Shown in pieces: positions 1-64,000 of a stretch of 64,000 bases of DNA; position 1 is the stretch's first letter; each line of letters opens with the position of its first letter. The notes under the pieces were generated by a model. It ran no database searches. It saw only the letters and a program-made list of their open reading frames with translations, and was not told the DNA's origin. Both the position numbers and the translations under genes were made by a program. The stretch comes from Sphingobium sp. EP60837 (lineage in GTDB: Bacteria > Pseudomonadota > Alphaproteobacteria > Sphingomonadales > Sphingomonadaceae): contig NZ_CP015986.1 in the NCBI RefSeq assembly GCF_001658005.1, positions 2,605,501 to 2,669,500 on the forward strand, in the 5' to 3' direction.

Positions 1-584
1 CCGATTTTGCCGACCCGGAAAGCGCGGAAGAATTGGTCGCCAAGGTGGCGGAGCGATTTGGCCGCCCGCCCGACATATTGGTGAACAGCGCCGCTATCTT
101 CGGCCAGGATCGGCTGGACAACGTCACGGCCGATGATCTGATGCGCCATTATGCCGTCAATTGCGCAGCGCCCGCACTCCTTACAAAGTCGTTCGCGACG
201 ATCCCAGCGGGCGTTGCGGATCGCTGCATCATCAACATCCTGGACCAGCGAATCGATCACCCCCATGCTGACCAGCTGGCCTATACGCTTTCCAAGGCAG
301 CGTTGGCGGGGCTGACCCGGCTATCCGCCTCCAGCCTTGCGCCCCATATCCGTGTCAACGCGGTAGCGCCCGGCCTCACCATCGCGACGCCCGATTACGA
401 CGAGGAGCAGATGGAAAAGCTGCAATCCGCGATGCCGCTGGGCCGCTTGCCGCTGGCGGAACAGATCGCCGAAGCCGCCCTCTATCTCGCGCAGGCGAGC
501 GCTGTTACAGGGCAGACGCTTTATGTCGACGGCGGCGCCCATCTGCGCAGCTATGATCGCGACTTCATGCATATGGGGCGGTGA
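1..584 (+). CDS. Short-chain dehydrogenase/reductase, pteridine-reductase (FolM/PTR1)-like, 5'-truncated by window edge
   Basis: The reading frame is open from base 3, so the N-terminal Rossmann motif lies outside the window. What remains has the SDR core: an NSAA segment after the third strand, the YTLSK active-site motif (Tyr-x3-Lys) and a C-terminal VDGG. The position normally held by the catalytic Ser carries Asp (NILDQR). That substitution is known from pteridine reductase PTR1 and FolM-type dihydromonapterin reductases, which reduce pterins with NADPH. I therefore infer a cytoplasmic pterin reductase rather than a generic sugar or alcohol dehydrogenase. The next gene follows after 61 bases on the same strand but is metabolically unrelated. 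Confidence 0.8.
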
Positions 585-645
585 GCGGCCGGGAAGGCTG
601 CGCTCCCACCGCACATGCGGTCGCAAGATATTGGGGAGATTGACG

Positions 646-1422
646 ATGAGCTTTGAAACGATCCTGGTCGAACAGCGCGATGCGGTAACGTTGGTCACGC
701 TCAACCGGCCGCAAGCGCTGAACGCGCTGAATACACAGGTGCTGGCGGATTTGAGTGCGGCCTTCGCCGCCTATGATGCCGATCCCTCGCAACTCTGTCT
801 TGTGCTGACGGGCAGCGAAAAGGCTTTCGCCGCGGGTGCCGACATCAAGGAGATGGCGACCAAGGAAGCAGCGGACTTCTTCCTGGAGGACTTCTTCTCC
901 GGCTGGCAGCGTGATGTGGTCGCAACCCGCAAACCATGGATCGCGGCCGTGGCAGGCTTTGCGCTCGGGGGCGGCTGTGAACTGGCGATGATGGCGGACT
1001 TCATCATCGCCGCCGACACCGCCAAATTCGGGCAGCCCGAAATCAAGCTGGGTGTCGCGCCCGGCATGGGTGGGTCGCAGCGCCTGACCAAGGCAGTGGG
1101 CAAGGCGAAGGCGATGGAAATGTGCCTGACGGGCCGCATGATGGGTGCTGAAGAAGCGGAACGCTCGGGCCTCGTCTCGCGCGTGGTTCCTGCGGCCGAG
1201 CTGGTGGACGATGCGCTCAAGACTGCGGCCGCGATCGCTGCCATGCCTCCCATGGCGACGATGGTGAACAAGGAGATGGTGAACCTCGCCTTCGAAACCG
1301 GTCTGGCTCAGGGCCTCCTGAACGAACGCCGCCTGTTCCAACTGCTGACCGCCACTGAGGATCGGGTCGAAGGGATGGCTGCTTTCGTGGAAAAGCGTCC
1401 CGGCGTTTGGAAGGGGCGCTGA
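646..1422 (+). CDS. Enoyl-CoA hydratase (crotonase family)
   Basis: A 258-residue protein of the crotonase superfamily, which hydrates trans-2-enoyl-CoA to 3-hydroxyacyl-CoA in fatty-acid beta-oxidation. The oxyanion-hole segments AGADIKEM (63-70) and GGGCELAM (108-115) are intact, and both catalytic glutamates are present: Glu112 and Glu132 (FGQPEIKLG), with the family's 20-residue spacing. The start at 646 is chosen because GGGGAGA precedes it by about seven bases; upstream in-frame starts run back into the previous gene. The length is typical of the family. The substrate range cannot be read from the sequence. Confidence 0.93.
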
Positions 1423-1461
1423 AAAAAGGGACTTTTGCGGCTCTCAGGCAGCAGCAAAAAA

Positions 1462-1480
1462 ATATCCACAATTATCCACA
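1462..1480 (+). promoter_or_regulatory. Two adjacent DnaA-box-like sequences
   Basis: A perfect consensus box, TTATCCACA, occupies 1472-1480. A nearly identical sequence, ATATCCACA, lies directly before it at 1462-1470 in the same orientation. TTATCCACA is the classical high-affinity DnaA site. Two in tandem at a gene's 3' flank may titrate DnaA or regulate a nearby transcript. No further boxes or AT-rich unwinding element were seen, so this is not called an origin. Confidence 0.4.
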
Positions 1481-1685
1481 GCTTTAGATGCATGCTGTCT
1501 TCAACGAGTAAGATTCCGCTTTGAGCGACTCGCTTTTGGTGAGACCATCAATTCATCGAAACGAACGACGAAACGGAGAAATCCGGATCTTCAAATCAAA
1601 GAGAAATCAATGATTTGACGGACGTTTCGGTCATCAAGCGGATGTTGGAGCCGAAAGGATCGAACAAAAGCGGGATGGTCTTCAA

Positions 1686-1805
1686 ATGACGATGCCATGC
1701 ACGCGCGAAAGCGAACGTCGGGCATTGGAATTGAAGGCAGGCTGCGGGATATGGCTGAAAATGCCGGATGACTGGAGCCAACACGATGCAGAGCCTTTCA
1801 GGTAA
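1686..1805 (+). CDS. Possible 39-residue protein of unknown function
   Basis: ATG at 1686 opens 39 codons ending TAA. The product is charged, with an Arg/Glu-rich N-terminal half and two tryptophans. The start overlaps by ATGA the stop of a frame that is open from 1543 to 1689, a layout typical of coupled translation. There is no clear ribosome site and chance is a real possibility. A terminator follows 70 bases later. Confidence 0.2.
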   Translation: MTMPCTRESERRALELKAGCGIWLKMPDDWSQHDAEPFR

Positions 1806-1872
1806 AGCATCGCGCGCCGAGTCCGATGATCGCATCCTGAACGGGAAGCGGATCCTGAGACACGACGGAAGT

Positions 1873-1903
1873 GGGGACCGGCAGAAATGCCGGCCCCCAT
1901 TTT
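1873..1903 (+). terminator. Rho-independent terminator
   Basis: The stem GGGG-a-CCGGCA pairs with TGCCGGCCCC around a GAAA tetraloop, and the sequence CATTTT follows. The T-run is on the plus strand, so it ends rightward transcripts. The DUF1232 gene ends 16 bases further on in the opposite direction. Its distance from the hydratase implies a long 3' UTR or a separate small transcript. Confidence 0.7.
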
Positions 1904-1918
1904 GCATTGGGGCACCGT

Positions 1919-2302
1919 TTACGTCTTAGGCTCAAACCACAGCCACATCGCCGCTGCAGCAGCCAGCCACAGCAAGACCACAAACGCGGCGCCTGCACGG
2001 CTGGACGGACGCGCCGACCGGCGCTGAGCCTCCGCCCGATACTCCTCCATCAACGGCGGGGGAATGAGCCGAACGGCCAGGACTATGCCAAGCGGTACGA
2101 TCAGAAGATCGTCAAGATAGCCGATCACAGGGATAAAGTCCGGGATCAGATCGATCGGACTAAGTGCATAGGCCGCGACGATGGCTGCGATCAGCTTCGC
2201 AACAGCCGGGGTCCGGCTATCGCGCGCCGCTATCCAGAGGGCGAGGATGTCGGCGTTCATGCCTTTCGCCCACGCCCGCAGCCTCTGCCAGATCATCGAC
2301 AT
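1919..2302 (-). CDS. DUF1232 (YkvA-like) membrane protein
   Basis: A 127-residue protein with the DUF1232 core: a helix followed by AYALSPIDLIPDFIPVIGYL (residues about 44-63), the signature of the YkvA family, whose role is unknown. A second hydrophobic segment near the C-terminus (about 105-122, VVLLWLAAAAAMWLW) should be a transmembrane helix. ATG at 2302 gives the usual start MSMIWQRL. It stands alone, running leftward toward the terminator at 1873-1903 and with tRNA-Thr just upstream. Confidence 0.85.
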   Translation of the reverse strand: MSMIWQRLRAWAKGMNADILALWIAARDSRTPAVAKLIAAIVAAYALSPIDLIPDFIPVIGYLDDLLIVPLGIVLAVRLIPPPLMEEYRAEAQRRSARPSSRAGAAFVVLLWLAAAAAMWLWFEPKT

Positions 2303-2341
2303 GATCTTAGCCTTAAGGTGGCGCAGGCTATTTAGGAAGGC

Positions 2342-2416
2342 TGGTGCCGGATGCAGGATTCGAACCCGCGACCTTCGGTTTACAAAACCGCTGCACTACC
2401 ACTGTGCTAATCCGGC
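2342..2416 (-). tRNA. tRNA-Thr (anticodon UGU)
   Basis: On the minus strand a complete cloverleaf can be drawn. The acceptor GCCGGAT pairs with ATCCGGC; the D-arm is GCACAGTGGTAGTGC; the anticodon loop TTTGTAA carries TGT; and the T-arm is GCGGGTTCGAATCCTGC. The CCA end is encoded. Anticodon UGU reads ACA/ACG threonine codons. Confidence 0.95.
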
Positions 2417-2447
2417 ATGTCCGTTTGGACGGTGAAGCGCCTTACTA

Positions 2448-3308
2448 TCAGATGACGCCGAACGTCCAGCCCTCCGTTGCGGCAATATGTCGATTGAGCG
2501 GCCTCGGCGTCCACAGGCTCGGCCGGGGAGCGACATTGCGAAGCCAGGCCGCGGTGACGATCGCATCGGCTCCATGATCGTCGGGCGGCAATCCCTTATA
2601 CGGCGCAGAGCCGAGCGCGAAGAGCGCATCATTGAGAGCGGCCAAGTCGCGCATCTTCGTCCGCCCCTTGGGACGTCCGGCCGCCCTTGCGGCGATGCTG
2701 GTATAGATTTCGACGACCAGCGAGCCAAATCGCGGCGGCGGATCAAAGGGCCAGACGGGCACATGGCGGCGCACATGATGGAGCAGCCGCATCCCCGCGA
2801 AGCTCGCCTTCGCCACCTGTGCTGCGCCGATGGCGTCATAGACGGTGGACGGTTTGCCGCCGCCGCCCGCATTATAATGCGCTTCGCACACCCGATTGTG
2901 CATATAATCGGCCTTCATCCCATCAGCCTTGCCGAAGTAGAAGTGCCGCCGATGCGTGACGTGGAGCAAGCTGGCCGCCCCAAGGTCGGGATCGTCGCAT
3001 ATGTGATCGACATAGGCCCAGAAGTCTGGCCCGGTCACGGGCACTTCGTCACCTGGCAGATAGGCTTGCCGTGCAACGAAGGGCGGGGCGAAGCTGAAAT
3101 CGAACCCAAACAATGTGGGCGCTTCCACCGCAGCCGCGACCAGCCATTCGCCGACGGCTGATCTGGACCAGAAGCCGCCTTCGGGCGGGTGGATAAGCCG
3201 CGGCACGGCGTCCCCACGCTCGCACAGGGCAACCGCGATCCCCTTGTGCCGCACGCCCTTCGCGCCCGACCAATCGATCGCCGCATAGCGAGCGAAGCGC
3301 GGGGTCAT
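2448..3308 (-). CDS. DUF429-like protein (predicted RNase H-fold)
   Basis: A 286-residue cytoplasmic protein. It begins with AIDWSGA, the first-strand acidic motif of DUF429-type RNase H-fold proteins, and has VEIY in the middle and a late DAIVTAAW motif, giving the spaced acidic residues expected of such a fold. It ends in EGWTFGV. No biochemical role is established for this family. It lies 18 bases downstream of rarA on the same strand and is probably cotranscribed with it. Its stop is 31 bases from the tRNA-Thr gene. Confidence 0.65.
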   Translation of the reverse strand: MTPRFARYAAIDWSGAKGVRHKGIAVALCERGDAVPRLIHPPEGGFWSRSAVGEWLVAAAVEAPTLFGFDFSFAPPFVARQAYLPGDEVPVTGPDFWAYVDHICDDPDLGAASLLHVTHRRHFYFGKADGMKADYMHNRVCEAHYNAGGGGKPSTVYDAIGAAQVAKASFAGMRLLHHVRRHVPVWPFDPPPRFGSLVVEIYTSIAARAAGRPKGRTKMRDLAALNDALFALGSAPYKGLPPDDHGADAIVTAAWLRNVAPRPSLWTPRPLNRHIAATEGWTFGVI

Positions 3309-3326
3309 GGACGCAGCTACCCTCTC

Positions 3327-4643
3327 TCAGCTCTCGTGGCGCTCTGCACGCAGGCGGTCCCAATAAGCCATGCGTTCGGCTACCCGCGCCTCAAAGCCGC
3401 GATCGGTGGGCGCGTAATAGGTCTGCGGGTCCATCTCCTCAGGCCAGTAATTGTCCCCTGAAAAGCCCTCCGCGCTATCATGATCATATTGATAGCCCTT
3501 GCCATAGCCGATCGCCTTCATGAGCCGCGTGGGCGCGTTCAGGATATTCTTGGGCGGCATCAATGATCCGGTGTCGCGCGCCGACTTCCAGGCCGTCTTC
3601 ATCGCCCCATAAGCGGCATTGGATTTAGGGGCAGTGGCGCAATAAAGGCATGCCTGAACGATCGCCAGCTCACCCTCCGGGCTGCCGAGAAAGTCATAGG
3701 CATCCTTGGCCGCGAGGCATTGCACCAGCGCCTGCGGGTCGGCGAGGCCGATATCCTCGCTGGCGAAGCGAACCAGCCGCCGCAGCACATAGAGCGGCTG
3801 CTCCCCCGCCGTAAGTATTCGCGCCAGATAGTAGAGCGCTGCCTGCGGATCGGACCCGCGCAGCGATTTGTGCAGCGCGGAGATGAGGTTGTAATGTCCC
3901 TCCCGATCCTTGTCATAGACCGCCATCCGCCGGTGGAGCAGGGCGGAAAGGCCCGCCGCATCCAGCGGCTCGCCAATATCGATCGAATAGAGCGTTTCGA
4001 CCTGGTTCAGCAGGAAACGCCCGTCGCCGTCTGCGCTCGCCAGCAAGGCGTCCCGCGCCGCCGCCGTCAGCGGTAACGGCCGCCCGGTCAGCGCTTCCGC
4101 CCGGTCCAGCAGCAGTTCCAGCGCCGCAGCGTCCAGCCGGTGCAGGATCAACACCTGCGCGCGGGACAGCAGCGCCGCGTTCAGTTCAAAGCTCGGATTT
4201 TCCGTCGTCGCCCCGACCAGCGTGACCGTTCCATCCTCTACAAAGGGCAGGAAACTGTCCTGCTGCGCGCGATTGAACCGATGGATCTCATCCACGAACA
4301 GCAGCGTCTTTTCGCCGCGCCGGGCATGATCCTTGGCTGCGGCGAAGACCTTCTTCAGGTCGGCCACGCCTGAAAAAACGGCCGAGATCGGTTCGAAGCG
4401 CATGTCCACCGCATCGGCCAGCAGGCGGGCGATGGTCGTCTTGCCCGTGCCCGGCGGTCCCCACAAGATGATGGAGGAAAGCCGCCCCGCCGCCACCATT
4501 CGCCCGATCGCGCCTTCCGGCCCGGTCAGGTGGTCCTGGCCCACAACATCGGACAGGGTGCGGGGGCGCAGCCGATCGGCCAGCGGGGCATTCTCCGCTG
4601 GCTCCCCGGTTGTTTCTGCGTCGGAAGCGAAAAGGTCAGCCAT
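3327..4643 (-). CDS. rarA: Replication-associated recombination protein A (RarA/MgsA, AAA+ ATPase)
   Basis: A 438-residue AAA+ ATPase of the RarA/WRNIP1 family. This family acts at stalled replication forks and resembles clamp-loader subunits. Walker A GPPGTGKT sits at 62-69 and Walker [12 protein letters not shown] at about 114-124. The C-terminal half has the family's tetramerisation region, including [10 protein letters not shown] and a [11 protein letters not shown] segment. The length matches the family. The glycosyltransferase gene ends 27 bases upstream and the DUF429-like gene starts 18 bases downstream, so the three may form one leftward unit. Confidence 0.93.
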
Positions 4644-4670
4644 CGACCCGATATAGGGAAAGCGCGGCTG

Positions 4671-5849
4671 TTAAGGAACCGGGCTGGAGCGCAACAAAGC
4701 GCCTTGCGACCGCTGGCGGATGACGCGGATATAGGTATCGACCAGCGCCTGGTTCACTTGGTCCCAGCCATAACGCTCCGCCTCCGCCCTGGCGGCTGCT
4801 CCTGCATCGGCGCGCGCCTGCGGATTGGTGCAATAGGCCGCGAGCGCATCGGCAAAGGCGCCGATTGCTCCGGGGCGGATCAGGCGTCCCGTCACGCCTT
4901 CGGTCACCAGGCTTTCGCTGCCAGTGGCCCGGGCGGCAACGGTGGGTAGCGCGCAGGCCATCGCCTCCAACGTCACATTGCCGAAAGTTTCGGTGATGGA
5001 CGGGTTGAACAGCATATCCATGCTGGCGACGGCACGACCCAGGTCCGCGCCCTTCTGAAAGCCGGTGAAGATCGCGTTGGGCAAGCGATTCTGGAACCAT
5101 TCGCGCGCGGGTCCTTCGCCCACGATCATTACCTTGTGCCGCACATGCCGCAGCGCCAGCTGGTCGATCGTGTCGGAAAAGACGTCCAGCCCCTTTTCCA
5201 TCACCAATCGGCCGATGAAGCCGATCACCGCCTCATCATCCTCTATGCCCAGCGACCGCCGCCACGCCAGGTCGCGCTGGCCCGGATTGAAAATCCGCCG
5301 GTCGATCCCGCGCGTCCAGATGCCGACATCATAGCTCATCCGCTGTTCGCGCAGCAGCTGCGCCATCGATTCGGACGGGGCGACGATCGCGTCGCACCGG
5401 CGATAGAAGCGGCGCAGCAGGGATTCGATGACGGGCTCCAGAAAGGCCAGTCCATAATAGCGCGGATAGGTTTCGAAACGCGTATGAACCGACGCGACCG
5501 CAGGCAATCCACCGCTCCGTGCCCAGCTCACCGCCCTGTGCCCCAGTGGATCGGGGCTTGAGACATGGACGAGGTTGGGGCGAAATCGCTTGAGGTCGCG
5601 ACGAACGGCGCCCGACATGCGATAGGGGACGCGATATTCCCGACGCCCCGGAACCGCGAAGGATGGCGCGCTGACAAGGTCGCCGGTCGGCTCGAAAGCG
5701 GGCGTCGCGATGGTCGGCGAATAGACGCGCACGGCCGCGCCCTGACTCAGCAGATAACCCACGAAACGGTTGAGCGCCTGGTTGGCGCCGTCGCGCACAT
5801 AATTGTAATTGCCGCTGAAGAGCGCGACGCGAAGGCCAGTGACATCCAT
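4671..5849 (-). CDS. Glycosyltransferase family 4 (GT-B fold)
   Basis: The ATG at 5849 (MDVTGLRVALFSGNY) gives a 392-residue protein with the usual N-terminal strand of a GT-B enzyme. Longer upstream starts would run over the promoter of the divergent gene. The N-terminal half has SVHTRFETY and the C-terminal half has FIGRLVMEKGLD and the donor-binding ITETFGNVTLEAMA, whose Glu residues contact the nucleotide sugar. The closest families known to me are GDP-mannose-dependent mannosyltransferases and SqdX-like lipid glycosyltransferases. A membrane-lipid or glycolipid sugar transferase is likely, but donor and acceptor are unknown. Confidence 0.85.
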   Translation of the reverse strand: MDVTGLRVALFSGNYNYVRDGANQALNRFVGYLLSQGAAVRVYSPTIATPAFEPTGDLVSAPSFAVPGRREYRVPYRMSGAVRRDLKRFRPNLVHVSSPDPLGHRAVSWARSGGLPAVASVHTRFETYPRYYGLAFLEPVIESLLRRFYRRCDAIVAPSESMAQLLREQRMSYDVGIWTRGIDRRIFNPGQRDLAWRRSLGIEDDEAVIGFIGRLVMEKGLDVFSDTIDQLALRHVRHKVMIVGEGPAREWFQNRLPNAIFTGFQKGADLGRAVASMDMLFNPSITETFGNVTLEAMACALPTVAARATGSESLVTEGVTGRLIRPGAIGAFADALAAYCTNPQARADAGAAARAEAERYGWDQVNQALVDTYIRVIRQRSQGALLRSSPVP

Positions 5850-5967
5850 CCGCCGCCCCTTAACCCAGGCGAACGAAAAACCCAAGGGAACCGCATGCGG
5901 GACGGGGATTTTTGTCACTGCAATCATGTGGAAAGTCCGCAATGCCGCTGCGGCAGGAGAGGATGGA

Positions 5968-6186
5968 ATGACCGACAGTTTCCGCAAAGGAATGCGGGTG
6001 AAGTGGAACTGGGGCCAGGGCGTTGGCCGTGGCCGGGTCGCCGAAAGGTTCGACCGGCATGTCGAACGGACGATTGAAGGCGCGCCGATCCGCCGCAATG
6101 GATCGGCCAGGAACCCCGCCTATCTCGTCCAGACCGACAATGGCAGCGAAGTCCTGAAACTGGGTTCGGAACTCAGCCGCGCCTGA
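5968..6186 (+). CDS. DUF2945 (Tudor-like, hypervirulence-associated family) protein
   Basis: A 72-residue protein. The start at 5968 follows a GGAGAGGA ribosome site at about 5956-5963. The pattern GMRVKWNWGQG, then NPAYLVQTDNG and VLKLGSELS, is that of small DUF2945 proteins with an SH3/Tudor-like barrel, sometimes annotated as hypervirulence-associated. No enzymatic residues are evident. It is divergent from the glycosyltransferase and 44 bases upstream of the MOSC gene. Confidence 0.7.
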   Translation: MTDSFRKGMRVKWNWGQGVGRGRVAERFDRHVERTIEGAPIRRNGSARNPAYLVQTDNGSEVLKLGSELSRA

Positions 6187-6230
6187 CCCTAGCTACTCGC
6201 CAAGAGCCTGCGCCCCTGCCATAGGACCGC

Positions 6231-6881
6231 ATGGCTGATCATCTTGTCGTCGAAGCATTGCTGACTGGCACGCCGGTTCCTTTCCGGGACGGAGACTATA
6301 GCGCCATCGCCAAGCGCCCTGTGGACGGCACGGTTCGCATCGGCTGGCTCGGGCTGGAAGGGGACGCGGTCGCCGATCCCATCCATCATGGCGGCTGGGA
6401 CAAGGCGATCCATCTTTACCCGCAGGACCATTATGCCTGGTGGCGCGAGCGCAAACCGGATCATCGGTTGCTGGCTGCGCCGGGTGCTTTCGGGGAGAAT
6501 GTCGCGTCCCACGGCATGACCGAGGAGCAGATTTGCCTCGGCGATCGCTTTTCCCTCGGCAGCGCGATTGTCGAAGTCAGCCACGGTCGTCAGCCCTGCT
6601 GGAAACTCGACCACCGCTTCGGCGCGCGCGATGTGCTGGCGACGATCGTCAAGACTGGCCGCTCGGGCCTCTATTTCCGCGTGCTGCGGGAAGGGGAGGC
6701 GGAGCCGCAAGGCCGCATGGACCTGCTCGACCGTCCTCTGCCCCAATGGCCGATCGCGCGCGTCTTCAGGCTGTTGATCGGCGGCGGGCACAAGGCAGAA
6801 CCCGACGCTGTGCGAGCGCTCGCGGGCATGCCGGTGCTGGCCGAGGCTTGGCGCGACCGGGCGCGAAAATTGGCGGAGTAG
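6231..6881 (+). CDS. MOSC domain protein, YiiM-like
   Basis: A 216-residue protein matching YiiM in length and motifs: GLEGDAVADPIHHGGWDKAIHLYP near residues 40-65, GAFGENV, then CLGDRFSLGSAIVEVSHGRQPCWKL with the conserved MOSC cysteine (RQPCWK). A C-terminal alpha-helical (3-alpha) domain follows. MOSC proteins deliver sulfur via, or reduce N-hydroxylated compounds with, a molybdenum cofactor bound near this Cys; E. coli YiiM reduces N-hydroxylated purines. A similar role here is inferred. Confidence 0.88.
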   Translation: MADHLVVEALLTGTPVPFRDGDYSAIAKRPVDGTVRIGWLGLEGDAVADPIHHGGWDKAIHLYPQDHYAWWRERKPDHRLLAAPGAFGENVASHGMTEEQICLGDRFSLGSAIVEVSHGRQPCWKLDHRFGARDVLATIVKTGRSGLYFRVLREGEAEPQGRMDLLDRPLPQWPIARVFRLLIGGGHKAEPDAVRALAGMPVLAEAWRDRARKLAE

Positions 6882-6948
6882 GTGGACGAAGCCAAATCTT
6901 GCGCCTTCGCATCTGGTGTGGCGGCGGAGCGGTGCCTATAGCTAACCC

Positions 6949-9288
6949 ATGGTATCGACCCAAAAGCAGAAAAAATCCGATAAGGTCCGGCCCGCCGGCT
7001 TTCCCACCCGCGATCAGGTGATGGACTTCATCACCTCCTCCGATCAGCCCGCAGGCAAGCGGGAGATCGCCAGGGCGTTCGGCCTCAAGGGGCAGGAAAA
7101 GATCGCGCTGAAGGCGCTGCTGAAGGACATGGCGGATGAGGGGCTGATCGATCTCGGCGCGGCCCGTGCGTTCCACAAGATGGGCGGCGTGCCGAAGGTC
7201 ACCGTGCTGCGGATCGTGGATGTCGATGACACGACCCTGATCGCCACGCCCGAGCGGTGGGAGGCTGAAGGCCAGCCCGCGCCACGCCTGCGCGTAGTCG
7301 AACGCGGCAAAAGGGGCGCGCTGACGATCGGCGATCGCATCCTCGCCAGGACGGAAGAGGCGGGGCGCGGCTGGGTAGCGCACCCGATGAAGAAGCTCGC
7401 CAAGGCGAGCGAAGAACTGCTCGGCGTGGTGGAAGCGGGCGAGGGGGGCAAGCTCTGGCTGCGGCCCGTCGATAAGCGCATTCGCAAGGACACACCGATC
7501 AGCGACGCGGGCAACGCCAATCCTGGCGACCTCGTGCTGGCTGAGCCTGTGGGCCGGCCTCCTCGGATCAGCGCCCGCATCACCGACATATTGGGTGATC
7601 CCTTCGCCCCGCGCAGCTTCAGCCTGATCGCGATACACAAGCACGGCATACCGCACGTCTTCCCCGAAAAGGTGGAGGATGAGGCGTTGGCAGCCGCGAA
7701 AATCGCCCTGCATGAGGACAAGCGCGAGGATCTGCGCCACCTGCCCATCGTGGCGATCGACCCCGTCGATGCGCGGGATCATGACGATGCTGTATGGGCC
7801 GCGCCGGACGAGGACCCCGCCAATCCCGGCGGCTATCGCGCCATCGTCGCCATCGCCGACGTCAGCTATTATGTCCGCCCCGGCAGTGCGCTCGACAAGG
7901 AAGCCCGCAAGCGCGGCAACAGCGTCTATTTCCCAGACCTCGTCGTCCCGATGCTGCCGCACCAGCTTTCGTCCGATATGTGCTCCCTGCGCGCAGGGCA
8001 GGACCGCGCGGCCATGGCCTGCCATCTCGTGGTCGATGCCTCAGGCAAGGTCACATCCTGGCGCTTCACCCGAGCAATCATCCGCGTCGCCGCCGTCCTC
8101 GCCTATGAAGACGCCCAAGCTGCTATCGACGGAGAAAAGCCCCTCTCCTTCAGGGGAGGAGTTGGGGTGGGGGAAAGCCCCGCAGCCGACCTTCTCGAAT
8201 CCGCCCTGAAACCCCTTTGGGCCTGCTGGAAACTTCTCCGCAAAGCCCGCGACAAGCGTGACCCTCTGGCGCTCGACCTGCCCGAACGCCGCGTCGTCCT
8301 GGACGACAATGGCAAGATCGTCAGCGTCGCTGTCCGCGAGCGCCTGGACGCGCACATGCTGATCGAGGATTATATGATCGCCGCGAACGTCGCCGCCGCC
8401 AAGGCGCTGGAGGCGAAGAAGGCGCCCGTCATGTATCGCGTCCACGAGCCGCCAAGCCGCGAAAAGCTGGTCGCTCTCAAGGACTATCTCGCGACCTTCG
8501 ACATCGAATTTGCGCTGGGGCAGGTGATCAAACCCTCAACTTTCAACCGCCTGATCGATCGCATCGGCGAGGCGGAGGAAAAGCCGCAGATCATGGAGCA
8601 GATCCTGCGCAGCCAGACACAGGCTTATTACGCGCCGCAAAATATGGGGCATTTCGGCCTGGCGCTTGGCTCCTACGCCCACTTCACCTCGCCCATCCGC
8701 CGCTATGCCGACCTTCTCGTTCACCGCGCGCTTGTCGGCGCCTATGGCCTTGAACTGCCCGCGCCCAAGGGCGGCGTCCTGCCCGACCGCACATCGCTCA
8801 GCGGCGATGACTATGAGAATATGGGCCGCGTCGGCGAAATGATCAGCCAGCATGAACGTCGCGCCATGGAAGCGGAGCGGGAGACGATCGATCGCTATGT
8901 CGCTGCCTATCTCGCCGCGCATGTGGGCGAGTTGGTCAATGCGCGGATCACCGGCGTCCAGAATTTCGGGTTTTTTGCCACGGTGGAAGGGCTCGGCGGC
9001 GACGGCCTCGTTCCTGTCTCCACCATGGGCGATGAACGCTTCTTCTTCGATGAGGCGGGCCGCGCGCTCGAAGGGGTGCAGAGCGGCGACCGCTACACGG
9101 TCGGTCAGCACCTCCAACTGCGTCTGGCCGAAGCCGACCCGATCAACGGCAGCTTGCGCTTCGAACTCCCCGATGCGCCCCCGCAACGGCCGAGCTTCAA
9201 AAAGGATCGGATGCGCCCCGGCGCCAAACGCGGCCGTCCCGCCAACATCCGCCACATTGGCTCAAAGCGGGGGCGACACGGGCGATAG
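6949..9288 (+). CDS. rnr: Ribonuclease R (exoribonuclease II superfamily)
   Basis: A 779-residue 3'-5' exoribonuclease that degrades structured RNA. In order it has an N-terminal winged-helix region, cold-shock RNA-binding domains, an RNB catalytic domain with the metal-binding aspartates in IDPVDARDHDDAV (about residue 268), the AHFTSPIRRYADLLVHR motif, a C-terminal S1 domain (about 655-735) and a very basic tail. ATG at 6949 follows the MOSC gene by 67 bases. Oddity: bases about 8137-8181 carry a palindromic repeat in frame, adding roughly 15-20 residues (KPLSFRGGVGVGESP) to the RNB domain without breaking the frame. Confidence 0.93.
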   Translation: MVSTQKQKKSDKVRPAGFPTRDQVMDFITSSDQPAGKREIARAFGLKGQEKIALKALLKDMADEGLIDLGAARAFHKMGGVPKVTVLRIVDVDDTTLIATPERWEAEGQPAPRLRVVERGKRGALTIGDRILARTEEAGRGWVAHPMKKLAKASEELLGVVEAGEGGKLWLRPVDKRIRKDTPISDAGNANPGDLVLAEPVGRPPRISARITDILGDPFAPRSFSLIAIHKHGIPHVFPEKVEDEALAAAKIALHEDKREDLRHLPIVAIDPVDARDHDDAVWAAPDEDPANPGGYRAIVAIADVSYYVRPGSALDKEARKRGNSVYFPDLVVPMLPHQLSSDMCSLRAGQDRAAMACHLVVDASGKVTSWRFTRAIIRVAAVLAYEDAQAAIDGEKPLSFRGGVGVGESPAADLLESALKPLWACWKLLRKARDKRDPLALDLPERRVVLDDNGKIVSVAVRERLDAHMLIEDYMIAANVAAAKALEAKKAPVMYRVHEPPSREKLVALKDYLATFDIEFALGQVIKPSTFNRLIDRIGEAEEKPQIMEQILRSQTQAYYAPQNMGHFGLALGSYAHFTSPIRRYADLLVHRALVGAYGLELPAPKGGVLPDRTSLSGDDYENMGRVGEMISQHERRAMEAERETIDRYVAAYLAAHVGELVNARITGVQNFGFFATVEGLGGDGLVPVSTMGDERFFFDEAGRALEGVQSGDRYTVGQHLQLRLAEADPINGSLRFELPDAPPQRPSFKKDRMRPGAKRGRPANIRHIGSKRGRHGR
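8137..8181. repeat. Palindromic repeat inserted in frame within rnr
   Basis: The DNA reads CCCCTCTCCTTCAGGGGAGG then AGTTGGGGTGGGGG. It is a C-rich arm, a short loop and a G-rich arm, followed by a G-rich tail. This is the form of dispersed repeats usually found between genes in sphingomonads. Here it is translated as a Gly/Val-rich stretch unlike the flanking RNB sequence. It has no stop codon in the reading frame used. Confidence 0.7.
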
Positions 9289-9317
9289 GGGGGGGCTGTA
9301 CCTCTCGCGCCCCACCT

Positions 9318-9343
9318 CCCTTCGCCCTGAGCTTGTCGAAGGG
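9318..9343. repeat. Short dispersed palindrome between rnr and usp
   Basis: CCCTTCG and CGAAGGG flank CCTGAGCTTGT-type spacer sequence. This is a very common intergenic repeat in sphingomonad genomes (from general knowledge). It lies between two convergent genes and could act as a bidirectional attenuating hairpin, although no clean T-run follows. Confidence 0.6.
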
Positions 9344-9362
9344 CGCTTCTTTGTCTTCACCG

Positions 9363-9818
9363 CTAACTTAGCCGATCAATAGCCTCGACACTGAGCCCGC
9401 CCGGAATGACCATGATAGGGCAGGGAAGCTTGCCCGCATCGGCCCCCGCAAAGTGCGAAACCAGCGCGCCCGGATGGCCGCTGGCAGCCGCGCCCAGCAC
9501 CAGCGCAGCCACATCGGGCATTTCGTCTAGCGTCTCGCGAACGAGGGCGACCGGGTCCCCCTGCCGCACCGTGATGCTGGGTCGAATGCCTGACTCTTCT
9601 GTCAGCGTGCCCGCGGCGTTGGTCACCAGCGCCTCCGCGCGTTGCCGGGCTTCATCCTCCATGGTCGCCTGGACACCGCCCCACTGGACGAACTCCGCAG
9701 GCGGAACGAGGGCAAGGATGCGGATCGACCCCGACGTCTTGGCGGCACGCCGCGCCGCGAAACGGAGCGCCGTTTCCGCCTCGGGCGATTCGTCCACTAC
9801 AACCAGATAAGTGCGCAT
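9363..9818 (-). CDS. Universal stress protein (UspA family)
   Basis: A 151-residue single-domain Usp. It starts with MRTYLVVVDESPEAETALRFA, the standard first strand and helix, and has VLGAAASGHPGALVSHFAG near 108-126 in place of the ATP-binding G-2x-G-9x-G(S/T) loop, ending CPIMVIPGG. The loop is imperfect, so nucleotide binding is uncertain. It is divergent from pdhC and shares with it a 207-base control region containing a tandem dyad. Confidence 0.85.
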   Translation of the reverse strand: MRTYLVVVDESPEAETALRFAARRAAKTSGSIRILALVPPAEFVQWGGVQATMEDEARQRAEALVTNAAGTLTEESGIRPSITVRQGDPVALVRETLDEMPDVAALVLGAAASGHPGALVSHFAGADAGKLPCPIMVIPGGLSVEAIDRLS

Positions 9819-9873
9819 GGCTGTCGCATCCCTTGTCGCATTGGCGGGCGAACCGGCTCTTGCCCTGCATCCT

Positions 9874-9913
9874 TGAACCGATTTGGTGAATTGTGAACCA
9901 GTCTGGTGAAATG
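9874..9913. promoter_or_regulatory. Tandem 20-bp dyad in the usp-pdhC divergent promoter region
   Basis: Two directly abutting 20-base units, TGAACCGATTTGGTGAATTG and TGAACCAGTCTGGTGAAATG, match at 15 of 20 positions. Each is itself a dyad (ACC[A/G]-N3-TGGT core). The period of two helical turns and the position between divergent genes suggest an operator for a dimeric regulator, possibly of the GntR type. This is inference from pattern alone. Confidence 0.55.
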
Positions 9914-10025
9914 TGGCTGATTATCGACCCGGGCGCAAGCCGCGGCCTTGACCCTCCGGTCCAAAGGGTGAAAACGGCTGTCAACGCTGCCCGCCCGCTC
10001 GGGAAAAGAAGAGAGGCCTTCACGC

Positions 10026-11306
10026 ATGAGCAAGAACATTCAGATGCCTGCTTTGTCCCCCACGATGGAAGAAGGGACGCTGGCGAAATGGCTGGTGAAG
10101 GAAGGTGACACGGTCTCCTCTGGCGACCTGCTCGCGGAGATCGAAACCGACAAGGCGACGATGGAGTTCGAGGCCGTGGATGAGGGCAAGATCGCGAAGA
10201 TCCTGGTCGCCGAAGGCTCTGAAGGCGTCAAGGTCGGCACGGTCATCGCCATCATCGCCGAAGAGGGCGAGGACCTTGCCGAGGCGGCCGCAGGTGGCGG
10301 AGCGCCCGCACCGAAGCCTGCCGCAACGCCCAAGGCGGACCCCGTCCCCGCGAAGGCTGAAGCGCCGGCCCCCAAAGCCGATGCGCCGGCCGCAAAATCC
10401 GACGATCGCGTGAAGGCCAGCCCGCTCGCGCGCCGCCTCGCGCAGGCCAAGGGCGTCGACCTCGCCAGCGTCACCGGTTCCGGCCCCAACGGCCGCGTCG
10501 TCAAGGCAGACCTGGAGGGCGCCGCTCCCACAGCCGCCGCGCCCGCCGCCGCTGCAACCCAGGCTCCCGCTGCCGCACCCGCGCCGGCCGCGGTCCACGC
10601 CGCACAGGACTTCGGCATCCCGCATGAAGTCATCAAGCTCAGCGGGATGCGCAAGACGATCGCGCGCCGCCTCACCGAATCCAAGCAGCAGGTGCCGCAC
10701 ATCTACCTCACCGTCGATGTGCAGCTCGACAAGCTGCTGAAACTGCGCGGAGAACTCAACGCCGGCCTCGCCAGCCGCAACGTCAAGCTGTCGGTCAACG
10801 ACCTGCTGATCAAGGCGCTCGGCGTTGCCCTCATCCAGGTGCCCGCATGCAATGTGCAGTTCGCGGGCGATCAGATGCTGCAATTCAAGCGCGCCGATAT
10901 CGCCGTCGCCGTCTCGATCCCCGGGGGCCTCATCACCCCGATCGTCGCCGGTGCGGACAGCAAGGGCGTCGCCGCCATCTCCACCGAGATGAAGGACCTC
11001 GCCGCCCGCGCCAAGGACGGCAAGCTTAAGCCTGAGGAATATCAGGGGGGCACCGCGTCCCTTTCCAACATGGGCATGTTCGGCATCAAGCAGTTCGAAG
11101 CCGTCATCAATCCGCCCCAGGCCATGATCATGGCCATCGGCGCGGGCGAAAAGCGGCCCTTCGTCGTGGATGACTCGCTCCAGATCGCGACCGTCATGTC
11201 CGCCACCGGCAGCTTCGACCATCGTGCCATTGACGGCGCGGACGGCGCGCGCCTGATGCAGGTCTTCCGCGAATTGGTCGAAAACCCGCTCGGCATGCTC
11301 GCCTGA
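10026..11306 (+). CDS. pdhC: Pyruvate dehydrogenase complex E2, dihydrolipoamide acetyltransferase
   Basis: A 426-residue E2 with one lipoyl domain (1-80, lipoylated Lys43 in [10 protein letters not shown]), an Ala/Pro-rich linker (about 90-130), an E3/E1-binding domain ([10 protein letters not shown] through [12 protein letters not shown]), a second Ala/Pro linker and a C-terminal acetyltransferase domain with the catalytic [12 protein letters not shown] motif. It transfers acetyl groups from E1 to CoA. The linkage to lpdA supports the pyruvate complex rather than oxoglutarate; the E1 genes are not in the window. Its stop overlaps the next start (TGATG). Confidence 0.93.
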
Positions 11307-11722
11307 TGGCTTTCATCGACGAACAGCCGCCGGAGGCAAGCCCGGCGGTCCGCGTCATCGCGATGCCCGCTGATACCAATCCCTATGGGGATATTTTCGG
11401 CGGCTGGCTGATGAGCCTGATGGACTCCGCCGCTGGTTCCGTGGCGGCGCGGCACAGCCATGGCCGCGCCGTGACCATTGCGGTCGAAGGCATGACCTTC
11501 CTGCGCCCGGTCGTCGTCGGCGATGAAGTGTCGGTGTTCGCGACGCTCAAGTCGGTCGGCCGTACGTCGATGAAGATCGCGGTCGAAGCTTGGCGGCGGA
11601 CCCGCCATGACGACCGCTCCTACCGCGTGACTCAGGCCACCTTCACCTTCGTGGCGATCGGTGAAGATCGCCAGCCCCGTTCCGTGCCGCCCCTCCCGGC
11701 GGAATCAGACAAGAAAGACTGA
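11306..11722 (+). CDS. Acyl-CoA thioesterase (hotdog fold, YciA-like)
   Basis: A 138-residue single-hotdog protein. MPADTNPYGDIFGGWLMSLMDSAA (about 13-36) is the active-site region of YciA/BACH thioesterases, including the conserved Asn and Asp, and is followed by EGMTFLRPVVVGDEVSVFA. These enzymes hydrolyse acyl-CoA to free CoA and acid. It lies between E2 and E3 with a one-base overlap upstream and two bases between stop and start downstream, so it is cotranscribed with pdhC and lpdA. A role in relieving acyl-CoA or recycling CoA near the complex is inference. Confidence 0.88.
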   Translation: MAFIDEQPPEASPAVRVIAMPADTNPYGDIFGGWLMSLMDSAAGSVAARHSHGRAVTIAVEGMTFLRPVVVGDEVSVFATLKSVGRTSMKIAVEAWRRTRHDDRSYRVTQATFTFVAIGEDRQPRSVPPLPAESDKKD

Positions 11723-11724
11723 TC

Positions 11725-13122
11725 ATGGCTGACAATTACGATGTCATCGTTCTGGGTTCTGGGCCCGGCGGCTATGTGGCCGCGATCCGCGCCGCGCAGC
11801 TGGGGCTCAAGACCGCCATCGTCGAACGCGAAAATCTCGGCGGCATCTGCCTCAACTGGGGCTGCATCCCCACCAAAGCGCTGCTGCGTTCGGCCGAAAT
11901 CTATCATTATATGCAGCATGCCAAGGATTATGGCCTGGCCGCTGAAAAGATCAGCGCTGATATCGACGCGGTGGTGAAGCGCTCGCGGGGCGTTGCAAAG
12001 CAGCTCAATCAGGGCGTCACGCACCTGATGAAGAAGAACAAGATCACCGTCCACATGGGCGAGGGCAAGCTGACCGGCAAGGGCAAGCTCAGCGTCACCA
12101 AGGACGGAAAGACCGAGGAGCTGACGGCGAAGAACATCATCGTCGCCACCGGCGCGCGCGCCCGCGACCTGCCCTTCGCTAAGGCGGACGGCAAGCGCGT
12201 CTGGACCTACCGTCACGCTATGACCCCGCCCGAAATGCCGACCAAGCTGCTGGTGATCGGGTCGGGCGCCATCGGCATAGAATTTGCCAGCTTCTACAAT
12301 GACATGGGCGCGGACGTCACGGTCGTCGAAATGCTCGACCGCGTCGTTCCGGTCGAGGATGCCGACGTTTCCGCCTTCCTCGAAAAGGCGCTGAAGAAGC
12401 AGGGCATGACCATCATGACCGGCGCGGGCCTGGAAAAGTTGGAAATCGGCGCGAATGGCGTAAAGGCCGCGATCAAGGGCAAGGACGGCAAGATCGTCAA
12501 TGGCGACTATAGCCATGTCATCGTCGCCATCGGCATCGTTCCCAACACGGAAAATATCGGCCTCAAGGAACTGGGCGTCGCGATGGACGACCGTGGGTTC
12601 CTCAAGACCGACGAAATGTGCCGCACCAATGTCGATGGGCTATGGGCGATCGGCGACATCACCGCGCCGCCATGGCTGGCGCACAAGGCCAGCCATGAAG
12701 GCGTGATCGCGGCCGAAGCGATCGCGGGCAAGCATCCGCATGCCATGGACCCGCGCAACATTCCGGGCTGCACCTATTGCCACCCGCAGATCGCCAGCGT
12801 CGGCCTCACCGAAGCCAAGGCGAAGGAAGCAGGCTATGAGGTGAAGGTCGGCATGTTCCCCTTCATCGGCAACGGCAAAGCGATCGCGCTGGGCGAGGCG
12901 GAAGGCTTCACCAAGACCGTGTTCGACGCTAAGACCGGCGAACTGCTGGGCGCGCACATGGTCGGCGCCGAAGTCACCGAAATGATCCAGGGCTTCACCG
13001 TCGGCAAGACGCTGGAAACGACCGAGGCGGAATTGATGCACACGGTCTTCCCGCATCCGACCATTTCGGAATCGATGCACGAAAGCGTGCTCGCCGCCTA
13101 TGGGCGCGCGCTTCATATCTGA
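11725..13122 (+). CDS. lpdA: Dihydrolipoyl dehydrogenase (E3)
   Basis: A 465-residue flavoprotein disulfide reductase. It has an N-terminal FAD motif GSGPGGYVAA, the redox-active CLNWGCIP (Cys42 and Cys47), a central NAD-binding GSGAIGIEFASFY, a second FAD motif ending in GDI, and the C-terminal dimer-interface HPTISESMHE with the catalytic His-Glu pair. It reoxidises dihydrolipoamide on E2 using NAD. The family-typical length and the operon with E2 make the assignment firm. Its 3' end overlaps the PAP2 gene by 23 bases. Confidence 0.95.
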   Translation: MADNYDVIVLGSGPGGYVAAIRAAQLGLKTAIVERENLGGICLNWGCIPTKALLRSAEIYHYMQHAKDYGLAAEKISADIDAVVKRSRGVAKQLNQGVTHLMKKNKITVHMGEGKLTGKGKLSVTKDGKTEELTAKNIIVATGARARDLPFAKADGKRVWTYRHAMTPPEMPTKLLVIGSGAIGIEFASFYNDMGADVTVVEMLDRVVPVEDADVSAFLEKALKKQGMTIMTGAGLEKLEIGANGVKAAIKGKDGKIVNGDYSHVIVAIGIVPNTENIGLKELGVAMDDRGFLKTDEMCRTNVDGLWAIGDITAPPWLAHKASHEGVIAAEAIAGKHPHAMDPRNIPGCTYCHPQIASVGLTEAKAKEAGYEVKVGMFPFIGNGKAIALGEAEGFTKTVFDAKTGELLGAHMVGAEVTEMIQGFTVGKTLETTEAELMHTVFPHPTISESMHESVLAAYGRALHI

Positions 13123-13744
13123 TCGCCGATCCTGGCTAAGCGGCGCGGGGGCTTTCGCCTTCGCGCTCCTTTGCGTGCTGGCCATCGCCCTGCTGCAGCG
13201 GTCGGGGTTCTTCGATGGCCTGAACATCGGCGCGATGAGCGCGGCGGGGCAAGCGCGCGACAGCAGCCCCGCCATCACATCACTGATGGTAGCCGCGTCG
13301 ATCCTTGGCGACACCGGCGGCCGCTTTGCCATCCTCGCCGCGGCTCTCGCCATTTTGCTGTGGAAGGGCAAGCGGCCGGACGCCGCTTGGCTGGCGCTGA
13401 CCATGGCGGCCGGGACCCTTCTCAATCTTGGCCTCAAGCAGATCTTCGCCGCGCCGCGTCCCGATCTGCTGCCCCATCTCGACATCGTCCATAGCTACAG
13501 CTTCCCCAGCGGCCATGCGGCGGGCAACATGATGCTGTTCGGCGCTCTTGCCATGCTGGCCGGACGCCGGAGCTTTTATGCCGCCGCCGGGCTGATCATA
13601 GCCCTGATCGGCATCAGCCGCGTTTGGCTCGGAGTTCATTGGCCGAGCGACGTCATGGCAGGCTGGGTCGAAGGGCTAGGCTGGCTATTCCTCTGCCGCC
13701 ACTGGCTACCAGCGCGGCGAGGGGAGCAGCAGCGCACCGCTTAA
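13100..13744 (+). CDS. PAP2-family membrane phosphatase
   Basis: A 214-residue polytopic membrane protein. The three PAP2 motifs are present: KQIFAAPRP (about residues 112-120), PSGHAAG and SRVWLGVHWPSDVMAG, giving the catalytic Lys-Arg, Ser-Gly-His and Arg-His-Asp sets. Such enzymes dephosphorylate lipid or polyprenyl phosphates on the periplasmic face. Five to six hydrophobic helices can be seen. The start at 13100 lies inside lpdA, suggesting translational coupling. The 3' end overlaps the convergent DUF2142 gene by 39 bases. Confidence 0.85.
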   Translation: MGARFISDRRSWLSGAGAFAFALLCVLAIALLQRSGFFDGLNIGAMSAAGQARDSSPAITSLMVAASILGDTGGRFAILAAALAILLWKGKRPDAAWLALTMAAGTLLNLGLKQIFAAPRPDLLPHLDIVHSYSFPSGHAAGNMMLFGALAMLAGRRSFYAAAGLIIALIGISRVWLGVHWPSDVMAGWVEGLGWLFLCRHWLPARRGEQQRTA

Positions 13745-15193
13745 CCGCTGATGCGGCGGCATCCCGTCGGTCGTGACGAAGCCGTGAACCCAGAAACTGT
13801 CATAGGCGCTGGCGACTGCCACCAGCAGCAACAGCAGCGCCGCACCTACGAAGATCGGTCGCGCCATCCTCAAGCCAGCTCCCGGCATGATCGCCAGCAA
13901 GGCGAGCGGCAGCAGCGGAAGGAAATAGCGCCCTTGCGTACCCTGGATAAAATCGGCCCCCAGCGGCGTGCCCGTCAGATACATGGCCGTTTCGATCAGC
14001 AGCGCAGTGCCAGCCGCTACCGCCAGCCACCACAGCCGACGGCCCATGCCGATCCGCACTCCCGACCCGCTCAGCACCGCTGCGGCCAGCATCCCGCCCG
14101 CTAACGGATAGGCAGCAAGCGGCAGCAGGATCGCGTTCCATCCGAACCGCCCGACGATTTGCAGCACATAGACCGGCGCACGCTCGATGACGCTGGAAAC
14201 AAGCGTTTGGCCGAACGCAATCGGATCGGCCATTATGACCGCAAGCTGCGCGCCCAGCGGCGCGGTCATGACGGTCTCGCCGGTCTTGCGCGACATGATG
14301 TGATAGAGCGCCTGGCTCCCGCCCGACATCTTCATCCACGCGACGAAGGCCACTGCGCCTAACGCCATCGCGCCAAGCAGCAGCCACGGCCTTGCGTCCC
14401 GCCGATGCTGCGGCCATTGCAGCCCCGCAGCCATCAGCGGCAGATAAACCCCCTTGGCCAGCGCCAGTAGCGGTCCGGCAATCAGCAGTCCGGCAGATCG
14501 CGCGGGATTGCTCCCCATTGCGGCCATGCGCAGCGAAAGCGCCAGTCCAACAAATCCAATCCCGTTGATGACAGCATCCGGGGAAAGCGACCCCGTCTGA
14601 TAACAAAATGTCGGCAGCAGCGCCGTCGCCAGCAAGCCATTGCGGCCGAATGGCATAAGGCTCAGCGCCACACCCAGCAGCACCAGACCCGCGAGCGCAT
14701 TGATCAGCCTCCCGATGTAGAAGCTCCCCAAGCGGGGGAGGCCAAGCATATCGCCCAGCAGCAGCCCGGCAGCGCCCGGCGCATATAAGCTCGGCGCATA
14801 ATTGGCGACATTAGGAAAGTCGGCAAAGCTCGTTCCCGGCCGTCCTGCGTCGGCCACCCACGCCTTCGCCAACATCGCGTGGTCGAACCGGCGTAATTCA
14901 GGTGGCACATCGGTCGGAAAGCTCACCCCATGCAGGTCAACAGCCGATCGCGGCAACTCAGCACCAATCAAATCGCCCCGCTGCTCCACCAACACACGCC
15001 AGTCCGACAAAAGCAGCGCCTTCATATAATGCTGATTTTCGTCCGGCGCCTGAAAAGGCGGAGTGAGAACTGCAAACGCCAAAGTCACGACGCAAATAAA
15101 TGCCAGCAGCCATGCCTGCATGGCGCTTGCCGGAATGGCAAAGGGCAGGGGAAACGCCGCGCCACGCCTTATCGATATTTTGTCCTGCCGCAT
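13706..15193 (-). CDS. DUF2142 polytopic membrane protein
   Basis: A 495-residue integral membrane protein with about ten to twelve hydrophobic segments. After the first helix comes TPPFQAPDENQHYMKA, the signature of DUF2142 proteins, which resemble GT-C glycosyltransferases in having acidic residues in the first periplasmic loop. It may act in polysaccharide or cell-envelope assembly, but no substrate can be given. It is convergent with, and overlaps, the PAP2 gene. Its start ATG at 15193 is followed upstream by repeat-like sequence. Confidence 0.8.
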   Translation of the reverse strand: MRQDKISIRRGAAFPLPFAIPASAMQAWLLAFICVVTLAFAVLTPPFQAPDENQHYMKALLLSDWRVLVEQRGDLIGAELPRSAVDLHGVSFPTDVPPELRRFDHAMLAKAWVADAGRPGTSFADFPNVANYAPSLYAPGAAGLLLGDMLGLPRLGSFYIGRLINALAGLVLLGVALSLMPFGRNGLLATALLPTFCYQTGSLSPDAVINGIGFVGLALSLRMAAMGSNPARSAGLLIAGPLLALAKGVYLPLMAAGLQWPQHRRDARPWLLLGAMALGAVAFVAWMKMSGGSQALYHIMSRKTGETVMTAPLGAQLAVIMADPIAFGQTLVSSVIERAPVYVLQIVGRFGWNAILLPLAAYPLAGGMLAAAVLSGSGVRIGMGRRLWWLAVAAGTALLIETAMYLTGTPLGADFIQGTQGRYFLPLLPLALLAIMPGAGLRMARPIFVGAALLLLLVAVASAYDSFWVHGFVTTDGMPPHQRLSGALLLPSPRW

Positions 15194-15362
15194 GGCCCCT
15201 GTTTCATCCCATCATTCCACCTCCCGAAGGGGGAGAGGCTAGCTGATAGCCGCCAATTGGTAACGCAGTGTCAACGTCGGTTTTGGGTGGGTTGCCGACT
15301 GGCTGCAATCGGATACAAAACGTCAATAACAGTCATGCGTAAACGGGATTTTTGCACCTGTG

Positions 15363-15902
15363 ATGTCGGATCAACAGCAACAACATCAAAGAGCCATTTA
15401 TCGGGGACTGCTGCGCGTCGCTCTCGTTTGGGGTGTCGATCTTGATAACGCCAAGACCAATCCCGTTTTCTGGCATAACGGGGCATTGAACTATGTCTCG
15501 CCCATGTCGCATGATGAAGCAGTGTTCGATTTTCTTCGAAGCAGAAGATTGATGAGCGAGGGGCATAATCATGCTCATCGGCTTGAATTTTCATTCGATA
15601 AACTCGATGATGTGGCCGATGCCGACTTCGCAAAAGGTTTGGATTTCGAAGAAATCTTAGGTTTTCTGGTGATGCAACTAGCGTATCGGTTTAATTACTT
15701 GAGCCTATCTCCGCATGGAGAATCGCACTTGCGGACTGGAAACGACGAGAGAGACAATGAGGCAAATACACTTCTGCGGCACATTTCCGCGCTGGGCTAT
15801 CTAGAGGAATTATCACAGCAATCTGCCCCGAGCAGTTACAGATGGACGAAGAAGGCCGCCCCCATGCTCAAAACATATTTGTTCTGCGAGTTAGAGGAAT
15901 AA
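15363..15902 (+). CDS. Hypothetical protein with possible C-terminal winged helix
   Basis: A 179-residue soluble protein that I do not recognise. It starts ATGTCGGAT at 15363 (a GTG at 15360 is alternative) and opens with a Gln-rich stretch. The middle is acidic, and the last 45 residues (LLRHISALGYLEELS, then SYRWTKKAAPML) have the look of a winged-helix fold in a regulator. Base composition is clearly more AT-rich than the neighbours, and repeat sequences lie on both sides. Both point to recent acquisition. No partner gene is next to it. Confidence 0.6.
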   Translation: MSDQQQQHQRAIYRGLLRVALVWGVDLDNAKTNPVFWHNGALNYVSPMSHDEAVFDFLRSRRLMSEGHNHAHRLEFSFDKLDDVADADFAKGLDFEEILGFLVMQLAYRFNYLSLSPHGESHLRTGNDERDNEANTLLRHISALGYLEELSQQSAPSSYRWTKKAAPMLKTYLFCELEE

Positions 15903-15972
15903 CGTCCGCTATGAGCGGCGAAATCTCGACCGCCAAACGTCTCGTAGTGGTCGTTAGCCGACAACTCTACCG

Positions 15973-16052
15973 TCATGCCGGCCTTGAGCCGGCATCCCGC
16001 TTCTTCTGATTGGCAATGTTAAGCGGGACCCCAGATCAAGTCCGGGGTGACG
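15973..16052. repeat. Pair of dispersed palindromic repeats
   Basis: Two hairpins lie in tandem: ATGCCGGC-cttga-GCCGGCAT at 15975-15995 and ACCCC-N10-GGGGT around 16028-16048 within GTCCGGGGTGACG. Both arms are of the widely dispersed 'cgtcatgccgg / aagtccggggtgacg' type seen in sphingomonads and relatives. The stretch 15903-16139 holds no gene. Confidence 0.65.
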
Positions 16053-16139
16053 AAGGACTGGCGACCGTCCTCAGTCGAAAGCGGGAACACCCTCAACGCC
16101 CCGGATCAACTCATCAGGCCACCCGCGCCCGCCCAGTCG

Positions 16140-17087
16140 TCACTCCTCCTCGTCCGTCTTCCGTCGCGCCGGAGGATGAAGCCGTAGCCGTGTCACCCTG
16201 CGCCCATCGCTGCTCACCACTTCCAGTTTCCAGCCGCTCTGCTCATGGTCAAGTATCTCGCCAGCCTCGGGCACACGGCCTGCGATGACGAAGGCCAGCC
16301 CGCCCAGCGTATCGACATCTTCCTCGATTTCGGCCAGCCGCTCATCGATTTCCTTGGCGACATCGTCCAGTTCGGCACGCGCATCGGCTTCCCACATCCC
16401 GCCTTCCAAGGGCACAAGCAGTGCTTCGGGAGCGTCGTCATGCTCATCCTCGACATCGCCCACGATTTCCTCGACCAGATCCTCGAAGGTCAGCAATCCT
16501 TCGGTCCCGGAATATTCGTCCAGCACGATGGCAAGGTGGGTGCGCTTGGCGCGCATTTCGGCCAGCAGGTCCAGCGCGCCCATGCTCTCGGGCACATAGA
16601 GCGGCTGTCTGATCAGCGGCTCCAGCGTTTCCGGAACCGGCGCCTTGCCCGCCAGGATGGCGAAGGCGTCGCGGATGTGAACCATGCCGACGATGGTATC
16701 CAGCGTTTCGCGATACACCGGAATGCGGCTGTGTCCGGCTTCCGCGAACAATGCCGCCAGTTCCGTAAAGCTCGCCTTTTCCTCGATCGCTATGATATCG
16801 GCGCGCGGCACCGCGACGTCATCGACCGTATGCTCGGAAAAATGCAGCAGGTTGCGCACCATCTGGCGCTCGATCGCCGACAGGTCGCCATTGGCAGGGG
16901 AGGGCGTGCCCTCATCCTGCTCTTCCTCATCATATTCGTCCAGCGCCTCCTCCAGCTCGCGCCGGAGGCTGGGGCTTTCGTCTTCACCGAAGAGCAGCGA
17001 CTTCAGGCCGCTCCATAAACCGCCCTCGTGACTACTACTGTCCGATTCCTTTGAACCGTTGCCGTCCTTCGGACTGCCTTCAGCCAT
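16140..17087 (-). CDS. corC: CBS-domain transporter-associated protein (CorC/HlyC family)
   Basis: A 315-residue cytoplasmic protein. It has an acidic N-terminal region (1-60), two CBS domains (about 75-200; VPRADIIAIE, then HLAIVLDEYSGTEGLLTFEDLVEEIVGD) and a C-terminal transporter-associated CorC_HlyC domain (about 215-300). It lacks the N-terminal membrane domain of full-length hemolysin-like CNNM proteins, as in E. coli CorC, which aids Mg/Co efflux. It follows ybeY by 8 bases in the phoH-ybeY-corC order common in Proteobacteria. Confidence 0.9.
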   Translation of the reverse strand: MAEGSPKDGNGSKESDSSSHEGGLWSGLKSLLFGEDESPSLRRELEEALDEYDEEEQDEGTPSPANGDLSAIERQMVRNLLHFSEHTVDDVAVPRADIIAIEEKASFTELAALFAEAGHSRIPVYRETLDTIVGMVHIRDAFAILAGKAPVPETLEPLIRQPLYVPESMGALDLLAEMRAKRTHLAIVLDEYSGTEGLLTFEDLVEEIVGDVEDEHDDAPEALLVPLEGGMWEADARAELDDVAKEIDERLAEIEEDVDTLGGLAFVIAGRVPEAGEILDHEQSGWKLEVVSSDGRRVTRLRLHPPARRKTDEEE

Positions 17088-17095
17088 TGCTCTTC

Positions 17096-17608
17096 CTATT
17101 GTCCTGTCTGGCGATCCCCATAGGGATCGGTAATGCCAAGGCTGTGTAGCGACTGGGTCTCCAACGCTTCCATCGCCTCTGCCTCGGCGTCTTCCATATG
17201 ATCATATCCCAGCAAATGAAAAGTCCCATGGACGATCAGATGCGTGGCGTGATCCGCGATGGAGATGCCCTTTTCCGCCGCCTCGCTGGCGCAGACGCCC
17301 TCTGCCAGCACGATATCGCCCAGCAGAACCTCGCCATCGTCGGTGTTGGCGGTCGCTTCCAGCAGGTCCGATTGCACCATGGGGAAGGACAGGACGTTCG
17401 TCGGCCTGTCCTTGGCCCGATAGGCGCGGTTGAGGCCATGGACCTCTTCATCATTCGTCAGCTTGACCGCGACTTCATAGAGCGCCTCGTCCGTTGCGAA
17501 AGCGGCGTAAGGGCTATGAATGATCGCTGCGGCCACGGCTCGCTGGGCAAGCATCTCCCAATCCTCGCCCGGCCAGCCTTCCTCGTGAAGAACCGCAACT
17601 TCAATCAT
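17096..17608 (-). CDS. ybeY: Endoribonuclease YbeY (rRNA maturation)
   Basis: A 170-residue metal-dependent RNase. The zinc motif HGTFHLLGYDH supplies His127, His131 and His137 (H-x3-H-x5-H), and the upstream RPTNVLSFP motif is intact. YbeY acts in 16S rRNA 3'-end maturation and 70S quality control. It lies 14 bases downstream of the phoH-like gene and 8 bases upstream of corC. The length is typical. Confidence 0.95.
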   Translation of the reverse strand: MIEVAVLHEEGWPGEDWEMLAQRAVAAAIIHSPYAAFATDEALYEVAVKLTNDEEVHGLNRAYRAKDRPTNVLSFPMVQSDLLEATANTDDGEVLLGDIVLAEGVCASEAAEKGISIADHATHLIVHGTFHLLGYDHMEDAEAEAMEALETQSLHSLGITDPYGDRQTGQ

Positions 17609-17622
17609 TTATACAGGCTCCG

Positions 17623-18627
17623 TTACGCATCCGGCCCCTCATAAGCCTGAACGATCCGTCCCACGACAGGGTGACGGACGACGTCCGCGATATTGAAGGG
17701 CACGACCGAGATGCCGTCCACCCCTTCCAGCCGCGCCACCGCGTCGGCCAGTCCCGAAACCCCCGGTTGCGGCAAGTCCACCTGCCGCGGGTCGCCGCAG
17801 ATCACCATGCGGCTCCCTTCGCCGAAGCGGGTCAGGAACATCTTCATCTGCGCCACGGTCGTATTCTGCGCCTCGTCCAGCACGATGAAGGCGTTGGCCA
17901 GCGTTCGCCCGCGCATGAAGGCCAGCGGCGCGATCTCGATTTCCCCGCTCGCGATCCGCCGCTCCACCTGTTCGGCGGGCAATGTGTCGTAGAGCGCGTC
18001 ATAGATCGGCCGCAGATAGGGATCGACCTTCTCCTTCATATCGCCGGGCAAAAAGCCCAGCCGCTCGCCCGCCTCGACTGCGGGGCGGGACAGGATCAGC
18101 CGATCGACGCTGCCGGTGATGAGCTGGCTCACCGCCTGCGCGACGGCCAGATAAGTCTTCCCCGTGCCCGCCGGCCCCAGCGCGAAGATGATGTCGTTCC
18201 GCGACAGCGCCTCCATATAGGTGACCTGCGTGGCGGAGCGTGGCACGATCGTCTTCTTGCGCGTGCGGATCATCACCTTGGGCGGTTCGGCGACGTCATG
18301 GCGGATGATGCCGTCCAGCGTCGGTTCGGCCGACATGGCGATCACGGCCTCCACAGCGCCGCTGTCGATTTCCTGCCCCGCCGCGATCCTGTTGTAGAGC
18401 CCGGTCATCACATCCCGCGCCCGCGCCGCAGCTTCGGCTTCGCCCTCGATCTGCAGCTTGTTGCCGCGTGCCGCGATATAGACGCCCAGGCGATTTTCGA
18501 TCGCCACCAGATTCTGGTCATATTGCCCGAACAATGCACCCAGCAGGTGAGGGCGGTCAAAGGTCACTTCCAATCGCGCGCGTTCCGTGGTGTCGCTGCG
18601 CTGGCTCTGGCTCGGTTTTTTGGACAT
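17623..18627 (-). CDS. ybeZ: PhoH-family ATPase (YbeZ-like)
   Basis: A 334-residue protein with an N-terminal KH-like region (about 20-85) and a PhoH P-loop domain. Walker A GPAGTGKT sits at 151-158 and Walker B is AFIVLDEAQNT. Proteins encoded next to YbeY are known to interact with it in ribosome metabolism, so a role in RNA processing fits better than phosphate starvation. It follows miaB after a 122-base gap filled by a repeat, which may partly uncouple the two transcriptionally. Confidence 0.92.
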   Translation of the reverse strand: MSKKPSQSQRSDTTERARLEVTFDRPHLLGALFGQYDQNLVAIENRLGVYIAARGNKLQIEGEAEAAARARDVMTGLYNRIAAGQEIDSGAVEAVIAMSAEPTLDGIIRHDVAEPPKVMIRTRKKTIVPRSATQVTYMEALSRNDIIFALGPAGTGKTYLAVAQAVSQLITGSVDRLILSRPAVEAGERLGFLPGDMKEKVDPYLRPIYDALYDTLPAEQVERRIASGEIEIAPLAFMRGRTLANAFIVLDEAQNTTVAQMKMFLTRFGEGSRMVICGDPRQVDLPQPGVSGLADAVARLEGVDGISVVPFNIADVVRHPVVGRIVQAYEGPDA

Positions 18628-18639
18628 TCAGCAGCCTCC

Positions 18640-18730
18640 CTTTCCGTCAGTCATTTCCGCAAGGGCGGATATCCATCTCCTGCCGATCGATCCTGGCGGA
18701 CAGGTCCGGAGATGGGCTCCCGTAGCGACG
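18640..18730. repeat. Degenerate inverted repeat between ybeZ and miaB
   Basis: GTCATTTCCGCAAGGGCGGATATCCATCTCC is answered about 30 bases later by GGAGATGGGCTCCCG...CGGGAACGACTT-type sequence, giving two nested hairpins. It is a decayed copy of the common 'cattcccgcgaaggcgggaatccat' family. It sits inside an otherwise tight leftward operon. Confidence 0.55.
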
Positions 18731-18749
18731 GGAACGACTTGGAATGGGT

Positions 18750-20099
18750 TCAAGCGGCTTTCCTCCTGCTAGGTTCGCCGGCCAGGCTATTCGGGCCGGC
18801 GCTGATGATATCGACTTCGACCATGTCGCCGATGGAAAGTTCCGGCGCGGTGACATGGACGGACTGGAGCCAGGGCGTTTTTCCGATCAACTGCCCCGGA
18901 TGACGGCCCTTGCGCTCCAGCAGAATGTCCGTGCGGCGGCCCACCGTGGCGGCGTTGAACTCCACCTGATGCCGGTTGATCAGCGCCTGCAGCCGCGCAA
19001 GCCGCTCATCCATGACCTGCGCCGGGATCTGGCCGTCCATATCCGCGGCGGGCGTGCCGGGACGCGGGCTATATTTGAACGAATAGCATTGCGCATAGCG
19101 CACTTGCTCGACGATCTTCAGAGTATCTTCGAACTCAGCGTCGGTTTCGCCCGGAAAGCCCACGATGAAGTCGCCAGACAAGGCGATGTCCGGCCGTGCT
19201 TCCCGCACACGTTCGATGATCCGCAGATAGCTGCCCACGCTATGGCTGCGATTCATGGCTTTCAGGATACGGTCATTGCCCGACTGAACCGGCAGGTGCA
19301 GGAACGGCATCAGCTTGGGTTCTTCGCCATGCGCGGCGATCAGCCCGTCGCTCATGTCATTGGGATGGCTCGTGGTGTAGCGGATGCGCTTAAGCCCGCT
19401 CATCTTCGCCAGCTCGCGAGCCAGCCCGTCCATACCTTGGACGCGGCCCTTATCATCCTCTCCGGTCCAGGCGTTCACATTCTGCCCCAGCAGCGTGATT
19501 TCCCGCACGCCGCCATCGACCAGCGCCTTGGCTTCATCCAGGATCGCGCCCCAACTGCGGCTGATCTCCGCCCCGCGCGTATATGGAACGACGCAATAGG
19601 TGCAGAATTTGTCGCAGCCTTCCATGATGGTCAGGAAGGCGGTGGGCCGCGCCTGCTTCGTCCGGGCGGGCAGCGCGCCGAATTTGGACGCCAGCGGCAT
19701 GTCGGTATCAACCGCTTCTTCGCCACGCCCGGCCTTCTCGATCAAATCGGGCAGCCGGTGATAGGCTTGCGGCCCCACCACGATATCGACATTCCGCGCC
19801 CGGCGGCTTATCTCGCCGCCCTCGGCTTGCGCCACGCAGCCCGCGACCGCGATCATCGGCCGTGTGCCATCCTCGCGATTCAGACGGCCGATGTCTGAAT
19901 AGACCTTGTCCACCGCCTTTTCGCGAATGTGGCAGGTGTTCAGGATGACCAGATCCGCGTCCGCCCCATCGGTCGCAGCGGTCATGCCTCGTTCGCCCAG
20001 CATCTCGGCCATGCGCTCGCCATCATAGACGTTCATCTGGCAGCCGAAGGATTTGACGTGGAATGTCGCTGGAGTTTTTTGGGCGTCGTTACGATTCAT
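18750..20099 (-). CDS. miaB: tRNA-2-methylthio-N6-dimethylallyladenosine synthase
   Basis: A 449-residue methylthiotransferase. The N-terminal MTTase domain carries the auxiliary-cluster cysteines Cys20 (SFGCQMN), Cys56 (LNTCHIRE) and Cys88 (VAGCVAQ). The radical-SAM CxxxCxxC is Cys162-Cys166-Cys169. A C-terminal TRAM domain ends near VEVDIISAGP. It methylthiolates i6A37 of tRNAs reading UNN codons. It lies 9 bases after plsC. All catalytic cysteines are present. Confidence 0.96.
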   Translation of the reverse strand: MNRNDAQKTPATFHVKSFGCQMNVYDGERMAEMLGERGMTAATDGADADLVILNTCHIREKAVDKVYSDIGRLNREDGTRPMIAVAGCVAQAEGGEISRRARNVDIVVGPQAYHRLPDLIEKAGRGEEAVDTDMPLASKFGALPARTKQARPTAFLTIMEGCDKFCTYCVVPYTRGAEISRSWGAILDEAKALVDGGVREITLLGQNVNAWTGEDDKGRVQGMDGLARELAKMSGLKRIRYTTSHPNDMSDGLIAAHGEEPKLMPFLHLPVQSGNDRILKAMNRSHSVGSYLRIIERVREARPDIALSGDFIVGFPGETDAEFEDTLKIVEQVRYAQCYSFKYSPRPGTPAADMDGQIPAQVMDERLARLQALINRHQVEFNAATVGRRTDILLERKGRHPGQLIGKTPWLQSVHVTAPELSIGDMVEVDIISAGPNSLAGEPSRRKAA

Positions 20100-20108
20100 G
20101 CCGTCCAG

Positions 20109-20867
20109 CTATACAGGCGCAGTGGCCGGAGCGAAAGGCGGCAGGTGCATGGCGATGCTCGCCGCAATCTTCTCCCTGGTAACCCCCGCCAGCTGCTTGC
20201 GATCTGGGTAAAGCGACGGGTCGAAAGGCTCCAGAAAACGCAACGTCACGTCCAGCCTGCCGGGCCGTTCCAGCAGCCGCCTCACATTATGGTCCGCAGG
20301 CTCATTGCTGTGCCAGGCGATATCGGCCGTCGCTGCGCCATAGTCGATATGCACCGCCTGTATCATCACCTCGCGCGGCGGGGGCAGCAGCACCGCGAGC
20401 AGTGATGGCTTGAACGGCAACAGGCTCAGCCCATCGCTGGTCGTCCCCTCCGGAAACAGAGCGACCGGCTGATGCCCCGCCAGTGCCGCGCGAAGCGCCT
20501 CTATCTGGTCGGTAAGCGCGCCGCGCCGGTTACGCGCGACAAACAGCGTGTTGTTCTGCGCCGCCAGCCAGCCGATCAGCGGCCAACCCGCAATGCCGTC
20601 ATGCGCGACGAAGGCAGCCCCGGTCGCACCGCCAAGTGCCAATATGTCGATCCAGCTTACATGATTGGCGATGATGAAACTGTCGCCATGGAAGGGATGA
20701 CCTTCGATCCGCACGCGCGCCCCGACCGCTCGCGCCGCCAATCCTAGAAAGCGGCGCGGCCAATGGGATCGCCGTCCCACCGCCCGCCAGAGCAAATGCG
20801 GAATAAGGCAAAGCAGCAGACTGCCCGCCAATGCGCCTATGCGTGAATAATAGCGTATCCGCCGCAA
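20109..20867 (-). CDS. plsC: 1-acyl-sn-glycerol-3-phosphate acyltransferase (PlsC-like)
   Basis: A 252-residue membrane-associated acyltransferase. An N-terminal hydrophobic helix (about 8-30) is followed by the HX4D catalytic motif NHVSWID and by FPEGTTSDG, the phosphate-binding motif. These enzymes acylate lysophosphatidic acid in phospholipid synthesis; some relatives make ornithine lipids, so the acceptor is not certain. It starts 4 bases after the fur stop and ends 9 bases before miaB. Confidence 0.88.
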   Translation of the reverse strand: MRRIRYYSRIGALAGSLLLCLIPHLLWRAVGRRSHWPRRFLGLAARAVGARVRIEGHPFHGDSFIIANHVSWIDILALGGATGAAFVAHDGIAGWPLIGWLAAQNNTLFVARNRRGALTDQIEALRAALAGHQPVALFPEGTTSDGLSLLPFKPSLLAVLLPPPREVMIQAVHIDYGAATADIAWHSNEPADHNVRRLLERPGRLDVTLRFLEPFDPSLYPDRKQLAGVTREKIAASIAMHLPPFAPATAPV

Positions 20868-20871
20868 GCGT

Positions 20872-21294
20872 TCAGTTCTTGCGGTCGAGCGATACGCCGT
20901 ACAATTCCATGCGGTGATCGACCAGGCGGAAGCCCAGTTTCTCGGCGATCTGCTTTTGCAATTGCTCCAGCTCCGGATCGACGAACTCGATCACATTGCC
21001 GGTCTCGACATCGATCAGATGGTCATGATGCGCTTCAGGGGCCGCTTCGTAGCGCGCGCGCCCGTCGCCGAAATCATGCCGCTCCAATATGCCTGCCTCT
21101 TCGAACAGCCGCACCGTGCGATAGACGGTGGCGATCGAAATGCCGGGGTCGATGGCCGAAGAGCGCTTGTGCAGTTCCTCGACATCCGGATGGTCGGACG
21201 CGTCACTCAGCACCTGAGCGATTACCCGGCGCTGCTCAGTGATGCGCAGACCCTTTTCATGGCAAAGGGCTTCTACGTCGATCTTGCGGTTCAT
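20872..21294 (-). CDS. fur: Ferric uptake regulator family protein (Fur)
   Basis: The start at 21294 gives MNRKIDVEALCHEKGLRITEQ and a 140-residue protein of family length; an upstream start would add 27 atypical residues. The winged helix spans about 15-80 (GISIATVYRTVRLFEEAG) and the dimerisation domain has the metal ligands HHDHLID (89-95). The usual CxxC structural zinc site is replaced by VETG. This is common in alphaproteobacterial Fur/Mur. It senses iron or manganese and represses uptake genes. A terminator separates it from mucR upstream; plsC follows closely. Confidence 0.9.
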   Translation of the reverse strand: MNRKIDVEALCHEKGLRITEQRRVIAQVLSDASDHPDVEELHKRSSAIDPGISIATVYRTVRLFEEAGILERHDFGDGRARYEAAPEAHHDHLIDVETGNVIEFVDPELEQLQKQIAEKLGFRLVDHRMELYGVSLDRKN

Positions 21295-21356
21295 GCGGGC
21301 TCGCTCATTCCAATTTGTCAGATATTCCGCCGAAATTAGCGGCATTTCCATCATCA

Positions 21357-21384
21357 TTAAAGGGGCGCACGGCAAATGCGCCCC
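21357..21384 (-). terminator. Terminator-like hairpin after mucR
   Basis: GGGGCGCA and TGCGCCCC form an 8-bp stem around 7 bases. On the minus strand it is followed by TTTAAT. It lies 31 bases past the mucR stop and so should end or attenuate the mucR transcript before fur. Confidence 0.55.
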
Positions 21385-21414
21385 TTCCTATGACAGATTG
21401 TCCGCAGACCGTGC

Positions 21415-21837
21415 TTATTTTGCGCGGGTGCGGCGGCGCTTTGTGCCGAGGCCGATCTTCTTGGCCAGCGAGCGGCGCTGTTCTGCATAATTGGGCGCGA
21501 CCATCGGATAATCGGCCGGCAGGCCCCACTTGGCGCGGTAATCTTCCGGCGTCATCTGATAATGGGTCATCAGATGCCGCTTCAGCATCTTCAGTTTCTT
21601 GCCGTCTTCCAGGCAGATAATATAGTCGGGCTTGATTGAAGAACGGACCGACACTGCGGGTTCCGGCTTTACTTCCGGAACAGCAGCGGGGGTCGCCAGC
21701 CCTGAAAGAGCGGCGTGTACATTCTGGATAAGTGTCGCCACGTCGGACACGGCAACGCTGTTATTCGATACATGCGCTGCAACAATATCCGAAGTCAAAG
21801 TAATGAGCAGCTCGCTCTGCGCCGATTCGATTTCCAT
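21415..21837 (-). CDS. mucR: MucR-family zinc-finger transcriptional regulator
   Basis: A 140-residue Ros/MucR protein. The N-terminal half (1-65) is the oligomerisation region and the C-terminal half is the DNA-binding domain, with the prokaryotic C2H2 ligands Cys75, Asp78, His88 and His92 (CxxD-x9-HxxxH). A basic tail, GTKRRRTRAK, follows. MucR proteins bind AT-rich DNA and control exopolysaccharide, motility and cell-cycle genes in alphaproteobacteria. It is the only gene between rimI and fur and has a 112-base leader. Confidence 0.92.
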   Translation of the reverse strand: MEIESAQSELLITLTSDIVAAHVSNNSVAVSDVATLIQNVHAALSGLATPAAVPEVKPEPAVSVRSSIKPDYIICLEDGKKLKMLKRHLMTHYQMTPEDYRAKWGLPADYPMVAPNYAEQRRSLAKKIGLGTKRRRTRAK

Positions 21838-21949
21838 TTCTGTTATCCTGCGAAGGCTAAATTTAATGCGACCCGCCCAGGCGATTTCGTTTCACGAGCG
21901 GTACATCAGCGTTATACCCTCATTTGGCGATTAGCAAGGGCGATCCAGA

Positions 21950-22429
21950 CTATCCGAGCATTTCTATACGGAAGCTGAGGGCATCGTGAAGTTGTCCGTC
22001 GCTTCCCCGGTAGTAACCGGGACGGCGATGTACATATTCAAAGCCAGTTTTTTCATACAACTTGATCGCTGTATTTGACGAACGCACTTCGAGATTCATC
22101 GACCTTATGCCGCGGCGTCGCGCCGTCTTGAGACTGTCGATCAACAGTTCCTTGCCGATCCCGCGTCCGCGCCACGAGGGATGGACCGCCAGCAGCAACA
22201 ATTCGCACTCGTCCAGCACCGATCGCACCAGCGCAAAGCCGAGCGCGGCGGCATCCACGCGCGCGATCGTCAGCCAGGTTCCCGGCATCATCATGACCCC
22301 GGCCAGTTGGGGCAATGTCCACGCCTCGCCATAGGCCGGGTCGAACGCCTGGGTCATGACCTCCATGGCGTCGGCCAGCGCGTTGCGCTCGCCCTCCTCA
22401 TAGGTGTCCAGGATCATTCCCGGAATCAT
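21950..22429 (-). CDS. rimI: Ribosomal-protein-alanine N-acetyltransferase (RimI-like, GNAT)
   Basis: A 159-residue GNAT enzyme. The acetyl-CoA site is LLAVHPSWRGRGIGKELL (Q/RxxGxG/A). It is followed by MNLEVRSSNTAIKLYEKTGFEYVHRRPGYY, the RimI hallmark. It acetylates the N-terminus of a ribosomal protein, classically S18. Its ATG overlaps the tsaB stop by 4 bases (ATGA), the tsaB-rimI pairing seen in many bacteria. Confidence 0.9.
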   Translation of the reverse strand: MIPGMILDTYEEGERNALADAMEVMTQAFDPAYGEAWTLPQLAGVMMMPGTWLTIARVDAAALGFALVRSVLDECELLLLAVHPSWRGRGIGKELLIDSLKTARRRGIRSMNLEVRSSNTAIKLYEKTGFEYVHRRPGYYRGSDGQLHDALSFRIEMLG

Positions 22430-23046
22430 GGCCGGCTCGGCATGGGCTGCGCGTCGGCGTCCCGGCAGTAAATGGGCGAGGGGGGCAGCGGGGGCAGCCC
22501 CGCGATCAACGGATAATCCGCCGAATTGGGATAAAGCGTGACGGCAGCGCCATGCCCTCGCGCGGTCACCAGCGCCTCTGCGCCGGTGCCGTAGAGAACC
22601 GGCTCATCCAGCATCGCCGCCAATGTCGGAATGGGCGTGGATGCGGGCTGCGTAATAGGGGTCAGGCCGTCGGGCTCGAAACATTGCCAGAACAGTTCGC
22701 CATGCCCTCCGGTAATGGTGGCCGCGATCGGGCCGCCGCTATGCTGCTTCGCCGCCTTCGCGGCGATCAGCGAGAGCGCGCCATAACCCTTTAAGGGTAG
22801 CGACCAGGCAAGCGCAAGTGCCCGCGCCGCCGCAATGCCGATCCGCACGCCAGTAAAGCTGCCCGGCCCCAGATCTACCGCGATCGCGTCGGCGCGCCCG
22901 CCTTCGGGCAGCGCGGCGATGGCAGGCATCAGGGCTTCGGCATGGCCCCGCCCGACAATCTCATGAAAAAGCCCCGCGGGTACGCCATCGTCGAGCAGCG
23001 CCACGGACAGCGCTTGCGTCGCGGTGTCGATGACGAGAATGCGCAA
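22426..23046 (-). CDS. tsaB: tRNA threonylcarbamoyladenosine synthesis protein TsaB
   Basis: A 206-residue ASKHA-fold protein beginning MRILVIDTATQALSVAL, with the HAEALMPAI and GPGSFTGVRIGIAAARALAL motifs. It is the dimerising partner of TsaD in t6A37 tRNA modification and lacks the metal-binding residues of TsaD itself. It is translationally coupled to rimI. Upstream, a 90-base gap separates it from the nfu gene. Confidence 0.93.
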   Translation of the reverse strand: MRILVIDTATQALSVALLDDGVPAGLFHEIVGRGHAEALMPAIAALPEGGRADAIAVDLGPGSFTGVRIGIAAARALALAWSLPLKGYGALSLIAAKAAKQHSGGPIAATITGGHGELFWQCFEPDGLTPITQPASTPIPTLAAMLDEPVLYGTGAEALVTARGHGAAVTLYPNSADYPLIAGLPPLPPSPIYCRDADAQPMPSRP

Positions 23047-23136
23047 GAAAATCCCCCGTAGAACCGGCCTGGATGAATGGTCCGTTGATGCGGTTAGTCG
23101 ATCCGGTCCGATTTGCCAAATGCCGCCGCGATCATC

Positions 23137-23709
23137 TCAGACGGCGCGGACTTCCGTCACTTCGGGGACATAATGTTTCAGCAGCTGTTCGATGCCGTTT
23201 TTCAGCGTGGCGGTGGAGGAAGGACATCCAGAGCAAGCACCCTGCATGCGCAGATACACCGTGCCGCGTTCGAAGCCGCGATAGATGATGTCGCCCCCAT
23301 CATTGGCGACGGCGGGCCGGACGCGCGTATCGATCAATTCGCGAATTTGCGCGACGATTTCCGCATCGGCCGGGTCGTCGGCAAATTCTTCCTCAGCCGG
23401 GACGACGATCTCTCCCGCCGAACCCGGCGTGAAGAGTGGCATGTTGGCGGAAAAGTGGTCCAGCAGGATGGACAGGATCTCCGGCTTGACGTCGCTCCAC
23501 TGCGCGCCGGGCGCGATGGTGACCGAAATAAAATCTCCGCCGAAGAAAACGCCGGTCACGTCTCCCAGCCCGAATAGCGCAGCGGCGAGGGGAGAGGCTT
23601 CCGCCTCTTCGGGCGTCGCGAAATCGCGCGTGCCCATGCCCATCACGACGCGGCCCGGGATGAACTTGACGGTTGCCGGATTTGGCGTGGATTCTGTCTC
23701 GATCAGCAT
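23137..23709 (-). CDS. NifU-family Fe-S scaffold protein (Nfu)
   Basis: The start at 23709 gives MLIETESTPNPATVKFIPG, the canonical beginning of the Nfu N-terminal domain, so the longer reading is discarded. The 190-residue protein has that domain (1-85) and a C-terminal NifU domain (about 115-185) with the cluster-binding CSGCPSS motif. It carries Fe-S clusters to target proteins. The neighbouring miaB product is an Fe-S enzyme, although the link is only positional. Confidence 0.92.
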   Translation of the reverse strand: MLIETESTPNPATVKFIPGRVVMGMGTRDFATPEEAEASPLAAALFGLGDVTGVFFGGDFISVTIAPGAQWSDVKPEILSILLDHFSANMPLFTPGSAGEIVVPAEEEFADDPADAEIVAQIRELIDTRVRPAVANDGGDIIYRGFERGTVYLRMQGACSGCPSSTATLKNGIEQLLKHYVPEVTEVRAV

Positions 23710-23821
23710 GGCTGCTATGTGGAGAGAAGCCTGCTTAAGATCAAGCTTTCGTGATAGGATGATCGGAACTTCACCTGTTGCCGACAATTGAGTCCATGTT
23801 TGCACGAGCAGGAGAATGAGG

Positions 23822-24292
23822 ATGAGCAACGAGGCCGATATCCGCCACCGTTTCTGGACCGAATTGTCGCAGAGCCCTTTCGTGATGATCGGATTGCAGG
23901 GTTCTCATGAACATAGCTTGCCGATGACGGCTCAACTGGACCCGGGCGCCAATCATTGCTTCTGGTTCTATACGACGAAGGACAACCGGCTGGCACCGGG
24001 TGGCGCGGCAATGGCGCAGTTTGCCGGCAAAGGCCATTATCTCTTCGCCTGCATCGACGGTACGCTGGTCCCGGAAACCGATCCTGCCGTGATCGACCGC
24101 TACTGGACCCATGAAGTCGCTGCCTGGTATCCCGGCGGGCGGCAGGACCCCAACCTCCTGATGCTGCGGTTCGATCTCGGCCATGCCGAAATCTGGCGCG
24201 CGGACATGTCGCTTGGCGGCGTGTTCAAGCAGATGTTTGGCGGCGATGTGCGTGACGAAATGCGCGGCAAGCACGTGGAAGTGTCGCTCTGA
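23822..24292 (+). CDS. Pyridoxamine 5'-phosphate oxidase-like flavin-binding protein (general stress protein 26 type)
   Basis: A 156-residue split-barrel protein. FVMIGLQG, then MTAQLDP and FWFYTTKDNRLAPG, follow the pattern of general-stress FMN-binding proteins, with WHWxG-like elements degenerate. The ATG at 23822 is favoured over one at 23816 because the AGGAG at about 23810 is then properly spaced. It probably binds FMN; a true PNP oxidase role is unlikely because the substrate-binding C-terminus is absent. A strong terminator follows directly. Confidence 0.8.
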   Translation: MSNEADIRHRFWTELSQSPFVMIGLQGSHEHSLPMTAQLDPGANHCFWFYTTKDNRLAPGGAAMAQFAGKGHYLFACIDGTLVPETDPAVIDRYWTHEVAAWYPGGRQDPNLLMLRFDLGHAEIWRADMSLGGVFKQMFGGDVRDEMRGKHVEVSL

Positions 24293-24300
24293 TGTTGCAT

Positions 24301-24335
24301 GGGGCTCCCTAAAAGGCGGAGCCCCTTGCTTTTTT
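24301..24335 (+). terminator. Rho-independent terminator
   Basis: GGGGCTCC and GGAGCCCC form a perfect 8-bp stem around a 9-base loop, followed by TTGCTTTTTT. It ends the rightward transcript of the flavoprotein gene 9 bases after its stop. Confidence 0.9.
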
Positions 24336-24567
24336 GCATGAATGAACGCATATGGCCCGCAACGCAGCGGGCGGCCTTCATGGCCCATCAGCGATTGGCA
24401 GCGTGATCGTTCCGGCCCTTTCATGGGGTAACGGGGCCGGCCAATGAAAGTCTGCGCCAAGCTTTGAGGCTTCCCTTTTCACGCGGGTCGTTTCGTAACC
24501 CGCCTTGCACCCGGTTGCGATTTGCAACTCGTTGGCGCCTGAGCCTTTTCAATTCGAGAGTTAATTC

Positions 24568-25944
24568 ATGCATTTCACAGACCTTGGTCTCGCCGAGCCC
24601 ATTCTAAAGGCGCTCGCCGCCAAGAAATACGCCACCCCCACCCCGATCCAGACGCAGGCGATTCCCGTCCTGCTTCAGGGCAAGGACCTGTGCGGCATCG
24701 CGCAGACCGGCACTGGCAAGACAGCCGCCTTCGCGCTGCCCAGCCTTGACCATTTCGCCCGTAATCCCAAGCCGACCCCGCTTCAGGGTTGCCGGATGCT
24801 CGTCCTGTCACCAACCCGCGAACTGGCCGCCCAGATTGCTCAGAGCTTCCGTGACTATGGCCGCTTCCTCAAGCTCTCGGTCGAAGTCGTCTTCGGCGGC
24901 GTGCCCATCAACCGCCAGATCCGCGCCCTCGGCCGCGGCGTCGATATTGTGGTTGCAACTCCGGGCCGTCTCCTCGACCTGATCGATCAGCGCGCCTTCA
25001 CCATCAAGGACACGGAAATCTTCGTTCTCGACGAGGCCGACCAGATGATGGACATGGGCTTCATCCATCCGCTGAAGCGCATCGCCAAGCTGCTCCCGAA
25101 GGAGCGGCAGAACCTCTTCTTCTCCGCTACCATGCCGGGCGAGATCGAGTCTTTGGCCGCGCAATTCCTGCACAATCCGGTGAAGGTCAGCGTCGCGCCT
25201 CAGTCCACCACTGCCGAGCGTGTCCGCCAGCAGGCGACCTTCGTCAACCAGGCCGAAAAGCAGGCGCTGCTGACGCTCACCGTCAAGAATGAGGCGATCG
25301 ACCGCGCCCTCATCTTCACTCGCACCAAGCATGGCGCGGACCGTGTCGTCCGCTTCCTGGAAGGCGCGGGTATTCAGGCCGCCGCGATCCACGGCAACAA
25401 GAGCCAGGCGCAGCGCACCACGGCGCTTCAGGCTTTCCGCCACGGTCATGTAAAGCTGCTGGTGGCGACTGACATCGCCGCGCGCGGCATCGACGTGTCG
25501 GGCGTCAGCCATGTCATCAACTTTGAACTGCCCAATGTCCCCGAACAATATGTTCACCGCATCGGCCGCACCGCACGCGCAGGGGCGGAAGGCGTCGCGA
25601 TCAGCTTCGTGGCTGACGATGAGAAGCCCTATCTGAAGGCGATCGAACGGACCACGCGCATCAAGCTCGACATCGTGCCGCTGCCTGAGAATTTCGTAGA
25701 GGCCGTCCGCAATCTTCCCAAGGCGGCGCCGCCCCGCAAGGGCCGCGAGCAGACGCCGGAGCAGAAGGCGAAGCGGGCCGACGGCCAGCGCCGCTATCAG
25801 GACGATCAGCGGCAACAGCGCGGGACCGCTGAACGCGCTCACCGGCCCGATGGCGAAGCCAAGCCCGCGAAGAAGAACTTCCGCCGGCGTCGTGGAGGCG
25901 TTGGTGCTCACAAGGCCGCCGTGCAGAAGACTGGCGCACGCTAA
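24568..25944 (+). CDS. rhlE: DEAD-box RNA helicase (RhlE-like)
   Basis: A 458-residue SF2 helicase. It begins with the Q motif region (TPIQTQAIPVLLQG) and has Walker A AQTGTGKT, PTRELAAQ, VLDEADQMMDMG, SATMP, and a second RecA domain with ARGIDVSGV and HRIGRTARAG. The C-terminal 80 residues are basic and Arg/Gln-rich for RNA binding. It unwinds structured RNA, typically in ribosome assembly or cold adaptation. The 232-base leader from the preceding terminator contains a CCGGCCC/GGGCCGG hairpin (24412-24440) and may be a regulated 5' UTR. Confidence 0.92.
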   Translation: MHFTDLGLAEPILKALAAKKYATPTPIQTQAIPVLLQGKDLCGIAQTGTGKTAAFALPSLDHFARNPKPTPLQGCRMLVLSPTRELAAQIAQSFRDYGRFLKLSVEVVFGGVPINRQIRALGRGVDIVVATPGRLLDLIDQRAFTIKDTEIFVLDEADQMMDMGFIHPLKRIAKLLPKERQNLFFSATMPGEIESLAAQFLHNPVKVSVAPQSTTAERVRQQATFVNQAEKQALLTLTVKNEAIDRALIFTRTKHGADRVVRFLEGAGIQAAAIHGNKSQAQRTTALQAFRHGHVKLLVATDIAARGIDVSGVSHVINFELPNVPEQYVHRIGRTARAGAEGVAISFVADDEKPYLKAIERTTRIKLDIVPLPENFVEAVRNLPKAAPPRKGREQTPEQKAKRADGQRRYQDDQRQQRGTAERAHRPDGEAKPAKKNFRRRRGGVGAHKAAVQKTGAR

Positions 25945-25968
25945 AGACCGTTCTGTCTTAATAGCTGC

Positions 25969-26032
25969 GCTCGCGTCGAGCGAAGTCGAGAAGCCGCGAA
26001 ATGGCGGCGTCTCGACCGCGCTCGACGCGAGC
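25969..26032. repeat. Long imperfect palindrome after rhlE
   Basis: GCTCGCGTCGAGC at the left is exactly complementary to GCTCGACGCGAGC at the right. Inner arms AGAAGCCGC and GCGGCGTCT extend the pairing around a GAAATG loop, giving a 64-base cruciform-capable element. It belongs to a dispersed sphingomonad repeat type. It lies 25 bases past the rhlE stop and may limit readthrough into the peptidase gene. Confidence 0.7.
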
Positions 26033-26122
26033 GGGCGTCGGGCGCAGCCATCAGGCGTCGCTAAGTAGCGACCCGGCTCTTTGTCAGTAGCCATTCAGAA
26101 TTTTGGCTCTAGGCTGTCGCGC

Positions 26123-29020
26123 ATGAGCTTTTCTCCTCGGCGCTCCGCCGTTTCGCTGTCCGTCCTCGCGCTGCTGCTTTCGGGATCGCCCGTCCCGCTG
26201 TCCGCGCGGACGGAGCCTGTCACCGCCAAATCACCCGTCGCCACCAGCGACACGCTCGCGCAAGTTCGCCCATGGCTGTACGAAAATAGCGATGTGCCGA
26301 TCGATCCGGCGTGGCGGTTTGGCATTCTGCCCAATGGCCTGCGCTACGCGGTCCGGCGCAACGGAGTGCCGCCGGGCCAAGTTTCGATACGTCTGCGCAT
26401 GGACGTCGGCTCGCTGATGGAGCAGCCCGACGAGCTGGGCTACGCACATTTCATGGAGCACCTGACCTTCCGGGGGTCGCGCCATGTGCCCGATGGAGAA
26501 TCGAAGCGGATCTGGCAGCGGCTGGGCGTGACCTTCGGCAGCGATAGCAACGCCCAGACCACGCCTACCGGCACGACCTATGCGCTCGACTTGCCGCAAG
26601 CGACGCAGACGAGCTTGGGAGAAAGCCTAAAGATACTGGCCGGCATGATGGCCGACCCCAATATCGTGGACAACGCCGTCGCTGCCGAGCGTGCGGTCGT
26701 GCTGGCCGAGCGGCGCGAGGGCGACGGCCCGCAGATGCGCATTTCCGATGCGAGCCGCCGCCACTTTTTCGCGGGGCAACCGCTGGCCGATCGCAGTCCG
26801 ATCGGCACTGTCGCCACACTCAACGCTGTCACGGCCGCCCGGATGGAGGCGTTCCATCAGCGCTGGTATCGGCCTGAAAATGCTGTCCTGTCCATCGCTG
26901 GGGACATCGATCCGGCCGTCGCCGAGCAGATCATCAAGGACAATTTCGCAAACTGGTCGGTGCCGGGGAAGGGGGCCTCCTTGCCCGACTTTGGCGAGCC
27001 CGATCCAAAAACGCCTGCGACCCGCGTCACGGTCGAGCCGGGCTCACCGACCGGTCTCACCATGGCGTGGCTTCGTCCATGGAAGCCGCACGCCGACACG
27101 ATCGTCTATAATCAGGACAAGCTGACCGACATGCTGGCGCTGCAGATCATCAGCCGCCGACTGGAGCAGGCAGCGCGCAGTGGGGGCAGCTTCATCCAGG
27201 CGAGCGTCGATCAGCAGGACGTCAGCCGTTCGGCCGACGGCACCTTTGTCACCATCGTGCCCACTGGGGAAAGTTGGGAAAAGGCGCTGGGTGATGTGCG
27301 CGCGATCATAGAAGACGCCAAGGCCAGTGCGCCCAGCCAACTCGAAATCGATCGTGAATATGCCCAGCTGGACACGGCGCTGGCGATCCAGGTGGAAAAT
27401 GCCGACACCGAAGCGGGCGCCAAACAGGCGAGCGATCTCGTGAGCGCCGTCGATATTCGCGAGACGACCGTCAGCCCGCAAGCCGCACTCGATATTTTCC
27501 GCACAGGCAAACCGGCGATGACGCCGCAGAAGATACTCGATTCGACCCGCCGCCTGTTTTCCGCAGGCGTGTTCCGCGCGCTGCTCATCACCGGAAAGAC
27601 AGTGCCCGGCATGGAAGCCAAGCTGGCCGCCGCCGTCGCCGCGCCGGTGAAGGCCGCCACCAATGCCCGGCTGGCGGACAAGGCCATCACGATGGCGGAT
27701 CTGCCCAAGATCGGACCGGCAGGCCAAGTCGTTTCGCGCACCCCTGTCGGACTGCCCGGCATGGAAAGCATCGTCTTCGCCAATGGGGTAAAGCTGACCC
27801 TCTTCGCCAACGATGCGGAAACGGAAAAGGTTCGCATCAACGTGCGCTTCGGTCATGGCCAGCAGGCATTTTCGCCTACTAAGGCCGCGCCTGGATGGGC
27901 GGCCAACTATGCGCTGGTGGCAAGCGGCATTGGTAAGCTGGGTCAGCGTGAGTTGGACGACCTTACCAATGGCCGCCGCATGGGCATGGACTTTTCGATC
28001 GACGACGACGCCTTTGAGCTGCAAGCGGTGACGCGCCCGGCCGACTACAAGGATCAGCTCCAGCTGTTCGCTACCAAGCTCGCCGCGCCGGGTTGGGACC
28101 CTGCGCCGATCGCCCGCGTGAAGACAGGTGCGGCTGTCGCTTATGATGCAATGGCGCGAGCGCCGGATTCGATGCTGGCCCGCGACCTTAACTGGCTGCT
28201 GCATGACAAGGATGTCCGTTTCCGCACGCCTTCGCGGCCCGAGATCGAGGCGCTGACGCCGCAGGCATTCCGCGCCACGTGGGAGCCGCTGCTCTCCTCA
28301 GGCCCCATTGAAGTGCAGATCTTCGGACAGGTGAAAGCGGACGACGCAATCGCCGCAGTCGCCGCGACTTTTGGTGCGATGCCGCCGCGTCAGGATATCC
28401 CGGTTCCGGCCATCAATAAGCAGATGCGCTTTCCGGCCCCGGTCGCTAATCCCGTCATCCTGCGGCACAAGGGCGACAAGGAGCAGGCGGCGGCTGTCAT
28501 GGCCTGGCCTACGGCAGGCGGCTTCGCGCTCACCAAGGAAGCCCGTCAGCTGGAAATCCTCACCCAGATCTTCAACGACCGGCTGTTCGACAAGCTGCGA
28601 TCGACAGAAGGCGCCGCCTATTCGCCCAGCGTGCAGAATAACTGGCCATTCTCCTATGAGAGTGGCGGCTACATCCTGGTCACCAGCCAGGTGCGGCCTG
28701 ACCGCGTCAAATATTTCTACGGTGTAGTGAAGGACACCGCCGCCGACCTCGCCAAGAATCCGGTCACGGACGACGAATTGCAGCGCGCCGTCGCTCCCAT
28801 GCGCCAGCTGCTCATGCGCGCGAGCACGGGCAATGCGTTCTGGATGAACCAGATGGAGGGCGCGACGCACGACCCTCGCTATGTTCAGGCGATGCAGACG
28901 ATGGCCCAGGATATGTTGACCGTGACGCCCGCCCAGCTTCAGGCGCTCGCGGCCAAATATCTCGCGGCGGGCAAAAGCTGGTCCGCCGTTGTCCTGCCTG
29001 AGGGGGTGGAGGCTCGCTGA
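26123..29020 (+). CDS. Secreted M16-family zinc metallopeptidase
   Basis: The ATG at 26123 opens a clean signal peptide (MSFSPRR, then a hydrophobic stretch to about residue 28, cleavage near SAR), so the upstream TTG is rejected. The 965-residue protein has the inverted zinc motif HFMEH (109-113) with a downstream AERAVVLAERRE supplying the third ligand, and four pitrilysin-like domains. The C-terminal inactive half has FDKLRSTEGAAY, with the conserved Arg and Tyr. It is a periplasmic pitrilysin-type peptidase; the substrate is unknown. Confidence 0.9.
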   Translation: MSFSPRRSAVSLSVLALLLSGSPVPLSARTEPVTAKSPVATSDTLAQVRPWLYENSDVPIDPAWRFGILPNGLRYAVRRNGVPPGQVSIRLRMDVGSLMEQPDELGYAHFMEHLTFRGSRHVPDGESKRIWQRLGVTFGSDSNAQTTPTGTTYALDLPQATQTSLGESLKILAGMMADPNIVDNAVAAERAVVLAERREGDGPQMRISDASRRHFFAGQPLADRSPIGTVATLNAVTAARMEAFHQRWYRPENAVLSIAGDIDPAVAEQIIKDNFANWSVPGKGASLPDFGEPDPKTPATRVTVEPGSPTGLTMAWLRPWKPHADTIVYNQDKLTDMLALQIISRRLEQAARSGGSFIQASVDQQDVSRSADGTFVTIVPTGESWEKALGDVRAIIEDAKASAPSQLEIDREYAQLDTALAIQVENADTEAGAKQASDLVSAVDIRETTVSPQAALDIFRTGKPAMTPQKILDSTRRLFSAGVFRALLITGKTVPGMEAKLAAAVAAPVKAATNARLADKAITMADLPKIGPAGQVVSRTPVGLPGMESIVFANGVKLTLFANDAETEKVRINVRFGHGQQAFSPTKAAPGWAANYALVASGIGKLGQRELDDLTNGRRMGMDFSIDDDAFELQAVTRPADYKDQLQLFATKLAAPGWDPAPIARVKTGAAVAYDAMARAPDSMLARDLNWLLHDKDVRFRTPSRPEIEALTPQAFRATWEPLLSSGPIEVQIFGQVKADDAIAAVAATFGAMPPRQDIPVPAINKQMRFPAPVANPVILRHKGDKEQAAAVMAWPTAGGFALTKEARQLEILTQIFNDRLFDKLRSTEGAAYSPSVQNNWPFSYESGGYILVTSQVRPDRVKYFYGVVKDTAADLAKNPVTDDELQRAVAPMRQLLMRASTGNAFWMNQMEGATHDPRYVQAMQTMAQDMLTVTPAQLQALAAKYLAAGKSWSAVVLPEGVEAR

Positions 29021-29109
29021 AGCAGCCACTCCTTTGAACGTAAGAGACGGGAAGCCGCCGCCGTGACTTTGCCCTATCGTCGGAGCATGTCAGGAGGAAA
29101 GGATCGGTC

Positions 29110-29658
29110 ATGACCTTCGCGTTCGGTATATTCGCTTCGCCCGTTGGCGACCTCACCATGGTCGCGAGCGAACATGGACTGGCTGCGCTGCTGTGGGAGA
29201 ATGACGATCCCACCCGCGTCCGCTTGTCCCGAGGGAAAGAAGCGCCAACCCATCCTCTGCTCCAGGAAGCCGCCAGACAATTGCGGGAATATTTCTCCGG
29301 CCGTCTGACCAGCTTCGATCTTCCCCTCGATTTTCACGGTACGGAATTTCAGCAGAGCGTCTGGGCTGCACTGCTCCGCATCCCCTTCGGCGAGACGCGC
29401 AGCTATGGCGAGATCGCGCGGAATATCGGCCGTCCTTCGGCATCACGTGCGGTGGGCGCTGCCAATGGACGCAACCCGCTTTCCATCATTGCGCCCTGTC
29501 ACCGCGTTGTAGGATCAACCGGCGCACTAACTGGATTTGCCGGGGGCCTCGAGGTCAAGCGTCATCTGCTCGACCATGAACGGGCGGTGCTGCGGCAGGG
29601 GAGGGAGTGGCGCACCCAAGAGGATTCGAACCTCTGGCCTTTGCCTTCGGAGGGCTAA
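29110..29658 (+). CDS. ogt: Methylated-DNA-protein-cysteine S-methyltransferase, C-terminus altered at prophage junction
   Basis: A 182-residue Ogt/Ada-type alkyltransferase. The helix-turn-helix Arg finger is SRAVGAANGRNP and the acceptor Cys130 lies in PCHRVVGSTG; the active-site region GGLEVKRHLLDHE is intact. It directly repairs O6-methylguanine. A GGAGG-type site precedes ATG. The last 16 or so codons run antisense through the tRNA-Arg fragment, and the TAA (29656-29658) lies at the attL junction, so prophage integration has probably changed the tail. The core domain is complete by residue about 160, so activity may be unaffected. Confidence 0.9.
   Translation: MTFAFGIFASPVGDLTMVASEHGLAALLWENDDPTRVRLSRGKEAPTHPLLQEAARQLREYFSGRLTSFDLPLDFHGTEFQQSVWAALLRIPFGETRSYGEIARNIGRPSASRAVGAANGRNPLSIIAPCHRVVGSTGALTGFAGGLEVKRHLLDHERAVLRQGREWRTQEDSNLWPLPSEG
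29608..29656 (-). other. attL: 3' half of tRNA-Arg (CCG) left by prophage integration
   Basis: The minus strand carries the anticodon loop CTCCGAA (anticodon CCG), a variable region, the T-arm AGAGG-TTCGAAT-CCTCT, the acceptor 3' strand TGGGTGC and CCA. The sequence where the 5' half should be has neither GCACCCA nor a D-arm, so the tRNA is cut at about the anticodon stem. Since the 3' end faces the chromosome, the intact tRNA should have been rebuilt at the right end of the prophage, beyond this window. Confidence 0.8.
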
Positions 29659-29804
29659 CCGACCACGCATTTCCGCCACTGTTCCCAATCCGTTCACGCG
29701 CACGAAAGCGGAACAAATCGGTGCTGGACGTTGGTTGCATACACATAACCGCACACAGACCCACCCCACGCCCGAGGGCCGCACCACGGATGGAGAAGCA
29801 GCGC

Positions 29805-29984
29805 ATGAGTAGGCTGATCGGATCGCTTTGTGTGGCGTTCGTCGCCTATGCGTTCGCGAAGGGTATGGGCATCCCATTCTGGCGAGACGGTTGGGACGTT
29901 GGCGACCGCGTTGACATTGCCATGATGGCTTTCGGCGCTGCATGGTATCTCGCGCCGCGCCCCTCGCCGGGTAAGGAAGGATAA
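29805..29984 (+). CDS. Small prophage membrane protein
   Basis: A 59-residue protein starting at 29805, ten bases after GGAG. Two short hydrophobic segments (LIGSLCVAFVAYAF and DIAMMAFGAAWYLA) predict a small inner-membrane protein. It is the first of five plus-strand genes at the prophage's left end. Function unknown; an end-located rightward cassette could be expressed in the lysogen. Confidence 0.5.
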   Translation: MSRLIGSLCVAFVAYAFAKGMGIPFWRDGWDVGDRVDIAMMAFGAAWYLAPRPSPGKEG

Positions 29985-29987
29985 AGC

Positions 29988-30236
29988 ATGAGCATCCAAG
30001 ACGCGCTACACCATCTGGACGACGCCTTGGACGCGCTGGCACTGGAAGCCTATCGCGGGCAGGACACAGGCAGCATGGAGCGGGTTCCTGCAATTCAGGC
30101 GACCTTGGCGATCGAACTGGAGCGCATCGACATGGCGCTAGGCGGGCAGAGCATGTTCGCCCCGATCGCAGAGGAGATCAAGCGCGCTGTCATTGCTATC
30201 GTGGCGGCGAAGGAAAGCCTGGGGGATAGAGCATGA
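29988..30236 (+). CDS. Hypothetical prophage protein
   Basis: An 82-residue, mostly helical soluble protein (SIQDALHHLDDALDALALEAY at the start, slightly over 20 residues of regular amphipathic helix). It begins 3 bases after the previous stop and overlaps the next start by 4 bases, so all three are cotranscribed. No family recognised. Confidence 0.55.
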   Translation: MSIQDALHHLDDALDALALEAYRGQDTGSMERVPAIQATLAIELERIDMALGGQSMFAPIAEEIKRAVIAIVAAKESLGDRA

Positions 30237-30592
30237 CCGACGAGATAGATCAGGAAGTGCGGGAGGCGGCTGCTGACTTATGGCGGCTTCTGGGAGAGCA
30301 TCCGAGGGCGGAAAGCATATTGGCTGGTCATCACGATCAGGCCCAGACTGTGCAAATCCTCGCCCGCATGAAAGCCGCTGGCCGGGAGCAGGGATTGAGG
30401 GAGGCGGCAGAGGTGGCCGCGACCTGTCCTGTTCAATGCGCCACTGTTCGCGATGGTGACGATGAATGGCATATCGAGTGCCGTTTCAAGGACGGGCAAA
30501 AGTTCGCCGCGATCATCGTGGACAAGGACCATGAGGATTTAGCCGACTGGATCGCCGCCGCCATCACTGCTTTATCGGAGAAGCCTGCATGA
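30233..30592 (+). CDS. Hypothetical prophage protein
   Basis: A 119-residue soluble protein. The N-terminal half is helical and acidic, and the C-terminal half (WHIECRFKDGQKFAAIIVDK) looks like a small beta-sheet. There are three cysteines, two of them close together (TCPVQC). It overlaps both neighbours by ATGA. I do not recognise a family. Confidence 0.55.
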   Translation: MTDEIDQEVREAAADLWRLLGEHPRAESILAGHHDQAQTVQILARMKAAGREQGLREAAEVAATCPVQCATVRDGDDEWHIECRFKDGQKFAAIIVDKDHEDLADWIAAAITALSEKPA

Positions 30593-30795
30593 GCCGCCTG
30601 CGGCGTCTGCTGAGCGCCCGCTGGCGCGTCTCGCCCCATGTACGCGGCGGGCTGATGATCATGCTCGCATTCGGTCTGATCGCGCTGGCATCGCTCAAAT
30701 ACAACGGCATGGACAAGGACACAGCGCAGGTCATCGCGTGGTTCGTGTTTATCCCGCCGATGGTCATTCTCGCGGCAATGCGTCAGGTGGATTGA
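30589..30795 (+). CDS. Small prophage membrane protein
   Basis: A 68-residue protein with a basic N-terminus (MSRLRRLLSARWR) and two transmembrane segments (GLMIMLAFGLIALASL and VIAWFVFIPPMVILA). It overlaps the preceding gene by 4 bases. The topology fits an inner-membrane protein such as a superinfection-exclusion factor, but nothing in the sequence proves that. Confidence 0.55.
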   Translation: MSRLRRLLSARWRVSPHVRGGLMIMLAFGLIALASLKYNGMDKDTAQVIAWFVFIPPMVILAAMRQVD

Positions 30796-30832
30796 GGCTT
30801 GCCCGAATCAGAACATTCCGCGAACAAGGGGC

Positions 30833-30991
30833 ATGGCCCAAGTAACCCTCTCCGCAGATGATCTCGAACGCCTCATGAACATAGCAGCCCAACAGAGAGG
30901 GGTGAACGACGCACCCACCCTCATGCTGTTCTCAGAGATAAGGCGGCTTATTGAGGAGGCGAGGCGGAAAGGCCGAGAGCCCATTCCCTGA
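30833..30991 (+). CDS. Small hypothetical protein, 52 residues
   Basis: ATG at 30833 opens 52 codons. The product is two predicted amphipathic helices, ADDLERLMNIAAQ and LMLFSEIRRLIEEARRKG, with a basic C-terminus. The last 44 bases overlap the convergent spanin gene. Codon use is normal for the element. Shortness and lack of homologues known to me keep confidence moderate. Confidence 0.4.
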   Translation: MAQVTLSADDLERLMNIAAQQRGVNDAPTLMLFSEIRRLIEEARRKGREPIP

Positions 30992-31475
30992 CGGCTTCCA
31001 ATCTCGCCTGGTTCCCAGCGCAGATAAAAGCATCGGCCTCCGGGATCATTAATTGCCCGAGAGGAAGGACGGCGCTTCGATCGGGTCCGTCGCCGCCCGA
31101 GGCGGTTTCGGTGGCGCCGGACAGATGCTGGACGCTGGCCGCACGTTGAGCCTGGGCGTATTGCAGGCTGAGAGAGCGATAACGAACAGCAAGGTCAGCA
31201 GCACGGGCATCGGCCGCATCAGCTTTGCGGACATCTTCGGTTTCCTTCTTGAGCTTGGCGGCTAGGGCCATTTGCGCGGCCTCTGACTGCGCGCGGGCAA
31301 AGACGGCGGTATCAGCCTTCCTTGCCGCCTTTTCCGCCGCGAGCGCCCCTTGGGTGGCCGATAGGCGGAAGGATTGGATGACCAGCCCCAGGATAAGCGC
31401 TACGACCGCACCCCCGACCAGGAGATGCGGCCAATAGCGTTTCCAGAGGGCGGCCAGGGCTGGGCCGAGGTTCAC
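30948..31475 (-). CDS. Rz-like inner-membrane spanin subunit
   Basis: A 175-residue protein read from GTG at 31475 (VNLGPALAALWKRYW), overlapping the previous stop (GTGA). One transmembrane helix (about 17-36, LLVGGAVVALILGLVIQSF) is followed by a long Ala/Lys/Glu coiled coil (40-115), which is the i-spanin plan. Another reading frame within it encodes a lipoprotein (31049-31234), the usual nested Rz/Rz1 layout. With its partner it would fuse inner and outer membranes in the last step of lysis. Confidence 0.75.
   Translation of the reverse strand: MNLGPALAALWKRYWPHLLVGGAVVALILGLVIQSFRLSATQGALAAEKAARKADTAVFARAQSEAAQMALAAKLKKETEDVRKADAADARAADLAVRYRSLSLQYAQAQRAASVQHLSGATETASGGDGPDRSAVLPLGQLMIPEADAFICAGNQARLEAVREWALGLSASPPQ
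31049..31234 (-). CDS. Rz1-like outer-membrane lipoprotein spanin, nested in Rz
   Basis: A 61-residue lipoprotein encoded entirely inside the Rz gene in a different frame. AAGGAA lies 8 bases upstream of its ATG. The signal peptide PVLLTLLFVIALSA ends at a lipobox, LSAC, and the mature part is Pro-rich (CPAPPKPPRA), exactly as in known Rz1 proteins. The nested organisation, lipobox and proline content together make this convincing. Confidence 0.75.
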   Translation of the reverse strand: MSAKLMRPMPVLLTLLFVIALSACNTPRLNVRPASSICPAPPKPPRAATDPIEAPSFLSGN

Positions 31476-31657
31476 TTTTTCGCCAGCTTGCGGGTTTTGC
31501 TCTGGCCCCAGATGAAGGGGACAGCGAGCCCGGCAATGGTGATGAGGGCGGTCAAGGTGTCCTGCTGGAGATAACCGCGCCCGATCGCCCAACCACCCGC
31601 GACAAGCGCGATCTGGCGGACAGCGGCAACAGCCTGTTCAACGGTCACTTCGTTCAT
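31472..31657 (-). CDS. Small two-helix membrane protein, candidate second holin (Pam3 gp28-like)
   Basis: A 61-residue protein starting at 31657 (MNEVTVEQAVAAVRQ). It has two hydrophobic segments (IALVAGGWAIG and LTALITIAGLAVPFIWG) and a basic end, KTRKLAKK. It lies between the endolysin and the spanin genes, one base or less from each. Small proteins of this type are often annotated as putative holins. It could instead be an antiholin modulating the T7-type holin upstream. Confidence 0.55.
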   Translation of the reverse strand: MNEVTVEQAVAAVRQIALVAGGWAIGRGYLQQDTLTALITIAGLAVPFIWGQSKTRKLAKK

Positions 31658-31659
31658 GG

Positions 31660-32106
31660 TTATTTCCCCCTGTACATTTTGGCTTCCGCCTCCCGGCGCC
31701 GAACAAGGCCGGTCATTCTTCGCCCATTGGCATTGCACCAGCGGGCGAACTGCTTGACGGCGTCGTCATAGTCGCCGTCCCTGTGCAGTCGCAGCAGAGT
31801 GGATTGCCCAAAGCCCCCCATGCCGATGTTGTAGGCGAGCGAGACACAGGCGTTGAATTGCCCCTGCGTCGTCGGGGCATCCCCGATCTTCGCAGCCACC
31901 AGTGCGGCGAACTTGACGATATCGGCAGAAAATCGCGCGTCGGCCTGGGCTTGCGTCCAGATGACGCCCTTCCGAATGCCGGGACCTGTGCTGCCCCACC
32001 CGATCGTCCACGGCTCGCCGCCCGTAGCTGGATCGGGATAGGCGGCCAGTTTGCAACCCTCGAACGATTTGATCAGCTTCTCGCCAGCAGCGTCAACCTT
32101 CAGCAT
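31660..32106 (-). CDS. Endolysin, GH24 lysozyme
   Basis: A 148-residue muramidase. The start at 32106 is preferred to 32112 because AGGGAG then sits 6 bases upstream. The catalytic Glu16 lies in IKSFEGCKLAAYPD, with Asp25 and Thr34 (WTIGWGS) completing a T4/P22-type triad. The end of the fold has RWCNANGRRMTGLVRRREAE. There is no signal or SAR sequence, so a holin must release it to the peptidoglycan; the upstream gene supplies a candidate. Confidence 0.9.
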   Translation of the reverse strand: MLKVDAAGEKLIKSFEGCKLAAYPDPATGGEPWTIGWGSTGPGIRKGVIWTQAQADARFSADIVKFAALVAAKIGDAPTTQGQFNACVSLAYNIGMGGFGQSTLLRLHRDGDYDDAVKQFARWCNANGRRMTGLVRRREAEAKMYRGK

Positions 32107-32308
32107 CAGCATCTCCCTTGCTGAGCCAGCCCCTGACTGTCTTGGTTTCCATGATCCTGATGGCCGTCCATATGATCGATAGGCCCGCCGCCACAGACGG
32201 CAGGATGTTCGCCAGCGTCCCCAGCACCGTCACAACCGAAAGCGCGTCCAGCGCGTGTTTCCCCGCTTCTTGATAACCGTCCAATTTATGCGCCCCCGCG
32301 TTGTTCAT
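32093..32308 (-). CDS. Holin, T7 gp17.5-like (class II)
   Basis: A 71-residue protein. The segment SVVTVLGTLANILPSVAAGL followed by SIIWTAIRIMETKTVRGWL closely matches T7-type class II holins, which have two transmembrane helices split by a Pro turn and the IWT-IR-ET-TV-GWL pattern. It forms inner-membrane lesions that free the endolysin. It overlaps the endolysin start by 14 bases and the upstream small gene by 3. Confidence 0.75.
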   Translation of the reverse strand: MNNAGAHKLDGYQEAGKHALDALSVVTVLGTLANILPSVAAGLSIIWTAIRIMETKTVRGWLSKGDADAEG

Positions 32309-32442
32309 TTCTGGTTTGCCCTGAGCGCCGCCAGTTCAGCCTCAAGCGCGACGACCCGCGCCTGAAGCATAGCCACAGCGTCCATCGCCTGGTTGCGCTG
32401 GGCCTTGATGGCTTCGATGACCTTGTTGCCGTCGATCTCCAT
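32305..32442 (-). CDS. Small coiled-coil protein, 45 residues
   Basis: ATG at 32442 overlaps the tail-fibre stop (TGATG), and its TGA overlaps the holin start (ATGA). The product is one long amphipathic helix with heptad-like spacing (AVAMLQARVVALEAELAAL). Position between tail fibre and holin and perfect coupling on both sides argue that it is real. Function unknown; a small virion or chaperone component is possible. Confidence 0.5.
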   Translation of the reverse strand: MEIDGNKVIEAIKAQRNQAMDAVAMLQARVVALEAELAALRANQK

Positions 32443-34169
32443 CACACCGCCTCCCGGACAAGGCGGAAGTGGTTTCCAGAGCCATCGCGGAAGTGCAGAT
32501 GCCCGTCGCTAGAATCCATCCAGAAGCCCCAAGCGCGTATATCAGTTGGGGCAGCGCCACCGCTGATGAATAGGGAATATTTGCCGGTACTTGGCGGGGC
32601 CAGGCTAAGCCAGGCGTCTTCGTCGTAAACATCGCCAATCCCTATGCCCGCAGACGCGTGGGGGAGGGAAAGCTGGCCCAGCCCCGTTAGCTTCACATTG
32701 TCGAACTTCAAGATGTGCCCGCTGACAGTCACATTCTCGTAGTTGAAGATGTTGGCCAGCGCGGCTTCATGGTCGCTGTCGAACAGTGAACCGGTGGGGT
32801 CCATGGGGCTGTTCGTCAGCCCGCCTTGAGTGAAGAGACGAAAACCCGTTAGCCACCCGGCTACACCGTTGCCATTCTGGCCCATCCCGCCCGCTGCGCC
32901 GATGGTATAGGCCGCGTGAGTGTAAATACCCTGTTCGCTGCCGCCCGCCCAACTATTGAAACCCACAACATGGTCAACGTTCGGGCTTTCAATGATGACA
33001 TCGGTTTCGTAGCCGACCATCGCGGGACAGGAACCGTCAGGCCCAACCGTCGCCCCGCTGGAACCGCCATAACCCTTTCCGAGCGTGAAGGCGTCGATCA
33101 CCACGCCAGAGGACAAGCCGTTCTTATCGCCCAGCGAAGTGTCCGCCAGCGTTTGGACGACACCGAACGACCCACCCATGACGCTATCGCCGTCATAATT
33201 TACGCCGCCTGCGTTGACGCTGCACTGGAAGCCAGCCCAAGTGCCGCTGCCGGGATTGCCGGGGATTCCGCCTGTGGTCAGGGCGGAGCGGATCGTCGCC
33301 TCTATGACGTTGAAGTAGAAAGGCCCTGATTGAGTGCCAGACGATGGGGAGGATTGAAGGATATCCACGCCCAGAGCTGCGCTATTGGGCGTCGGCCGGA
33401 TTCGGAATGCTTCAGAAACGGTTGCTTGTACAATCGAGCCATCGATCTCGACCGGCTTGGGTGTGGCGAAGTTGGTCGTGGCGCTCTTGAACAGCGTCCC
33501 ATCCGTGACATTGACCGATGGTCGAATGAACAAGGTATTGGTGCCACTGGACGCGATGTTGGCAGCTTCGGCGCCAACAAGCACGCCCTCGTCATTGATG
33601 GTTGCCTTGGTCGCAAGCGCCGCCTCGACGCTAACACCCGCCGCCGTCCCGATCTGGTCAGCGGCCTGCGAAAGTATGGATGTGCGAACCCACACCTTGT
33701 CGGTGCTGGAGGTGGACCGGATATAGTTCACCTTGCCCGTGTCCGCTGCCACTTCTGCTGTGAAGTCGGCATAATCTCGGATCGTGAAGGTGCCCGCCTT
33801 CCCCGCTTCCGACAGGATCGCGCTAACGTTGGAGGTGGCCGAAACCTCCAGATCGGCGGTGGTTGAATAGGTACTGTTGGCAGGGCCGGAGGGGCCCGAG
33901 AGCCCAGGCGTAAAATCCTCCACCGTCTTGATGACGGACGATCCTACCGAATAGAGGAGGGAGTACTGCCCCTGTTCGATGTAGAAGGAATAATTCCCAT
34001 CAGCGTCGGTGGTGGCTTGATTTTCTGGAATGAGAGGAGTCTGATCCTCATCCGCATAGATCGGAGCGACTGTCTGCGTCCCCTTGTAGAGCGCGGATAC
34101 AATAACGCCAGCCATAGGGACGCCAGTGCGGCGGTTCTCGACGTAATCAAAAACGTGGATCAGGGCCAT
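32442..34169 (-). CDS. Tail fibre/tailspike-like protein
   Basis: A 575-residue protein. The N-terminal 85 residues resemble a carboxypeptidase-regulatory (Ig-like) domain: GVIVSALYKGTQ, then TTDADGNYSFYIEQGQYSLLY. The rest is Gly/Ser/Thr-rich and beta-prone with IADxxDF-type segments (IRDYADFTAEVA), as in receptor-binding trimers. The end (GHLHFRDGSGNHFRLVREAV) resembles fibre tips. It would recognise the host surface. It lies 2 bases downstream of a second fibre gene. Confidence 0.7.
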   Translation of the reverse strand: MALIHVFDYVENRRTGVPMAGVIVSALYKGTQTVAPIYADEDQTPLIPENQATTDADGNYSFYIEQGQYSLLYSVGSSVIKTVEDFTPGLSGPSGPANSTYSTTADLEVSATSNVSAILSEAGKAGTFTIRDYADFTAEVAADTGKVNYIRSTSSTDKVWVRTSILSQAADQIGTAAGVSVEAALATKATINDEGVLVGAEAANIASSGTNTLFIRPSVNVTDGTLFKSATTNFATPKPVEIDGSIVQATVSEAFRIRPTPNSAALGVDILQSSPSSGTQSGPFYFNVIEATIRSALTTGGIPGNPGSGTWAGFQCSVNAGGVNYDGDSVMGGSFGVVQTLADTSLGDKNGLSSGVVIDAFTLGKGYGGSSGATVGPDGSCPAMVGYETDVIIESPNVDHVVGFNSWAGGSEQGIYTHAAYTIGAAGGMGQNGNGVAGWLTGFRLFTQGGLTNSPMDPTGSLFDSDHEAALANIFNYENVTVSGHILKFDNVKLTGLGQLSLPHASAGIGIGDVYDEDAWLSLAPPSTGKYSLFISGGAAPTDIRAWGFWMDSSDGHLHFRDGSGNHFRLVREAV

Positions 34170-34171
34170 AA

Positions 34172-34798
34172 TCAGTACCCCGCCGCGATATAGTAGCCTG
34201 AGACGGCCCCGTTCGCCGCGTTGTAGGCGGTAAAGCCGTCCTTTGTCGCAGACCCACCCGTCACCGCGGGCAAATTGTCCTGACCGCCAGGATTGCCATC
34301 TGAGCCGCTACATATCGGGAAAGATGCATTGGGGAAGCTCCCGGCGTAATTGACTGTGGCCGAGCTGTTCGCGGGACATGTGAACGTGCCCCATGCGAAC
34401 TGCACATAGGAAGACGCGCCGACCTGGAGGCGCACATAGCCGGGATTGGCGATCGACAGAGCCGCCACGCGCACCGCCCCAAGCGTCAGGCATGCGGCTT
34501 GCCCGTCCGCATCGTCCAAAAGCGTGCGAATAAACGCTGTTAGCGCTGTGACCGCGAATGTGTCCGGCCCTGTTGCATAGATGACCTGGTTGGCGGATGT
34601 CGTCAGCGCCGCGAGCGCAGTGAGCAGCGGGTCTTTGTATTGATAAGCGTCGGGAAGGGCGTCGGTGAACGTCTTAACCTGCGCCATGACCTCCCGGACG
34701 GCGTTGTTCAGGTTTGCAGACGGACAACCTTCCGCGATGTTGACCGCGCCTACCGTGCCATTGTCTGCTGCGGTCGTTGACCAATCGCTGACTGCCAA
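34172..34798 (-). CDS. Tail fibre protein with gp53-like C-terminal domain
   Basis: A 208-residue protein. The N-terminus (MAVSDWSTTAADNGTVG, then ANLNNAVREVMAQVKTF) is the start of many phage fibre proteins. The end (FAWGTFTCPANSSATVNYAG and GFTAYNAANGAVSGYYIAAGY) fits the gp53-like beta-sandwich tip domain, which ends in an aromatic residue. It would bind host surface glycans together with the downstream fibre. Confidence 0.75.
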   Translation of the reverse strand: MAVSDWSTTAADNGTVGAVNIAEGCPSANLNNAVREVMAQVKTFTDALPDAYQYKDPLLTALAALTTSANQVIYATGPDTFAVTALTAFIRTLLDDADGQAACLTLGAVRVAALSIANPGYVRLQVGASSYVQFAWGTFTCPANSSATVNYAGSFPNASFPICSGSDGNPGGQDNLPAVTGGSATKDGFTAYNAANGAVSGYYIAAGY

Positions 34799-35551
34799 TG
34801 CTTCATTCCTAATCCGGGCGAGTGGCGGAAGGTCCGCGGCTGTCTCGCTGTGTGGGGATTAGGGATGGTTGGCGCGCGGCCTATGGCGGCGGCTCAGTTC
34901 CCGACTGATGGGGAGAATGTAGCAGAATCACGGAGATAGGGAAGGGGGAATAGTCGTGACGGACTCGACTCTTACCGTTGTTCCGGCCATTCAGTGCGGC
35001 GTGGAGTCGCGGACACGGCAGCGAACCGTACACCTGCCACTCCCACGGCACGACCAGAGGCCGTCGCCCAGCGCTTGCGCAGCGAACCGCCCGAGGACCG
35101 CAATCGTGCCATCATCGGAAGCGGTCTAGAACGCGGATGGTGAGGAGATTGCCCGCAACCATCCTTATCGGTTGCACTGGACGCGGCAAACGCAACCCTC
35201 ATGGGCTGCGACCGGTCGTGGCCCGAGGTATCAGCGATGATTTCTTGGACTACGAAAAGGCTGAAGGTTGAAGTCAATCTGGCGGCGATCATCCGGTCGA
35301 TCGCTTTGTTGGTCTTCTTCCTCCAGTAACGGGATCCGGTGGGCACCTTGGCGTGCTCACCGGGTTTCCACGACCGGCAGCGAAAGAATAGCATGCGGCA
35401 ACAGAAGCCTCAAAGGAATTTGATCAATGGGCCTACATACATGGTAATGCAGATGACATTGCGCGGAAGTGTGATTGCGGATGTGCCGCCTGCAACGCCC
35501 TGGCAACTGTCGCTCATTGTCGTTTCCTTTCAGTTAGGGTAGCATAACCCC
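34799..35551. other. 753-base region without a confident gene
   Basis: This separates the fibre genes from the secreted-protein pair. A 140-codon minus-strand frame (34972-35394) has a plausible start region (PGEHAKVPTGSRYWRKKTNK) but then becomes Ser/Arg-rich and unlike a protein. On the plus strand, one frame gives a protein-like run, EAVAQRLRSEPPEDRNRAII, with only a weak GTG start, and another gives a 44-codon ORF (35137-35271). A 49-codon plus ORF lies at 35393-35542. The fragments in different frames suggest a decayed gene. The left 150 bases may hold a promoter. Confidence 0.4.
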
Positions 35552-35842
35552 GTGGACATTAACTGGAACATCGTGGCCGCCTCTGCCGGATTTGCCGGGA
35601 TGCTCCTGCTGCAGCCCGAACCAGCCTTCGCGCAATCAACGGGTTACAAGCTCATTGTCGCCTACTCCGAAGGCGGAGTAACAGCGGTGGATTATCCCAC
35701 AAAAGCTCGATGCGAAACGGCGCGAGAGGCTGTGCAATCAGAAGCTAGAGCAAGGATCGCACGGTCAAACGCAAACCTCGCTCCCGGCGCCATTTTGGTG
35801 CAAGGCCCCCGCGTGCCAGACGCGTTCTGCATCCCTGGCTGA
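35552..35842 (+). CDS. Putative secreted prophage protein (moron candidate)
   Basis: A 96-residue protein from a GTG start at 35552. Residues 1-27 look like a signal peptide ending in PEPAFA, with cleavage before QST. The mature 69 residues include two cysteines (ARCETAR and DAFCIPG) that could form a disulfide in the periplasm. It runs against the surrounding leftward late genes, as expected of an independently expressed moron. No family recognised. Confidence 0.5.
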   Translation: MDINWNIVAASAGFAGMLLLQPEPAFAQSTGYKLIVAYSEGGVTAVDYPTKARCETAREAVQSEARARIARSNANLAPGAILVQGPRVPDAFCIPG

Positions 35843-35843
35843 C

Positions 35844-36053
35844 ATGGACAAGCTGACCTTCATCGTCTTGACTTGCTTCGGTGGGGCCATTCTTCGCCAC
35901 TTCATCGAGTCTCTGTTGAGAAAGCGCAAGTCCAGAAAATCATTGGCCCTGCGACAAGCCCAAGAGCAACGGCGATCCGAACATTCCGCCGATGCGTCGA
36001 TTGTCATAGATCTTGTCCCCGATGGATCGGGCGGCTTCCGACCGGCCCAGTAG
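35844..36053 (+). CDS. Small membrane-anchored prophage protein
   Basis: A 69-residue protein starting one base after the preceding stop, so the two form a mini-operon. An N-terminal helix (LTFIVLTCFGGAILRHFI) is followed by a very basic, then Gln/Arg-rich tail (LLRKRKSRKSLALRQAQEQ), predicting a cytoplasmic C-terminus. Its last 114 bases overlap the 3' end of the convergent virion gene. Confidence 0.45.
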   Translation: MDKLTFIVLTCFGGAILRHFIESLLRKRKSRKSLALRQAQEQRRSEHSADASIVIDLVPDGSGGFRPAQ

Positions 36054-38531
36054 CATCTTCTCAAGCGCCGTCCTGCCGCCCTTGGTTGATGCAAGCCCAG
36101 CCAACGTCAGCGGAATCGCCGCTTCAGTCGGCAGATAGTCGGTCAAGTCGCCGGTCGCCGCAACGCCACCAACCGTAGCAGGAAGAACCCAAGTCGCCAG
36201 CGCGCGATCAGTCGTCCCGCTGTTTGGCGTGGTGGACGGAAGCACCTGCTGCCCGGCGCTCTGAAGGTCACGAAACGGCATATCGCCCGACGCCGCAGCC
36301 CGCTTGCCGCCAAAGCGCTTGGTGTTGCTGATCATAGCGCGCCCCAGCTGAGCCGGGGTGTATCTCCCGCCCGCATTGTCAGCCGCCAGCGTTGCATCCT
36401 CCAAGATTGAAAGGTTGCGATAGGCGCTGTTCGCATCCTTCATGGCCTGCCCGGTACCTGGCGCCTGCCGCTCGGCTAGGCCCATAAGCGCGTCCTCTAT
36501 GTCCACAGTTCGGTCTTTGAAGAGGTCGGCCATGGGCTCGCTCTTCTTAATAACAGAGCCCGCGTCCGTGCGCAGACCTTTGATCGCCGCCTGTAAATCG
36601 CGGCCCGTCATCTGTCCCGTGCCGACGAAGGGGTCCACCCGATTAGCCAAGGTCGCATTGAACGTGTCAGCCAAGGGCCCGGGAAGATTGCCACCCGCCG
36701 CTCGCGCCGCTGCCATGTGCGTCTGATAAGCTGGATCAGCGGAAAGGCGCACGGGCCCCAGCGCATTGTCATACGCTTGGCTGACAAGCCCTTGGGCTTG
36801 TTCGATCGCATCATTACCTACCGTTCCCTGCACCTGCTGCCCGATAGGCTCCAGCGCGTCCTTGAACGTGGCTCTACCGAAGGCGTCCAAACCTTCTTCG
36901 CGGCGCTGGCGAATAGCATCCCCGAGATATGGGATTGACTCGAACTTATCTTCAACTCCCTTGATCGTCCGGCCGATGACACCATTCTGGCCCATCATTT
37001 GCCCGACCGTGAGAGGCACCCCGCGGTTCTTGAGATAGCGCACAGCCGGATCAGAGACACCTCGCACAGCTCTCCCGGCGCCACCGAACATTCCGCGCCC
37101 GATTACGTTGCCCGCCGCGGAAGATCCCGCCCCGAACAACGCCCCGGTCAGACGGTCATCGTTATTTTCGCCAGCTCCGAATGCTGCCCCATAGAGTGCG
37201 TCAGGAACAATTCCACCACCCATGGTGGCCAACTTCCCACCAACCGATGGAATCGCGCCGAGAGCCTTGGTGGCCCCCAAGGAGGCCAGTGCAGCGCCCG
37301 TCATGGATCCAGCGAGGCCAGCGTAAGGGTGATCCCGCAGCGACATATCCTTGGCGACCTGCGCAACCGCAGGATTGCCACCCATCCAGCCCACGACCTC
37401 ATCCAAGCCGCCAGCGGTCACAGCGTTACCCGCATTGATCGTGTAGGAGCCGAGAGGCCCGCTAGCCATGCCGCCCAGCATCTGGCCCGCAAGACCTGCG
37501 CTTTCCCGACCAGTTGTCGGCGTGGAGAACTGAGTTCGTGCGCCCGCCTGGCGCCCCTTTATGGCTTGGTCGAGGTCAGGGCCGAACGGCTGCGCGCCAT
37601 ACTTTGCTGCGATGGCGTCGATCTGCTCCCGACTTGCACCCGCATTGAATGCGGCCTGCGCTTCAGCGGCCAGCGCCTTATCCACTTCGGTGGAAAACTC
37701 ACGGTTGCCGCTAGGATCGACCACGGGGGCCGCGGCGCTAGGGCCGAGCATCGAAGGCGGCGGGGCGGAAGGAGGAAGGGCTGCTGCCCCATCATTACCC
37801 CTCTTGTTTGGGTCAACAGGCGTCACGCGCCCGTTGGCATCAGGAGCGCCGCCAAGCACTGCGATTGACCGTTCGCGGGCATTGCGGGCCAACCCCTCCA
37901 GGCTGTTGATCTTGTCGAGAATAACCTCGTCACGGTCACCCGCCTTCGGGAGATAGGGGCCAACCGCCATCTCGGCTTCAGCCGCCGTGTTCAGCTGGCC
38001 ACCAGTGAACCCAAGCGCCTGCCCAACATCGCCGCGCGACTTGTTCCCCGCCGTGTCGAACCGCTTGTTTGCAGTCGAGGGGAAATAATCTTGAAGTCCC
38101 TTCAAGCCAGAGGTGGCGCCCGGCCCACTCTTATATAGCTCGCGAAGTTGAGCGACGGTCTGGTCAATCCGCTTTGCAGAATTGAAGGCCGCAATAGCGT
38201 CCGCGCGCTCTTTCGCGCTCAACTGCGGAGCGCCGGATTGCTTAGTCGCAGGGTCGGCGGGTCCCCCAGGGACAAATTCAAAGCCGGTATGAGTAGAGTT
38301 CCAACGATACCCTGCTGGCGGTTTGTCCTGTTCGTTCCTGGCGCGCGCCGCTGCATCTTGCGCCAGTTGCACACGAATGCGCTCCATCTCCATCTGCTGC
38401 CGGATGCGGTCCATTTCTAGCGGCAGTTTAGGGTCAGGTCGTCCGATCGTAATAGGCTGCAAGCCGCCGCTTCGCGGCGCCCCCTGCGGAGCCGCCTGCG
38501 AGACACCCTGATCAAACCAGTCCTGAGCCAT
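35940..38531 (-). CDS. Large internal virion/DNA-ejection-like protein
   Basis: An 863-residue protein with a charged helical N-terminus (PLEMDRIRQQMEMERIRVQL), a long Gly/Ala-rich hydrophobic middle (about 385-500, with MTGAALASLGATKALGAIPS) and a helical C-terminal half. Such Gly/Ala-rich segments are typical of podovirus ejection proteins, which enter the host envelope with the DNA. It is the last of three coupled genes between the tail-stabilisation and fibre genes. Exact family not recognised. Confidence 0.55.
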   Translation of the reverse strand: MAQDWFDQGVSQAAPQGAPRSGGLQPITIGRPDPKLPLEMDRIRQQMEMERIRVQLAQDAAARARNEQDKPPAGYRWNSTHTGFEFVPGGPADPATKQSGAPQLSAKERADAIAAFNSAKRIDQTVAQLRELYKSGPGATSGLKGLQDYFPSTANKRFDTAGNKSRGDVGQALGFTGGQLNTAAEAEMAVGPYLPKAGDRDEVILDKINSLEGLARNARERSIAVLGGAPDANGRVTPVDPNKRGNDGAAALPPSAPPPSMLGPSAAAPVVDPSGNREFSTEVDKALAAEAQAAFNAGASREQIDAIAAKYGAQPFGPDLDQAIKGRQAGARTQFSTPTTGRESAGLAGQMLGGMASGPLGSYTINAGNAVTAGGLDEVVGWMGGNPAVAQVAKDMSLRDHPYAGLAGSMTGAALASLGATKALGAIPSVGGKLATMGGGIVPDALYGAAFGAGENNDDRLTGALFGAGSSAAGNVIGRGMFGGAGRAVRGVSDPAVRYLKNRGVPLTVGQMMGQNGVIGRTIKGVEDKFESIPYLGDAIRQRREEGLDAFGRATFKDALEPIGQQVQGTVGNDAIEQAQGLVSQAYDNALGPVRLSADPAYQTHMAAARAAGGNLPGPLADTFNATLANRVDPFVGTGQMTGRDLQAAIKGLRTDAGSVIKKSEPMADLFKDRTVDIEDALMGLAERQAPGTGQAMKDANSAYRNLSILEDATLAADNAGGRYTPAQLGRAMISNTKRFGGKRAAASGDMPFRDLQSAGQQVLPSTTPNSGTTDRALATWVLPATVGGVAATGDLTDYLPTEAAIPLTLAGLASTKGGRTALEKMLLGRSEAARSIGDKIYDNRRIGGMFGSPLLLGLSQGQ

Positions 38532-39292
38532 TACTTCTTCACCCCACGGCGCCCATCAGGGCTGATAACCAGCGTGCCTACCGGGACGCGCGCCATTTCC
38601 TCTGCGCTGGTGACGAGAACCGGGGTCCCCTCACGCTGCTGCCACTGCGAAAAATTGACGCCTTGCCCTATGGAGCGCATCTGATCGACAGTCAGATGCG
38701 GCACACCGGGGCCTGCCGATGCCGGGCCGCTGTTTCCAGTCGGACCCGGCGTCGGAGAGATAGCAGGATCACCTCCTTTCGCATCGATCGGGCCATTAGG
38801 CCCCACCGGGATGAGTGATTGCGTGCCGTCGCCATTGTCTGCGCGGATCCAGTTGATTTTCGGCGTCGGGTCTTTGTAGGCAATGGTCGGCTTGCCATCG
38901 GGGCCGATCATGCCGAGAGAGCCGTCATTCGTCTCCCAATAGTGGGGCGCGACCGGGTCGGGGAACTGCTGCTTCTGCTGAAGCTTCCAGACATAGTCAT
39001 CCCGCTCCGCCATACGCTGCCGCTGCGCGAGACGTTCCCGCTCCTGCAAAGCGCGCTGATGCTGAACCTGAGCCGCATAAGGTCCCTGCTGCCCTGCCAT
39101 CCCGGCAAGGAAGTCGGCGGCGATGCCTGCGAAGCTCGCGCCGGGGCGCTTCTCGGGCACAGTCTGGGGCATCGGCATTTGAGACGGCATCGACATGCCA
39201 GGATCGGTCGGGCCGAATCCGCCACCCTGCGGAGCGATCTGAATATCAAGCTGATCGGTCGGCTTGCCGAGCCCGCGGAACATCATCGCCAT
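38531..39292 (-). CDS. Hypothetical virion-associated protein
   Basis: A 253-residue protein. Its start at 39292 overlaps the preceding stop by one base (TAATG), and its own stop overlaps the next start the same way. It has a Met/Pro/Gln-rich N-terminal region, a helical ALQERERLAQRQRMAERDD segment (about 90-110) and a C-terminal domain ending in VGTLVISPDGRRGVKK. Position suggests an internal or connector-associated virion component. No family recognised. Confidence 0.5.
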   Translation of the reverse strand: MAMMFRGLGKPTDQLDIQIAPQGGGFGPTDPGMSMPSQMPMPQTVPEKRPGASFAGIAADFLAGMAGQQGPYAAQVQHQRALQERERLAQRQRMAERDDYVWKLQQKQQFPDPVAPHYWETNDGSLGMIGPDGKPTIAYKDPTPKINWIRADNGDGTQSLIPVGPNGPIDAKGGDPAISPTPGPTGNSGPASAGPGVPHLTVDQMRSIGQGVNFSQWQQREGTPVLVTSAEEMARVPVGTLVISPDGRRGVKK

Positions 39293-39960
39293 TATTTGAA
39301 GCCTCCGCCAGCCCATGCCGATGCAGCATTGGCCGCACCGCCGATCAGCATGGCGCCGAGGTTCATGCCGGTCTTCGTCTTCGTGTTGAGGTTATTGCCC
39401 CAAAGGCCCTGAATGCCGCTGGCGTACTGGTTCGCCACATCGAGCGGGATGCCGACCAAGGACTGACCCAAGGCCGCCTGGGTCTGGAGATTGTTGTTCT
39501 CTGCCTCACTGAGGCCCGCCGCTGCGCTGGTGGCCTGCGCCATCCGATCGCGCTCGCTGCTGTAATCCTGATAGCGCAGGTTGTTTTCCGCGCTCGCAAG
39601 CTGCTTGCCCAGTTCACCGATTTGACGCGTCGAGCCGGTCTGTCCATTGCGCCCGAAAAGGGCATTGATACGGTCGGCTACGCTGTCGCCTGTGTCGGCG
39701 ATCATGCGATCGATATAGGGATTGCCCTGGAGATATTTGCCGCCCAGCACATCCCCGACATAACCATTCGCCGCGGTGATGTTGGGCTTGTTCGGATTGA
39801 AGGCGTCGAAGGAAGCGCCAAGCCCCGCCGTCACCTTGGCAAGGTCAGGCCGCACACCCTGATAGGCACCGGTAATGGCGTCCGTCGCAGCATTGATCTT
39901 GGGCAGGGCGTCCTTGCCGTAGGTCGTCTTGCTGGTGGATTTGGAGGACGAGATACCCAT
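39292..39960 (-). CDS. Hypothetical virion protein with hydrophobic C-terminus
   Basis: A 222-residue protein. Most is polar and helical (ATSAAAGLSEAENNNLQTQA), and the last 35 residues are Gly/Ala-rich (GAMLIGGAANAASAWAGGGFK), a pattern shared with small podovirus ejection proteins. It overlaps both neighbours by one base, so it belongs to the same translationally coupled trio. Confidence 0.5.
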   Translation of the reverse strand: MGISSSKSTSKTTYGKDALPKINAATDAITGAYQGVRPDLAKVTAGLGASFDAFNPNKPNITAANGYVGDVLGGKYLQGNPYIDRMIADTGDSVADRINALFGRNGQTGSTRQIGELGKQLASAENNLRYQDYSSERDRMAQATSAAAGLSEAENNNLQTQAALGQSLVGIPLDVANQYASGIQGLWGNNLNTKTKTGMNLGAMLIGGAANAASAWAGGGFK

Positions 39961-40349
39961 CAGGAAAGCTCCTTCCGGATTGCCGTCTGATGGAGAGAAT
40001 AACCGCTAGACTTCATCACCTTCAACCATCCCTCACGCGACTGGATAACGATGGTGGAGCAACCTTGATGCTGCGCCCACTCTTCCACTCGGCGGATGGT
40101 TGTTGAGACTAGCTCACTCAATTCCCCGGCTGCAGCTTCGACATGGCACTCTTTGAGGCCGGTCGGATAAACCTTCAGCGAAACCAATATACAGGATTTC
40201 GACTCTGTGAAAAGCCTTATCCTTCCGCTCCATACCTCTCCATCGAGCCATTCCAAGGTATAGAAACGCAGGTCCAACATGCCCGCCAGATCATCGCGGA
40301 AGCGGAGATATTCTTCCCATCCGGGCACGCTCACCACAGCGCTTGCCAT
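39960..40349 (-). CDS. Hypothetical phage protein, possibly GNAT-like
   Basis: A 129-residue protein read from ATG at 40349 (MASAVVSVPGWEEY); a GTG at 40334 coupled to the upstream stop is an alternative. It has a central VEEWAQHQGCSTIVIQSREGWLKVMKSSGYSL, which looks like the last third of a GNAT fold (Ser-Arg-x-x-Trp, then GY). A full acetyl-CoA site is not seen. Small acetyltransferase-like proteins are found among podovirus virion genes; no function is claimed. Confidence 0.5.
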   Translation of the reverse strand: MASAVVSVPGWEEYLRFRDDLAGMLDLRFYTLEWLDGEVWSGRIRLFTESKSCILVSLKVYPTGLKECHVEAAAGELSELVSTTIRRVEEWAQHQGCSTIVIQSREGWLKVMKSSGYSLHQTAIRKELS

Positions 40350-40543
40350 GTCGTCCCATCCCACAGCTTCGCCTTGTTCACGCCCGTATCGAACCAGCCA
40401 TCGCCGGGACGGGGATCAGTCGGGGCGGTCGCGCTTTCCGGGAACTGCCGACGCGCGAGAAGCCCATTGATGAGCCCTGCAACCTTGCGGCACCATTCCG
40501 GCAATGCTGACGCTGCGGGAGGAGTGGGGGGCAGCGGGATCAT
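40331..40543 (-). CDS. Small hypothetical virion-region protein
   Basis: A 70-residue protein: a Pro-rich start (MIPLPPTPPAAS), a short helix (LPEWCRKVAGLINGLLAR), then RPGDGWFDTGVNKAKLWDGTTWQALW. The last part resembles the short beta-repeat found at fibre or spike attachment points (the GD-xW-x-DT-x-xKLW-x-G-TW pattern). It overlaps its upstream neighbour by 4 bases. Confidence 0.5.
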   Translation of the reverse strand: MIPLPPTPPAASALPEWCRKVAGLINGLLARRQFPESATAPTDPRPGDGWFDTGVNKAKLWDGTTWQALW

Positions 40544-40938
40544 CGCCCCCTCTGCCCAGCTGTCAGTTTGTAGCCGATTGGCAGCACGACCGCACTGTTC
40601 GGCTCATACTGACGGAAATAGTCTCCCAATTTGGCGCCAGGGTGCTGTTGCAGGTTGAATGGCGAGGCCCAGAACGCCCACTGGTCATTGCCCGCGTCCA
40701 CCCATTCTCCGCCCGGCGTCTGCGGCGTGTTATACTGGCTGCCGGTCGAAAAAGTCATATGGTTGGGCAGCTTGTAGGTGTCTGGAAGGTGACCATTCGC
40801 CGCCTCCTGCGCGTTGCCCATGAAGGCGCCGCGCAAGTCATAGTCGCCTTCATTCTGGAGGTCGGATGGCAAGCGCGAGCGCCAGTCCTGATAGCGGCCC
40901 TCGTCCTTCGCCCCGAGCTTTGTGCCGAACATGCCCAT
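40540..40938 (-). CDS. Conserved podovirus virion-region protein
   Basis: A 132-residue protein with DYDLRGAFMGNAQEAANGHLPDTYKLPNHMTFS, a pattern I know from hypothetical proteins beside tail-stabilisation genes in many podophages, followed by WVDAGNDQWAFWASPFNLQQH. It ends in a basic tail. It is coupled to both neighbours (one base and four bases overlap). Likely a structural or connector accessory protein. Confidence 0.55.
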   Translation of the reverse strand: MGMFGTKLGAKDEGRYQDWRSRLPSDLQNEGDYDLRGAFMGNAQEAANGHLPDTYKLPNHMTFSTGSQYNTPQTPGGEWVDAGNDQWAFWASPFNLQQHPGAKLGDYFRQYEPNSAVVLPIGYKLTAGQRGR

Positions 40939-42341
40939 TAGCGTCCGCCCGCCATTTCAAATTCAACATCGACGCCCAGCGCATAGGACCAGACCGCACC
41001 CGCGGGGATATCGACCTGCACGCCCACATGCCGCCCATTGGCCCGCAAAGGCACGCGGCCATTGTCGCGGATGCTGCCCGATGTTCGCGTGGACGCCGTA
41101 TCACCCGCCCGCGCCCGCACATCGACCGTCACGGTTCCCTGCACAGCATCGGACACGACCCGCGCGCCCCTGATCCGCGCCCGCTGCCCGTCGCCGATCT
41201 CGGTCGGCTTGAACGCGAAGGTCGCAGCCATGTTCGAGCCCGAGAGCGTGCTTATCGCGCCACTGTTCGACGCGACCACCAACAGCGGATTGCCGCCTGC
41301 GAAGATGTCACTGTCCAAGCTGATCGGAACTGTGTCGATGCCGCCCGGATAAAGCGCGTCGATCGCCTCCAGGGAGATGCTCGATGTGAAGCCTGAGAAG
41401 ATCGCACGGAGCGACAGGTCGATGGTGGACCATGCGCCCAGCGTCCAGTCATAGCACCAGATGCGGCCCGGCGTGCCCGGTATCGCCCACATCACGGTCG
41501 TTGTCCGCGGGTCAACCGCCGAGGTCATGTTCTTGATGTCGTCGCGGCTGTAGAGGCTGAAAAACTCGCGGTCGATCTTCTCCTGGCCGATCGGGCGCAC
41601 CTCGTTGCGATCGGTGACCTTGAACCCCTCCTCAGAGAGGAAGAACACCAAATTGCCTTCGCGGGCCACCGAGCCCTTTGCCATGCAGCCAATGTCACTG
41701 GCGATCTCGTCAAAGGTCCACCAGGTCACGCCGTCAGCGTTATAGGTTGCCCTCCGTACCGAATTGCGCTGGAGGATGATGCCGGTTTCGCCCCCGGCCA
41801 GCCCCATGATATCGCCGCCATTAGGGAAGGGGACGTATAGCGCCTGATTGATGCCAGCGGTCCATCCCTCGCTGTCATTGTAGCCGGAGATGGCGAGCGT
41901 GTTTCTGGCTGTGGGATCACCGGCAAGAAACACCTGATCGCGCACCGTTGCCACAAGGTCACTCACAGGCGGAGAGCCACCCAAAGCCGCCGCCGTGCCC
42001 GCGGTCAGGTCATATTTGACCGGCGCCCCGCCGTTCACGCCGATAGCCAGATCCCCGAACTGGGTAAAGCGCCAGACTGTGGCGGAGAGCGAGCCAAGTT
42101 CACTGTTCCAGGCTGTTCCATCATAGCTGTAGAGGTTGGTGGCCGTTCCCGCGATCATCGATGCCACGCCATCGGACGACACATAGGACGCGCCGTTTAT
42201 GATGCCCGCCAGCGTGGCGGCAAAAGTGACCGGCGACTTGACCGGGCGATAGCCTTCGGCCGCGGGGAATGCGTTATAAGCCCGCGACAATGCTATAGGC
42301 TTGTCGGGCTCCAGTGGGCCGAAGAGAAGCCGCTTCAGCAC
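40938..42341 (-). CDS. Tail/packaged-DNA stabilisation-like protein (P22 gp10-type position)
   Basis: A 467-residue protein from GTG at 42341 (VLKRLLFGPLEPDKP), overlapping the adaptor stop by 7 bases. It is beta-rich with repeated propeller-like segments such as WRFTQFGDLAIGVNGG, VRDQVFLAGDPT and IWCYDWTLGAWSTID. Proteins of this make-up next to the adaptor act as tail nozzle/stabilisation proteins in short-tailed phages. The assignment rests on position and fold style. Confidence 0.6.
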   Translation of the reverse strand: MLKRLLFGPLEPDKPIALSRAYNAFPAAEGYRPVKSPVTFAATLAGIINGASYVSSDGVASMIAGTATNLYSYDGTAWNSELGSLSATVWRFTQFGDLAIGVNGGAPVKYDLTAGTAAALGGSPPVSDLVATVRDQVFLAGDPTARNTLAISGYNDSEGWTAGINQALYVPFPNGGDIMGLAGGETGIILQRNSVRRATYNADGVTWWTFDEIASDIGCMAKGSVAREGNLVFFLSEEGFKVTDRNEVRPIGQEKIDREFFSLYSRDDIKNMTSAVDPRTTTVMWAIPGTPGRIWCYDWTLGAWSTIDLSLRAIFSGFTSSISLEAIDALYPGGIDTVPISLDSDIFAGGNPLLVVASNSGAISTLSGSNMAATFAFKPTEIGDGQRARIRGARVVSDAVQGTVTVDVRARAGDTASTRTSGSIRDNGRVPLRANGRHVGVQVDIPAGAVWSYALGVDVEFEMAGGR

Positions 42342-42988
42342 CGTGCGCCTCGCACCTGACGGGCAGGAGAGGGGGCCAACGGGCCACCCCACGCATCCTT
42401 GCGGCTCGCCTGCTGCAACTCGGCAATCGCCTCATCGAGATAGGCTTTGCATGTGTCGATCGCGTCAGGGTCGCGGATATAGGTTGCCGCCTGGTGCAGC
42501 GCGCCCCAGACATAGATATCCGGGTTCTCATTCAGCAGCCAATTGGTGGGCTGGCCGGTCCCAAGCGGAGGAATGCGGCGCCAGTAGACAGCCGAAAGCG
42601 TCAGCGGGTTCTCTGCTGACGGCGCCGGGGAGAAGCGCAGATAGCGGCCTTCCACCGCATAGACGCGCGCTTGCCCGAAGCTCGACCATTGCGGCAGGTC
42701 ATTGGAAGCCACTTCCGAAAGCGGTTGTGCAGACCCCGCGACGTTCAGCCGCCGCAGTTTACGGAAGTCATCGGGGAGGGCATATTCCTCGTCCGTGACC
42801 GCCCACACCGCCGCCGTTTCCTGCAAGTTCGTGCGGAGCAAGCGGTTGAGCCGTGCCTCCAGCAGCGCGACAAATTCAGGAATGCGATCGGTCAGGTCGT
42901 CGCGGTCGAGCCAGTCGCCCACCATGGCGACAAGATCGTCATATTCACCGATCGTGCCAGGAACGATTACGTCGAGGGAAATAGCCAT
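42335..42988 (-). CDS. Head-tail adaptor protein (phage adaptor family)
   Basis: A 217-residue helical protein: IGEYDDLVAMVGDWLDRDDL at the start, IPEFVALLEARLNRLLRT, then YALPDDFRKLRRLNV and IYVWGALHQAATYIRDPD. This is the pattern of the phage adaptor proteins that sit below the portal in short-tailed and some long-tailed phages. It lies downstream of the capsid gene and overlaps the stabilisation-like gene. Confidence 0.75.
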   Translation of the reverse strand: MAISLDVIVPGTIGEYDDLVAMVGDWLDRDDLTDRIPEFVALLEARLNRLLRTNLQETAAVWAVTDEEYALPDDFRKLRRLNVAGSAQPLSEVASNDLPQWSSFGQARVYAVEGRYLRFSPAPSAENPLTLSAVYWRRIPPLGTGQPTNWLLNENPDIYVWGALHQAATYIRDPDAIDTCKAYLDEAIAELQQASRKDAWGGPLAPSPARQVRGARC

Positions 42989-42997
42989 GCGGCATCC

Positions 42998-43327
42998 TCA
43001 CATGATGAAGTGGTTGACCCTCAGGTATCGATATTCGGGATCATTCAGCAGGCGCTTGACGCCATCGGCATGAGCCGGGTCCCACGCATTTACCCCGTGC
43101 TTGTGCATCCATTCGAACATGACGGACGCCGGGATGCGGGCCGCGTACCACATGTCGCCGCGCTTATCGAAGCTGTCGGCCTGGGCGGCCTTGTTCTGGT
43201 CAAGGATGGGCTGAACGTCCCAACCCTCGTAGCGAATCTGCACATCGTCAGGCTCGTCGCCCGAGCGAATGAATTTACGGACCCCGTTAAAGGATCCGTC
43301 ATCGATCATTTCCCAATCAGAGCGCAT
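42998..43327 (-). CDS. Hypothetical virion-region protein
   Basis: A 109-residue protein (MRSDWEMIDDGSFNGVRKFI, then QIRYEGWDVQPILDQNKA and RIPASVMFEWMHKHGVNAWD). Similar proteins occur between the capsid and adaptor genes of podovirus-like phages. No function is established. It starts inside the upstream 54-residue gene (11-base overlap). Confidence 0.55.
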   Translation of the reverse strand: MRSDWEMIDDGSFNGVRKFIRSGDEPDDVQIRYEGWDVQPILDQNKAAQADSFDKRGDMWYAARIPASVMFEWMHKHGVNAWDPAHADGVKRLLNDPEYRYLRVNHFIM

Positions 43328-43481
43328 CAGCGAGCCCCTTCTTGATCAGCGCTTCAGCGTCAGCGGTGGGCAGCGTTTCTTCCGCGCCCGTCTCGCGGCG
43401 CACATCGGCGGCAATGAACACGCCATCGCGCTTGATGCGGACCTTGATCGTCTCAGCCTTGGAATGCGTCTTGCGGACCAT
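43317..43481 (-). CDS. Small basic hypothetical protein, 54 residues
   Basis: ATG at 43481 gives MVRKTHSKAETIKVRIKRDG, then VFIAADVRRETGAEETLPTA and an ADAEALIKKGLAD helix. GAGG lies just upstream. A terminator separates it from the capsid gene, so it opens the downstream transcript. The end resembles the short phage proteins that carry a 'dAeaLI..G.A' motif after the capsid gene. It overlaps the next gene by 11 bases. Confidence 0.5.
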   Translation of the reverse strand: MVRKTHSKAETIKVRIKRDGVFIAADVRRETGAEETLPTADAEALIKKGLADAL

Positions 43482-43494
43482 GATCGTTCCTCTG

Positions 43495-43525
43495 AAAAAA
43501 TGGGGCCAGCCCGAAGGCCAGCCCC
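43495..43525 (-). terminator. Terminator after the major capsid gene
   Basis: On the minus strand GGGGCTGGCC and GGCTGGCCCC pair (10 bp with two G-U pairs) around a UUCG tetraloop, followed by ATTTTTT. It lies 9 bases past the capsid stop. It should boost capsid mRNA over distal genes by partial termination. Confidence 0.85.
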
Positions 43526-43533
43526 ACCCCCCG

Positions 43534-44484
43534 TTAAGTCAGGTCGGCCACGATGCCGGAGGCGGCCTGGTTGAGGCAGCGCAGCGCCCATTCGGTGATC
43601 AGCGCCTTGCGGGTGGCAAGGCCGGTCTGGGCCAGCGTATCCACATGCAGCGGATCACCGACCGCGATGTCCCAATAATCCGGGTCCACCAGCAGAGCGG
43701 AGCGTGCATCAGCGAAGCGATCAGGTACGAACTGCACCTCGCCGAAGTCCGACACGTATATATCGGCGCCAGCGATGATCGTCGCCTTCTTGTTGCCGGT
43801 CTCACGGCGCTGCTGGGCGATGCCAGCGAAGGCCGCGGCTGTCTGCTTCTGCGTGCCGTTGGTGATGACCGCCTTGGGATTGCCGCCCGCCGACCATGCC
43901 GACTGAAGGACAGTCTTCAGCAGGGCCTCAGTATAGGCCCGCTGCGTACCGTTGGTGGCCGCCGCGACGATACCCGCCGAGAAGCCGCCATTCGCGCCAG
44001 ACGCGCCGCGCGAGACGTTGCTGGTGAGCCACGCCTGGGCGCCCGCGGTTTCACCCGCAGTGCCCGCAGCCGCCGCAACCGAGGCATAGTTGCCAAGGGC
44101 CCGCTTTTCCATGTCGGTGCGCAGTTCGCGGCCCGACTTCATGATTTCGCGGGCCAGTTCCGACCGGCGACCGGCCTTGTTGGTCCATTCCACGGTCGTG
44201 GACGAGCCGACAACCTTGGTCATGATCTGAGTGTGCGTGCCCACGCGCGTGGTGTTGGCGCGGCTGCCATTGGTGAGGTCATCGCCCTGTACAGCCTTGT
44301 TGTCGTGGTTCGCGGCGGCCAGACCATCGGTCTGCCACTCGGTATAGGTATTGCTCGCCTTCGAGCGCCCGATCATGTCGATGAAGGGGGTTTCGTCGGG
44401 GAACAGTTCGGCGATCTTGTTGTCCAGGTCTTCGCGTACACCGACGCGGGAGACGTTCTGGATGGTATTGCTGGGAACAGCCAT
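43534..44484 (-). CDS. Major capsid protein (SU10/DUF5309-like)
   Basis: A 316-residue protein with the order of a HK97-fold coat protein of the SU10/DUF5309 type. The N-terminus is VREDLDNKIAELFPDETPFIDMIG. Next come TYTEWQTDGLA, a RSELAREIMKSGRELRTDMEKRAL spine helix, and then a Gly/Ala-rich A-domain. It ends in DPLHVDTLAQTGLATRKAL. It lies directly after the scaffold gene and is followed by a strong terminator. Confidence 0.85.
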   Translation of the reverse strand: MAVPSNTIQNVSRVGVREDLDNKIAELFPDETPFIDMIGRSKASNTYTEWQTDGLAAANHDNKAVQGDDLTNGSRANTTRVGTHTQIMTKVVGSSTTVEWTNKAGRRSELAREIMKSGRELRTDMEKRALGNYASVAAAAGTAGETAGAQAWLTSNVSRGASGANGGFSAGIVAAATNGTQRAYTEALLKTVLQSAWSAGGNPKAVITNGTQKQTAAAFAGIAQQRRETGNKKATIIAGADIYVSDFGEVQFVPDRFADARSALLVDPDYWDIAVGDPLHVDTLAQTGLATRKALITEWALRCLNQAASGIVADLT

Positions 44485-44540
44485 ATCAAAACTCCATCAA
44501 GGGAGGGTCGGCGTCATCGCGACGCGGAAACCCGTTTCAT

Positions 44541-45533
44541 TCAGAGACCCAACCAGTCGGCAATGGCAGTTCCGTCCTTGGGATTGGACTTCACGCGGTC
44601 CCATGCCTTCTGGCTATTTGCTGCATTCAATTGCTGCTTGCTCGGCTTGGTGCCGGGGCGGACCATCTTGGGAAGGCCCTTCGCAGCGCGGACGGTCTCC
44701 ATCTGCTTTGCCATCGCCTTGCGGTATTTCTCCGCGTCGGCCTTCCATTCGAGGGCCTTCTTCAAAGCGAGGATGTCAGTAGAGGAGGCTTCCGCCATCA
44801 GCTCGTCTGGATATCCGAGTTCCGCGCCGATGGACTGCAACTGTTCGCGCAGTTTCGGGCCGCTGGATGGGTCGAACCATTCCGGGAGCTGTTCCTGCAA
44901 CCGCTGGGCATCCGAAGCGCGTTCGGCTTGCTGCGACTGTTCCCGCGCAGATTGAGCGGCCGCCTGAGACTGCGCAATCTGCTGGTGCAACTCGCGTTGC
45001 TGGTCAGCGCTGCGCTGGTAGGCGGCCATCTGCCGGTTGTACAATGTTACATCTTCTTGATTCCCGGTGTAAAGCAATCTTTCATCGGGCGCCTGGGGCA
45101 TGATCTGCTGGGCGTAGATGGTGAGCTTCTGCACATGGTCATCATGCAGCTTGGCGATGATATCCCGCGCTTCTGTCGCAACCTGGTTGCGGGTCTGGCT
45201 CGCCTCGAACGCCTTCTGCTTGACGAAATTGTCACGTTCGGTTTCCCGGCGCTGGATTACCGCCTGCGCTTCAGGGGGAAGCTGGGCGAAGAGGGCTTTG
45301 TCCTCCTTCGACCAGCTATGAGGGGCCTCTACCGCGGGGGTTTCCGCCTCTTCCTCATCATCGCCCTGTTCGGCATCATCCTCGGCGGCTTCATCGCCCT
45401 CCTCGGCTTCCGAAAGGTCGATTTCATCCCCGTCCTCCTGCTGCTCCTGCTCTTCCTGTTCCTCTTCAGGACCAAGGATCGCATCCAGTTCGGGGCCAAG
45501 GACGCTCTCCAGCGTGCTTGAATCTACGGGCAT
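44541..45533 (-). CDS. Capsid scaffolding protein
   Basis: A 330-residue protein. The first 70 residues are extremely acidic (EEEQEEQEQQEDGDEID), and the middle is a long Gln/Ala/Glu coiled coil (about 85-215). A C-terminal basic helical segment (AKGLPKMVRPGTKPSKQQ) would contact the coat. This composition and the portal-scaffold-capsid order identify the scaffold. No protease domain is visible. Confidence 0.75.
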   Translation of the reverse strand: MPVDSSTLESVLGPELDAILGPEEEQEEQEQQEDGDEIDLSEAEEGDEAAEDDAEQGDDEEEAETPAVEAPHSWSKEDKALFAQLPPEAQAVIQRRETERDNFVKQKAFEASQTRNQVATEARDIIAKLHDDHVQKLTIYAQQIMPQAPDERLLYTGNQEDVTLYNRQMAAYQRSADQQRELHQQIAQSQAAAQSAREQSQQAERASDAQRLQEQLPEWFDPSSGPKLREQLQSIGAELGYPDELMAEASSTDILALKKALEWKADAEKYRKAMAKQMETVRAAKGLPKMVRPGTKPSKQQLNAANSQKAWDRVKSNPKDGTAIADWLGL

Positions 45534-45546
45534 CGTTCAGCCTCCT

Positions 45547-45870
45547 TCAGTTAGGCGCAAAATTGAGGAACCGGCGCTTGGCCGGGGACATGGCGGCAAT
45601 CTCTTGAGCGCGGGACTTCTCTTTCGCCGCAACATCACCATCCTTCATGGCGGCCATTAGCTGAGCTTCCACGGTGTTGATGACGCGCTGGGCGACCGAG
45701 AGATTGATGATCTTCTGCGGCTTGTCGGGCTCGTTGATCGCCGCACGCATCTGCGCCTCGCGATATTCCTCACGCAGGGCTTCGATGGTGGGCGTGATGA
45801 ACTCCAGCGCCTGCTTGGCGGAGAGGGCACGCTTGCGGCGCTCGTCCAGTTCGAGGATGCGTTCGCTCAT
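45547..45870 (-). CDS. Hypothetical helical protein between portal and scaffold
   Basis: A 107-residue, almost wholly helical protein (SERILELDERRKRALSAKQA, then YREAQMRAAINEPDKPQKII) ending AAMSPAKRRFLNFAPN. Its ATG overlaps the portal stop by 4 bases. The family is not recognised; position suggests a head-assembly or portal-associated role. Confidence 0.55.
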   Translation of the reverse strand: MSERILELDERRKRALSAKQALEFITPTIEALREEYREAQMRAAINEPDKPQKIINLSVAQRVINTVEAQLMAAMKDGDVAAKEKSRAQEIAAMSPAKRRFLNFAPN

Positions 45871-47900
45871 TCCGCCAAATCTCCGCCAGGCCGCATCTCA
45901 GGTAGGGCGTTTTCCGCCTCCCGATCCTTACGGGCCATTTCCTGGTCAAAGGCAAAGCGCCGCTCTGCCATGCTCTCTTCAAACGCCTGCCGACGCAGCG
46001 CCAAGGACGCCTCAAACTCGGCCCGCTGTCGGGCAAGCTGCTCGCTGAGCGCGGCCTGTTCGCGCTTGGCCTGCAGATCATATTCGTTCTGCTGCTGCTT
46101 CAGATGGGCATCGATCTGCTGCTGCTGCTCCTTCAACTGTGCATCGGCCTGCACCTTTACCAGCGCTGGATCGGGGGCAGGTTCTTCCTGCTCCTGCGGG
46201 TCGTCAGGGCTCGGCCAATAGTCGGTCGGCACACCAAGCCCCAGATCCTTGACCAGCGCGGCCACGCTGTTGAAGAAATGCTCGGGCTTGATCGGGATTT
46301 CCGACTGTGCCGCGGCCTGCTGCAACTGGATCAGCATCATGCGGTTCTGCACCCGCTCATCCTTGCGGCCCGTGCCCAGACCGACGCGGACACGGATGTT
46401 CATGTCTTCGGGCCACTGGCGCGGGTTCACCTGCCGTTCTTCGCCGTCGATGCTGACAGTGGTGGGCTGACCAAAGCGGCACAGCAGCCGGTATTTCTTC
46501 AGCATCAACCGGGCGAAGGCTTCCGCGAAGTTGCGGGCCAGATATTCCTCAATCTGCTGCCCCTGCGCCTGCATTAGCGCGGTGCCGGTCGCGGTCTTGT
46601 TTAGGGCGTCCGCGTCGAGGCCCTGATTGAGCCGGGTAATGCCGGTGCGGCTTTCCTTCTCGCCGTTCAGCACCTCCATCACTTCGAAGGCGGACTGTGC
46701 CGCAAAGGGCAGGGTGACAGCGATCGGTGGTTGCTGGCCGATATGGCGGATGATGCCGCCAGGACGGTTGGTGGTCAGCAGGTCGTCAATCGTGCTGTCG
46801 CCGATCGATGCTTCGTTGAGCGTCCAGCGCGGATTGTTGGTGAGATAGAGATTGTCGAGCCCCTGCCGCATCAGCACCGAGCGCGTGCGCTGAATGTCCA
46901 TCACCTTGTCGGCAAGGGATTGGCCCACCAGTCGGCCCGGCATCGGGAAGGGGCACCAGATGACGCCCGGTTGCTCATCGATCGGCTCAACGTCGAGCAT
47001 GTGGGAGCCGACGCGCAGGCATTTCAGCAGTTCGGCAATGCCGTCGCCGTCGAGATCGAAGCGGCAATATTCCTCATACAGCCAGACCGAGCGGTTGGCC
47101 CCGGTGCGGTAATCAAAGCTGCTGTCATTATGCCCGCCATCGCGCGCGCGGGCCAGTTGGTTGAAGTCGTCCCCGCCATCATCGCTAAGGCCCGACACAT
47201 CAAAGCCCATCTCAGCAATCTCGCTGACGGTTTTCTTCGTCTTGAACACGGAATAGACACAGGCGCGGTCCAGGTCGCGAGCATCAGCAGCAAAGCCGTG
47301 CTCCTCGTTGGGCGTCACATAGTCCTGGAGGATGGGCGGCTGCGGCTCCAGCCATGCCACAGCATATTGCTGGCCGATGTCATCCATCTGCGCCTGCTGG
47401 ATGAACTGCACGCCCTGGTCTGCCATCACGGCGATCTCTTCGACCGAAAGGACTTCCTCACGGCGAAGGGGGGCGCGTTCCTCTATGCAGCATTTGACGA
47501 CGCTGCTCTTCTCCAGCAGCCCCGCCTTGATCCAGTCATGGATGATCGAATAGCCGTCCTGCCCCTGGTAGAACTCGCGGCTGACAAGCGCGGTCGCCTC
47601 CTCGGCAAGCTGCTTGTTGGGGTGCTCGAACTCCACAACATTGTCGCCGCTCACCATCGTGCGCAGCAGCGATACGGTCATGTAGTCGATCACCTCGGCA
47701 ACGTCGCGGGTGACGATCTGGCTCTTGCCGTCCTCCTCGTCGCCAAAGGGCTCGCCATTGTAGAAGTCGAGCGCGGTCATGCGCTCATCGGTTAGCTCGC
47801 TGTCATAGGCCCGCTGCTCTTCCTCGCGCAGGAATGCCAGCAGCGCCTCGTAGTCGGGCTGCGCCTCTTCGGTTTCAAGCGTGAATGGAGCGGTTGCCAT
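45867..47900 (-). CDS. Portal protein (podovirus/P22-like)
   Basis: A 677-residue protein from ATG at 47900, overlapping the terminase stop (TGATG). It starts in a helical clip region (DYEALLAFLREEEQRAYDSE, then MTALDFYNGEPFGDEEDGKS) and has SLLRTMVSGDNVVEFEHPN and PGRLVGQSLADKVMDIQRTRS, typical of large short-tailed-phage portals. A 100-residue C-terminal Gln/Glu coiled coil (about 565-660) would form the barrel. It is the dodecameric DNA channel. Confidence 0.85.
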   Translation of the reverse strand: MATAPFTLETEEAQPDYEALLAFLREEEQRAYDSELTDERMTALDFYNGEPFGDEEDGKSQIVTRDVAEVIDYMTVSLLRTMVSGDNVVEFEHPNKQLAEEATALVSREFYQGQDGYSIIHDWIKAGLLEKSSVVKCCIEERAPLRREEVLSVEEIAVMADQGVQFIQQAQMDDIGQQYAVAWLEPQPPILQDYVTPNEEHGFAADARDLDRACVYSVFKTKKTVSEIAEMGFDVSGLSDDGGDDFNQLARARDGGHNDSSFDYRTGANRSVWLYEEYCRFDLDGDGIAELLKCLRVGSHMLDVEPIDEQPGVIWCPFPMPGRLVGQSLADKVMDIQRTRSVLMRQGLDNLYLTNNPRWTLNEASIGDSTIDDLLTTNRPGGIIRHIGQQPPIAVTLPFAAQSAFEVMEVLNGEKESRTGITRLNQGLDADALNKTATGTALMQAQGQQIEEYLARNFAEAFARLMLKKYRLLCRFGQPTTVSIDGEERQVNPRQWPEDMNIRVRVGLGTGRKDERVQNRMMLIQLQQAAAQSEIPIKPEHFFNSVAALVKDLGLGVPTDYWPSPDDPQEQEEPAPDPALVKVQADAQLKEQQQQIDAHLKQQQNEYDLQAKREQAALSEQLARQRAEFEASLALRRQAFEESMAERRFAFDQEMARKDREAENALPEMRPGGDLAE

Positions 47901-49195
47901 CAAACGATGCCCTTGCTGGAATATTGGATGGGACGAGCGGCTTTCGGCTCGCGATAGGAAACGGCGACCAGCCCGAAGGCGTCGGCGCCGTGAGAGGCCC
48001 AGTCATGATTAGGGCCGAGACCAATGCCCCGTTCTGGATCGCGCTTTTCGTGATACCAACCGATGGCATCGATGCCGCCCGCGCACTTGTCGGCGTCGAA
48101 CCACATCTGGGGAAACAGCCTGCGCGCAGCCTCAATCCGCTGCATCGCTGCCCCTGCGCCCTGATTGGGCACCACTTCAACCTGAAACCCAGCCTGCCTC
48201 AGTGCGCCTTCGTAGGTAGTCTGATAGACCTTCTCATGGGCGGCGCCGTCATGCGGAAGGATGCAATGGGCATTCTCATAACCATGCGAGCGCAGCCACT
48301 GGATATGGCTGGCAAGCGGCTGTCCAACCGCTTCGTAATAGTCGAGAAAACGGATTTCCTTGCCGATGAACTGGACGATCCAAATGGCGGTCGCATCAGC
48401 CTTCGCCCCGGTGCCGCCAATGTCCCAAACCGCCCGGAGCGTCATCAGCGGGTCGGCGGCAATCCTGCCGACGCGGTTCTCCAGCTTCGCTTGGGTCAGT
48501 GCCTTGGCGTAATAGGCGCCCTCAATGACGGTGAGATATTCACCCTCCCAGACATGCCCATATTGATCGGGACGCTCGCGCTGATCCTTCAGCCGCACGC
48601 GATCGAGGATTGCCGGGAACCACGGATTGTCCCGCCAATTCATCTCAACGATCTTGGCGCGCGGATCATTGTCGTTGGCGTGGCGAAAGCGCTGGTTCGT
48701 CGCGCTGTTCTTGCGCTCAGGGTTCCAGGTTAGCCAAAGCTCACTATCCTCTTCACGCAGTGTCGGGATCAGCTTTGCCCACGCCTCTTCCGTGACCGGC
48801 TCCGCCTCATCGATCCACGCCAACAAAATGCGGAACTTCGACTTGATGCTGTTGAGGTTACGCGACAGGCCGACGAACGAATAGGAGACGCGCCCGCTCT
48901 TGGTGCGGATATAGGTTTCACCAATGTCGAAGTGGGGAGCCAGCCATTCCGTCTCACGGATCGCAGCCTTGATCTCCTCCAGCGAGGAATCGGCCAGGCT
49001 GTTCATGAACTGGCGGGCGCACAGGATGATGCCCTGCCGCCCTTCCATATCCCATTTGTACGCCTTCACCGCTGTCATCAGCGCGAAGGTACGCGTCTTT
49101 GCTGAGCCGCGACCGCCATAGGCCCCGCGCGTGTCTGCCTCACCCTCGAACACCGGCACCAGCTTGGCGGGTATCTTGATCTGCGCCGCTGTCAT
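47900..49195 (-). CDS. Terminase large subunit
   Basis: A 431-residue packaging motor. The ATPase domain has Walker A GGRGSAKT (27-34) and Walker B LLAWIDEAE. The nuclease domain begins around AVWDIGGTGAKADATAIWIVQ (about 250), with acidic metal ligands and a later FDADKCAGGIDAIGWYHEK. It cuts and translocates phage DNA into the prohead. It is coupled to the small subunit gene (4-base overlap) and the portal. Confidence 0.92.
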   Translation of the reverse strand: MTAAQIKIPAKLVPVFEGEADTRGAYGGRGSAKTRTFALMTAVKAYKWDMEGRQGIILCARQFMNSLADSSLEEIKAAIRETEWLAPHFDIGETYIRTKSGRVSYSFVGLSRNLNSIKSKFRILLAWIDEAEPVTEEAWAKLIPTLREEDSELWLTWNPERKNSATNQRFRHANDNDPRAKIVEMNWRDNPWFPAILDRVRLKDQRERPDQYGHVWEGEYLTVIEGAYYAKALTQAKLENRVGRIAADPLMTLRAVWDIGGTGAKADATAIWIVQFIGKEIRFLDYYEAVGQPLASHIQWLRSHGYENAHCILPHDGAAHEKVYQTTYEGALRQAGFQVEVVPNQGAGAAMQRIEAARRLFPQMWFDADKCAGGIDAIGWYHEKRDPERGIGLGPNHDWASHGADAFGLVAVSYREPKAARPIQYSSKGIV

Positions 49196-49497
49196 TCGGG
49201 CGAGACCCCGACCAGTTCAATGCGCGTGACCTTGATCGGGCCGCCATCCTCCCCTGTGACCTGCATGGGCAGGACCTTGCCAAGCAGCGGCAAGAAGGAT
49301 TGCGGGTTGGCGGTCGCCTGCGTGACGAGATAGCCGATCAAGCCATCTTTGCCGCCTGCCTTCGTAGCGGCCTGAAGGATCGCGTCCTTCAACATGGTGG
49401 TGGTTTTGTTGGGAACACCCTTGGGCCGACCGGGGCCGGGGGTGCCATCCCCGACCTTCCGTTTTCCAGTCGTTTTTTTTACGCCCACCTCGGTCAT
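49192..49497 (-). CDS. Putative terminase small subunit (DUF5681-like)
   Basis: A 101-residue protein with a basic N-terminus (KKTTGKRKVGDGTPGPGRPKGVPNKTTT) and a helical middle. The GPGRPKGVPN pattern is that of the DUF5681-type proteins that precede terminase large genes. It would bind DNA for packaging. ATGA overlap with the large subunit supports this. Confidence 0.7.
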   Translation of the reverse strand: MTEVGVKKTTGKRKVGDGTPGPGRPKGVPNKTTTMLKDAILQAATKAGGKDGLIGYLVTQATANPQSFLPLLGKVLPMQVTGEDGGPIKVTRIELVGVSPE

Positions 49498-49594
49498 AGT
49501 GGGAAACCAATTACAGCAGCTTCAAACCCTTGTGCATGGGGCAAAAATCACAGGGAACTTGCGGAGTCGTGCGGGGTTTCAGAAGTCCCCCCGA

Positions 49595-49774
49595 CTACCC
49601 CGCCAGTGCTGCGTGTGCTGGCGGGGATTGCTCCGCCCTCCGCAATATCCGCTTCACATGGCTGCGCTCCGCGCCCGTGCAGCGGCAGACCTGCATGATG
49701 CTGCAAGGTCCATGCTTCTGCCAATAGTTCAATACCCGCGCCCTGGTGACAGGCGGTCGCCCCCGATTAGACAA
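49595..49774 (-). CDS. Small helix-turn-helix protein
   Basis: A 59-residue protein from a TTG start at 49774, preceded by GGGGGG six bases upstream; a TGA in frame just upstream excludes a longer form. The start overlaps the stop of the preceding gene by 8 bases. The sequence RARVLNYWQKHGPCSIMQ, then CRCTGAERSHVKRILRRAE, reads as a compact winged-helix DNA-binding fold. A regulator of late genes or a packaging accessory would fit the position just upstream of terminase. Confidence 0.55.
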   Translation of the reverse strand: MSNRGRPPVTRARVLNYWQKHGPCSIMQVCRCTGAERSHVKRILRRAEQSPPAHAALAG

Positions 49775-50015
49775 AATCGTCCCCCCTCATTCCCTTGGCT
49801 AATACCGTGATGATCGTATGCCCCCGCAACATAACGCGGGCGCCGCAGCCAAGCTTGACCGAGCGACAGCCCATCTGCGCCGCGGTGCGTACCGCGTTGG
49901 TCAGCATCATTTCCCGAATGGGTGTGAGATCATATCCATGGACCCGCTCGATGTAGCGGACCAGCGCATGATCGCTGACTATGACCGGCTCAGTTTCCGG
50001 CGCCCCCGTTTTCAT
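49767..50015 (-). CDS. Hypothetical phage protein
   Basis: An 82-residue protein: VIVSDHALVRYIERVHGYDLTPIREMML, then GARVMLRGHTIITVLAKGM. The 'SDHALvRYlERVHG' start followed by a strand pair is shared by short proteins in alphaproteobacterial phages and resembles the DUF4258/RelE-like small fold. It is not established as a toxin; no antitoxin partner is adjacent. Confidence 0.55.
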   Translation of the reverse strand: MKTGAPETEPVIVSDHALVRYIERVHGYDLTPIREMMLTNAVRTAAQMGCRSVKLGCGARVMLRGHTIITVLAKGMRGDDFV

Positions 50016-50037
50016 CTTATCCCCCGCTGTTGAAATG

Positions 50038-50109
50038 CTACCTGTCGTTTGCTGGCCATCTCCACTCTGATGGCCCGAAGATGCGCGACAGGATCTTGAA
50101 GCTGTCCAT
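50038..50109 (-). CDS. Possible 23-residue peptide
   Basis: A minimal ORF whose ATG overlaps the previous stop (TGATG). It encodes MDSFKILSRIFGPSEWRWPA and three more residues. Tight coupling is the only support; it may be chance. Confidence 0.2.
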   Translation of the reverse strand: MDSFKILSRIFGPSEWRWPANDR

Positions 50110-50465
50110 CATTCCCCCTCTGGTGTGCCGAAGATTGTCGGGCTGGGCAGGTAGTCAGGATTGAGCTTCACACTGATGCGGAAGCGGCCATTGCACTTGA
50201 CCCAGGAGCCTGCATCCATTTCGATCATGAAATCGTAGGGTGAGTTCAGTGCTTCGACACGCCAGCCCTTCATGTCGATGTCAGAAGCCAGGTGGGGCAC
50301 CTTGCCGTCGCCGCGAAGTTCAAGCACGCCCACGAAGCCGGAATGATCCACCGCCTCTTGTGGATTTTTGTAGAACTGGATGCCTGCCGACTGCTCCCCA
50401 TCTTCGACCCTTTGCTTCGTCTCAATCTGAAGCAGGTTGAAACGTTCGATCTGTTCTGCGTCCAT
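50109..50465 (-). CDS. Hypothetical phage protein
   Basis: A 118-residue protein from ATG at 50465, preceded by GGGGGG and overlapping the upstream stop. The N-terminal helix (DAEQIERFNLLQIETKQRVE) is followed by a beta-rich part (FVGVLELRGDGKVPHLASDI, WVKCNGRFRISVKLNPDYL). No family recognised. Part of a string of small coupled leftward genes between the DUF6378 gene and terminase. Confidence 0.5.
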   Translation of the reverse strand: MDAEQIERFNLLQIETKQRVEDGEQSAGIQFYKNPQEAVDHSGFVGVLELRGDGKVPHLASDIDMKGWRVEALNSPYDFMIEMDAGSWVKCNGRFRISVKLNPDYLPSPTIFGTPEGE

Positions 50466-50650
50466 CATTCCCCCCTCATCCACCGCTGAGCTGCGTCAAA
50501 GCCTGTGGGCCATGTGTCTAACTGGAGAAGCCTGCCGTGGATGATGAACATCCTTGTCAGTATCTCCGAATACGCCTCCGGATGCTGGTTCAGTCTCCGG
50601 GTGAGGAAGAGGAGTTCTAGCTGTAGGAGGGTGCGTTCGAGGTAGGCCAT
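50465..50650 (-). CDS. Small hypothetical protein, 61 residues
   Basis: The start at 50650 follows AAAAGGGG at a proper distance; a longer frame upstream lacks support. The product is two amphipathic helices (ERTLLQLELLFLTRRL and SEILTRMFIIHGRLL) ending WMRGE. Its stop overlaps the next start. About 170 bases without a gene lie upstream. Confidence 0.5.
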   Translation of the reverse strand: MAYLERTLLQLELLFLTRRLNQHPEAYSEILTRMFIIHGRLLQLDTWPTGFDAAQRWMRGE

Positions 50651-50821
50651 GCTATTCCCCTTTTGGCGATGCCTTCGGCCCGGGCTGGTCATGAACCGAG
50701 CCGGTGCCCGTCTCGGCCATACGGTGACCATCCCTATCGCGGGGAAAGCCACAGCAGCAGAACGATAGGATGAGCGTGACGCCCCGCAGTACGCAGCCTG
50801 GTCTATGCCCACGCGCTCCCC

Positions 50822-51034
50822 TCACTTGCCCGCCTCCTTGTGCTTGCGGTAGTGAGGAGGCGACCCATCTTCTGCGACCATGTGCGCGGGGAGATCATCC
50901 CTAAGGCAATGCGGCATGTACGCTGCTTTGAACTGCCCGCACTCGCACGGCATCCAGTTCCAGCATTTCGCCACCTGAATGAACCCATCGCGACAAGTTA
51001 GGCTCTGCCGCTGGTAGGACGAACACTCACTCAT
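50822..51034 (-). CDS. Cysteine-rich small protein
   Basis: A 70-residue protein starting at 51034 on the stop of its neighbour. The first 45 residues hold five to six cysteines (SECSSYQRQSLTCRDGF, CWNWMPCECG, HCLRDDL), suggesting a metal-binding fold. The C-terminus is basic. No family recognised. Confidence 0.45.
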   Translation of the reverse strand: MSECSSYQRQSLTCRDGFIQVAKCWNWMPCECGQFKAAYMPHCLRDDLPAHMVAEDGSPPHYRKHKEAGK

Positions 51035-51198
51035 CACCGCCTCCTGATATTCCTGTGCCAGTATTCCGCTGCGTGTAGATCGACCCCCAGCCTCCGTGCG
51101 TAGGCTCCAGCATCCTTCCGGCTCCTGTCCTCCTGGAGAAGCCAGCAGATGAAACGGGTGGCAGGAGAAAGGTCGTCACGGTCGAAGAGGTCGGGCAT
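51034..51198 (-). CDS. Small hypothetical protein, 54 residues
   Basis: ATG at 51198 (MPDLFDRDDLSPATRFICWL) gives 54 codons. The second half, DAGAYARRLGVDLHAAEYWH, is helical and basic, resembling a small DNA- or RNA-binding element. Its stop overlaps the next start by one base, and the DUF6378 stop is one base upstream. The tight packing on both sides makes it likely real. Confidence 0.5.
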   Translation of the reverse strand: MPDLFDRDDLSPATRFICWLLQEDRSRKDAGAYARRLGVDLHAAEYWHRNIRRR

Positions 51199-51199
51199 G

Positions 51200-51547
51200 T
51201 CATGCGCTAAACCCGGTCAGCAGCCGGTCAGCCACGAGCTTTGCGTATCCGGCAATATCCACCCAGCTATCGGCATAGTCAGGGTCGCCATTCACGATGC
51301 GCCCCAGCTTGTGCGCGATCATCTCCAGTGCTTCGACCTGATCAGGTGCGAGGCTGGAGCGGGCGCGGCAGTCGAACAGAACGGTCTTAATGCCCTGGGT
51401 GACGGCGGCGTGCTTGTCGAAGCGTCCGTAACGGCTTCCACGCTCTTCCAAGGTAGCCGCAATGTCAGCAGGGACAGTGCCGCACGCGCCGCACGGCAAT
51501 CCCATTGGCACACCATGTGCGCAGTCGTTCGTGACCCCCTGTGTCAT
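51200..51547 (-). CDS. DUF6378 protein
   Basis: A 115-residue protein. CGACGTVPADIAATLEERGSRYGRF, then AVTQGIKTVL and LAPDQVEALEMIAHKLGRIVNGDPDYADSWVDIAGYAKLV, is the DUF6378 signature, common in phages; related all-alpha folds include nucleotide pyrophosphohydrolases. It is the first gene of the leftward operon whose promoter region holds the dyad at 51596-51613, so it is probably an early or middle gene under the prophage repressor. Confidence 0.75.
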   Translation of the reverse strand: MTQGVTNDCAHGVPMGLPCGACGTVPADIAATLEERGSRYGRFDKHAAVTQGIKTVLFDCRARSSLAPDQVEALEMIAHKLGRIVNGDPDYADSWVDIAGYAKLVADRLLTGFSA

Positions 51548-51595
51548 GCGTTACCCTCCGAGATGGTGGTGGTCATTTTGGGAAGCTCCATAATA

Positions 51596-51624
51596 GTTTC
51601 AAATATCATACTTTGGAGTTTCAG
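51596..51624 (-). promoter_or_regulatory. Operator dyad upstream of the DUF6378 operon
   Basis: AGTTTCA-AATA-TCATACT (51596-51613) is one of four copies of an 18-bp dyad in the prophage's early promoters. A further half-site AGTTTCA follows at 51618-51624. It lies about 50 bases upstream of the leftward gene start at 51547. The right half deviates from the consensus, so this may be a weaker site. Confidence 0.65.
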
Positions 51625-51681
51625 GTAGGGCCTATTTTAGAAGGCTGATTTCAGCAGGGCTTGAAGCTCGCAGCGGACAGA

Positions 51682-51846
51682 GGGGACAAGGGACACACCC
51701 TAAAGGGTGTGTGTCCTGTCCGTCCCCTCGTCAGCTTCCGCCGCATGTCCGTCCCCACCATTGTCCCTTCGACTGAAAAAATGGCTGTTTTCCGTGGTTT
51801 TTTAGGGGACAAGTTGAAATGTCCCCTCTTGTCCCTTCTTGTCCCC
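51682..51846. repeat. Cluster of GGGACA/TGTCCC motifs with two hairpins
   Basis: About ten copies of GGGAC or GTCCC occur in 165 bases, including two copies of TGTCCGTCCCC and a double TTGTCCC(TTC) at the right end. Two hairpins stand out: GGACACACCC-taaa-GGGTGTGTGTCC (51691-51716) and GGGGACA-N8-TGTCCCC (51805-51826). It abuts the 3' end of the primase-helicase gene. Iterons plus hairpins next to a primase gene suggest a replication origin or initiator site. Confidence 0.5.
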
Positions 51847-53840
51847 TAGCCATTTTTAGAGATCAGGAGGGACGAGGCCATTTGTCCGTCATTTACGACC
51901 CATCCATGTCCCTCCGGGACGATGATTTCGGCAGTCAAAAGAGCCCCGATTAGACGGTTGGGCTGACCCGGCTTTAGGGCCTGTTTTGACGCCTCTTCGC
52001 TCATGCCCATGCCTGTGACGAGATACCGCATGAGGGCTGATCGGCTGACATAGGGAGCGCCTTTTGCCTCCTCCGCGCCAGACGCATACCAAGCCGCCGA
52101 GAAGGTCTTTTTCCATGACGACAGCTTGTCGTCCTTCTTCCGCTCGATGGGGGGCTCAGCCATCACCGGGACGGCGCTGGAGACCTGCTCCCCATCCTCA
52201 TCGAGCCACCCGGCAAGCGGCACATTGTGCAATTCGACAAAGACATCCTCCGCCTCCTCGCCGTCCTTCATTTTCTTCTGCGCGATTTTGCGGAGATCCC
52301 CGACTGGGGTGACACTGATTTCTATTTCGAGCGCGCCACGCCATGCTGATGAGCCGCGAGCCCGGTGCTGGGCCTCGTCGGACACGCCAGTATGATGGAC
52401 TAGTAGGACCGAGCAGCCAAATTCCCGCATGAGCGCGCCACAGGCGTCGATCATGGTCTTGGCGTCCTGGGCGCTATTTTCATCGCCCTGGAGGAAGCGA
52501 TGCAGCGTATCGACCACGATCAGGCGAGGGAGTTCACCCAGCGCGCGGATACTATCAGAAACCCGCCTGTATCCCTCGGGTGTGTTGAGGTCGCATCCCG
52601 CCTTACTCAGCCACATGTTGAGCTTTGCAGCGCCATGGTGGACCTTCCATGCCGCCACGCGCCCCCGCAGCCCGCTATGCCCTTCACCGGCCAGATAGAC
52701 GACGCCGCCTGGCTTGATCTTGTGTCCGTTCCATTCCGGCTTTGCCGATGCGATGTGAAGGCACCAGTCGAGAACGACAAAGGTTTTGCCGCCGCCAGAC
52801 GGGCCATGCACCATGATAAGTGCCTCATCCTGAAGCCAGCGCTTGACGAGCCAGCGAATGGGCTGGGGCTGCGCGCAGAAGTCGTCCGCAGGGATTAGCC
52901 AGTCGTCTTGGGGGGGATTGAGCAGCAACGCCAGATCACCCCCAGACTGCACATAATCGTTTGCGTCCCCGCGATCGGGCGGGGTGATGACAGAGCAGCC
53001 ATATTTAGCTGATGCCTGGTCGGCATATTTCTGGCCGGTTCCGCTTTCGTCATTGTCTGCCACGATAACAATGGCGAGCGCCGGGCCATACTGCTCCCTC
53101 AGAGAGCCGACGACGGGAATGATGTTGCTGGCGCTATAGGCAAGGACGCACGGGCGGCCTGTCGCCTCGTGTATTGTGGCAGCAGTGGCGAAGCCTTCGG
53201 CCACGTAAAGGACGCCCGGCGACATGTCCCCGACCATCCAGGAACATCCGCCCGTCAAGCCACCGGCATGATAGAGCTTGCCGCCATCGTGGGCGATATA
53301 CTGGAGAGACGCCAGTTCGCCATCGGCCTTGTAAAGCGGCACCATGAGGCGCCCGTCACCTGTAACGCGAGCGCCGTTGGGCTGAACGCCCTTGCGCGCC
53401 AGATAGGGGTGATCGGCGCTGGCCGGCATCGATCGCTCCCAGATGGTCGCCACGGTATCAGCGGCGACGGCGCGGTTGCGCTCCAGTTCATGATCGCGAA
53501 TATCCCGCGCCTCACGCATCTTTCGCGCCTGCGCCATCTTTTCAGCGTCGGTGAGGTCACGCCCGAGATCCGCCCGCCACTCCTGCTTGATCCCGCTCTT
53601 CCAGCAGCCGAAACATCCAGTGGATGCGCCATCATTGTAGAAAGCAACATACCAACCTGTGTCGCCACGAGCTTTGCCGTCCGATGAAAAGCGGTGGATC
53701 CGACCGTCCATCTGGATCGAGGCTGGCGCCGATAGGCCACTTTCGCGCATCGCGTCAGCAAGTTGCGTCTCTGGTGGCTCGACATTGCGGCGCGACGGCG
53801 GCGACCATGGCCCGCCTAAAATATTGCTGAGATCGGCCAC
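51846..53840 (-). CDS. Prophage primase-helicase (TOPRIM plus RecA-like ATPase)
   Basis: A 664-residue protein. An N-terminal region with YNDGASTGCFGCW resembles a reduced zinc-binding domain. A TOPRIM domain (about 205-300) has LYVAEGFATAATIHE and IVIVADNDESGTG, with the catalytic Glu and Asp. A RepA/AAA_25 ATPase (about 330-560) has Walker A GPSGGGKT and RLIVVDTLHRFLQG. It should prime and unwind phage DNA. It follows an HTH gene by 3 bases and shares its repressed promoter. Confidence 0.85.
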   Translation of the reverse strand: MADLSNILGGPWSPPSRRNVEPPETQLADAMRESGLSAPASIQMDGRIHRFSSDGKARGDTGWYVAFYNDGASTGCFGCWKSGIKQEWRADLGRDLTDAEKMAQARKMREARDIRDHELERNRAVAADTVATIWERSMPASADHPYLARKGVQPNGARVTGDGRLMVPLYKADGELASLQYIAHDGGKLYHAGGLTGGCSWMVGDMSPGVLYVAEGFATAATIHEATGRPCVLAYSASNIIPVVGSLREQYGPALAIVIVADNDESGTGQKYADQASAKYGCSVITPPDRGDANDYVQSGGDLALLLNPPQDDWLIPADDFCAQPQPIRWLVKRWLQDEALIMVHGPSGGGKTFVVLDWCLHIASAKPEWNGHKIKPGGVVYLAGEGHSGLRGRVAAWKVHHGAAKLNMWLSKAGCDLNTPEGYRRVSDSIRALGELPRLIVVDTLHRFLQGDENSAQDAKTMIDACGALMREFGCSVLLVHHTGVSDEAQHRARGSSAWRGALEIEISVTPVGDLRKIAQKKMKDGEEAEDVFVELHNVPLAGWLDEDGEQVSSAVPVMAEPPIERKKDDKLSSWKKTFSAAWYASGAEEAKGAPYVSRSALMRYLVTGMGMSEEASKQALKPGQPNRLIGALLTAEIIVPEGHGWVVNDGQMASSLLISKNG

Positions 53841-53843
53841 GGG

Positions 53844-54014
53844 TCAGGCAGCCAGATAGTCGGAGAGAGACTTTACCGCCTTGTACGAGATGTCCGCACC
53901 CTCGCGAGCACGGCGGACGATATAATAGGATAAGCCAGTGCGCTTTGCCACCAGCTTCAAATTGCGATCTTCGAGACGTTTCCGGATGCAATCTATCGTC
54001 AACATTTCAACCAT
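53844..54014 (-). CDS. Small helix-turn-helix protein (Cro-like)
   Basis: The ATG at 54014 (MVEMLTIDCIRKRL) or 54005 gives a 56- or 53-residue protein. The pattern DRNLKLVAKRTGLSYYIVRRAREG is a helix-turn-helix as in small Cro/CI relatives. The dyad at 54027-54044 lies 13 bases upstream, so it is probably autoregulated. It is cotranscribed with the primase-helicase. Confidence 0.7.
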   Translation of the reverse strand: MVEMLTIDCIRKRLEDRNLKLVAKRTGLSYYIVRRAREGADISYKAVKSLSDYLAA

Positions 54015-54026
54015 TTCCCCAACTGG

Positions 54027-54044
54027 AGTTTGATAATTGAAACT
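54027..54044. promoter_or_regulatory. Operator dyad between HTH-primase and Sak4 operons
   Basis: AGTTTGA-TAAT-TGAAACT matches the consensus AGTTTCA-N4-TGAAACT in all but one base. It lies in the 115-base gap between two divergent early operons, close to the leftward start and 86 bases from the rightward one. A half-site, AGTTTGA, recurs at 54066-54072. Binding here could silence replication genes in both directions. Confidence 0.7.
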
Positions 54045-54129
54045 TTTATGTTGCAACGTCAACCAAGTTTGATACTCTTTCTCTCGCGCCGACACCCGGA
54101 ATGGCCCGAACGTCGGCGGGAGAATCGAT

Positions 54130-54807
54130 ATGGCTATCAACCTAAAGAGCACGTCGGGCATCTCTGCCAGTGGCGTGAAAATCCTGGCCTACGGGCAGGC
54201 GGGCGCAGGCAAGACCTCGCTGATCCCGTCGCTTCCTGATCCCATCATCTTGTCAGCGGAAGGCGGCCTGCTTTCCATTCAGGACCATGACCTGCCGTAT
54301 ATCGAGGTAGGCAGCATGGAAGCGCTGCGGGAGGCTTATGAATGGCTGTCCAGTAGTGACGAAGCAAAGCAGTTCAAGAGTGTGGCGCTCGACAGTATCA
54401 GCGAGATTGCCGAGGTCGTTCTTGCCCATGAGTTGAAGAACAACAAGGATGGGCGCGCGGCCTACGGTGAACTCAATAGCACTATGGCCGAACTAATCAG
54501 GGCCTTCCGCGATCTTCCCGACAAGCATGTCTACTTCACAGCCAAGCTGGAGAAGTCGCAGGATGAAATGGGTAAACTGCTCTACAATCCATCCATGCCT
54601 GGCAAGAGCCTGACGCAGCAACTCCCATATTTCTTCGACATCGTCTTGGCCCTGCGGGTGGAGCGGGACGGTGATGGAACCGCCCAGCGGATGCTCATGA
54701 CTGACAGCGACGGCTCATGGACCGCCAAGGCCCGCGGTGCTCGCGGCAAGCTGGACATGTGGGAAGAGCCAGATCTGGGCGTTATTATCCGGAAGCTGGC
54801 AGCATGA
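54130..54807 (+). CDS. Sak4-like RecA-fold ATPase (AAA_24)
   Basis: A 225-residue protein. GGGAGA precedes ATG by 8 bases. Walker A is GQAGAGKTS (22-30); the rest, KSVALDSISEIAEVVLAHEL and the LMTDSDGSWTAKARGARGKLD tail, fits the phage Sak4 family of single-strand annealing recombinases with a RecA-like core. It heads a six-gene rightward operon whose later genes include an SSB-like protein and a nuclease, as usual for Sak4 loci. Confidence 0.85.
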   Translation: MAINLKSTSGISASGVKILAYGQAGAGKTSLIPSLPDPIILSAEGGLLSIQDHDLPYIEVGSMEALREAYEWLSSSDEAKQFKSVALDSISEIAEVVLAHELKNNKDGRAAYGELNSTMAELIRAFRDLPDKHVYFTAKLEKSQDEMGKLLYNPSMPGKSLTQQLPYFFDIVLALRVERDGDGTAQRMLMTDSDGSWTAKARGARGKLDMWEEPDLGVIIRKLAA

Positions 54808-55184
54808 CCTGGGCGGCACAATGGCTTGAGGCCAAAGCAGCCGAGGCGGCGGCGACTGCAAAGCGCCGCTGGATCGAAGATCAGATGGCGAAGGATATGG
54901 ATCTCGCCAACGCAAAGGAAGGGTCAAGCACCCATAAGGTTGACGGCTTCGCCATCAAGATCACCACGCGGCTTAACCGCAAGATCGACGGCGACCGATT
55001 GCAGGAGCTGGCGGCTGAAAATGGGCTGTCGGATCACCTGTCCGCGCTGTTCCGGTGGAAGCCGGAGATCAACATGAGCGCATGGAAGAACGCGGCTGAC
55101 AACATCACGCGCCCCTTGTCGGCAGCCATCACCACAGAGCCGGGGCGCCCGTCTTTCGCAATCACTCCAATCGAAGAGGAATAA
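54804..55184 (+). CDS. Phage protein DUF7173-like
   Basis: A 126-residue protein overlapping the Sak4 stop by ATGA. A Lys/Ala-rich N-terminal helix (AAEAAATAKRRWIEDQMAK) is followed by KVDGFAIKITTRLNRKID and LSALFRWKPEINMSAWKNA. Proteins like this follow Sak4-like genes in many phages and are of unknown function. Role in recombination is inferred from context only. Confidence 0.6.
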   Translation: MTWAAQWLEAKAAEAAATAKRRWIEDQMAKDMDLANAKEGSSTHKVDGFAIKITTRLNRKIDGDRLQELAAENGLSDHLSALFRWKPEINMSAWKNAADNITRPLSAAITTEPGRPSFAITPIEEE

Positions 55185-55189
55185 CTATC

Positions 55190-55672
55190 ATGGCGTTTTT
55201 AGGTCAATCATACGCGGCTGACGATCTGCCGCAGGGTAACGGCTTCGATCCGCTTCCGGATGGCTGGTATGATGTCAACATCACCAAGGCGGAGGTGAAG
55301 GACACCAAGACGGGAGGCGGCGCCTATATCGCGGTCGGCTACACTGTTACCGGCCCCACACATGAGGGGCGGATTGTGTTCGGCAATCTCAACATCCGCA
55401 ACCAGAACCCTAAGGCAGAAGAGATCGGACGTCAGCAGCTTGGCGATCTGATGCGGGCCATCGGCCTCGCCAAGGTTGAGGATAGCGACCAGTTGATCGG
55501 CGGATCCTGCAAGGTGAAACTCAAGATCAAGCGGGATGAGCAATATGGGGACAAGAACGAGGTCGTCGCCTGGAAGGCTGCCGGCCTATCCATGCCCAGT
55601 GCCGCAGTCATCGCCAACAGTGCCGCAAGTAGCAACGGCGGCGGCTCGCGCCCCCCTTGGGCGAAGAACTGA
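55190..55672 (+). CDS. DUF669 protein, likely ssDNA-binding
   Basis: A 160-residue protein: FDPLPDGWYDVNITKAEVKDTKTGGGAYIAVGYTV, then GRIVFGNLNIRNQNPKAEEIGRQQL and a C-terminal flexible Ser/Gly tail. This is the DUF669 pattern, an OB-like fold linked to phage single-strand-binding function. The tail ends in basic and aromatic residues rather than the acidic tip of cellular SSB. It lies 5 bases after the previous gene. Confidence 0.8.
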   Translation: MAFLGQSYAADDLPQGNGFDPLPDGWYDVNITKAEVKDTKTGGGAYIAVGYTVTGPTHEGRIVFGNLNIRNQNPKAEEIGRQQLGDLMRAIGLAKVEDSDQLIGGSCKVKLKIKRDEQYGDKNEVVAWKAAGLSMPSAAVIANSAASSNGGGSRPPWAKN

Positions 55673-55729
55673 TGTGACCGGAGGCTGGGCTTTGTCCCAG
55701 CCCGAGGATCAAGCCAGTTTGGAGCCGCC

Positions 55730-56740
55730 ATGACCGCCATTCCAGAACCCAATCACTCCATCGCAGCCCTGATAGACGAGGCCCACGCCCAAGCTAAATC
55801 TAAGCCGCGGCCGCATTTCGGCCTGTCCATGGTCGGGCACCATTGCGAGCGATTCTTGTGGCTAAACTTCCGCTGGGCGGTGATTGAGCAGCATGAGGGG
55901 CGCATCCTTCGCCTGTTCCGGCGAGGACACCGCGAGGAAGAAACCATCCTTGCCGACCTTGTTAGAATCGGCGTCAAGGTCGTGACTACGCAGGCCAAGG
56001 TGGATTTCGGCAGTCATGTATCCGGATCTGTGGACGGCGTTCTGGAAAATGTACCGGGCGGGGGCAAGGTGCGCCACCTTGCCGAGTTCAAGACGCACAG
56101 TAAAAAGTCCTTTGATCAGTTGGCGAAGGACGGGCTGCAGAAAGCCAAGCCGATGCACTGGGCGCAGATGCAGACCTATATGCTGGGCCTGGGGTTGGAG
56201 CGCGGCCTCTATGTTGCTGTTTGCAAGGATGATGACCGGCTTCATACCGAACGCGTAAAACTGGATAGTGAGGCGGCAAAGGCCCTCGTGGAGCGGGCAC
56301 GCAGGATTGCGACAAGCGACCGCCTGCCGCCGCCCATATCGACTGACCCAACATGGTATCAGTGCCGCTTCTGCCCAGCCTATGCCTTTTGCCACCAGTC
56401 GGAGCCGACCAGGCAAGTCAATTGCCGCACATGCGCGCTATCGACGGCAAGGCCAGATAGCACGTGGCAGTGTGAGCGCTGGAAAGACGCCATTCCCGAC
56501 GACCACCAGCATGGCGGATGTTGGGGACATGTGCTGCATCCCGATCTTGTGCCGTGGGAGATGGTGCGCGGCACCGATGGGAGCGCGACCTACCTCATCG
56601 ACGGCAAGGAATATGTAAACGGCGATGATGGCCACGATAGCGGCGACCTGCTCACGCTTTGTTCCTTGGGACAGTCAGACATAGGCAAGGCGATAGCTAG
56701 GCATTTCCCAAGCGCGGAGTTGTTAGCCAATGCTTCGTGA
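55730..56740 (+). CDS. PD-(D/E)XK nuclease with Fe-S cysteines (Cas4/AddB-like)
   Basis: A 336-residue exonuclease-like protein. The nuclease core has Asp102 (VDGVLENV) and Glu119-Phe-Lys121 (AEFKTH). Cys39 (GHHCERFLW) upstream and Cys212-x2-Cys215-x5-Cys221 downstream reproduce the four-cysteine 4Fe-4S pattern of Cas4 and AddB. A second Cys/His-rich stretch follows (CRTC, CERW, HGGCWGH), probably a zinc finger. It would resect DNA ends for the Sak4 recombinase. The helicase start overlaps its stop by 11 bases. Confidence 0.85.
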   Translation: MTAIPEPNHSIAALIDEAHAQAKSKPRPHFGLSMVGHHCERFLWLNFRWAVIEQHEGRILRLFRRGHREEETILADLVRIGVKVVTTQAKVDFGSHVSGSVDGVLENVPGGGKVRHLAEFKTHSKKSFDQLAKDGLQKAKPMHWAQMQTYMLGLGLERGLYVAVCKDDDRLHTERVKLDSEAAKALVERARRIATSDRLPPPISTDPTWYQCRFCPAYAFCHQSEPTRQVNCRTCALSTARPDSTWQCERWKDAIPDDHQHGGCWGHVLHPDLVPWEMVRGTDGSATYLIDGKEYVNGDDGHDSGDLLTLCSLGQSDIGKAIARHFPSAELLANAS

Positions 56741-58316
56741 CTATCAGCAACGCAGCTTGGACATGCTCTATGACTGGTTCGCCAACAACCCGGAAGGAAA
56801 CCCCGTCCTGGTTCTGCCAACCGGCAGCGGCAAGAGTCACATCATAGCCGCCTTCTGCAAAAATGCACTGCAAAGCTGGCCCTCGACCCGCATCCTTATG
56901 CTGACCGGGCAAAAGGAACTGATCGAGCAGAATGCCGCCAAACTGCGCGAGCATTGGCCGAACGCACCGCTTGGCATCTATTCCGCCAGTGTCGGCAAGC
57001 GCCAGCTTGGCGAGCCCATCACCTTTGCCGGGATCCAGTCGGTGCGCGCCAAGGCGGACCTGCTGGGCCATATCGATATTGTGGTGGTGGATGAGTGCCA
57101 CACCATAAGCCACAAGGATCAAGGATCATATCGAACACTTCTTGCTGATCTGACGGGAATTAATCCGCACATCCGCATAGTCGGGCTGACTGCCACCAAT
57201 TACCGGCTAGGTCATGGCCTTATCACCGAAGGTGATGACGCGCTTTTTCATGCGTCGATCGAGCCGGTGACGATCGAGGAGCTGATATTCAAGGGCTACC
57301 TGGCCACGCTGCGGAGCAAGCATACGGCCCTCCAATATGACCTGTCAGCGGTCCATAAGAGGGGCGGCGAGTATATTGAAGGCGAGTTGCAGAAGGCCGT
57401 CGATACCGACGACAACAACGCCCGAGTGGCCGAAGAAGTCATTGCCTTGGCTGGCGATCGTAAGCACTGGCTATTCTTCTGCAGTGGCGTTGACCATGCG
57501 CGCCACATGGCCGACCTACTCAATCAGCGCGGCGTGAAGGCTGGCCATATCGACGGCACCTTTACCAAGGCGCAGCGTGAGGCTGTACTGGCCGACTTCA
57601 CCAGCGGACGGCTTCAGGCGCTTTGCAATTGCGCCGTCCTGACAACCGGCTTCGATTATCCAGACATCGACCTGATCGCTTTCCTGCGCCCAACTATGTC
57701 CGCAAGTCTCTATGTGCAGATGGCGGGTAGGGGGATGCGGCTTAAGTCGCACACCGATCATTGCCTTGTGCTCGACTTCGCCGGGATCGTCGAAAAGCAC
57801 GGCCCTATCACCGGTGTCAGGCCACCAAACCGGAAAGGGAAGGTGGCCGGGGAGGCGCCGGTTAAAATATGCAAGACGTGCGACGAGATCGTCCACATGT
57901 CCGTCAAGATATGTCCCACCTGCCAAACCCCATTTCCGATCAATGAAAAGCCAGATCCGTTCAAGCTGCGCAATGACGACATCATGGGGATTGAGAGTGA
58001 AAGCATCGGCGTCAGCGCGTGGCATTGGCGCAAGCATGTTTCGCGCAGCAGTGGCAAGGAAATGTTGGCTGTCACCTATTATGGCGCGCTGTCCGACCCG
58101 GCTGTCACGGAATATCTGCCGATCACCCATGACGGATATGCTGGGGACATGGCGGTCAGGAAGCTGCTCGACATAGCCGACAAGGCGGGTGTCAGCACCA
58201 ATGAGGAAGACTTAGATCGCCTGGCCGACGTGCTGAATGTCGGCACCCATCCTGCCGCCATCGACTTCAAGAAAGACGGCAAATTCTATCGCGTCCTCGG
58301 AAGGCAATGGGCATGA
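56730..58316 (+). CDS. SF2 DEAD/DEAH-type helicase with C-terminal zinc ribbon
   Basis: A 528-residue helicase. Motif I is LPTGSGKSH (29-37) and motif II is VVVDECHT. A second RecA domain ends in QMAGRGMRLK (motif VI, with the arginine finger). After it, CKTCDEIVHMSVKICPTC gives a four-cysteine zinc ribbon, and the C-terminal 130 residues are specific to phage XPB/UvsW-like enzymes. It may unwind recombination or origin intermediates. Confidence 0.88.
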   Translation: MLRDYQQRSLDMLYDWFANNPEGNPVLVLPTGSGKSHIIAAFCKNALQSWPSTRILMLTGQKELIEQNAAKLREHWPNAPLGIYSASVGKRQLGEPITFAGIQSVRAKADLLGHIDIVVVDECHTISHKDQGSYRTLLADLTGINPHIRIVGLTATNYRLGHGLITEGDDALFHASIEPVTIEELIFKGYLATLRSKHTALQYDLSAVHKRGGEYIEGELQKAVDTDDNNARVAEEVIALAGDRKHWLFFCSGVDHARHMADLLNQRGVKAGHIDGTFTKAQREAVLADFTSGRLQALCNCAVLTTGFDYPDIDLIAFLRPTMSASLYVQMAGRGMRLKSHTDHCLVLDFAGIVEKHGPITGVRPPNRKGKVAGEAPVKICKTCDEIVHMSVKICPTCQTPFPINEKPDPFKLRNDDIMGIESESIGVSAWHWRKHVSRSSGKEMLAVTYYGALSDPAVTEYLPITHDGYAGDMAVRKLLDIADKAGVSTNEEDLDRLADVLNVGTHPAAIDFKKDGKFYRVLGRQWA

Positions 58317-58492
58317 GATATAAAGAACCGGAAGCCGTCACCGCTTGGCGCAAGGGGCCTCCCGCATGCTGCCACACGTGCGAGCATTACGCTGTGGACG
58401 GTAAATGCGTGTTCCATTGGGCTGAACCGCCAGAGGATTTTGCTGCCATGACGAACGCCTGCGCCGACTGGAAGCAGGAGACGCCCTTTTAG
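58313..58492 (+). CDS. Small Cys-rich protein
   Basis: A 59-residue protein whose ATG overlaps the helicase stop (ATGA). The cysteines ACCHTCEHY, GKCVF and NACADW suggest a metal site of four ligands. It ends 4 bases past the start of the convergent VRR-NUC stop. No family is recognised, but the pattern recurs in phage early operons. Confidence 0.55.
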   Translation: MRYKEPEAVTAWRKGPPACCHTCEHYAVDGKCVFHWAEPPEDFAAMTNACADWKQETPF

Positions 58493-58845
58493 ACCAGCGG
58501 CGTCACCTTCTCCTGCGCGTCCAGAGAACCTTTGGCTACAATCACCCTGTCGCCAATCTCCCGCAGATAGGCGTGCCAGTCCCTTTGGTCTTCGCTGACG
58601 ACGCCGCCTTTCTGGCGCTTCATCTCCACCCACGTTCGCCAGGCCGGGATATAGAGATCCGGTACGCCGCGCGAGACGCCTTCTATTACCAGACGATGCG
58701 CCTCCACCTTGCTACGCTCGCCGCCGTTTGGAATCGCGAAGATGCGCACTCCAGGATAGGTGCGCCGAAACCAGCGGACGAAATCGCGCTGCTCCTCATG
58801 CTCGGTCGGCATCCGGTTGGCTGGCAATTTCCATATGGCGTTCAT
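58489..58845 (-). CDS. VRR-NUC domain nuclease
   Basis: A 118-residue protein from ATG at 58845. The fold has EEQRDFVRWFRRTYPGVRIFAIPNGG, then GVPDLYIP and TWVEMKR, giving the PD-(D/E)XK residues Asp and Glu-x-Lys of the VRR-NUC family. Stand-alone phage versions are likely structure-specific or replication-repair nucleases. It overlaps its upstream neighbour by ATGA. Confidence 0.85.
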   Translation of the reverse strand: MNAIWKLPANRMPTEHEEQRDFVRWFRRTYPGVRIFAIPNGGERSKVEAHRLVIEGVSRGVPDLYIPAWRTWVEMKRQKGGVVSEDQRDWHAYLREIGDRVIVAKGSLDAQEKVTPLV

Positions 58846-59060
58846 GCTGCCATCTCCAGGCGATAGCCCCGACATTCCGGGCCCTGTTCATCCGTGGCGA
58901 TGTGGACGCCCTTGGAGCGCATCAGATTGATGTGGACCCGCACATTGTTGACATGCTTGCCGGGCATAACGCAGTCGCGAATGGTGCGGGCGTTGAGGTG
59001 CCGGCCCTTGGCTGCGACCAGCAGGTCAAGTATCTTCGCTTCGGTGGGGGTGAGCCTCAT
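58842..59060 (-). CDS. Small winged-helix protein
   Basis: A 72-residue protein starting at 59060 on the previous stop (ATGA). LTPTEAKILDLLVAAKGRHLN and VNNVRVHINLMRSKGVHIAT match an OmpR-type winged helix (the RPAL-like HINLMRSKG turn), with no receiver domain. It probably binds DNA. It sits second-last in a four-gene leftward string. Confidence 0.65.
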   Translation of the reverse strand: MRLTPTEAKILDLLVAAKGRHLNARTIRDCVMPGKHVNNVRVHINLMRSKGVHIATDEQGPECRGYRLEMAA

Positions 59061-59389
59061 GCGTAAGCCCTCCATGCCGGAATGCGGGCACTGGTGGTCA
59101 GGACGCCAGCGCTATGCTCCGCGCAGTTCCGAGCGCCGCAGCGCGGGCAGGTGTAGCTTTCCACCCGCGCAGGCTCCTGTGTCGGTTCTTCCAAAACTGT
59201 CATCGTGCGGAAGTTGTGATTACCGCCCAATTTGATCGCGCCCTTTGCCCGCAGCATCGAAACAGTGCGGTTGAAGGTTGTCTGCGTCAGTCCGCAGATG
59301 CGGCTATCAGTGACGCCCGAGATATGTTCACCCTGGCGACGGCGGATATAGGTGAGGACGATGCGCTCGCGGTCGGTGAGGTCGATCAT
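59057..59389 (-). CDS. Winged-helix protein with zinc ribbon
   Basis: A 110-residue protein. Residues 1-65 form a MarR-like winged helix (LTDRERIVLTYIRRRQGEHI, FNRTVSMLRAKGAIKLGG). A zinc ribbon, CPRCGARNCAEH, follows at about 80-91. Two DNA-binding modules in such a small protein suggest a phage transcription regulator. It overlaps both neighbours by 4 bases. Confidence 0.65.
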   Translation of the reverse strand: MIDLTDRERIVLTYIRRRQGEHISGVTDSRICGLTQTTFNRTVSMLRAKGAIKLGGNHNFRTMTVLEEPTQEPARVESYTCPRCGARNCAEHSAGVLTTSARIPAWRAYA

Positions 59390-59865
59390 TCTGCGTCCCC
59401 ATGACTCGAATAGGGAATGAAGGTGGCAATCAGTGTGTCGGCGGCATCGCGGACAGCCGGGCCTTCAACATGGTCGATCCGATCATCCACAGCCGCCTGC
59501 GCGAACACATTGAGTGCCCCCATGGCTTTCACCATATCCCTCATCGGATGAGCCTCGTCGGCCTCATCCAGCGGCTTGGCGCCGCCGTAGCCGATCAGAG
59601 ATAGAAGCCGGTTGATGGCATCGGTGCCCAACACGGTTGCGAGCGAAAGCGCGACGGACAGGCTAGGCTGACGCGCCTCCCCTTCATCCATCGCCATATA
59701 GGAGCGTATGGCACGGACCTTAACGCCAGATAGAGCTGAAAGCTCGTCTACCGAGAAACGACGTTCGATGATGACAGCGTTGCGGAGCAGGGGGCGAAGC
59801 GTCTCTATAACGCGATTGCGAGAAACGATCCCGCTTTCTTCCACTGCGTTGTTACGGTCCTGCAT
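59386..59865 (-). CDS. Helix-turn-helix regulator, phage-type
   Basis: A 159-residue protein. FSVDELSALSGVKVRAIRSYMAMDEGEARQPSLSVALSLATVLG carries an HTH with a bend typical of phage activators. The C-terminal 70 residues are a separate helical domain (AMGALNVFAQAAVDDRI). It heads the small regulator string 59865-58489. A CII- or Cro-type role is possible. Confidence 0.65.
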   Translation of the reverse strand: MQDRNNAVEESGIVSRNRVIETLRPLLRNAVIIERRFSVDELSALSGVKVRAIRSYMAMDEGEARQPSLSVALSLATVLGTDAINRLLSLIGYGGAKPLDEADEAHPMRDMVKAMGALNVFAQAAVDDRIDHVEGPAVRDAADTLIATFIPYSSHGDAE

Positions 59866-59869
59866 CTAT

Positions 59870-60070
59870 TCAGGCTCCATGAGAAAGGGAATGAAGATCA
59901 TCGACTACCTGCTCAGCGTCACGCGACCCGGCGCTGAGAAGGCAAACTGCGGGGCTGGCCATGTTGCTGGCCCCGGCCTTGTGCTTCAGGCCGCTAGCCA
60001 CAGCGCCAAGAAACAGGCCAAGGGCGAGCGATCCAGAAAACCAACCGAGAAGGATGCCCCCGGCCAGCAT
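59870..60070 (-). CDS. Small membrane protein
   Basis: A 66-residue protein with one or two hydrophobic segments (LAGGILLGWFSGSLALGLFLGAVAS). Its start directly follows the stop of a possible 22-codon Arg-rich ORF at 60071-60139, which is too short to call. Function unknown. Confidence 0.45.
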   Translation of the reverse strand: MLAGGILLGWFSGSLALGLFLGAVASGLKHKAGASNMASPAVCLLSAGSRDAEQVVDDLHSLSHGA

Positions 60071-60195
60071 TCAGTCCTCCATCAAGCGACGGATCCGGGC
60101 GGGGCGGTTGCGGCGAGAGAGCCACCAGAGGCGAGCCATGCTTGCCCAATAGGTGAGGGTAGCGAGTGGCTGGACTCGCTGGGTCCTGATGCGCG

Positions 60196-60465
60196 TCACG
60201 CGCCCGCCGCCTTATCGCTTCCGGCATACCCCTTTTTAGCGCCTTTACGGCCAACACAATTGCAAGCAGACTTCTCAGCCTGGGCTAGTGCGCGCTCCAC
60301 CTTTTGCTGCGTTGCCCAGTTCGGCTTGTTCTTGCCGTGGACCAAGCGGATTACAGAGGAGCGGGAAATACCCGCTACAGCCGCGAAGTCCGGGTATGTC
60401 ATCCCGAACCGTTTTAGCGCAGCGCCAAGGGTTTTTGGGTTATGCCAGTCAATCATATCCGCCAT
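60196..60465 (-). CDS. Cro-like helix-turn-helix repressor
   Basis: An 89-residue protein starting at 60465 (MADMIDWHNPKTLG). ALKRFGMTYPDFAAVAGISRSSVIRLVHGKNKP is a clear HTH of the XRE type, and the C-terminus is basic. The near-perfect dyad lies 4 bases upstream of the start, so it probably represses itself. It is divergent from the larger HTH gene, giving a lambda-like two-regulator arrangement. Confidence 0.75.
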   Translation of the reverse strand: MADMIDWHNPKTLGAALKRFGMTYPDFAAVAGISRSSVIRLVHGKNKPNWATQQKVERALAQAEKSACNCVGRKGAKKGYAGSDKAAGA

Positions 60466-60468
60466 GGT

Positions 60469-60486
60469 AGTTTCATATCTGAAACT
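60469..60486. promoter_or_regulatory. Perfect operator dyad between divergent repressor genes
   Basis: AGTTTCA-TATC-TGAAACT is a perfect inverted repeat of 7-base arms and the best copy of the prophage operator. It lies 4 bases upstream of the leftward HTH start and 49 bases upstream of the rightward one. On the minus strand the shared block GAAGTTTCAGATATGA recurs at the 61314 site. Confidence 0.75.
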
Positions 60487-60534
60487 TCGCAAGGCACATT
60501 GATGGGCCTAACCGAATTTTTTAGGGGGCTCTAG

Positions 60535-61050
60535 ATGTTTCCCGACGAAAACAATCAAAACATCGGGGAAGAAGTGCGCGCCAAGGAAAAGAAGGAGCAC
60601 CGCGACGAGATTGCGGCGTGGCTCAAGGGGGTATTGGATAACAATACGGACCTAAAGGCGACAGCATGGTCCGTGGCAGCTGGGTTGAGCCGCAGCACCG
60701 TTAGCCGTGCGCTGAATCCGAAATATGACAACATCCTGTCTATCGTCGCGCTATACAAACTGGCCAAAAAGGCAGGTGTTCCCACACCTGTTCATCTCGG
60801 GATCGGCGCGCCTGGTGTACCGCCACCAATAGCCCTGGCGGCCATATTTCGCGGCATCCTGTCGCGCCTCACCCCCGAGCGCACTTGGTCCGAGGATGTG
60901 TTGATGGCGCTGGGTGAAGCGCTGCAACTGTCTCTGGTGGAAGCTCAGGAAACGCCGGAAATTGCAGAAGATTTGCAGGCGGCTGAGCTGGTTGGCCGCA
61001 TGGCGGCACGACGCCTCTCTGGTCGAGAAAATAATCCAGATGAGACATAA
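60535..61050 (+). CDS. Prophage repressor (helix-turn-helix)
   Basis: A 171-residue protein. AGGGGG precedes ATG by about 6 bases. The N-terminal 75 residues form an HTH (KATAWSVAAGLSRSTVSRALNPKYDN). The rest is Pro-rich then helical (ALAAIFRGILSRLTPERTW, LGEALQLSLVEAQE) and would be for dimerisation. There is no S24 peptidase motif, so it would not be cleaved by RecA as lambda CI is. It is the best candidate for the lysogeny repressor. Confidence 0.7.
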   Translation: MFPDENNQNIGEEVRAKEKKEHRDEIAAWLKGVLDNNTDLKATAWSVAAGLSRSTVSRALNPKYDNILSIVALYKLAKKAGVPTPVHLGIGAPGVPPPIALAAIFRGILSRLTPERTWSEDVLMALGEALQLSLVEAQETPEIAEDLQAAELVGRMAARRLSGRENNPDET

Positions 61051-61100
61051 ACCTATCGACGAATAACATGTAAAACCCCGCTGCTGAGAATCGCAGTATG

Positions 61101-61129
61101 TTCCCTTTCCGTTCGTGTAGGAAAGGGAA
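61101..61129. other. Perfect 10-bp hairpin
   Basis: TTCCCTTTCC pairs exactly with GGAAAGGGAA around a 9-base loop. Neither strand has a following T-run, so it is not a canonical terminator. It lies 50 bases past the repressor stop, inside the 340-base gap (61051-61390) that otherwise holds an operator and promoter sequence. Confidence 0.6.
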
Positions 61130-61313
61130 AAATGAACGCGCCCGCGTCTCCCCACGCTGGCGCGATTCCCCTACTGCATCCTCCACTTATCGGCACTCAT
61201 AGCGCCGCCTATCATTTACCACCCGTGAACCCGGATGCTTAACCCACTGGCAACTGCCTTTAGGGTTCGTCGCTGTTTGCGCAATAAAAAGTTTCACGAA
61301 TGGTATTGACTGA

Positions 61314-61331
61314 AGTTTCAGATATGATACT
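61314..61331 (+). promoter_or_regulatory. Operator dyad upstream of the right early operon
   Basis: AGTTTCA-GATA-TGATACT differs from the perfect dyad by one base. TTGACT lies just before it at 61306-61311, and a second half-site, AGTTTCA, is at 61290-61296, giving a tandem arrangement with 24-base spacing. The first gene starts about 60 bases downstream, so binding should block this promoter. Confidence 0.7.
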
Positions 61332-61390
61332 TCTAGCTCCATCAGGCCGCTCACCAGCGGCAGCAGATCACCCCGGCTTTAGCCGTACTG

Positions 61391-61645
61391 ATGGAGATGA
61401 CAGTGCAGATTATCACCCCCGACCAGCGCCCCGCCAAGCTGAACAAGGCTAATGCACGCGATGTAGCGAAGGCGCGCGCCGCCCTGGCGATGGGTGAAGG
61501 CGGCATCTACGCCCGCAGCCTTTCCGCGATCCACCGCTCTTCGTCGGCTCAGCAGCAGCGTGAAGTCGAATGGGCGATTGCCGCTGATGGCGCGCAGCAC
61601 CTGTTCGCCCGTCACCCTAACACTGGCGCGCTGGTCGCCGCCTGA
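61391..61645 (+). CDS. Small hypothetical early protein
   Basis: An 84-residue protein; the start may be ATG at 61391 or GTG at 61403, which is better spaced from GGAG. It has a Lys/Ala-rich N-terminal helix (KLNKANARDVAKARAALAMG) and a second helix (SSAQQQREVEWAIAADGA). First gene of the right early operon. No family recognised. Confidence 0.5.
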   Translation: MEMTVQIITPDQRPAKLNKANARDVAKARAALAMGEGGIYARSLSAIHRSSSAQQQREVEWAIAADGAQHLFARHPNTGALVAA

Positions 61646-61712
61646 CCTGCCCGGAGCGCGGATCACCCCTCCGCGCCGAGGATCAGATCAGTTTCAGCAT
61701 GGAGTTCAACCC

Positions 61713-62078
61713 ATGACCACAACAACAAAAACAGCGCATACGCCGGGGCCTTGGGAAGCTCGCATGTCTGCGCGGCGCACCCATTTCAAGATACTGCATT
61801 CAGCGCGCGGTAAAGGCGATGGCTACAATAATCGCGTCGCCGAAACTTGTCAGTGGTCGCCCGCAGCCGGGCCGCAAATCGACCCGACCGAAGCTGCGGC
61901 CAATGCGCACCTGATGGCATCTGCGCCTGATATGCTCGATGCGCTTCTCGCCATCCGGAAGATCCTCGGCGGCATCGCCGATCACAAGAAGGCTGATCCT
62001 GATGATGCGCTGGCGGCCCTGCTTGCCATGAAGCTCATTGATGTGACCGCCGCCAAAGCAACGGGCGGTGCAGCATGA
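61713..62078 (+). CDS. Hypothetical early phage protein
   Basis: A 121-residue protein: HTPGPWEARMSARRTHFKIL, then PTEAAANAHLMASAPDMLDALLAI. The 'HTPGPWe ... AnAhLmaaAPdlLeaL' form is shared by many short phage proteins of unknown function. It overlaps the next gene by ATGA. Confidence 0.6.
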   Translation: MTTTTKTAHTPGPWEARMSARRTHFKILHSARGKGDGYNNRVAETCQWSPAAGPQIDPTEAAANAHLMASAPDMLDALLAIRKILGGIADHKKADPDDALAALLAMKLIDVTAAKATGGAA

Positions 62079-62305
62079 GCAATCAGGTCCACCATGGCTT
62101 TGACGCCGACACCGAATATTTCGAGTTCGGCGCATACCGGGCGGAGATCAGCTTCAAGCACCGCTTCTGCGACACTCTGCACTGGCAGATGAAGCATTGG
62201 GGCCGGGGCGACGGCGATATCGCCAACGGTTCTATCCATCGTTTCCCCACCATCCACGCTGCCCGCCATGCGGCTGAGCAGTGGGTCATGAGAGGTGCAG
62301 CATGA
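62075..62305 (+). CDS. Hypothetical early phage protein
   Basis: A 76-residue protein rich in His and aromatic residues (VHHGFDADTEYFEFGAYRAEI, RFCDTLHWQMKHWGRG). No family recognised. It overlaps both neighbours by 4 bases, so the run 61713-63661 is one coupled set. Confidence 0.5.
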   Translation: MSNQVHHGFDADTEYFEFGAYRAEISFKHRFCDTLHWQMKHWGRGDGDIANGSIHRFPTIHAARHAAEQWVMRGAA

Positions 62306-62610
62306 ACACTTTGACGCAAGCCGACCGCGACACGCTCATTGCGGCCGAACAAATCCTGGTCCGCGCTCTGAAGCATGACAGCGAAGTCCTCATGTTCAGC
62401 CTGCACGGGCGGTGGGAGGCAATGTCTGCCACCTATTTCACGCCAAGCGAAAAGCAGCACAGCTTTTTGAGTGGCGTCACACTGGCCGACAAGATCGACG
62501 AGTGCCTTGCCATCCGCGCCGATGAAGAAGGCCGGGCAGACGAGATCAGGGCCGAACGCGTCGAGCGCCTGCGCCAGGAACTGGCTTCGCTCACCGGACA
62601 AGCGGCATGA
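62302..62610 (+). CDS. Hypothetical early phage protein
   Basis: A 102-residue, mostly helical protein (TQADRDTLIAAEQILVRAL, RADEEGRADEIRAERVERL) starting at 62302. The C-terminal 40 residues are a long charged helix. Coupled by ATGA on both sides. No family recognised. Confidence 0.5.
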   Translation: MNTLTQADRDTLIAAEQILVRALKHDSEVLMFSLHGRWEAMSATYFTPSEKQHSFLSGVTLADKIDECLAIRADEEGRADEIRAERVERLRQELASLTGQAA

Positions 62611-62906
62611 GCTACTTCAAGACAGCCATCCACTGGCTCGACGGTGAGGAAGAGCGCGAGGCTTATGTTGGCGTCCGCTACACCGGGCACAAGGGCTTTC
62701 GTGGCGATCATATCGATCCGCCCGAACCGGCATCGGTCGAGATCCAGGAAATCAAGGTTCTGGAAGGCGACAGCCCCGTTCCCGACGAGATGTATTACGA
62801 CGACGACCTGCTGGCCGAGTGCCTCCAGGATTGGGCGGAAGAAGCCATCGAAGCTGCGGAATGGGAAGCGCAGAGCCGCCGCGATCGTCTGATGGAGGGG
62901 TTCTGA
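62607..62906 (+). CDS. Hypothetical acidic early phage protein
   Basis: A 99-residue, very acidic protein (PPEPASVEIQEIKVLEGDSP, DEMYYDDDLLAECLQDWAEE) with a helical C-terminus. Such acidic proteins may act as DNA mimics or anti-host factors, but nothing specific shows this. It overlaps both neighbours. Confidence 0.5.
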   Translation: MSYFKTAIHWLDGEEEREAYVGVRYTGHKGFRGDHIDPPEPASVEIQEIKVLEGDSPVPDEMYYDDDLLAECLQDWAEEAIEAAEWEAQSRRDRLMEGF

Positions 62907-63244
62907 TGAGCACCTACGCAGATTTGATAGTCGGCTTGCAACAGAGCGCCAAGGCGTTCCGCGAGAACACGGTTTACGACAGCGAGGGCGACCCCCTGCG
63001 CCTGATCGTGCAGGCTGATGAGAACGATGCCGCCGCCGACGCCATCTCACGGCTTGAGAGGGAGAAGGCAGTTCTCGTTGGACTGGTCGAAACAGCCTTT
63101 TCTATCATCAACCACACTGGCGTTGCCGCCTATCTCTCCGCTCGCAATCTGCCCTTGTTCTGCACGGCGATGGATTGGGTTGGCGAAGTCTCTCCTCTCC
63201 TCTCCCGCACCCAGGAGCCTCCCCATGCTCACAAAGATGCGTGA
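62906..63244 (+). CDS. Hypothetical early phage protein
   Basis: A 112-residue protein starting at 62906 on the preceding stop (TGATG). Helical N-terminus (YADLIVGLQQSAKAFREN), then ADAISRLEREKAVLVGLVET. Its last 20 bases overlap the next small gene. No family recognised. Confidence 0.5.
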   Translation: MSTYADLIVGLQQSAKAFRENTVYDSEGDPLRLIVQADENDAAADAISRLEREKAVLVGLVETAFSIINHTGVAAYLSARNLPLFCTAMDWVGEVSPLLSRTQEPPHAHKDA

Positions 63245-63326
63245 TGCCCTCATGGCACCGGAAACGAGGAATGAAGCAATCACTTTGGTGATCTGTTTCG
63301 TGATGCCGTGGGTCCTGTTCTCATGA
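63225..63326 (+). CDS. Tiny membrane protein, 33 residues
   Basis: ATG at 63225 is preceded by AGGAG at an ideal distance, and its stop overlaps the next start. The product has a charged N-terminal half (MLTKMRDALMAPETR) and a single hydrophobic helix (AITLVICFVMPWVLFS). The good ribosome site makes translation likely. Confidence 0.5.
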   Translation: MLTKMRDALMAPETRNEAITLVICFVMPWVLFS

Positions 63327-63661
63327 GTATGCCGACCGCCTTCGGCGCCGGGCTACCCATGAACGGAGCCAGCAAGCTGTCTCCGCCTCCGGTGGGTATC
63401 CCTGTCGGGGCGTGGGAGGAGGCCGTTGCGCTTCTCTCGCACCGGGACGCCAAGCCGTACAACCTCGAAATAACCGCACATGGCGGTCTGTTCGGGGCTC
63501 GCATCTACCCGCCGCAGACCCAGCACCTGCGCGGCAACTTTTCCGCTCTGTCAGGCAGCTTCTACGGCGTCGGCAGCAGCCCACGTGAGGCTGTGATGGA
63601 GGCGGTTGCCCGCTGGAACGAATTTCAGGCCGGTTACGCCCGCGCCTGCGCCGTCAACTGA
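63323..63661 (+). CDS. Hypothetical early phage protein
   Basis: A 112-residue protein from ATG at 63323, coupled to the tiny membrane gene (ATGA). A Pro/Gly-rich start is followed by VGAWEEAVALLSHRDAKPYN and FSALSGSFYGVGSSPREAVMEAVARW. The end looks like a small helix-capped domain. No family recognised. Confidence 0.5.
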   Translation: MSMPTAFGAGLPMNGASKLSPPPVGIPVGAWEEAVALLSHRDAKPYNLEITAHGGLFGARIYPPQTQHLRGNFSALSGSFYGVGSSPREAVMEAVARWNEFQAGYARACAVN

Positions 63662-63672
63662 AAGGATTGCGC

Positions 63673-64000
63673 ATGACCGATCCCGCACCAATCGGGCATA
63701 ATATGCCGCCAGAGCCGACGCCTTTCGAGGCAATGGACATTCACATCGCGGACCTGATGGAAACCGCCAAGGGCTTCCTTGATGGCGAGCCGATCGAAAC
63801 GCCTGAGATGGCCGCGATCGTCGCCAAGCTGATCGATGAAGGCCGCAAGGCTGGCAAGGACGCCGACGCACTCCGCAAAGATGAAGCCAAGCCCTTTGAT
63901 GACGGCAAGAAGGCCGTGCAGGAGAAGTGGAAGCCGATCATCGCCCGCTGCGATCTGGTTGTGGACACGGCAAAGAAGGCGCTGGTTCCCTATCAGCTGA
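63673..64000 (+). CDS. Hypothetical phage protein, 3'-truncated by window edge
   Basis: ATG at 63673 opens at least 109 codons without a stop. The sequence (DPAPIGHNMPPEPTPFEAMD, then AAIVAKLIDEGRKAGKDADA and KKAVQEKWKPIIARCDLVVD) is helical and charged. It resembles proteins encoded just upstream of DNA-metabolism genes in alphaproteobacterial phages. It follows the previous gene by 11 bases. Confidence 0.6.
   Translation, partial: MTDPAPIGHNMPPEPTPFEAMDIHIADLMETAKGFLDGEPIETPEMAAIVAKLIDEGRKAGKDADALRKDEAKPFDDGKKAVQEKWKPIIARCDLVVDTAKKALVPYQL

Follow-up and report, generated by a model that had tools for sequence, protein, structure and literature searches.

Dispersed 18-bp dyads as putative operators of a CI/Cro-type immunity switch in a Sphingobium prophage

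Introduction

Does one regulatory system address the scattered early promoters of a prophage in Sphingobium sp. EP60837? The question is raised by an 18-bp inverted repeat, AGTTTCA-N4-TGAAACT, which recurs in the 64,000-nucleotide stretch of DNA analysed here (the window), in gaps before early genes. The prophage spans 40,659 bp, or 0.95% of the genome, and contains all four dyads; its 20-bp attL (29636..29655, + strand) has an identical 20-bp counterpart in tRNA-Arg at C1:6115-6134, beyond the window across the contig end. A literature search on the operator system of this prophage returned nothing. As argued below from sequence comparisons, the four dyads, together with a degenerate fifth at 61290, are probably the operators of a CI/Cro-type immunity switch.

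Dyads in the early control regions

A pattern scan of the window, allowing up to three mismatches, places the dyads at 51595, 54027, 60469 and 61314; the original prediction had the last three at these positions and the first one base off, at 51596. The first (AGTTTCAAATATCATACT, 51595..51612, two mismatches) lies before the leftward DUF6378 gene (51200..51547, − strand, start codon 51547). The second (AGTTTGATAATTGAAACT, 54027..54044, one mismatch) lies between two leftward genes, encoding a 56-aa HTH protein (phrog_18104; 53844..54014, − strand) and, after it, a Toprim/AAA primase-helicase (51846..53840, − strand), and the gene for a Sak4-like annealing protein (54130..54807, + strand), the first of the rightward replication/recombination genes. 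The perfect dyad, AGTTTCATATCTGAAACT (60469..60486, no mismatch), occupies the gap separating the divergent genes for a 171-aa CI-like repressor candidate (60535..61050, + strand) and an 89-aa Cro-like HTH protein (60196..60465, − strand), and the last (AGTTTCAGATATGATACT, 61314..61331, one mismatch) precedes rightward genes that run past the window towards the integrase. Two further sites have three mismatches, one at 15587, outside the prophage, and one the degenerate dyad AGTTTCACGAATGGTATT (61290..61307), 24 bp before the 61314 dyad. The immunity block includes a third HTH gene, for a 159-aa protein (59386..59865, − strand), homologues of which adjoin the regulator pair in two related loci, L142 (44%) and L134 (34%).

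The predicted placement in promoter-sized gaps holds for all four dyads, and non-coding DNA makes up about 11% of the interval 51000-62500 by a hand-made gene list. Measured over 119 bp, the G+C content of the four gaps is 42-49%, compared with 61% for the whole window, and such AT-richness would be expected if the dyads reflected a chance similarity of promoter spacers. This explanation is scarcely credible given the controls: the six window matches at up to three mismatches compare with a mean of 0.86 and a maximum of 5 in 100 shuffles, and in a position matrix scan the four dyads, which are also the training sites, score 22.9-25.6 bits, followed after a step of about 7 bits by 61290 (15.9 bits) and 15587 (13.9 bits). 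The genome control and the parallel dyads of homologous immunity regions, both described below, also speak against chance. Promoter-like hexamers were found in 51000-62500 without excess (6 vs 4.9).

The sites had been described as scattered single operators rather than a cluster, a description that fits 60469, the only dyad without a partner, and requires amendment for the other three. The 61290 and 61314 dyads bracket a -35-like hexamer, TTGACT (61306-61311), which the degenerate member overlaps, with the stronger dyad downstream. An exact extra arm, AGTTTCA (51617..51623, + strand), lies 22 bp from the 51595 dyad. The 54027 dyad has extra arms 32 and 39 bp away, in a weak neighbour (54059..54076) whose right arm TGATACT, in the 32-bp register, overlaps the left-arm-like AGTTTGA at 54066, in the 39-bp register. 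The half-sites first reported at 54066 and 61290 are thereby recovered, and that reported at 51618 starts at 51617. Three adjacent operators, as in lambda OR, were not found in the window, where the largest grouping is a pair, one of its members degenerate. In the related region L142, three sites stand in a row, the middle one weak.

Distribution in the genome and genus

Scanning the genome (4,261,696 bases) with the same pattern at up to three mismatches yields 50 sites, comprising one with no mismatch, two with one, one with two, and 46 with three. The first four are exactly the prophage dyads, and a single one of the 46 (61290) also lies within the prophage. Since a reversed control pattern gives 44 sites in all, the excess over background is limited to the strong sites. 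Because the pattern was derived from the window itself, its recovery of sites there was to be expected; what is informative is the lack of any site with two or fewer mismatches in the remaining 99% of the genome. The probability that all four dyads would fall within the prophage by chance, computed after the fact, is 8e-9. Across 94 genomes of the genus, a scan at up to one mismatch finds a match in 10, with three in the EP60837 genome and one in each of nine others, and no dyad cluster in the other 93.

These scans also bear on the possibility that the prophage has captured sites of a host regulator, of the FNR/CRP type or of a stress regulon, which is suggested by a TTGAT-like sequence in the 54027 dyad that resembles an FNR half-site. 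A host regulon should have host sites. Outside the prophage, the 4.26-Mb genome has none at up to two mismatches, in agreement with the original prediction, and the 93 other genomes have no clusters at up to one mismatch; together these results render such a capture highly improbable.

The divergent regulator pair

The candidate regulators had been named as the two divergent HTH genes flanking the perfect dyad, a choice that is borne out by homologous divergent pairs, accompanied by dyads of the same geometry, in three genomes (loci L101, L121 and L122); the CI-like and Cro-like roles are assigned from sequence. The 171-aa protein has weak HTH matches and no match to an S24 peptidase domain at E up to 0.1. 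The HTH matches of the 89-aa protein are to HTH_3 (E 4.4e-4) and phrog_18104 (E 1.2e-5). Its start may be at 60456, since its relatives begin at a MID/MIN motif, and a longer TTG-start frame extends to 60492. The predicted fold of this protein is of low confidence (pLDDT 69.5, pTM 0.53). Sequence searches against solved structures returned mostly generic HTH regulators with weak E-values.

Direct searches with either protein found the EP60837 genome only, among 249 genomes of the family, and found no relatives in viral contigs and genome contigs. Relatives were obtained with query A1 in 3 of 94 genomes of the genus, with query A3 in 8 of 397 genomes of the family and with query A4 in 5 of 396 genomes of the order, the EP60837 genome being counted each time; query A1 found that genome only in 385 genomes of the class. 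Two further searches re-found single genomes, because the genera concerned have one genome each. The 171-aa protein aligns with its L101 relative at 30% over 136 aa (E 5e-15 for the single comparison) and with the L121 HTH protein at 32% over 59 aa, and the Cro-like protein with the L121 partner at 35% over 52 aa. The L121 relative carries an S24 peptidase domain (PF00717, E 1.9e-15). Closer relatives of the 171-aa protein (P0002-P0010), available as protein sequences, are 69-89% identical, with RSTVSRA and RNTVGRA as forms of the putative recognition region; the dyad comparison below covers distant relatives. In plasmid and phage collections the 171-aa protein has no match (tblastn; phages at E up to 1e-5), nor does the L101 relative, and the L121 protein matches one viral contig (L129), in its peptidase half only.

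Operator-like dyads in related loci

Nine relative loci were compared, three of which have clear recurrent dyads: G667, of the same genus, and G027 and G067, of two other genera. Each of these has its own 18-bp 7-4-7 dyads with a TGCA-N4-TGCA core, located in the equivalent divergent gap and in a second promoter-like place. Counting overlapping registers, exact TGCA-N4-TGCA occurs five times in L101 (the G667 locus, with the arm AACTGCA), four times in L121 (the G027 locus) and three times in L122; the corresponding means in 200 shuffles are 0.09, 0.05 and 0.065, and the maxima 2, 1 and 1. Among the matches listed, the G667 locus holds its genome's only exact ACTGCA-N4-TGCAGT, two of the four one-mismatch sites and one two-mismatch site; that genome has 80 sites at up to two mismatches, compared with 67 for the control.

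In the regions L116, L142 and L143, each of about 20 kb, a matrix scan locates sites spaced by 21-23 bp in the divergent gap; elsewhere in each region is another pair, exactly 33 bp apart, which brackets a -35-like GTTGACC in all three. The L142 pair at 7765/7798, which was left out of matrix building, scores 21.3 and 20.1 bits; the L142 site at 10657 scores 11.8 bits, less than the 12.7 bits of an unrelated site within these 20 kb. The window's 61290/61314 pair, spaced by 24 bp instead of 33 bp, is likely a degenerate form of this operator pair flanking a -35-like word.

A further relative, G1076, has a 7-4-7 dyad in its divergent gap (ATCCTCA-TAAA-TGAGGCT) that is not repeated nearby, and its pattern has two other sites at one or two mismatches elsewhere in that genome. 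In five of the nine loci (G654, G170, G024, G216 and G109) no such dyad was found; the 20 kb of G654 gave none with four arm patterns, and one lone 14.1-bit match with the TGCA matrix. A scan with the exact TGCA core found no such dyad in L123 and L124, and L123, L124, L125 and L126 have no dyad among the matches listed in a generic list of recurring palindromes, which is noisy in AT-rich loci.

Which protein reads the dyads

That one regulator pair acts at several early promoters is, as a reading of sequence, well supported, and from these sites one may infer the originally predicted control of every early transcript. A variant in which binding to the dyads falls to the 89-aa Cro-like protein alone, and the 171-aa protein has another target or role, draws on the position of the perfect dyad 4-21 bp before the start codon at 60465, as expected for autoregulation, and on HTH matches that are clearer than those of the 171-aa protein. 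The L101, L121 and L122 comparison cannot separate the two proteins, because both members of the pair and the dyad differ from those of the window. In CI/Cro systems, however, CI and Cro read the same operators, and exclusive binding by the 89-aa protein appears fairly unlikely.

The 56-aa HTH protein encoded before the primase is a very unlikely regulator of all the sites, in spite of the 54027 dyad lying 13-30 bp before its start and of an HTH gene at the equivalent place beside primase and Sak4 in three named phages and in some of the viral contigs listed. The window's dyad is nearly lacking from loci with a Sak4 relative: 80 of them, totalling 769,657 bases, contain two sites at up to two mismatches. 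Dyads of the 7-4-7 type occur at chance in the 46 distinct gaps upstream of Sak4 (6 vs 4.7). Several longer-gap dyads are in excess in these gaps, including gap-15 dyads such as CTTTACA-N15-TGTAAAG (21 vs 5.2, mononucleotide shuffles), which fits a different operator for the 56-aa protein.

A covarying hairpin was also observed before Sak4, at 54087-54118. It is present in 48 of the 57 related loci searched; Rfam contains no match to it, and a literature search on a Sak4 leader RNA returned nothing.

Comparison with known immunity systems

The assignment to a regulator pair invites comparison with lambda CI/Cro, which the locus resembles in having CI-like and Cro-like HTH genes that diverge from a gap holding a palindromic operator-like site (60469-60486), and in a second operator-like set elsewhere, comprising 61290/61314, 54027 and 51595 in the window and, in three relatives, the 33-bp pairs at another promoter-like place. 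Unlike lambda, the repressor candidate of the window has no S24 peptidase match, and the operator-like sites occupy four places in about 9.7 kb, mostly as one strong 18-bp 7-4-7 dyad each. In phage P1, a single repressor, C1, acts through many scattered asymmetric 17-bp operators at several transcription units; the dispersal is shared, whereas the dyads here are symmetric and 18 bp long.

Mycobacteriophage L5 offers another parallel, as its repressor has dispersed sites and the cognate sites differ between phages with different repressors (PMC6550527). The L5-clade sites described there are asymmetric, 13 bp long, number up to 30 per genome and are mostly not promoter-associated (PMC6550527). 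By contrast with these stoperators, the window has four to five symmetric 18-bp dyads, all in gaps before early genes, and such an array of many asymmetric 13-bp sites mostly outside promoters was not found. Lastly, the CI-like repressor of Rhodobacter phage RC1 and Rhodovulum phage RS1 matches the S24-bearing L121 relative (26.6% over 97%); with a transposase encoded close to the repressor, RC1 and RS1 are of a different phage type from the window prophage.

Proposed mechanism and significance

In the proposed CI/Cro-type switch, the 171-aa protein would bind the 18-bp dyad as a dimer, each subunit contacting one 7-bp arm. RNA polymerase would thereby be blocked in the lysogen at four early control regions: at 60469, in the divergent gap with the Cro-like gene; at 61290/61314, before the rightward genes; at 54027, between primase and Sak4; and at 51595, before the leftward DUF6378 gene. 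The Cro-like protein probably recognises these dyads too, reinforcing the lytic state. Induction probably proceeds without RecA-stimulated self-cleavage, because the 171-aa protein, in contrast to one relative, gave no match to an S24 domain. More tentatively, and perhaps slightly on the doubtful side, the prophage may be silenced by a peptidase-less CI-like repressor from operators dispersed over all early control regions, with the 54027 operator grafted onto a borrowed Sak4/primase module and re-wiring it, while relatives of the module in other phages would use a different, long-gap dyad.

The arrangement would be a further instance of a familiar class of viral on/off switch. It provides a repressor-operator code, open to testing, for a prophage family; the 171-aa repressor of this family is without a match in the phage and plasmid collections searched by tblastn. 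In addition, four genomes form a natural series in which the regulators vary together with the operator arms, while the 18-bp geometry is kept, as is the placement around a -35-like word. If the grafting reading is true, the locus would show a mosaic phage bringing an imported replication module under its own immunity.

Distribution of the dyad in the genome and the genus

The dyad AGTTTCA-N4-TGAAACT, with 7-base arms and a 4-base spacer, is present at 54027, 60469 and 61314 as originally noted, except that the first copy starts at 51595 rather than 51596. The window contains six sites at ≤3 mismatches, compared with a mean of 0.86 and a maximum of 5 in 100 shuffles. Across the genome (4,261,696 bases, four contigs), 50 sites were found at this threshold, and those with ≤2 mismatches are exactly the four reported prophage dyads, which bears out their confinement to the prophage. 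The other 46 sites all carry three mismatches, and a reversed control pattern gives about the same number, 44 in total. A matrix built from the eight arms scores the four dyads at 25.6, 24.3, 24.2 and 22.9 bits, and the next best sites, 61290 and 15587, reach 15.9 and 13.9 bits; since the four dyads are the training sites, only the step in score below them is informative. At ≤1 mismatch in 94 genomes of the genus, more than one site was found only in the organism's own genome (three), and nine others have one each.

The prophage, about 40.7 kb long, is bounded by a 20-bp repeat at 29636 (attL) and at C1:6115-6134 inside tRNA-Arg(CCG) (attR), and crosses the linear end of the window's contig, C1, which lies 160 bp beyond the window. 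C1 is read as circular because genes past its start carry on the prophage, including a Rad52/Erf-like annealing protein (C1:44-751, equivalent to L115:44-751) and later a phage integrase (C1:4947-6017). The prophage encodes two distinct annealing proteins, this one and a Sak4-like protein (54130-54807). The first dyad precedes the DUF6378 gene, which runs leftward; the second separates the leftward HTH-primase genes from the rightward Sak4 genes; the third sits in the gap of a divergent HTH gene pair, and the last precedes the rightward genes from 61391 on. In the genome scan, neither the late region nor C1:1-6134 contained a site at ≤2 mismatches. No excess of promoter hexamers over chance could be demonstrated.

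The sites had been described as scattered single operators. This stands for 60469, near which no partner arm was found, but the other three of the four dyads have a partial partner: an extra exact arm at 51617 (22 bp from the 51595 dyad), extra arms at 54066 and 54070-54076 (39 and 32 bp from the 54027 dyad), and a degenerate dyad at 61290 (24 bp from 61314). An equally good arm occurs within 45 bp of about 1% of random window positions, and the single-operator picture thus needs qualifying.

The Sak4 gene and its upstream region

The divergent HTH-primase/Sak4 layout around 54027 is also annotated in Salicola phage CGphi29, Idiomarinaceae phage 1N2-2 and Alteromonas phage PB15. Of at least 595 viral contigs found with Sak4 relatives, 80 were used; the 56-aa HTH protein was recognised upstream in part of these loci, among the matches listed. 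The window dyad is almost missing from these loci (two sites at ≤2 mismatches in 769,657 bases), and in the 46 distinct gaps before Sak4 that the 80 loci yielded, 7-4-7 dyads occur at chance level. The excess over shuffles lies instead at several gap lengths of ≥11 bp, such as 13 (18 vs 3.9), 15 (21 vs 5.2) and 17 (14 vs 4.8). Such long-gap dyads often read CTTTACA...TGTAAAG, and promoter-spanning CTTTACA-N15-17-TGTAAAG and its variants occur in loci L021-L067 and others; the small HTH family encoded next to the primase may use them as its operator. Because the relatives of the module nearly lack the window dyad and have long gaps in excess, the 54027 site is best assigned to the prophage's own immunity system, and not to the Sak4/primase module.

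The Sak4 leader itself contains a hairpin just before the gene start (54087-54118, plus strand), consisting of an outer stem, a 3+3 internal loop, a 3-bp inner stem and a 5-6-nt loop. In 27 sequences, the window and 26 loci hand-chosen from leaders already seen with such a hairpin, standard pairs fill 94.9% of pair cells, a percentage biased upwards by leaving out poor leaders (e.g. L098, L100, L103-L105), and the covariation score is 0.697, compared with 0.08-0.14 for slid versions. The resulting model recovers the window hairpin, a training sequence, at 23.6 bits. In 57 loci, three of them (L018-L020) from the training set and many others near copies, it finds 48 sites directly 5' of Sak4 and one weak site elsewhere, with no match at Sak4 in nine loci. 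Neither the window nor seven loci matched any Rfam family, and a literature search found no account of a Sak4 leader hairpin, which may control translation of the annealing protein.

Regulators and related immunity regions

The candidate CI-like repressor, a 171-aa protein (60535-61050, plus strand), has weak HTH matches (LacI, 0.0065; HTH_3, 0.046) and nine close relatives, 69-89% identical. Nine whole genomes contain distant relatives: two of the same genus (G667, G654), one in each of three other genera (G027, G067 and G1076), and four from one further genus. The G667 protein (L101) is 30% identical over 136 aa, and the G027 protein (L121) resembles it in the HTH (32% over 59 aa to the window protein). 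Homology extends to the small HTH proteins encoded divergently (35% over 52 aa), and homologues of a third HTH gene (59386-59865) adjoin the regulator pair in L142 (44%) and L134 (34%). A Peptidase_S24 domain is present in the L121 relative (L121:1495-2166), with no such match in the window, L101, L122 or L134 proteins: within a single immunity family the domain has been lost or replaced.

In G667, G027 and G067, the divergent gap carries dyads with a TGCA-N4-TGCA core, spaced 21-23 bp, and a second pair with 33 bp spacing lies 0.9-2.9 kb off. These are at 14541/14563 and 13574/13607 in L116, 10102/10125 and 11719/11752 in L143, and 10636/10657/10680 and 7765/7798 in L142, the ~20-kb regions from these genomes. 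Exact cores exceed shuffles. The scoring matrix was trained on seven sites in L101, L121 and L122. Both members of the L142 pair, 7765/7798, lie outside this training set and are the first- and third-ranking hits of that 20-kb region. Weak scores were obtained for L116 14541 (13.3 bits), L143 10125 (13.4) and L142 10657 (11.8), and the same stretches contain unrelated sites scoring 12.1-12.8 bits. The 33-bp pair flanks GTTGACC in all three relatives, with the downstream dyad in the would-be spacer and -10 region. The window counterpart, AGTTTCACGAATGGTA-TTGACT-GA-AGTTTCAGATATGATACT, follows a similar plan, but its dyads are 24 bp apart and the first is degenerate. Comparison of these dyads with those of the window indicates that they share one 18-bp layout (7-4-7, inner CA-N4-TG) and differ in the outer arm bases; the HTH regions of both regulators also differ among these loci. 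The G1076 divergent gap has ATCCTCA-TAAA-TGAGGCT, with no repeat nearby, and the scans made gave no dyad from five further relatives, which speaks against one simple rule holding throughout the family.

What the analysis establishes is the sequence of the sites, their restriction to the prophage, their placement, the homology of the regulator genes and the matching architecture in relatives. In the proposed mechanism, a repressor dimer would bind the dyad and the promoters would be occluded, such that the four early control regions would be silenced together. The Cro-like protein (60196-60465, minus strand) would counter-regulate, and induction would proceed without RecA-stimulated cleavage.
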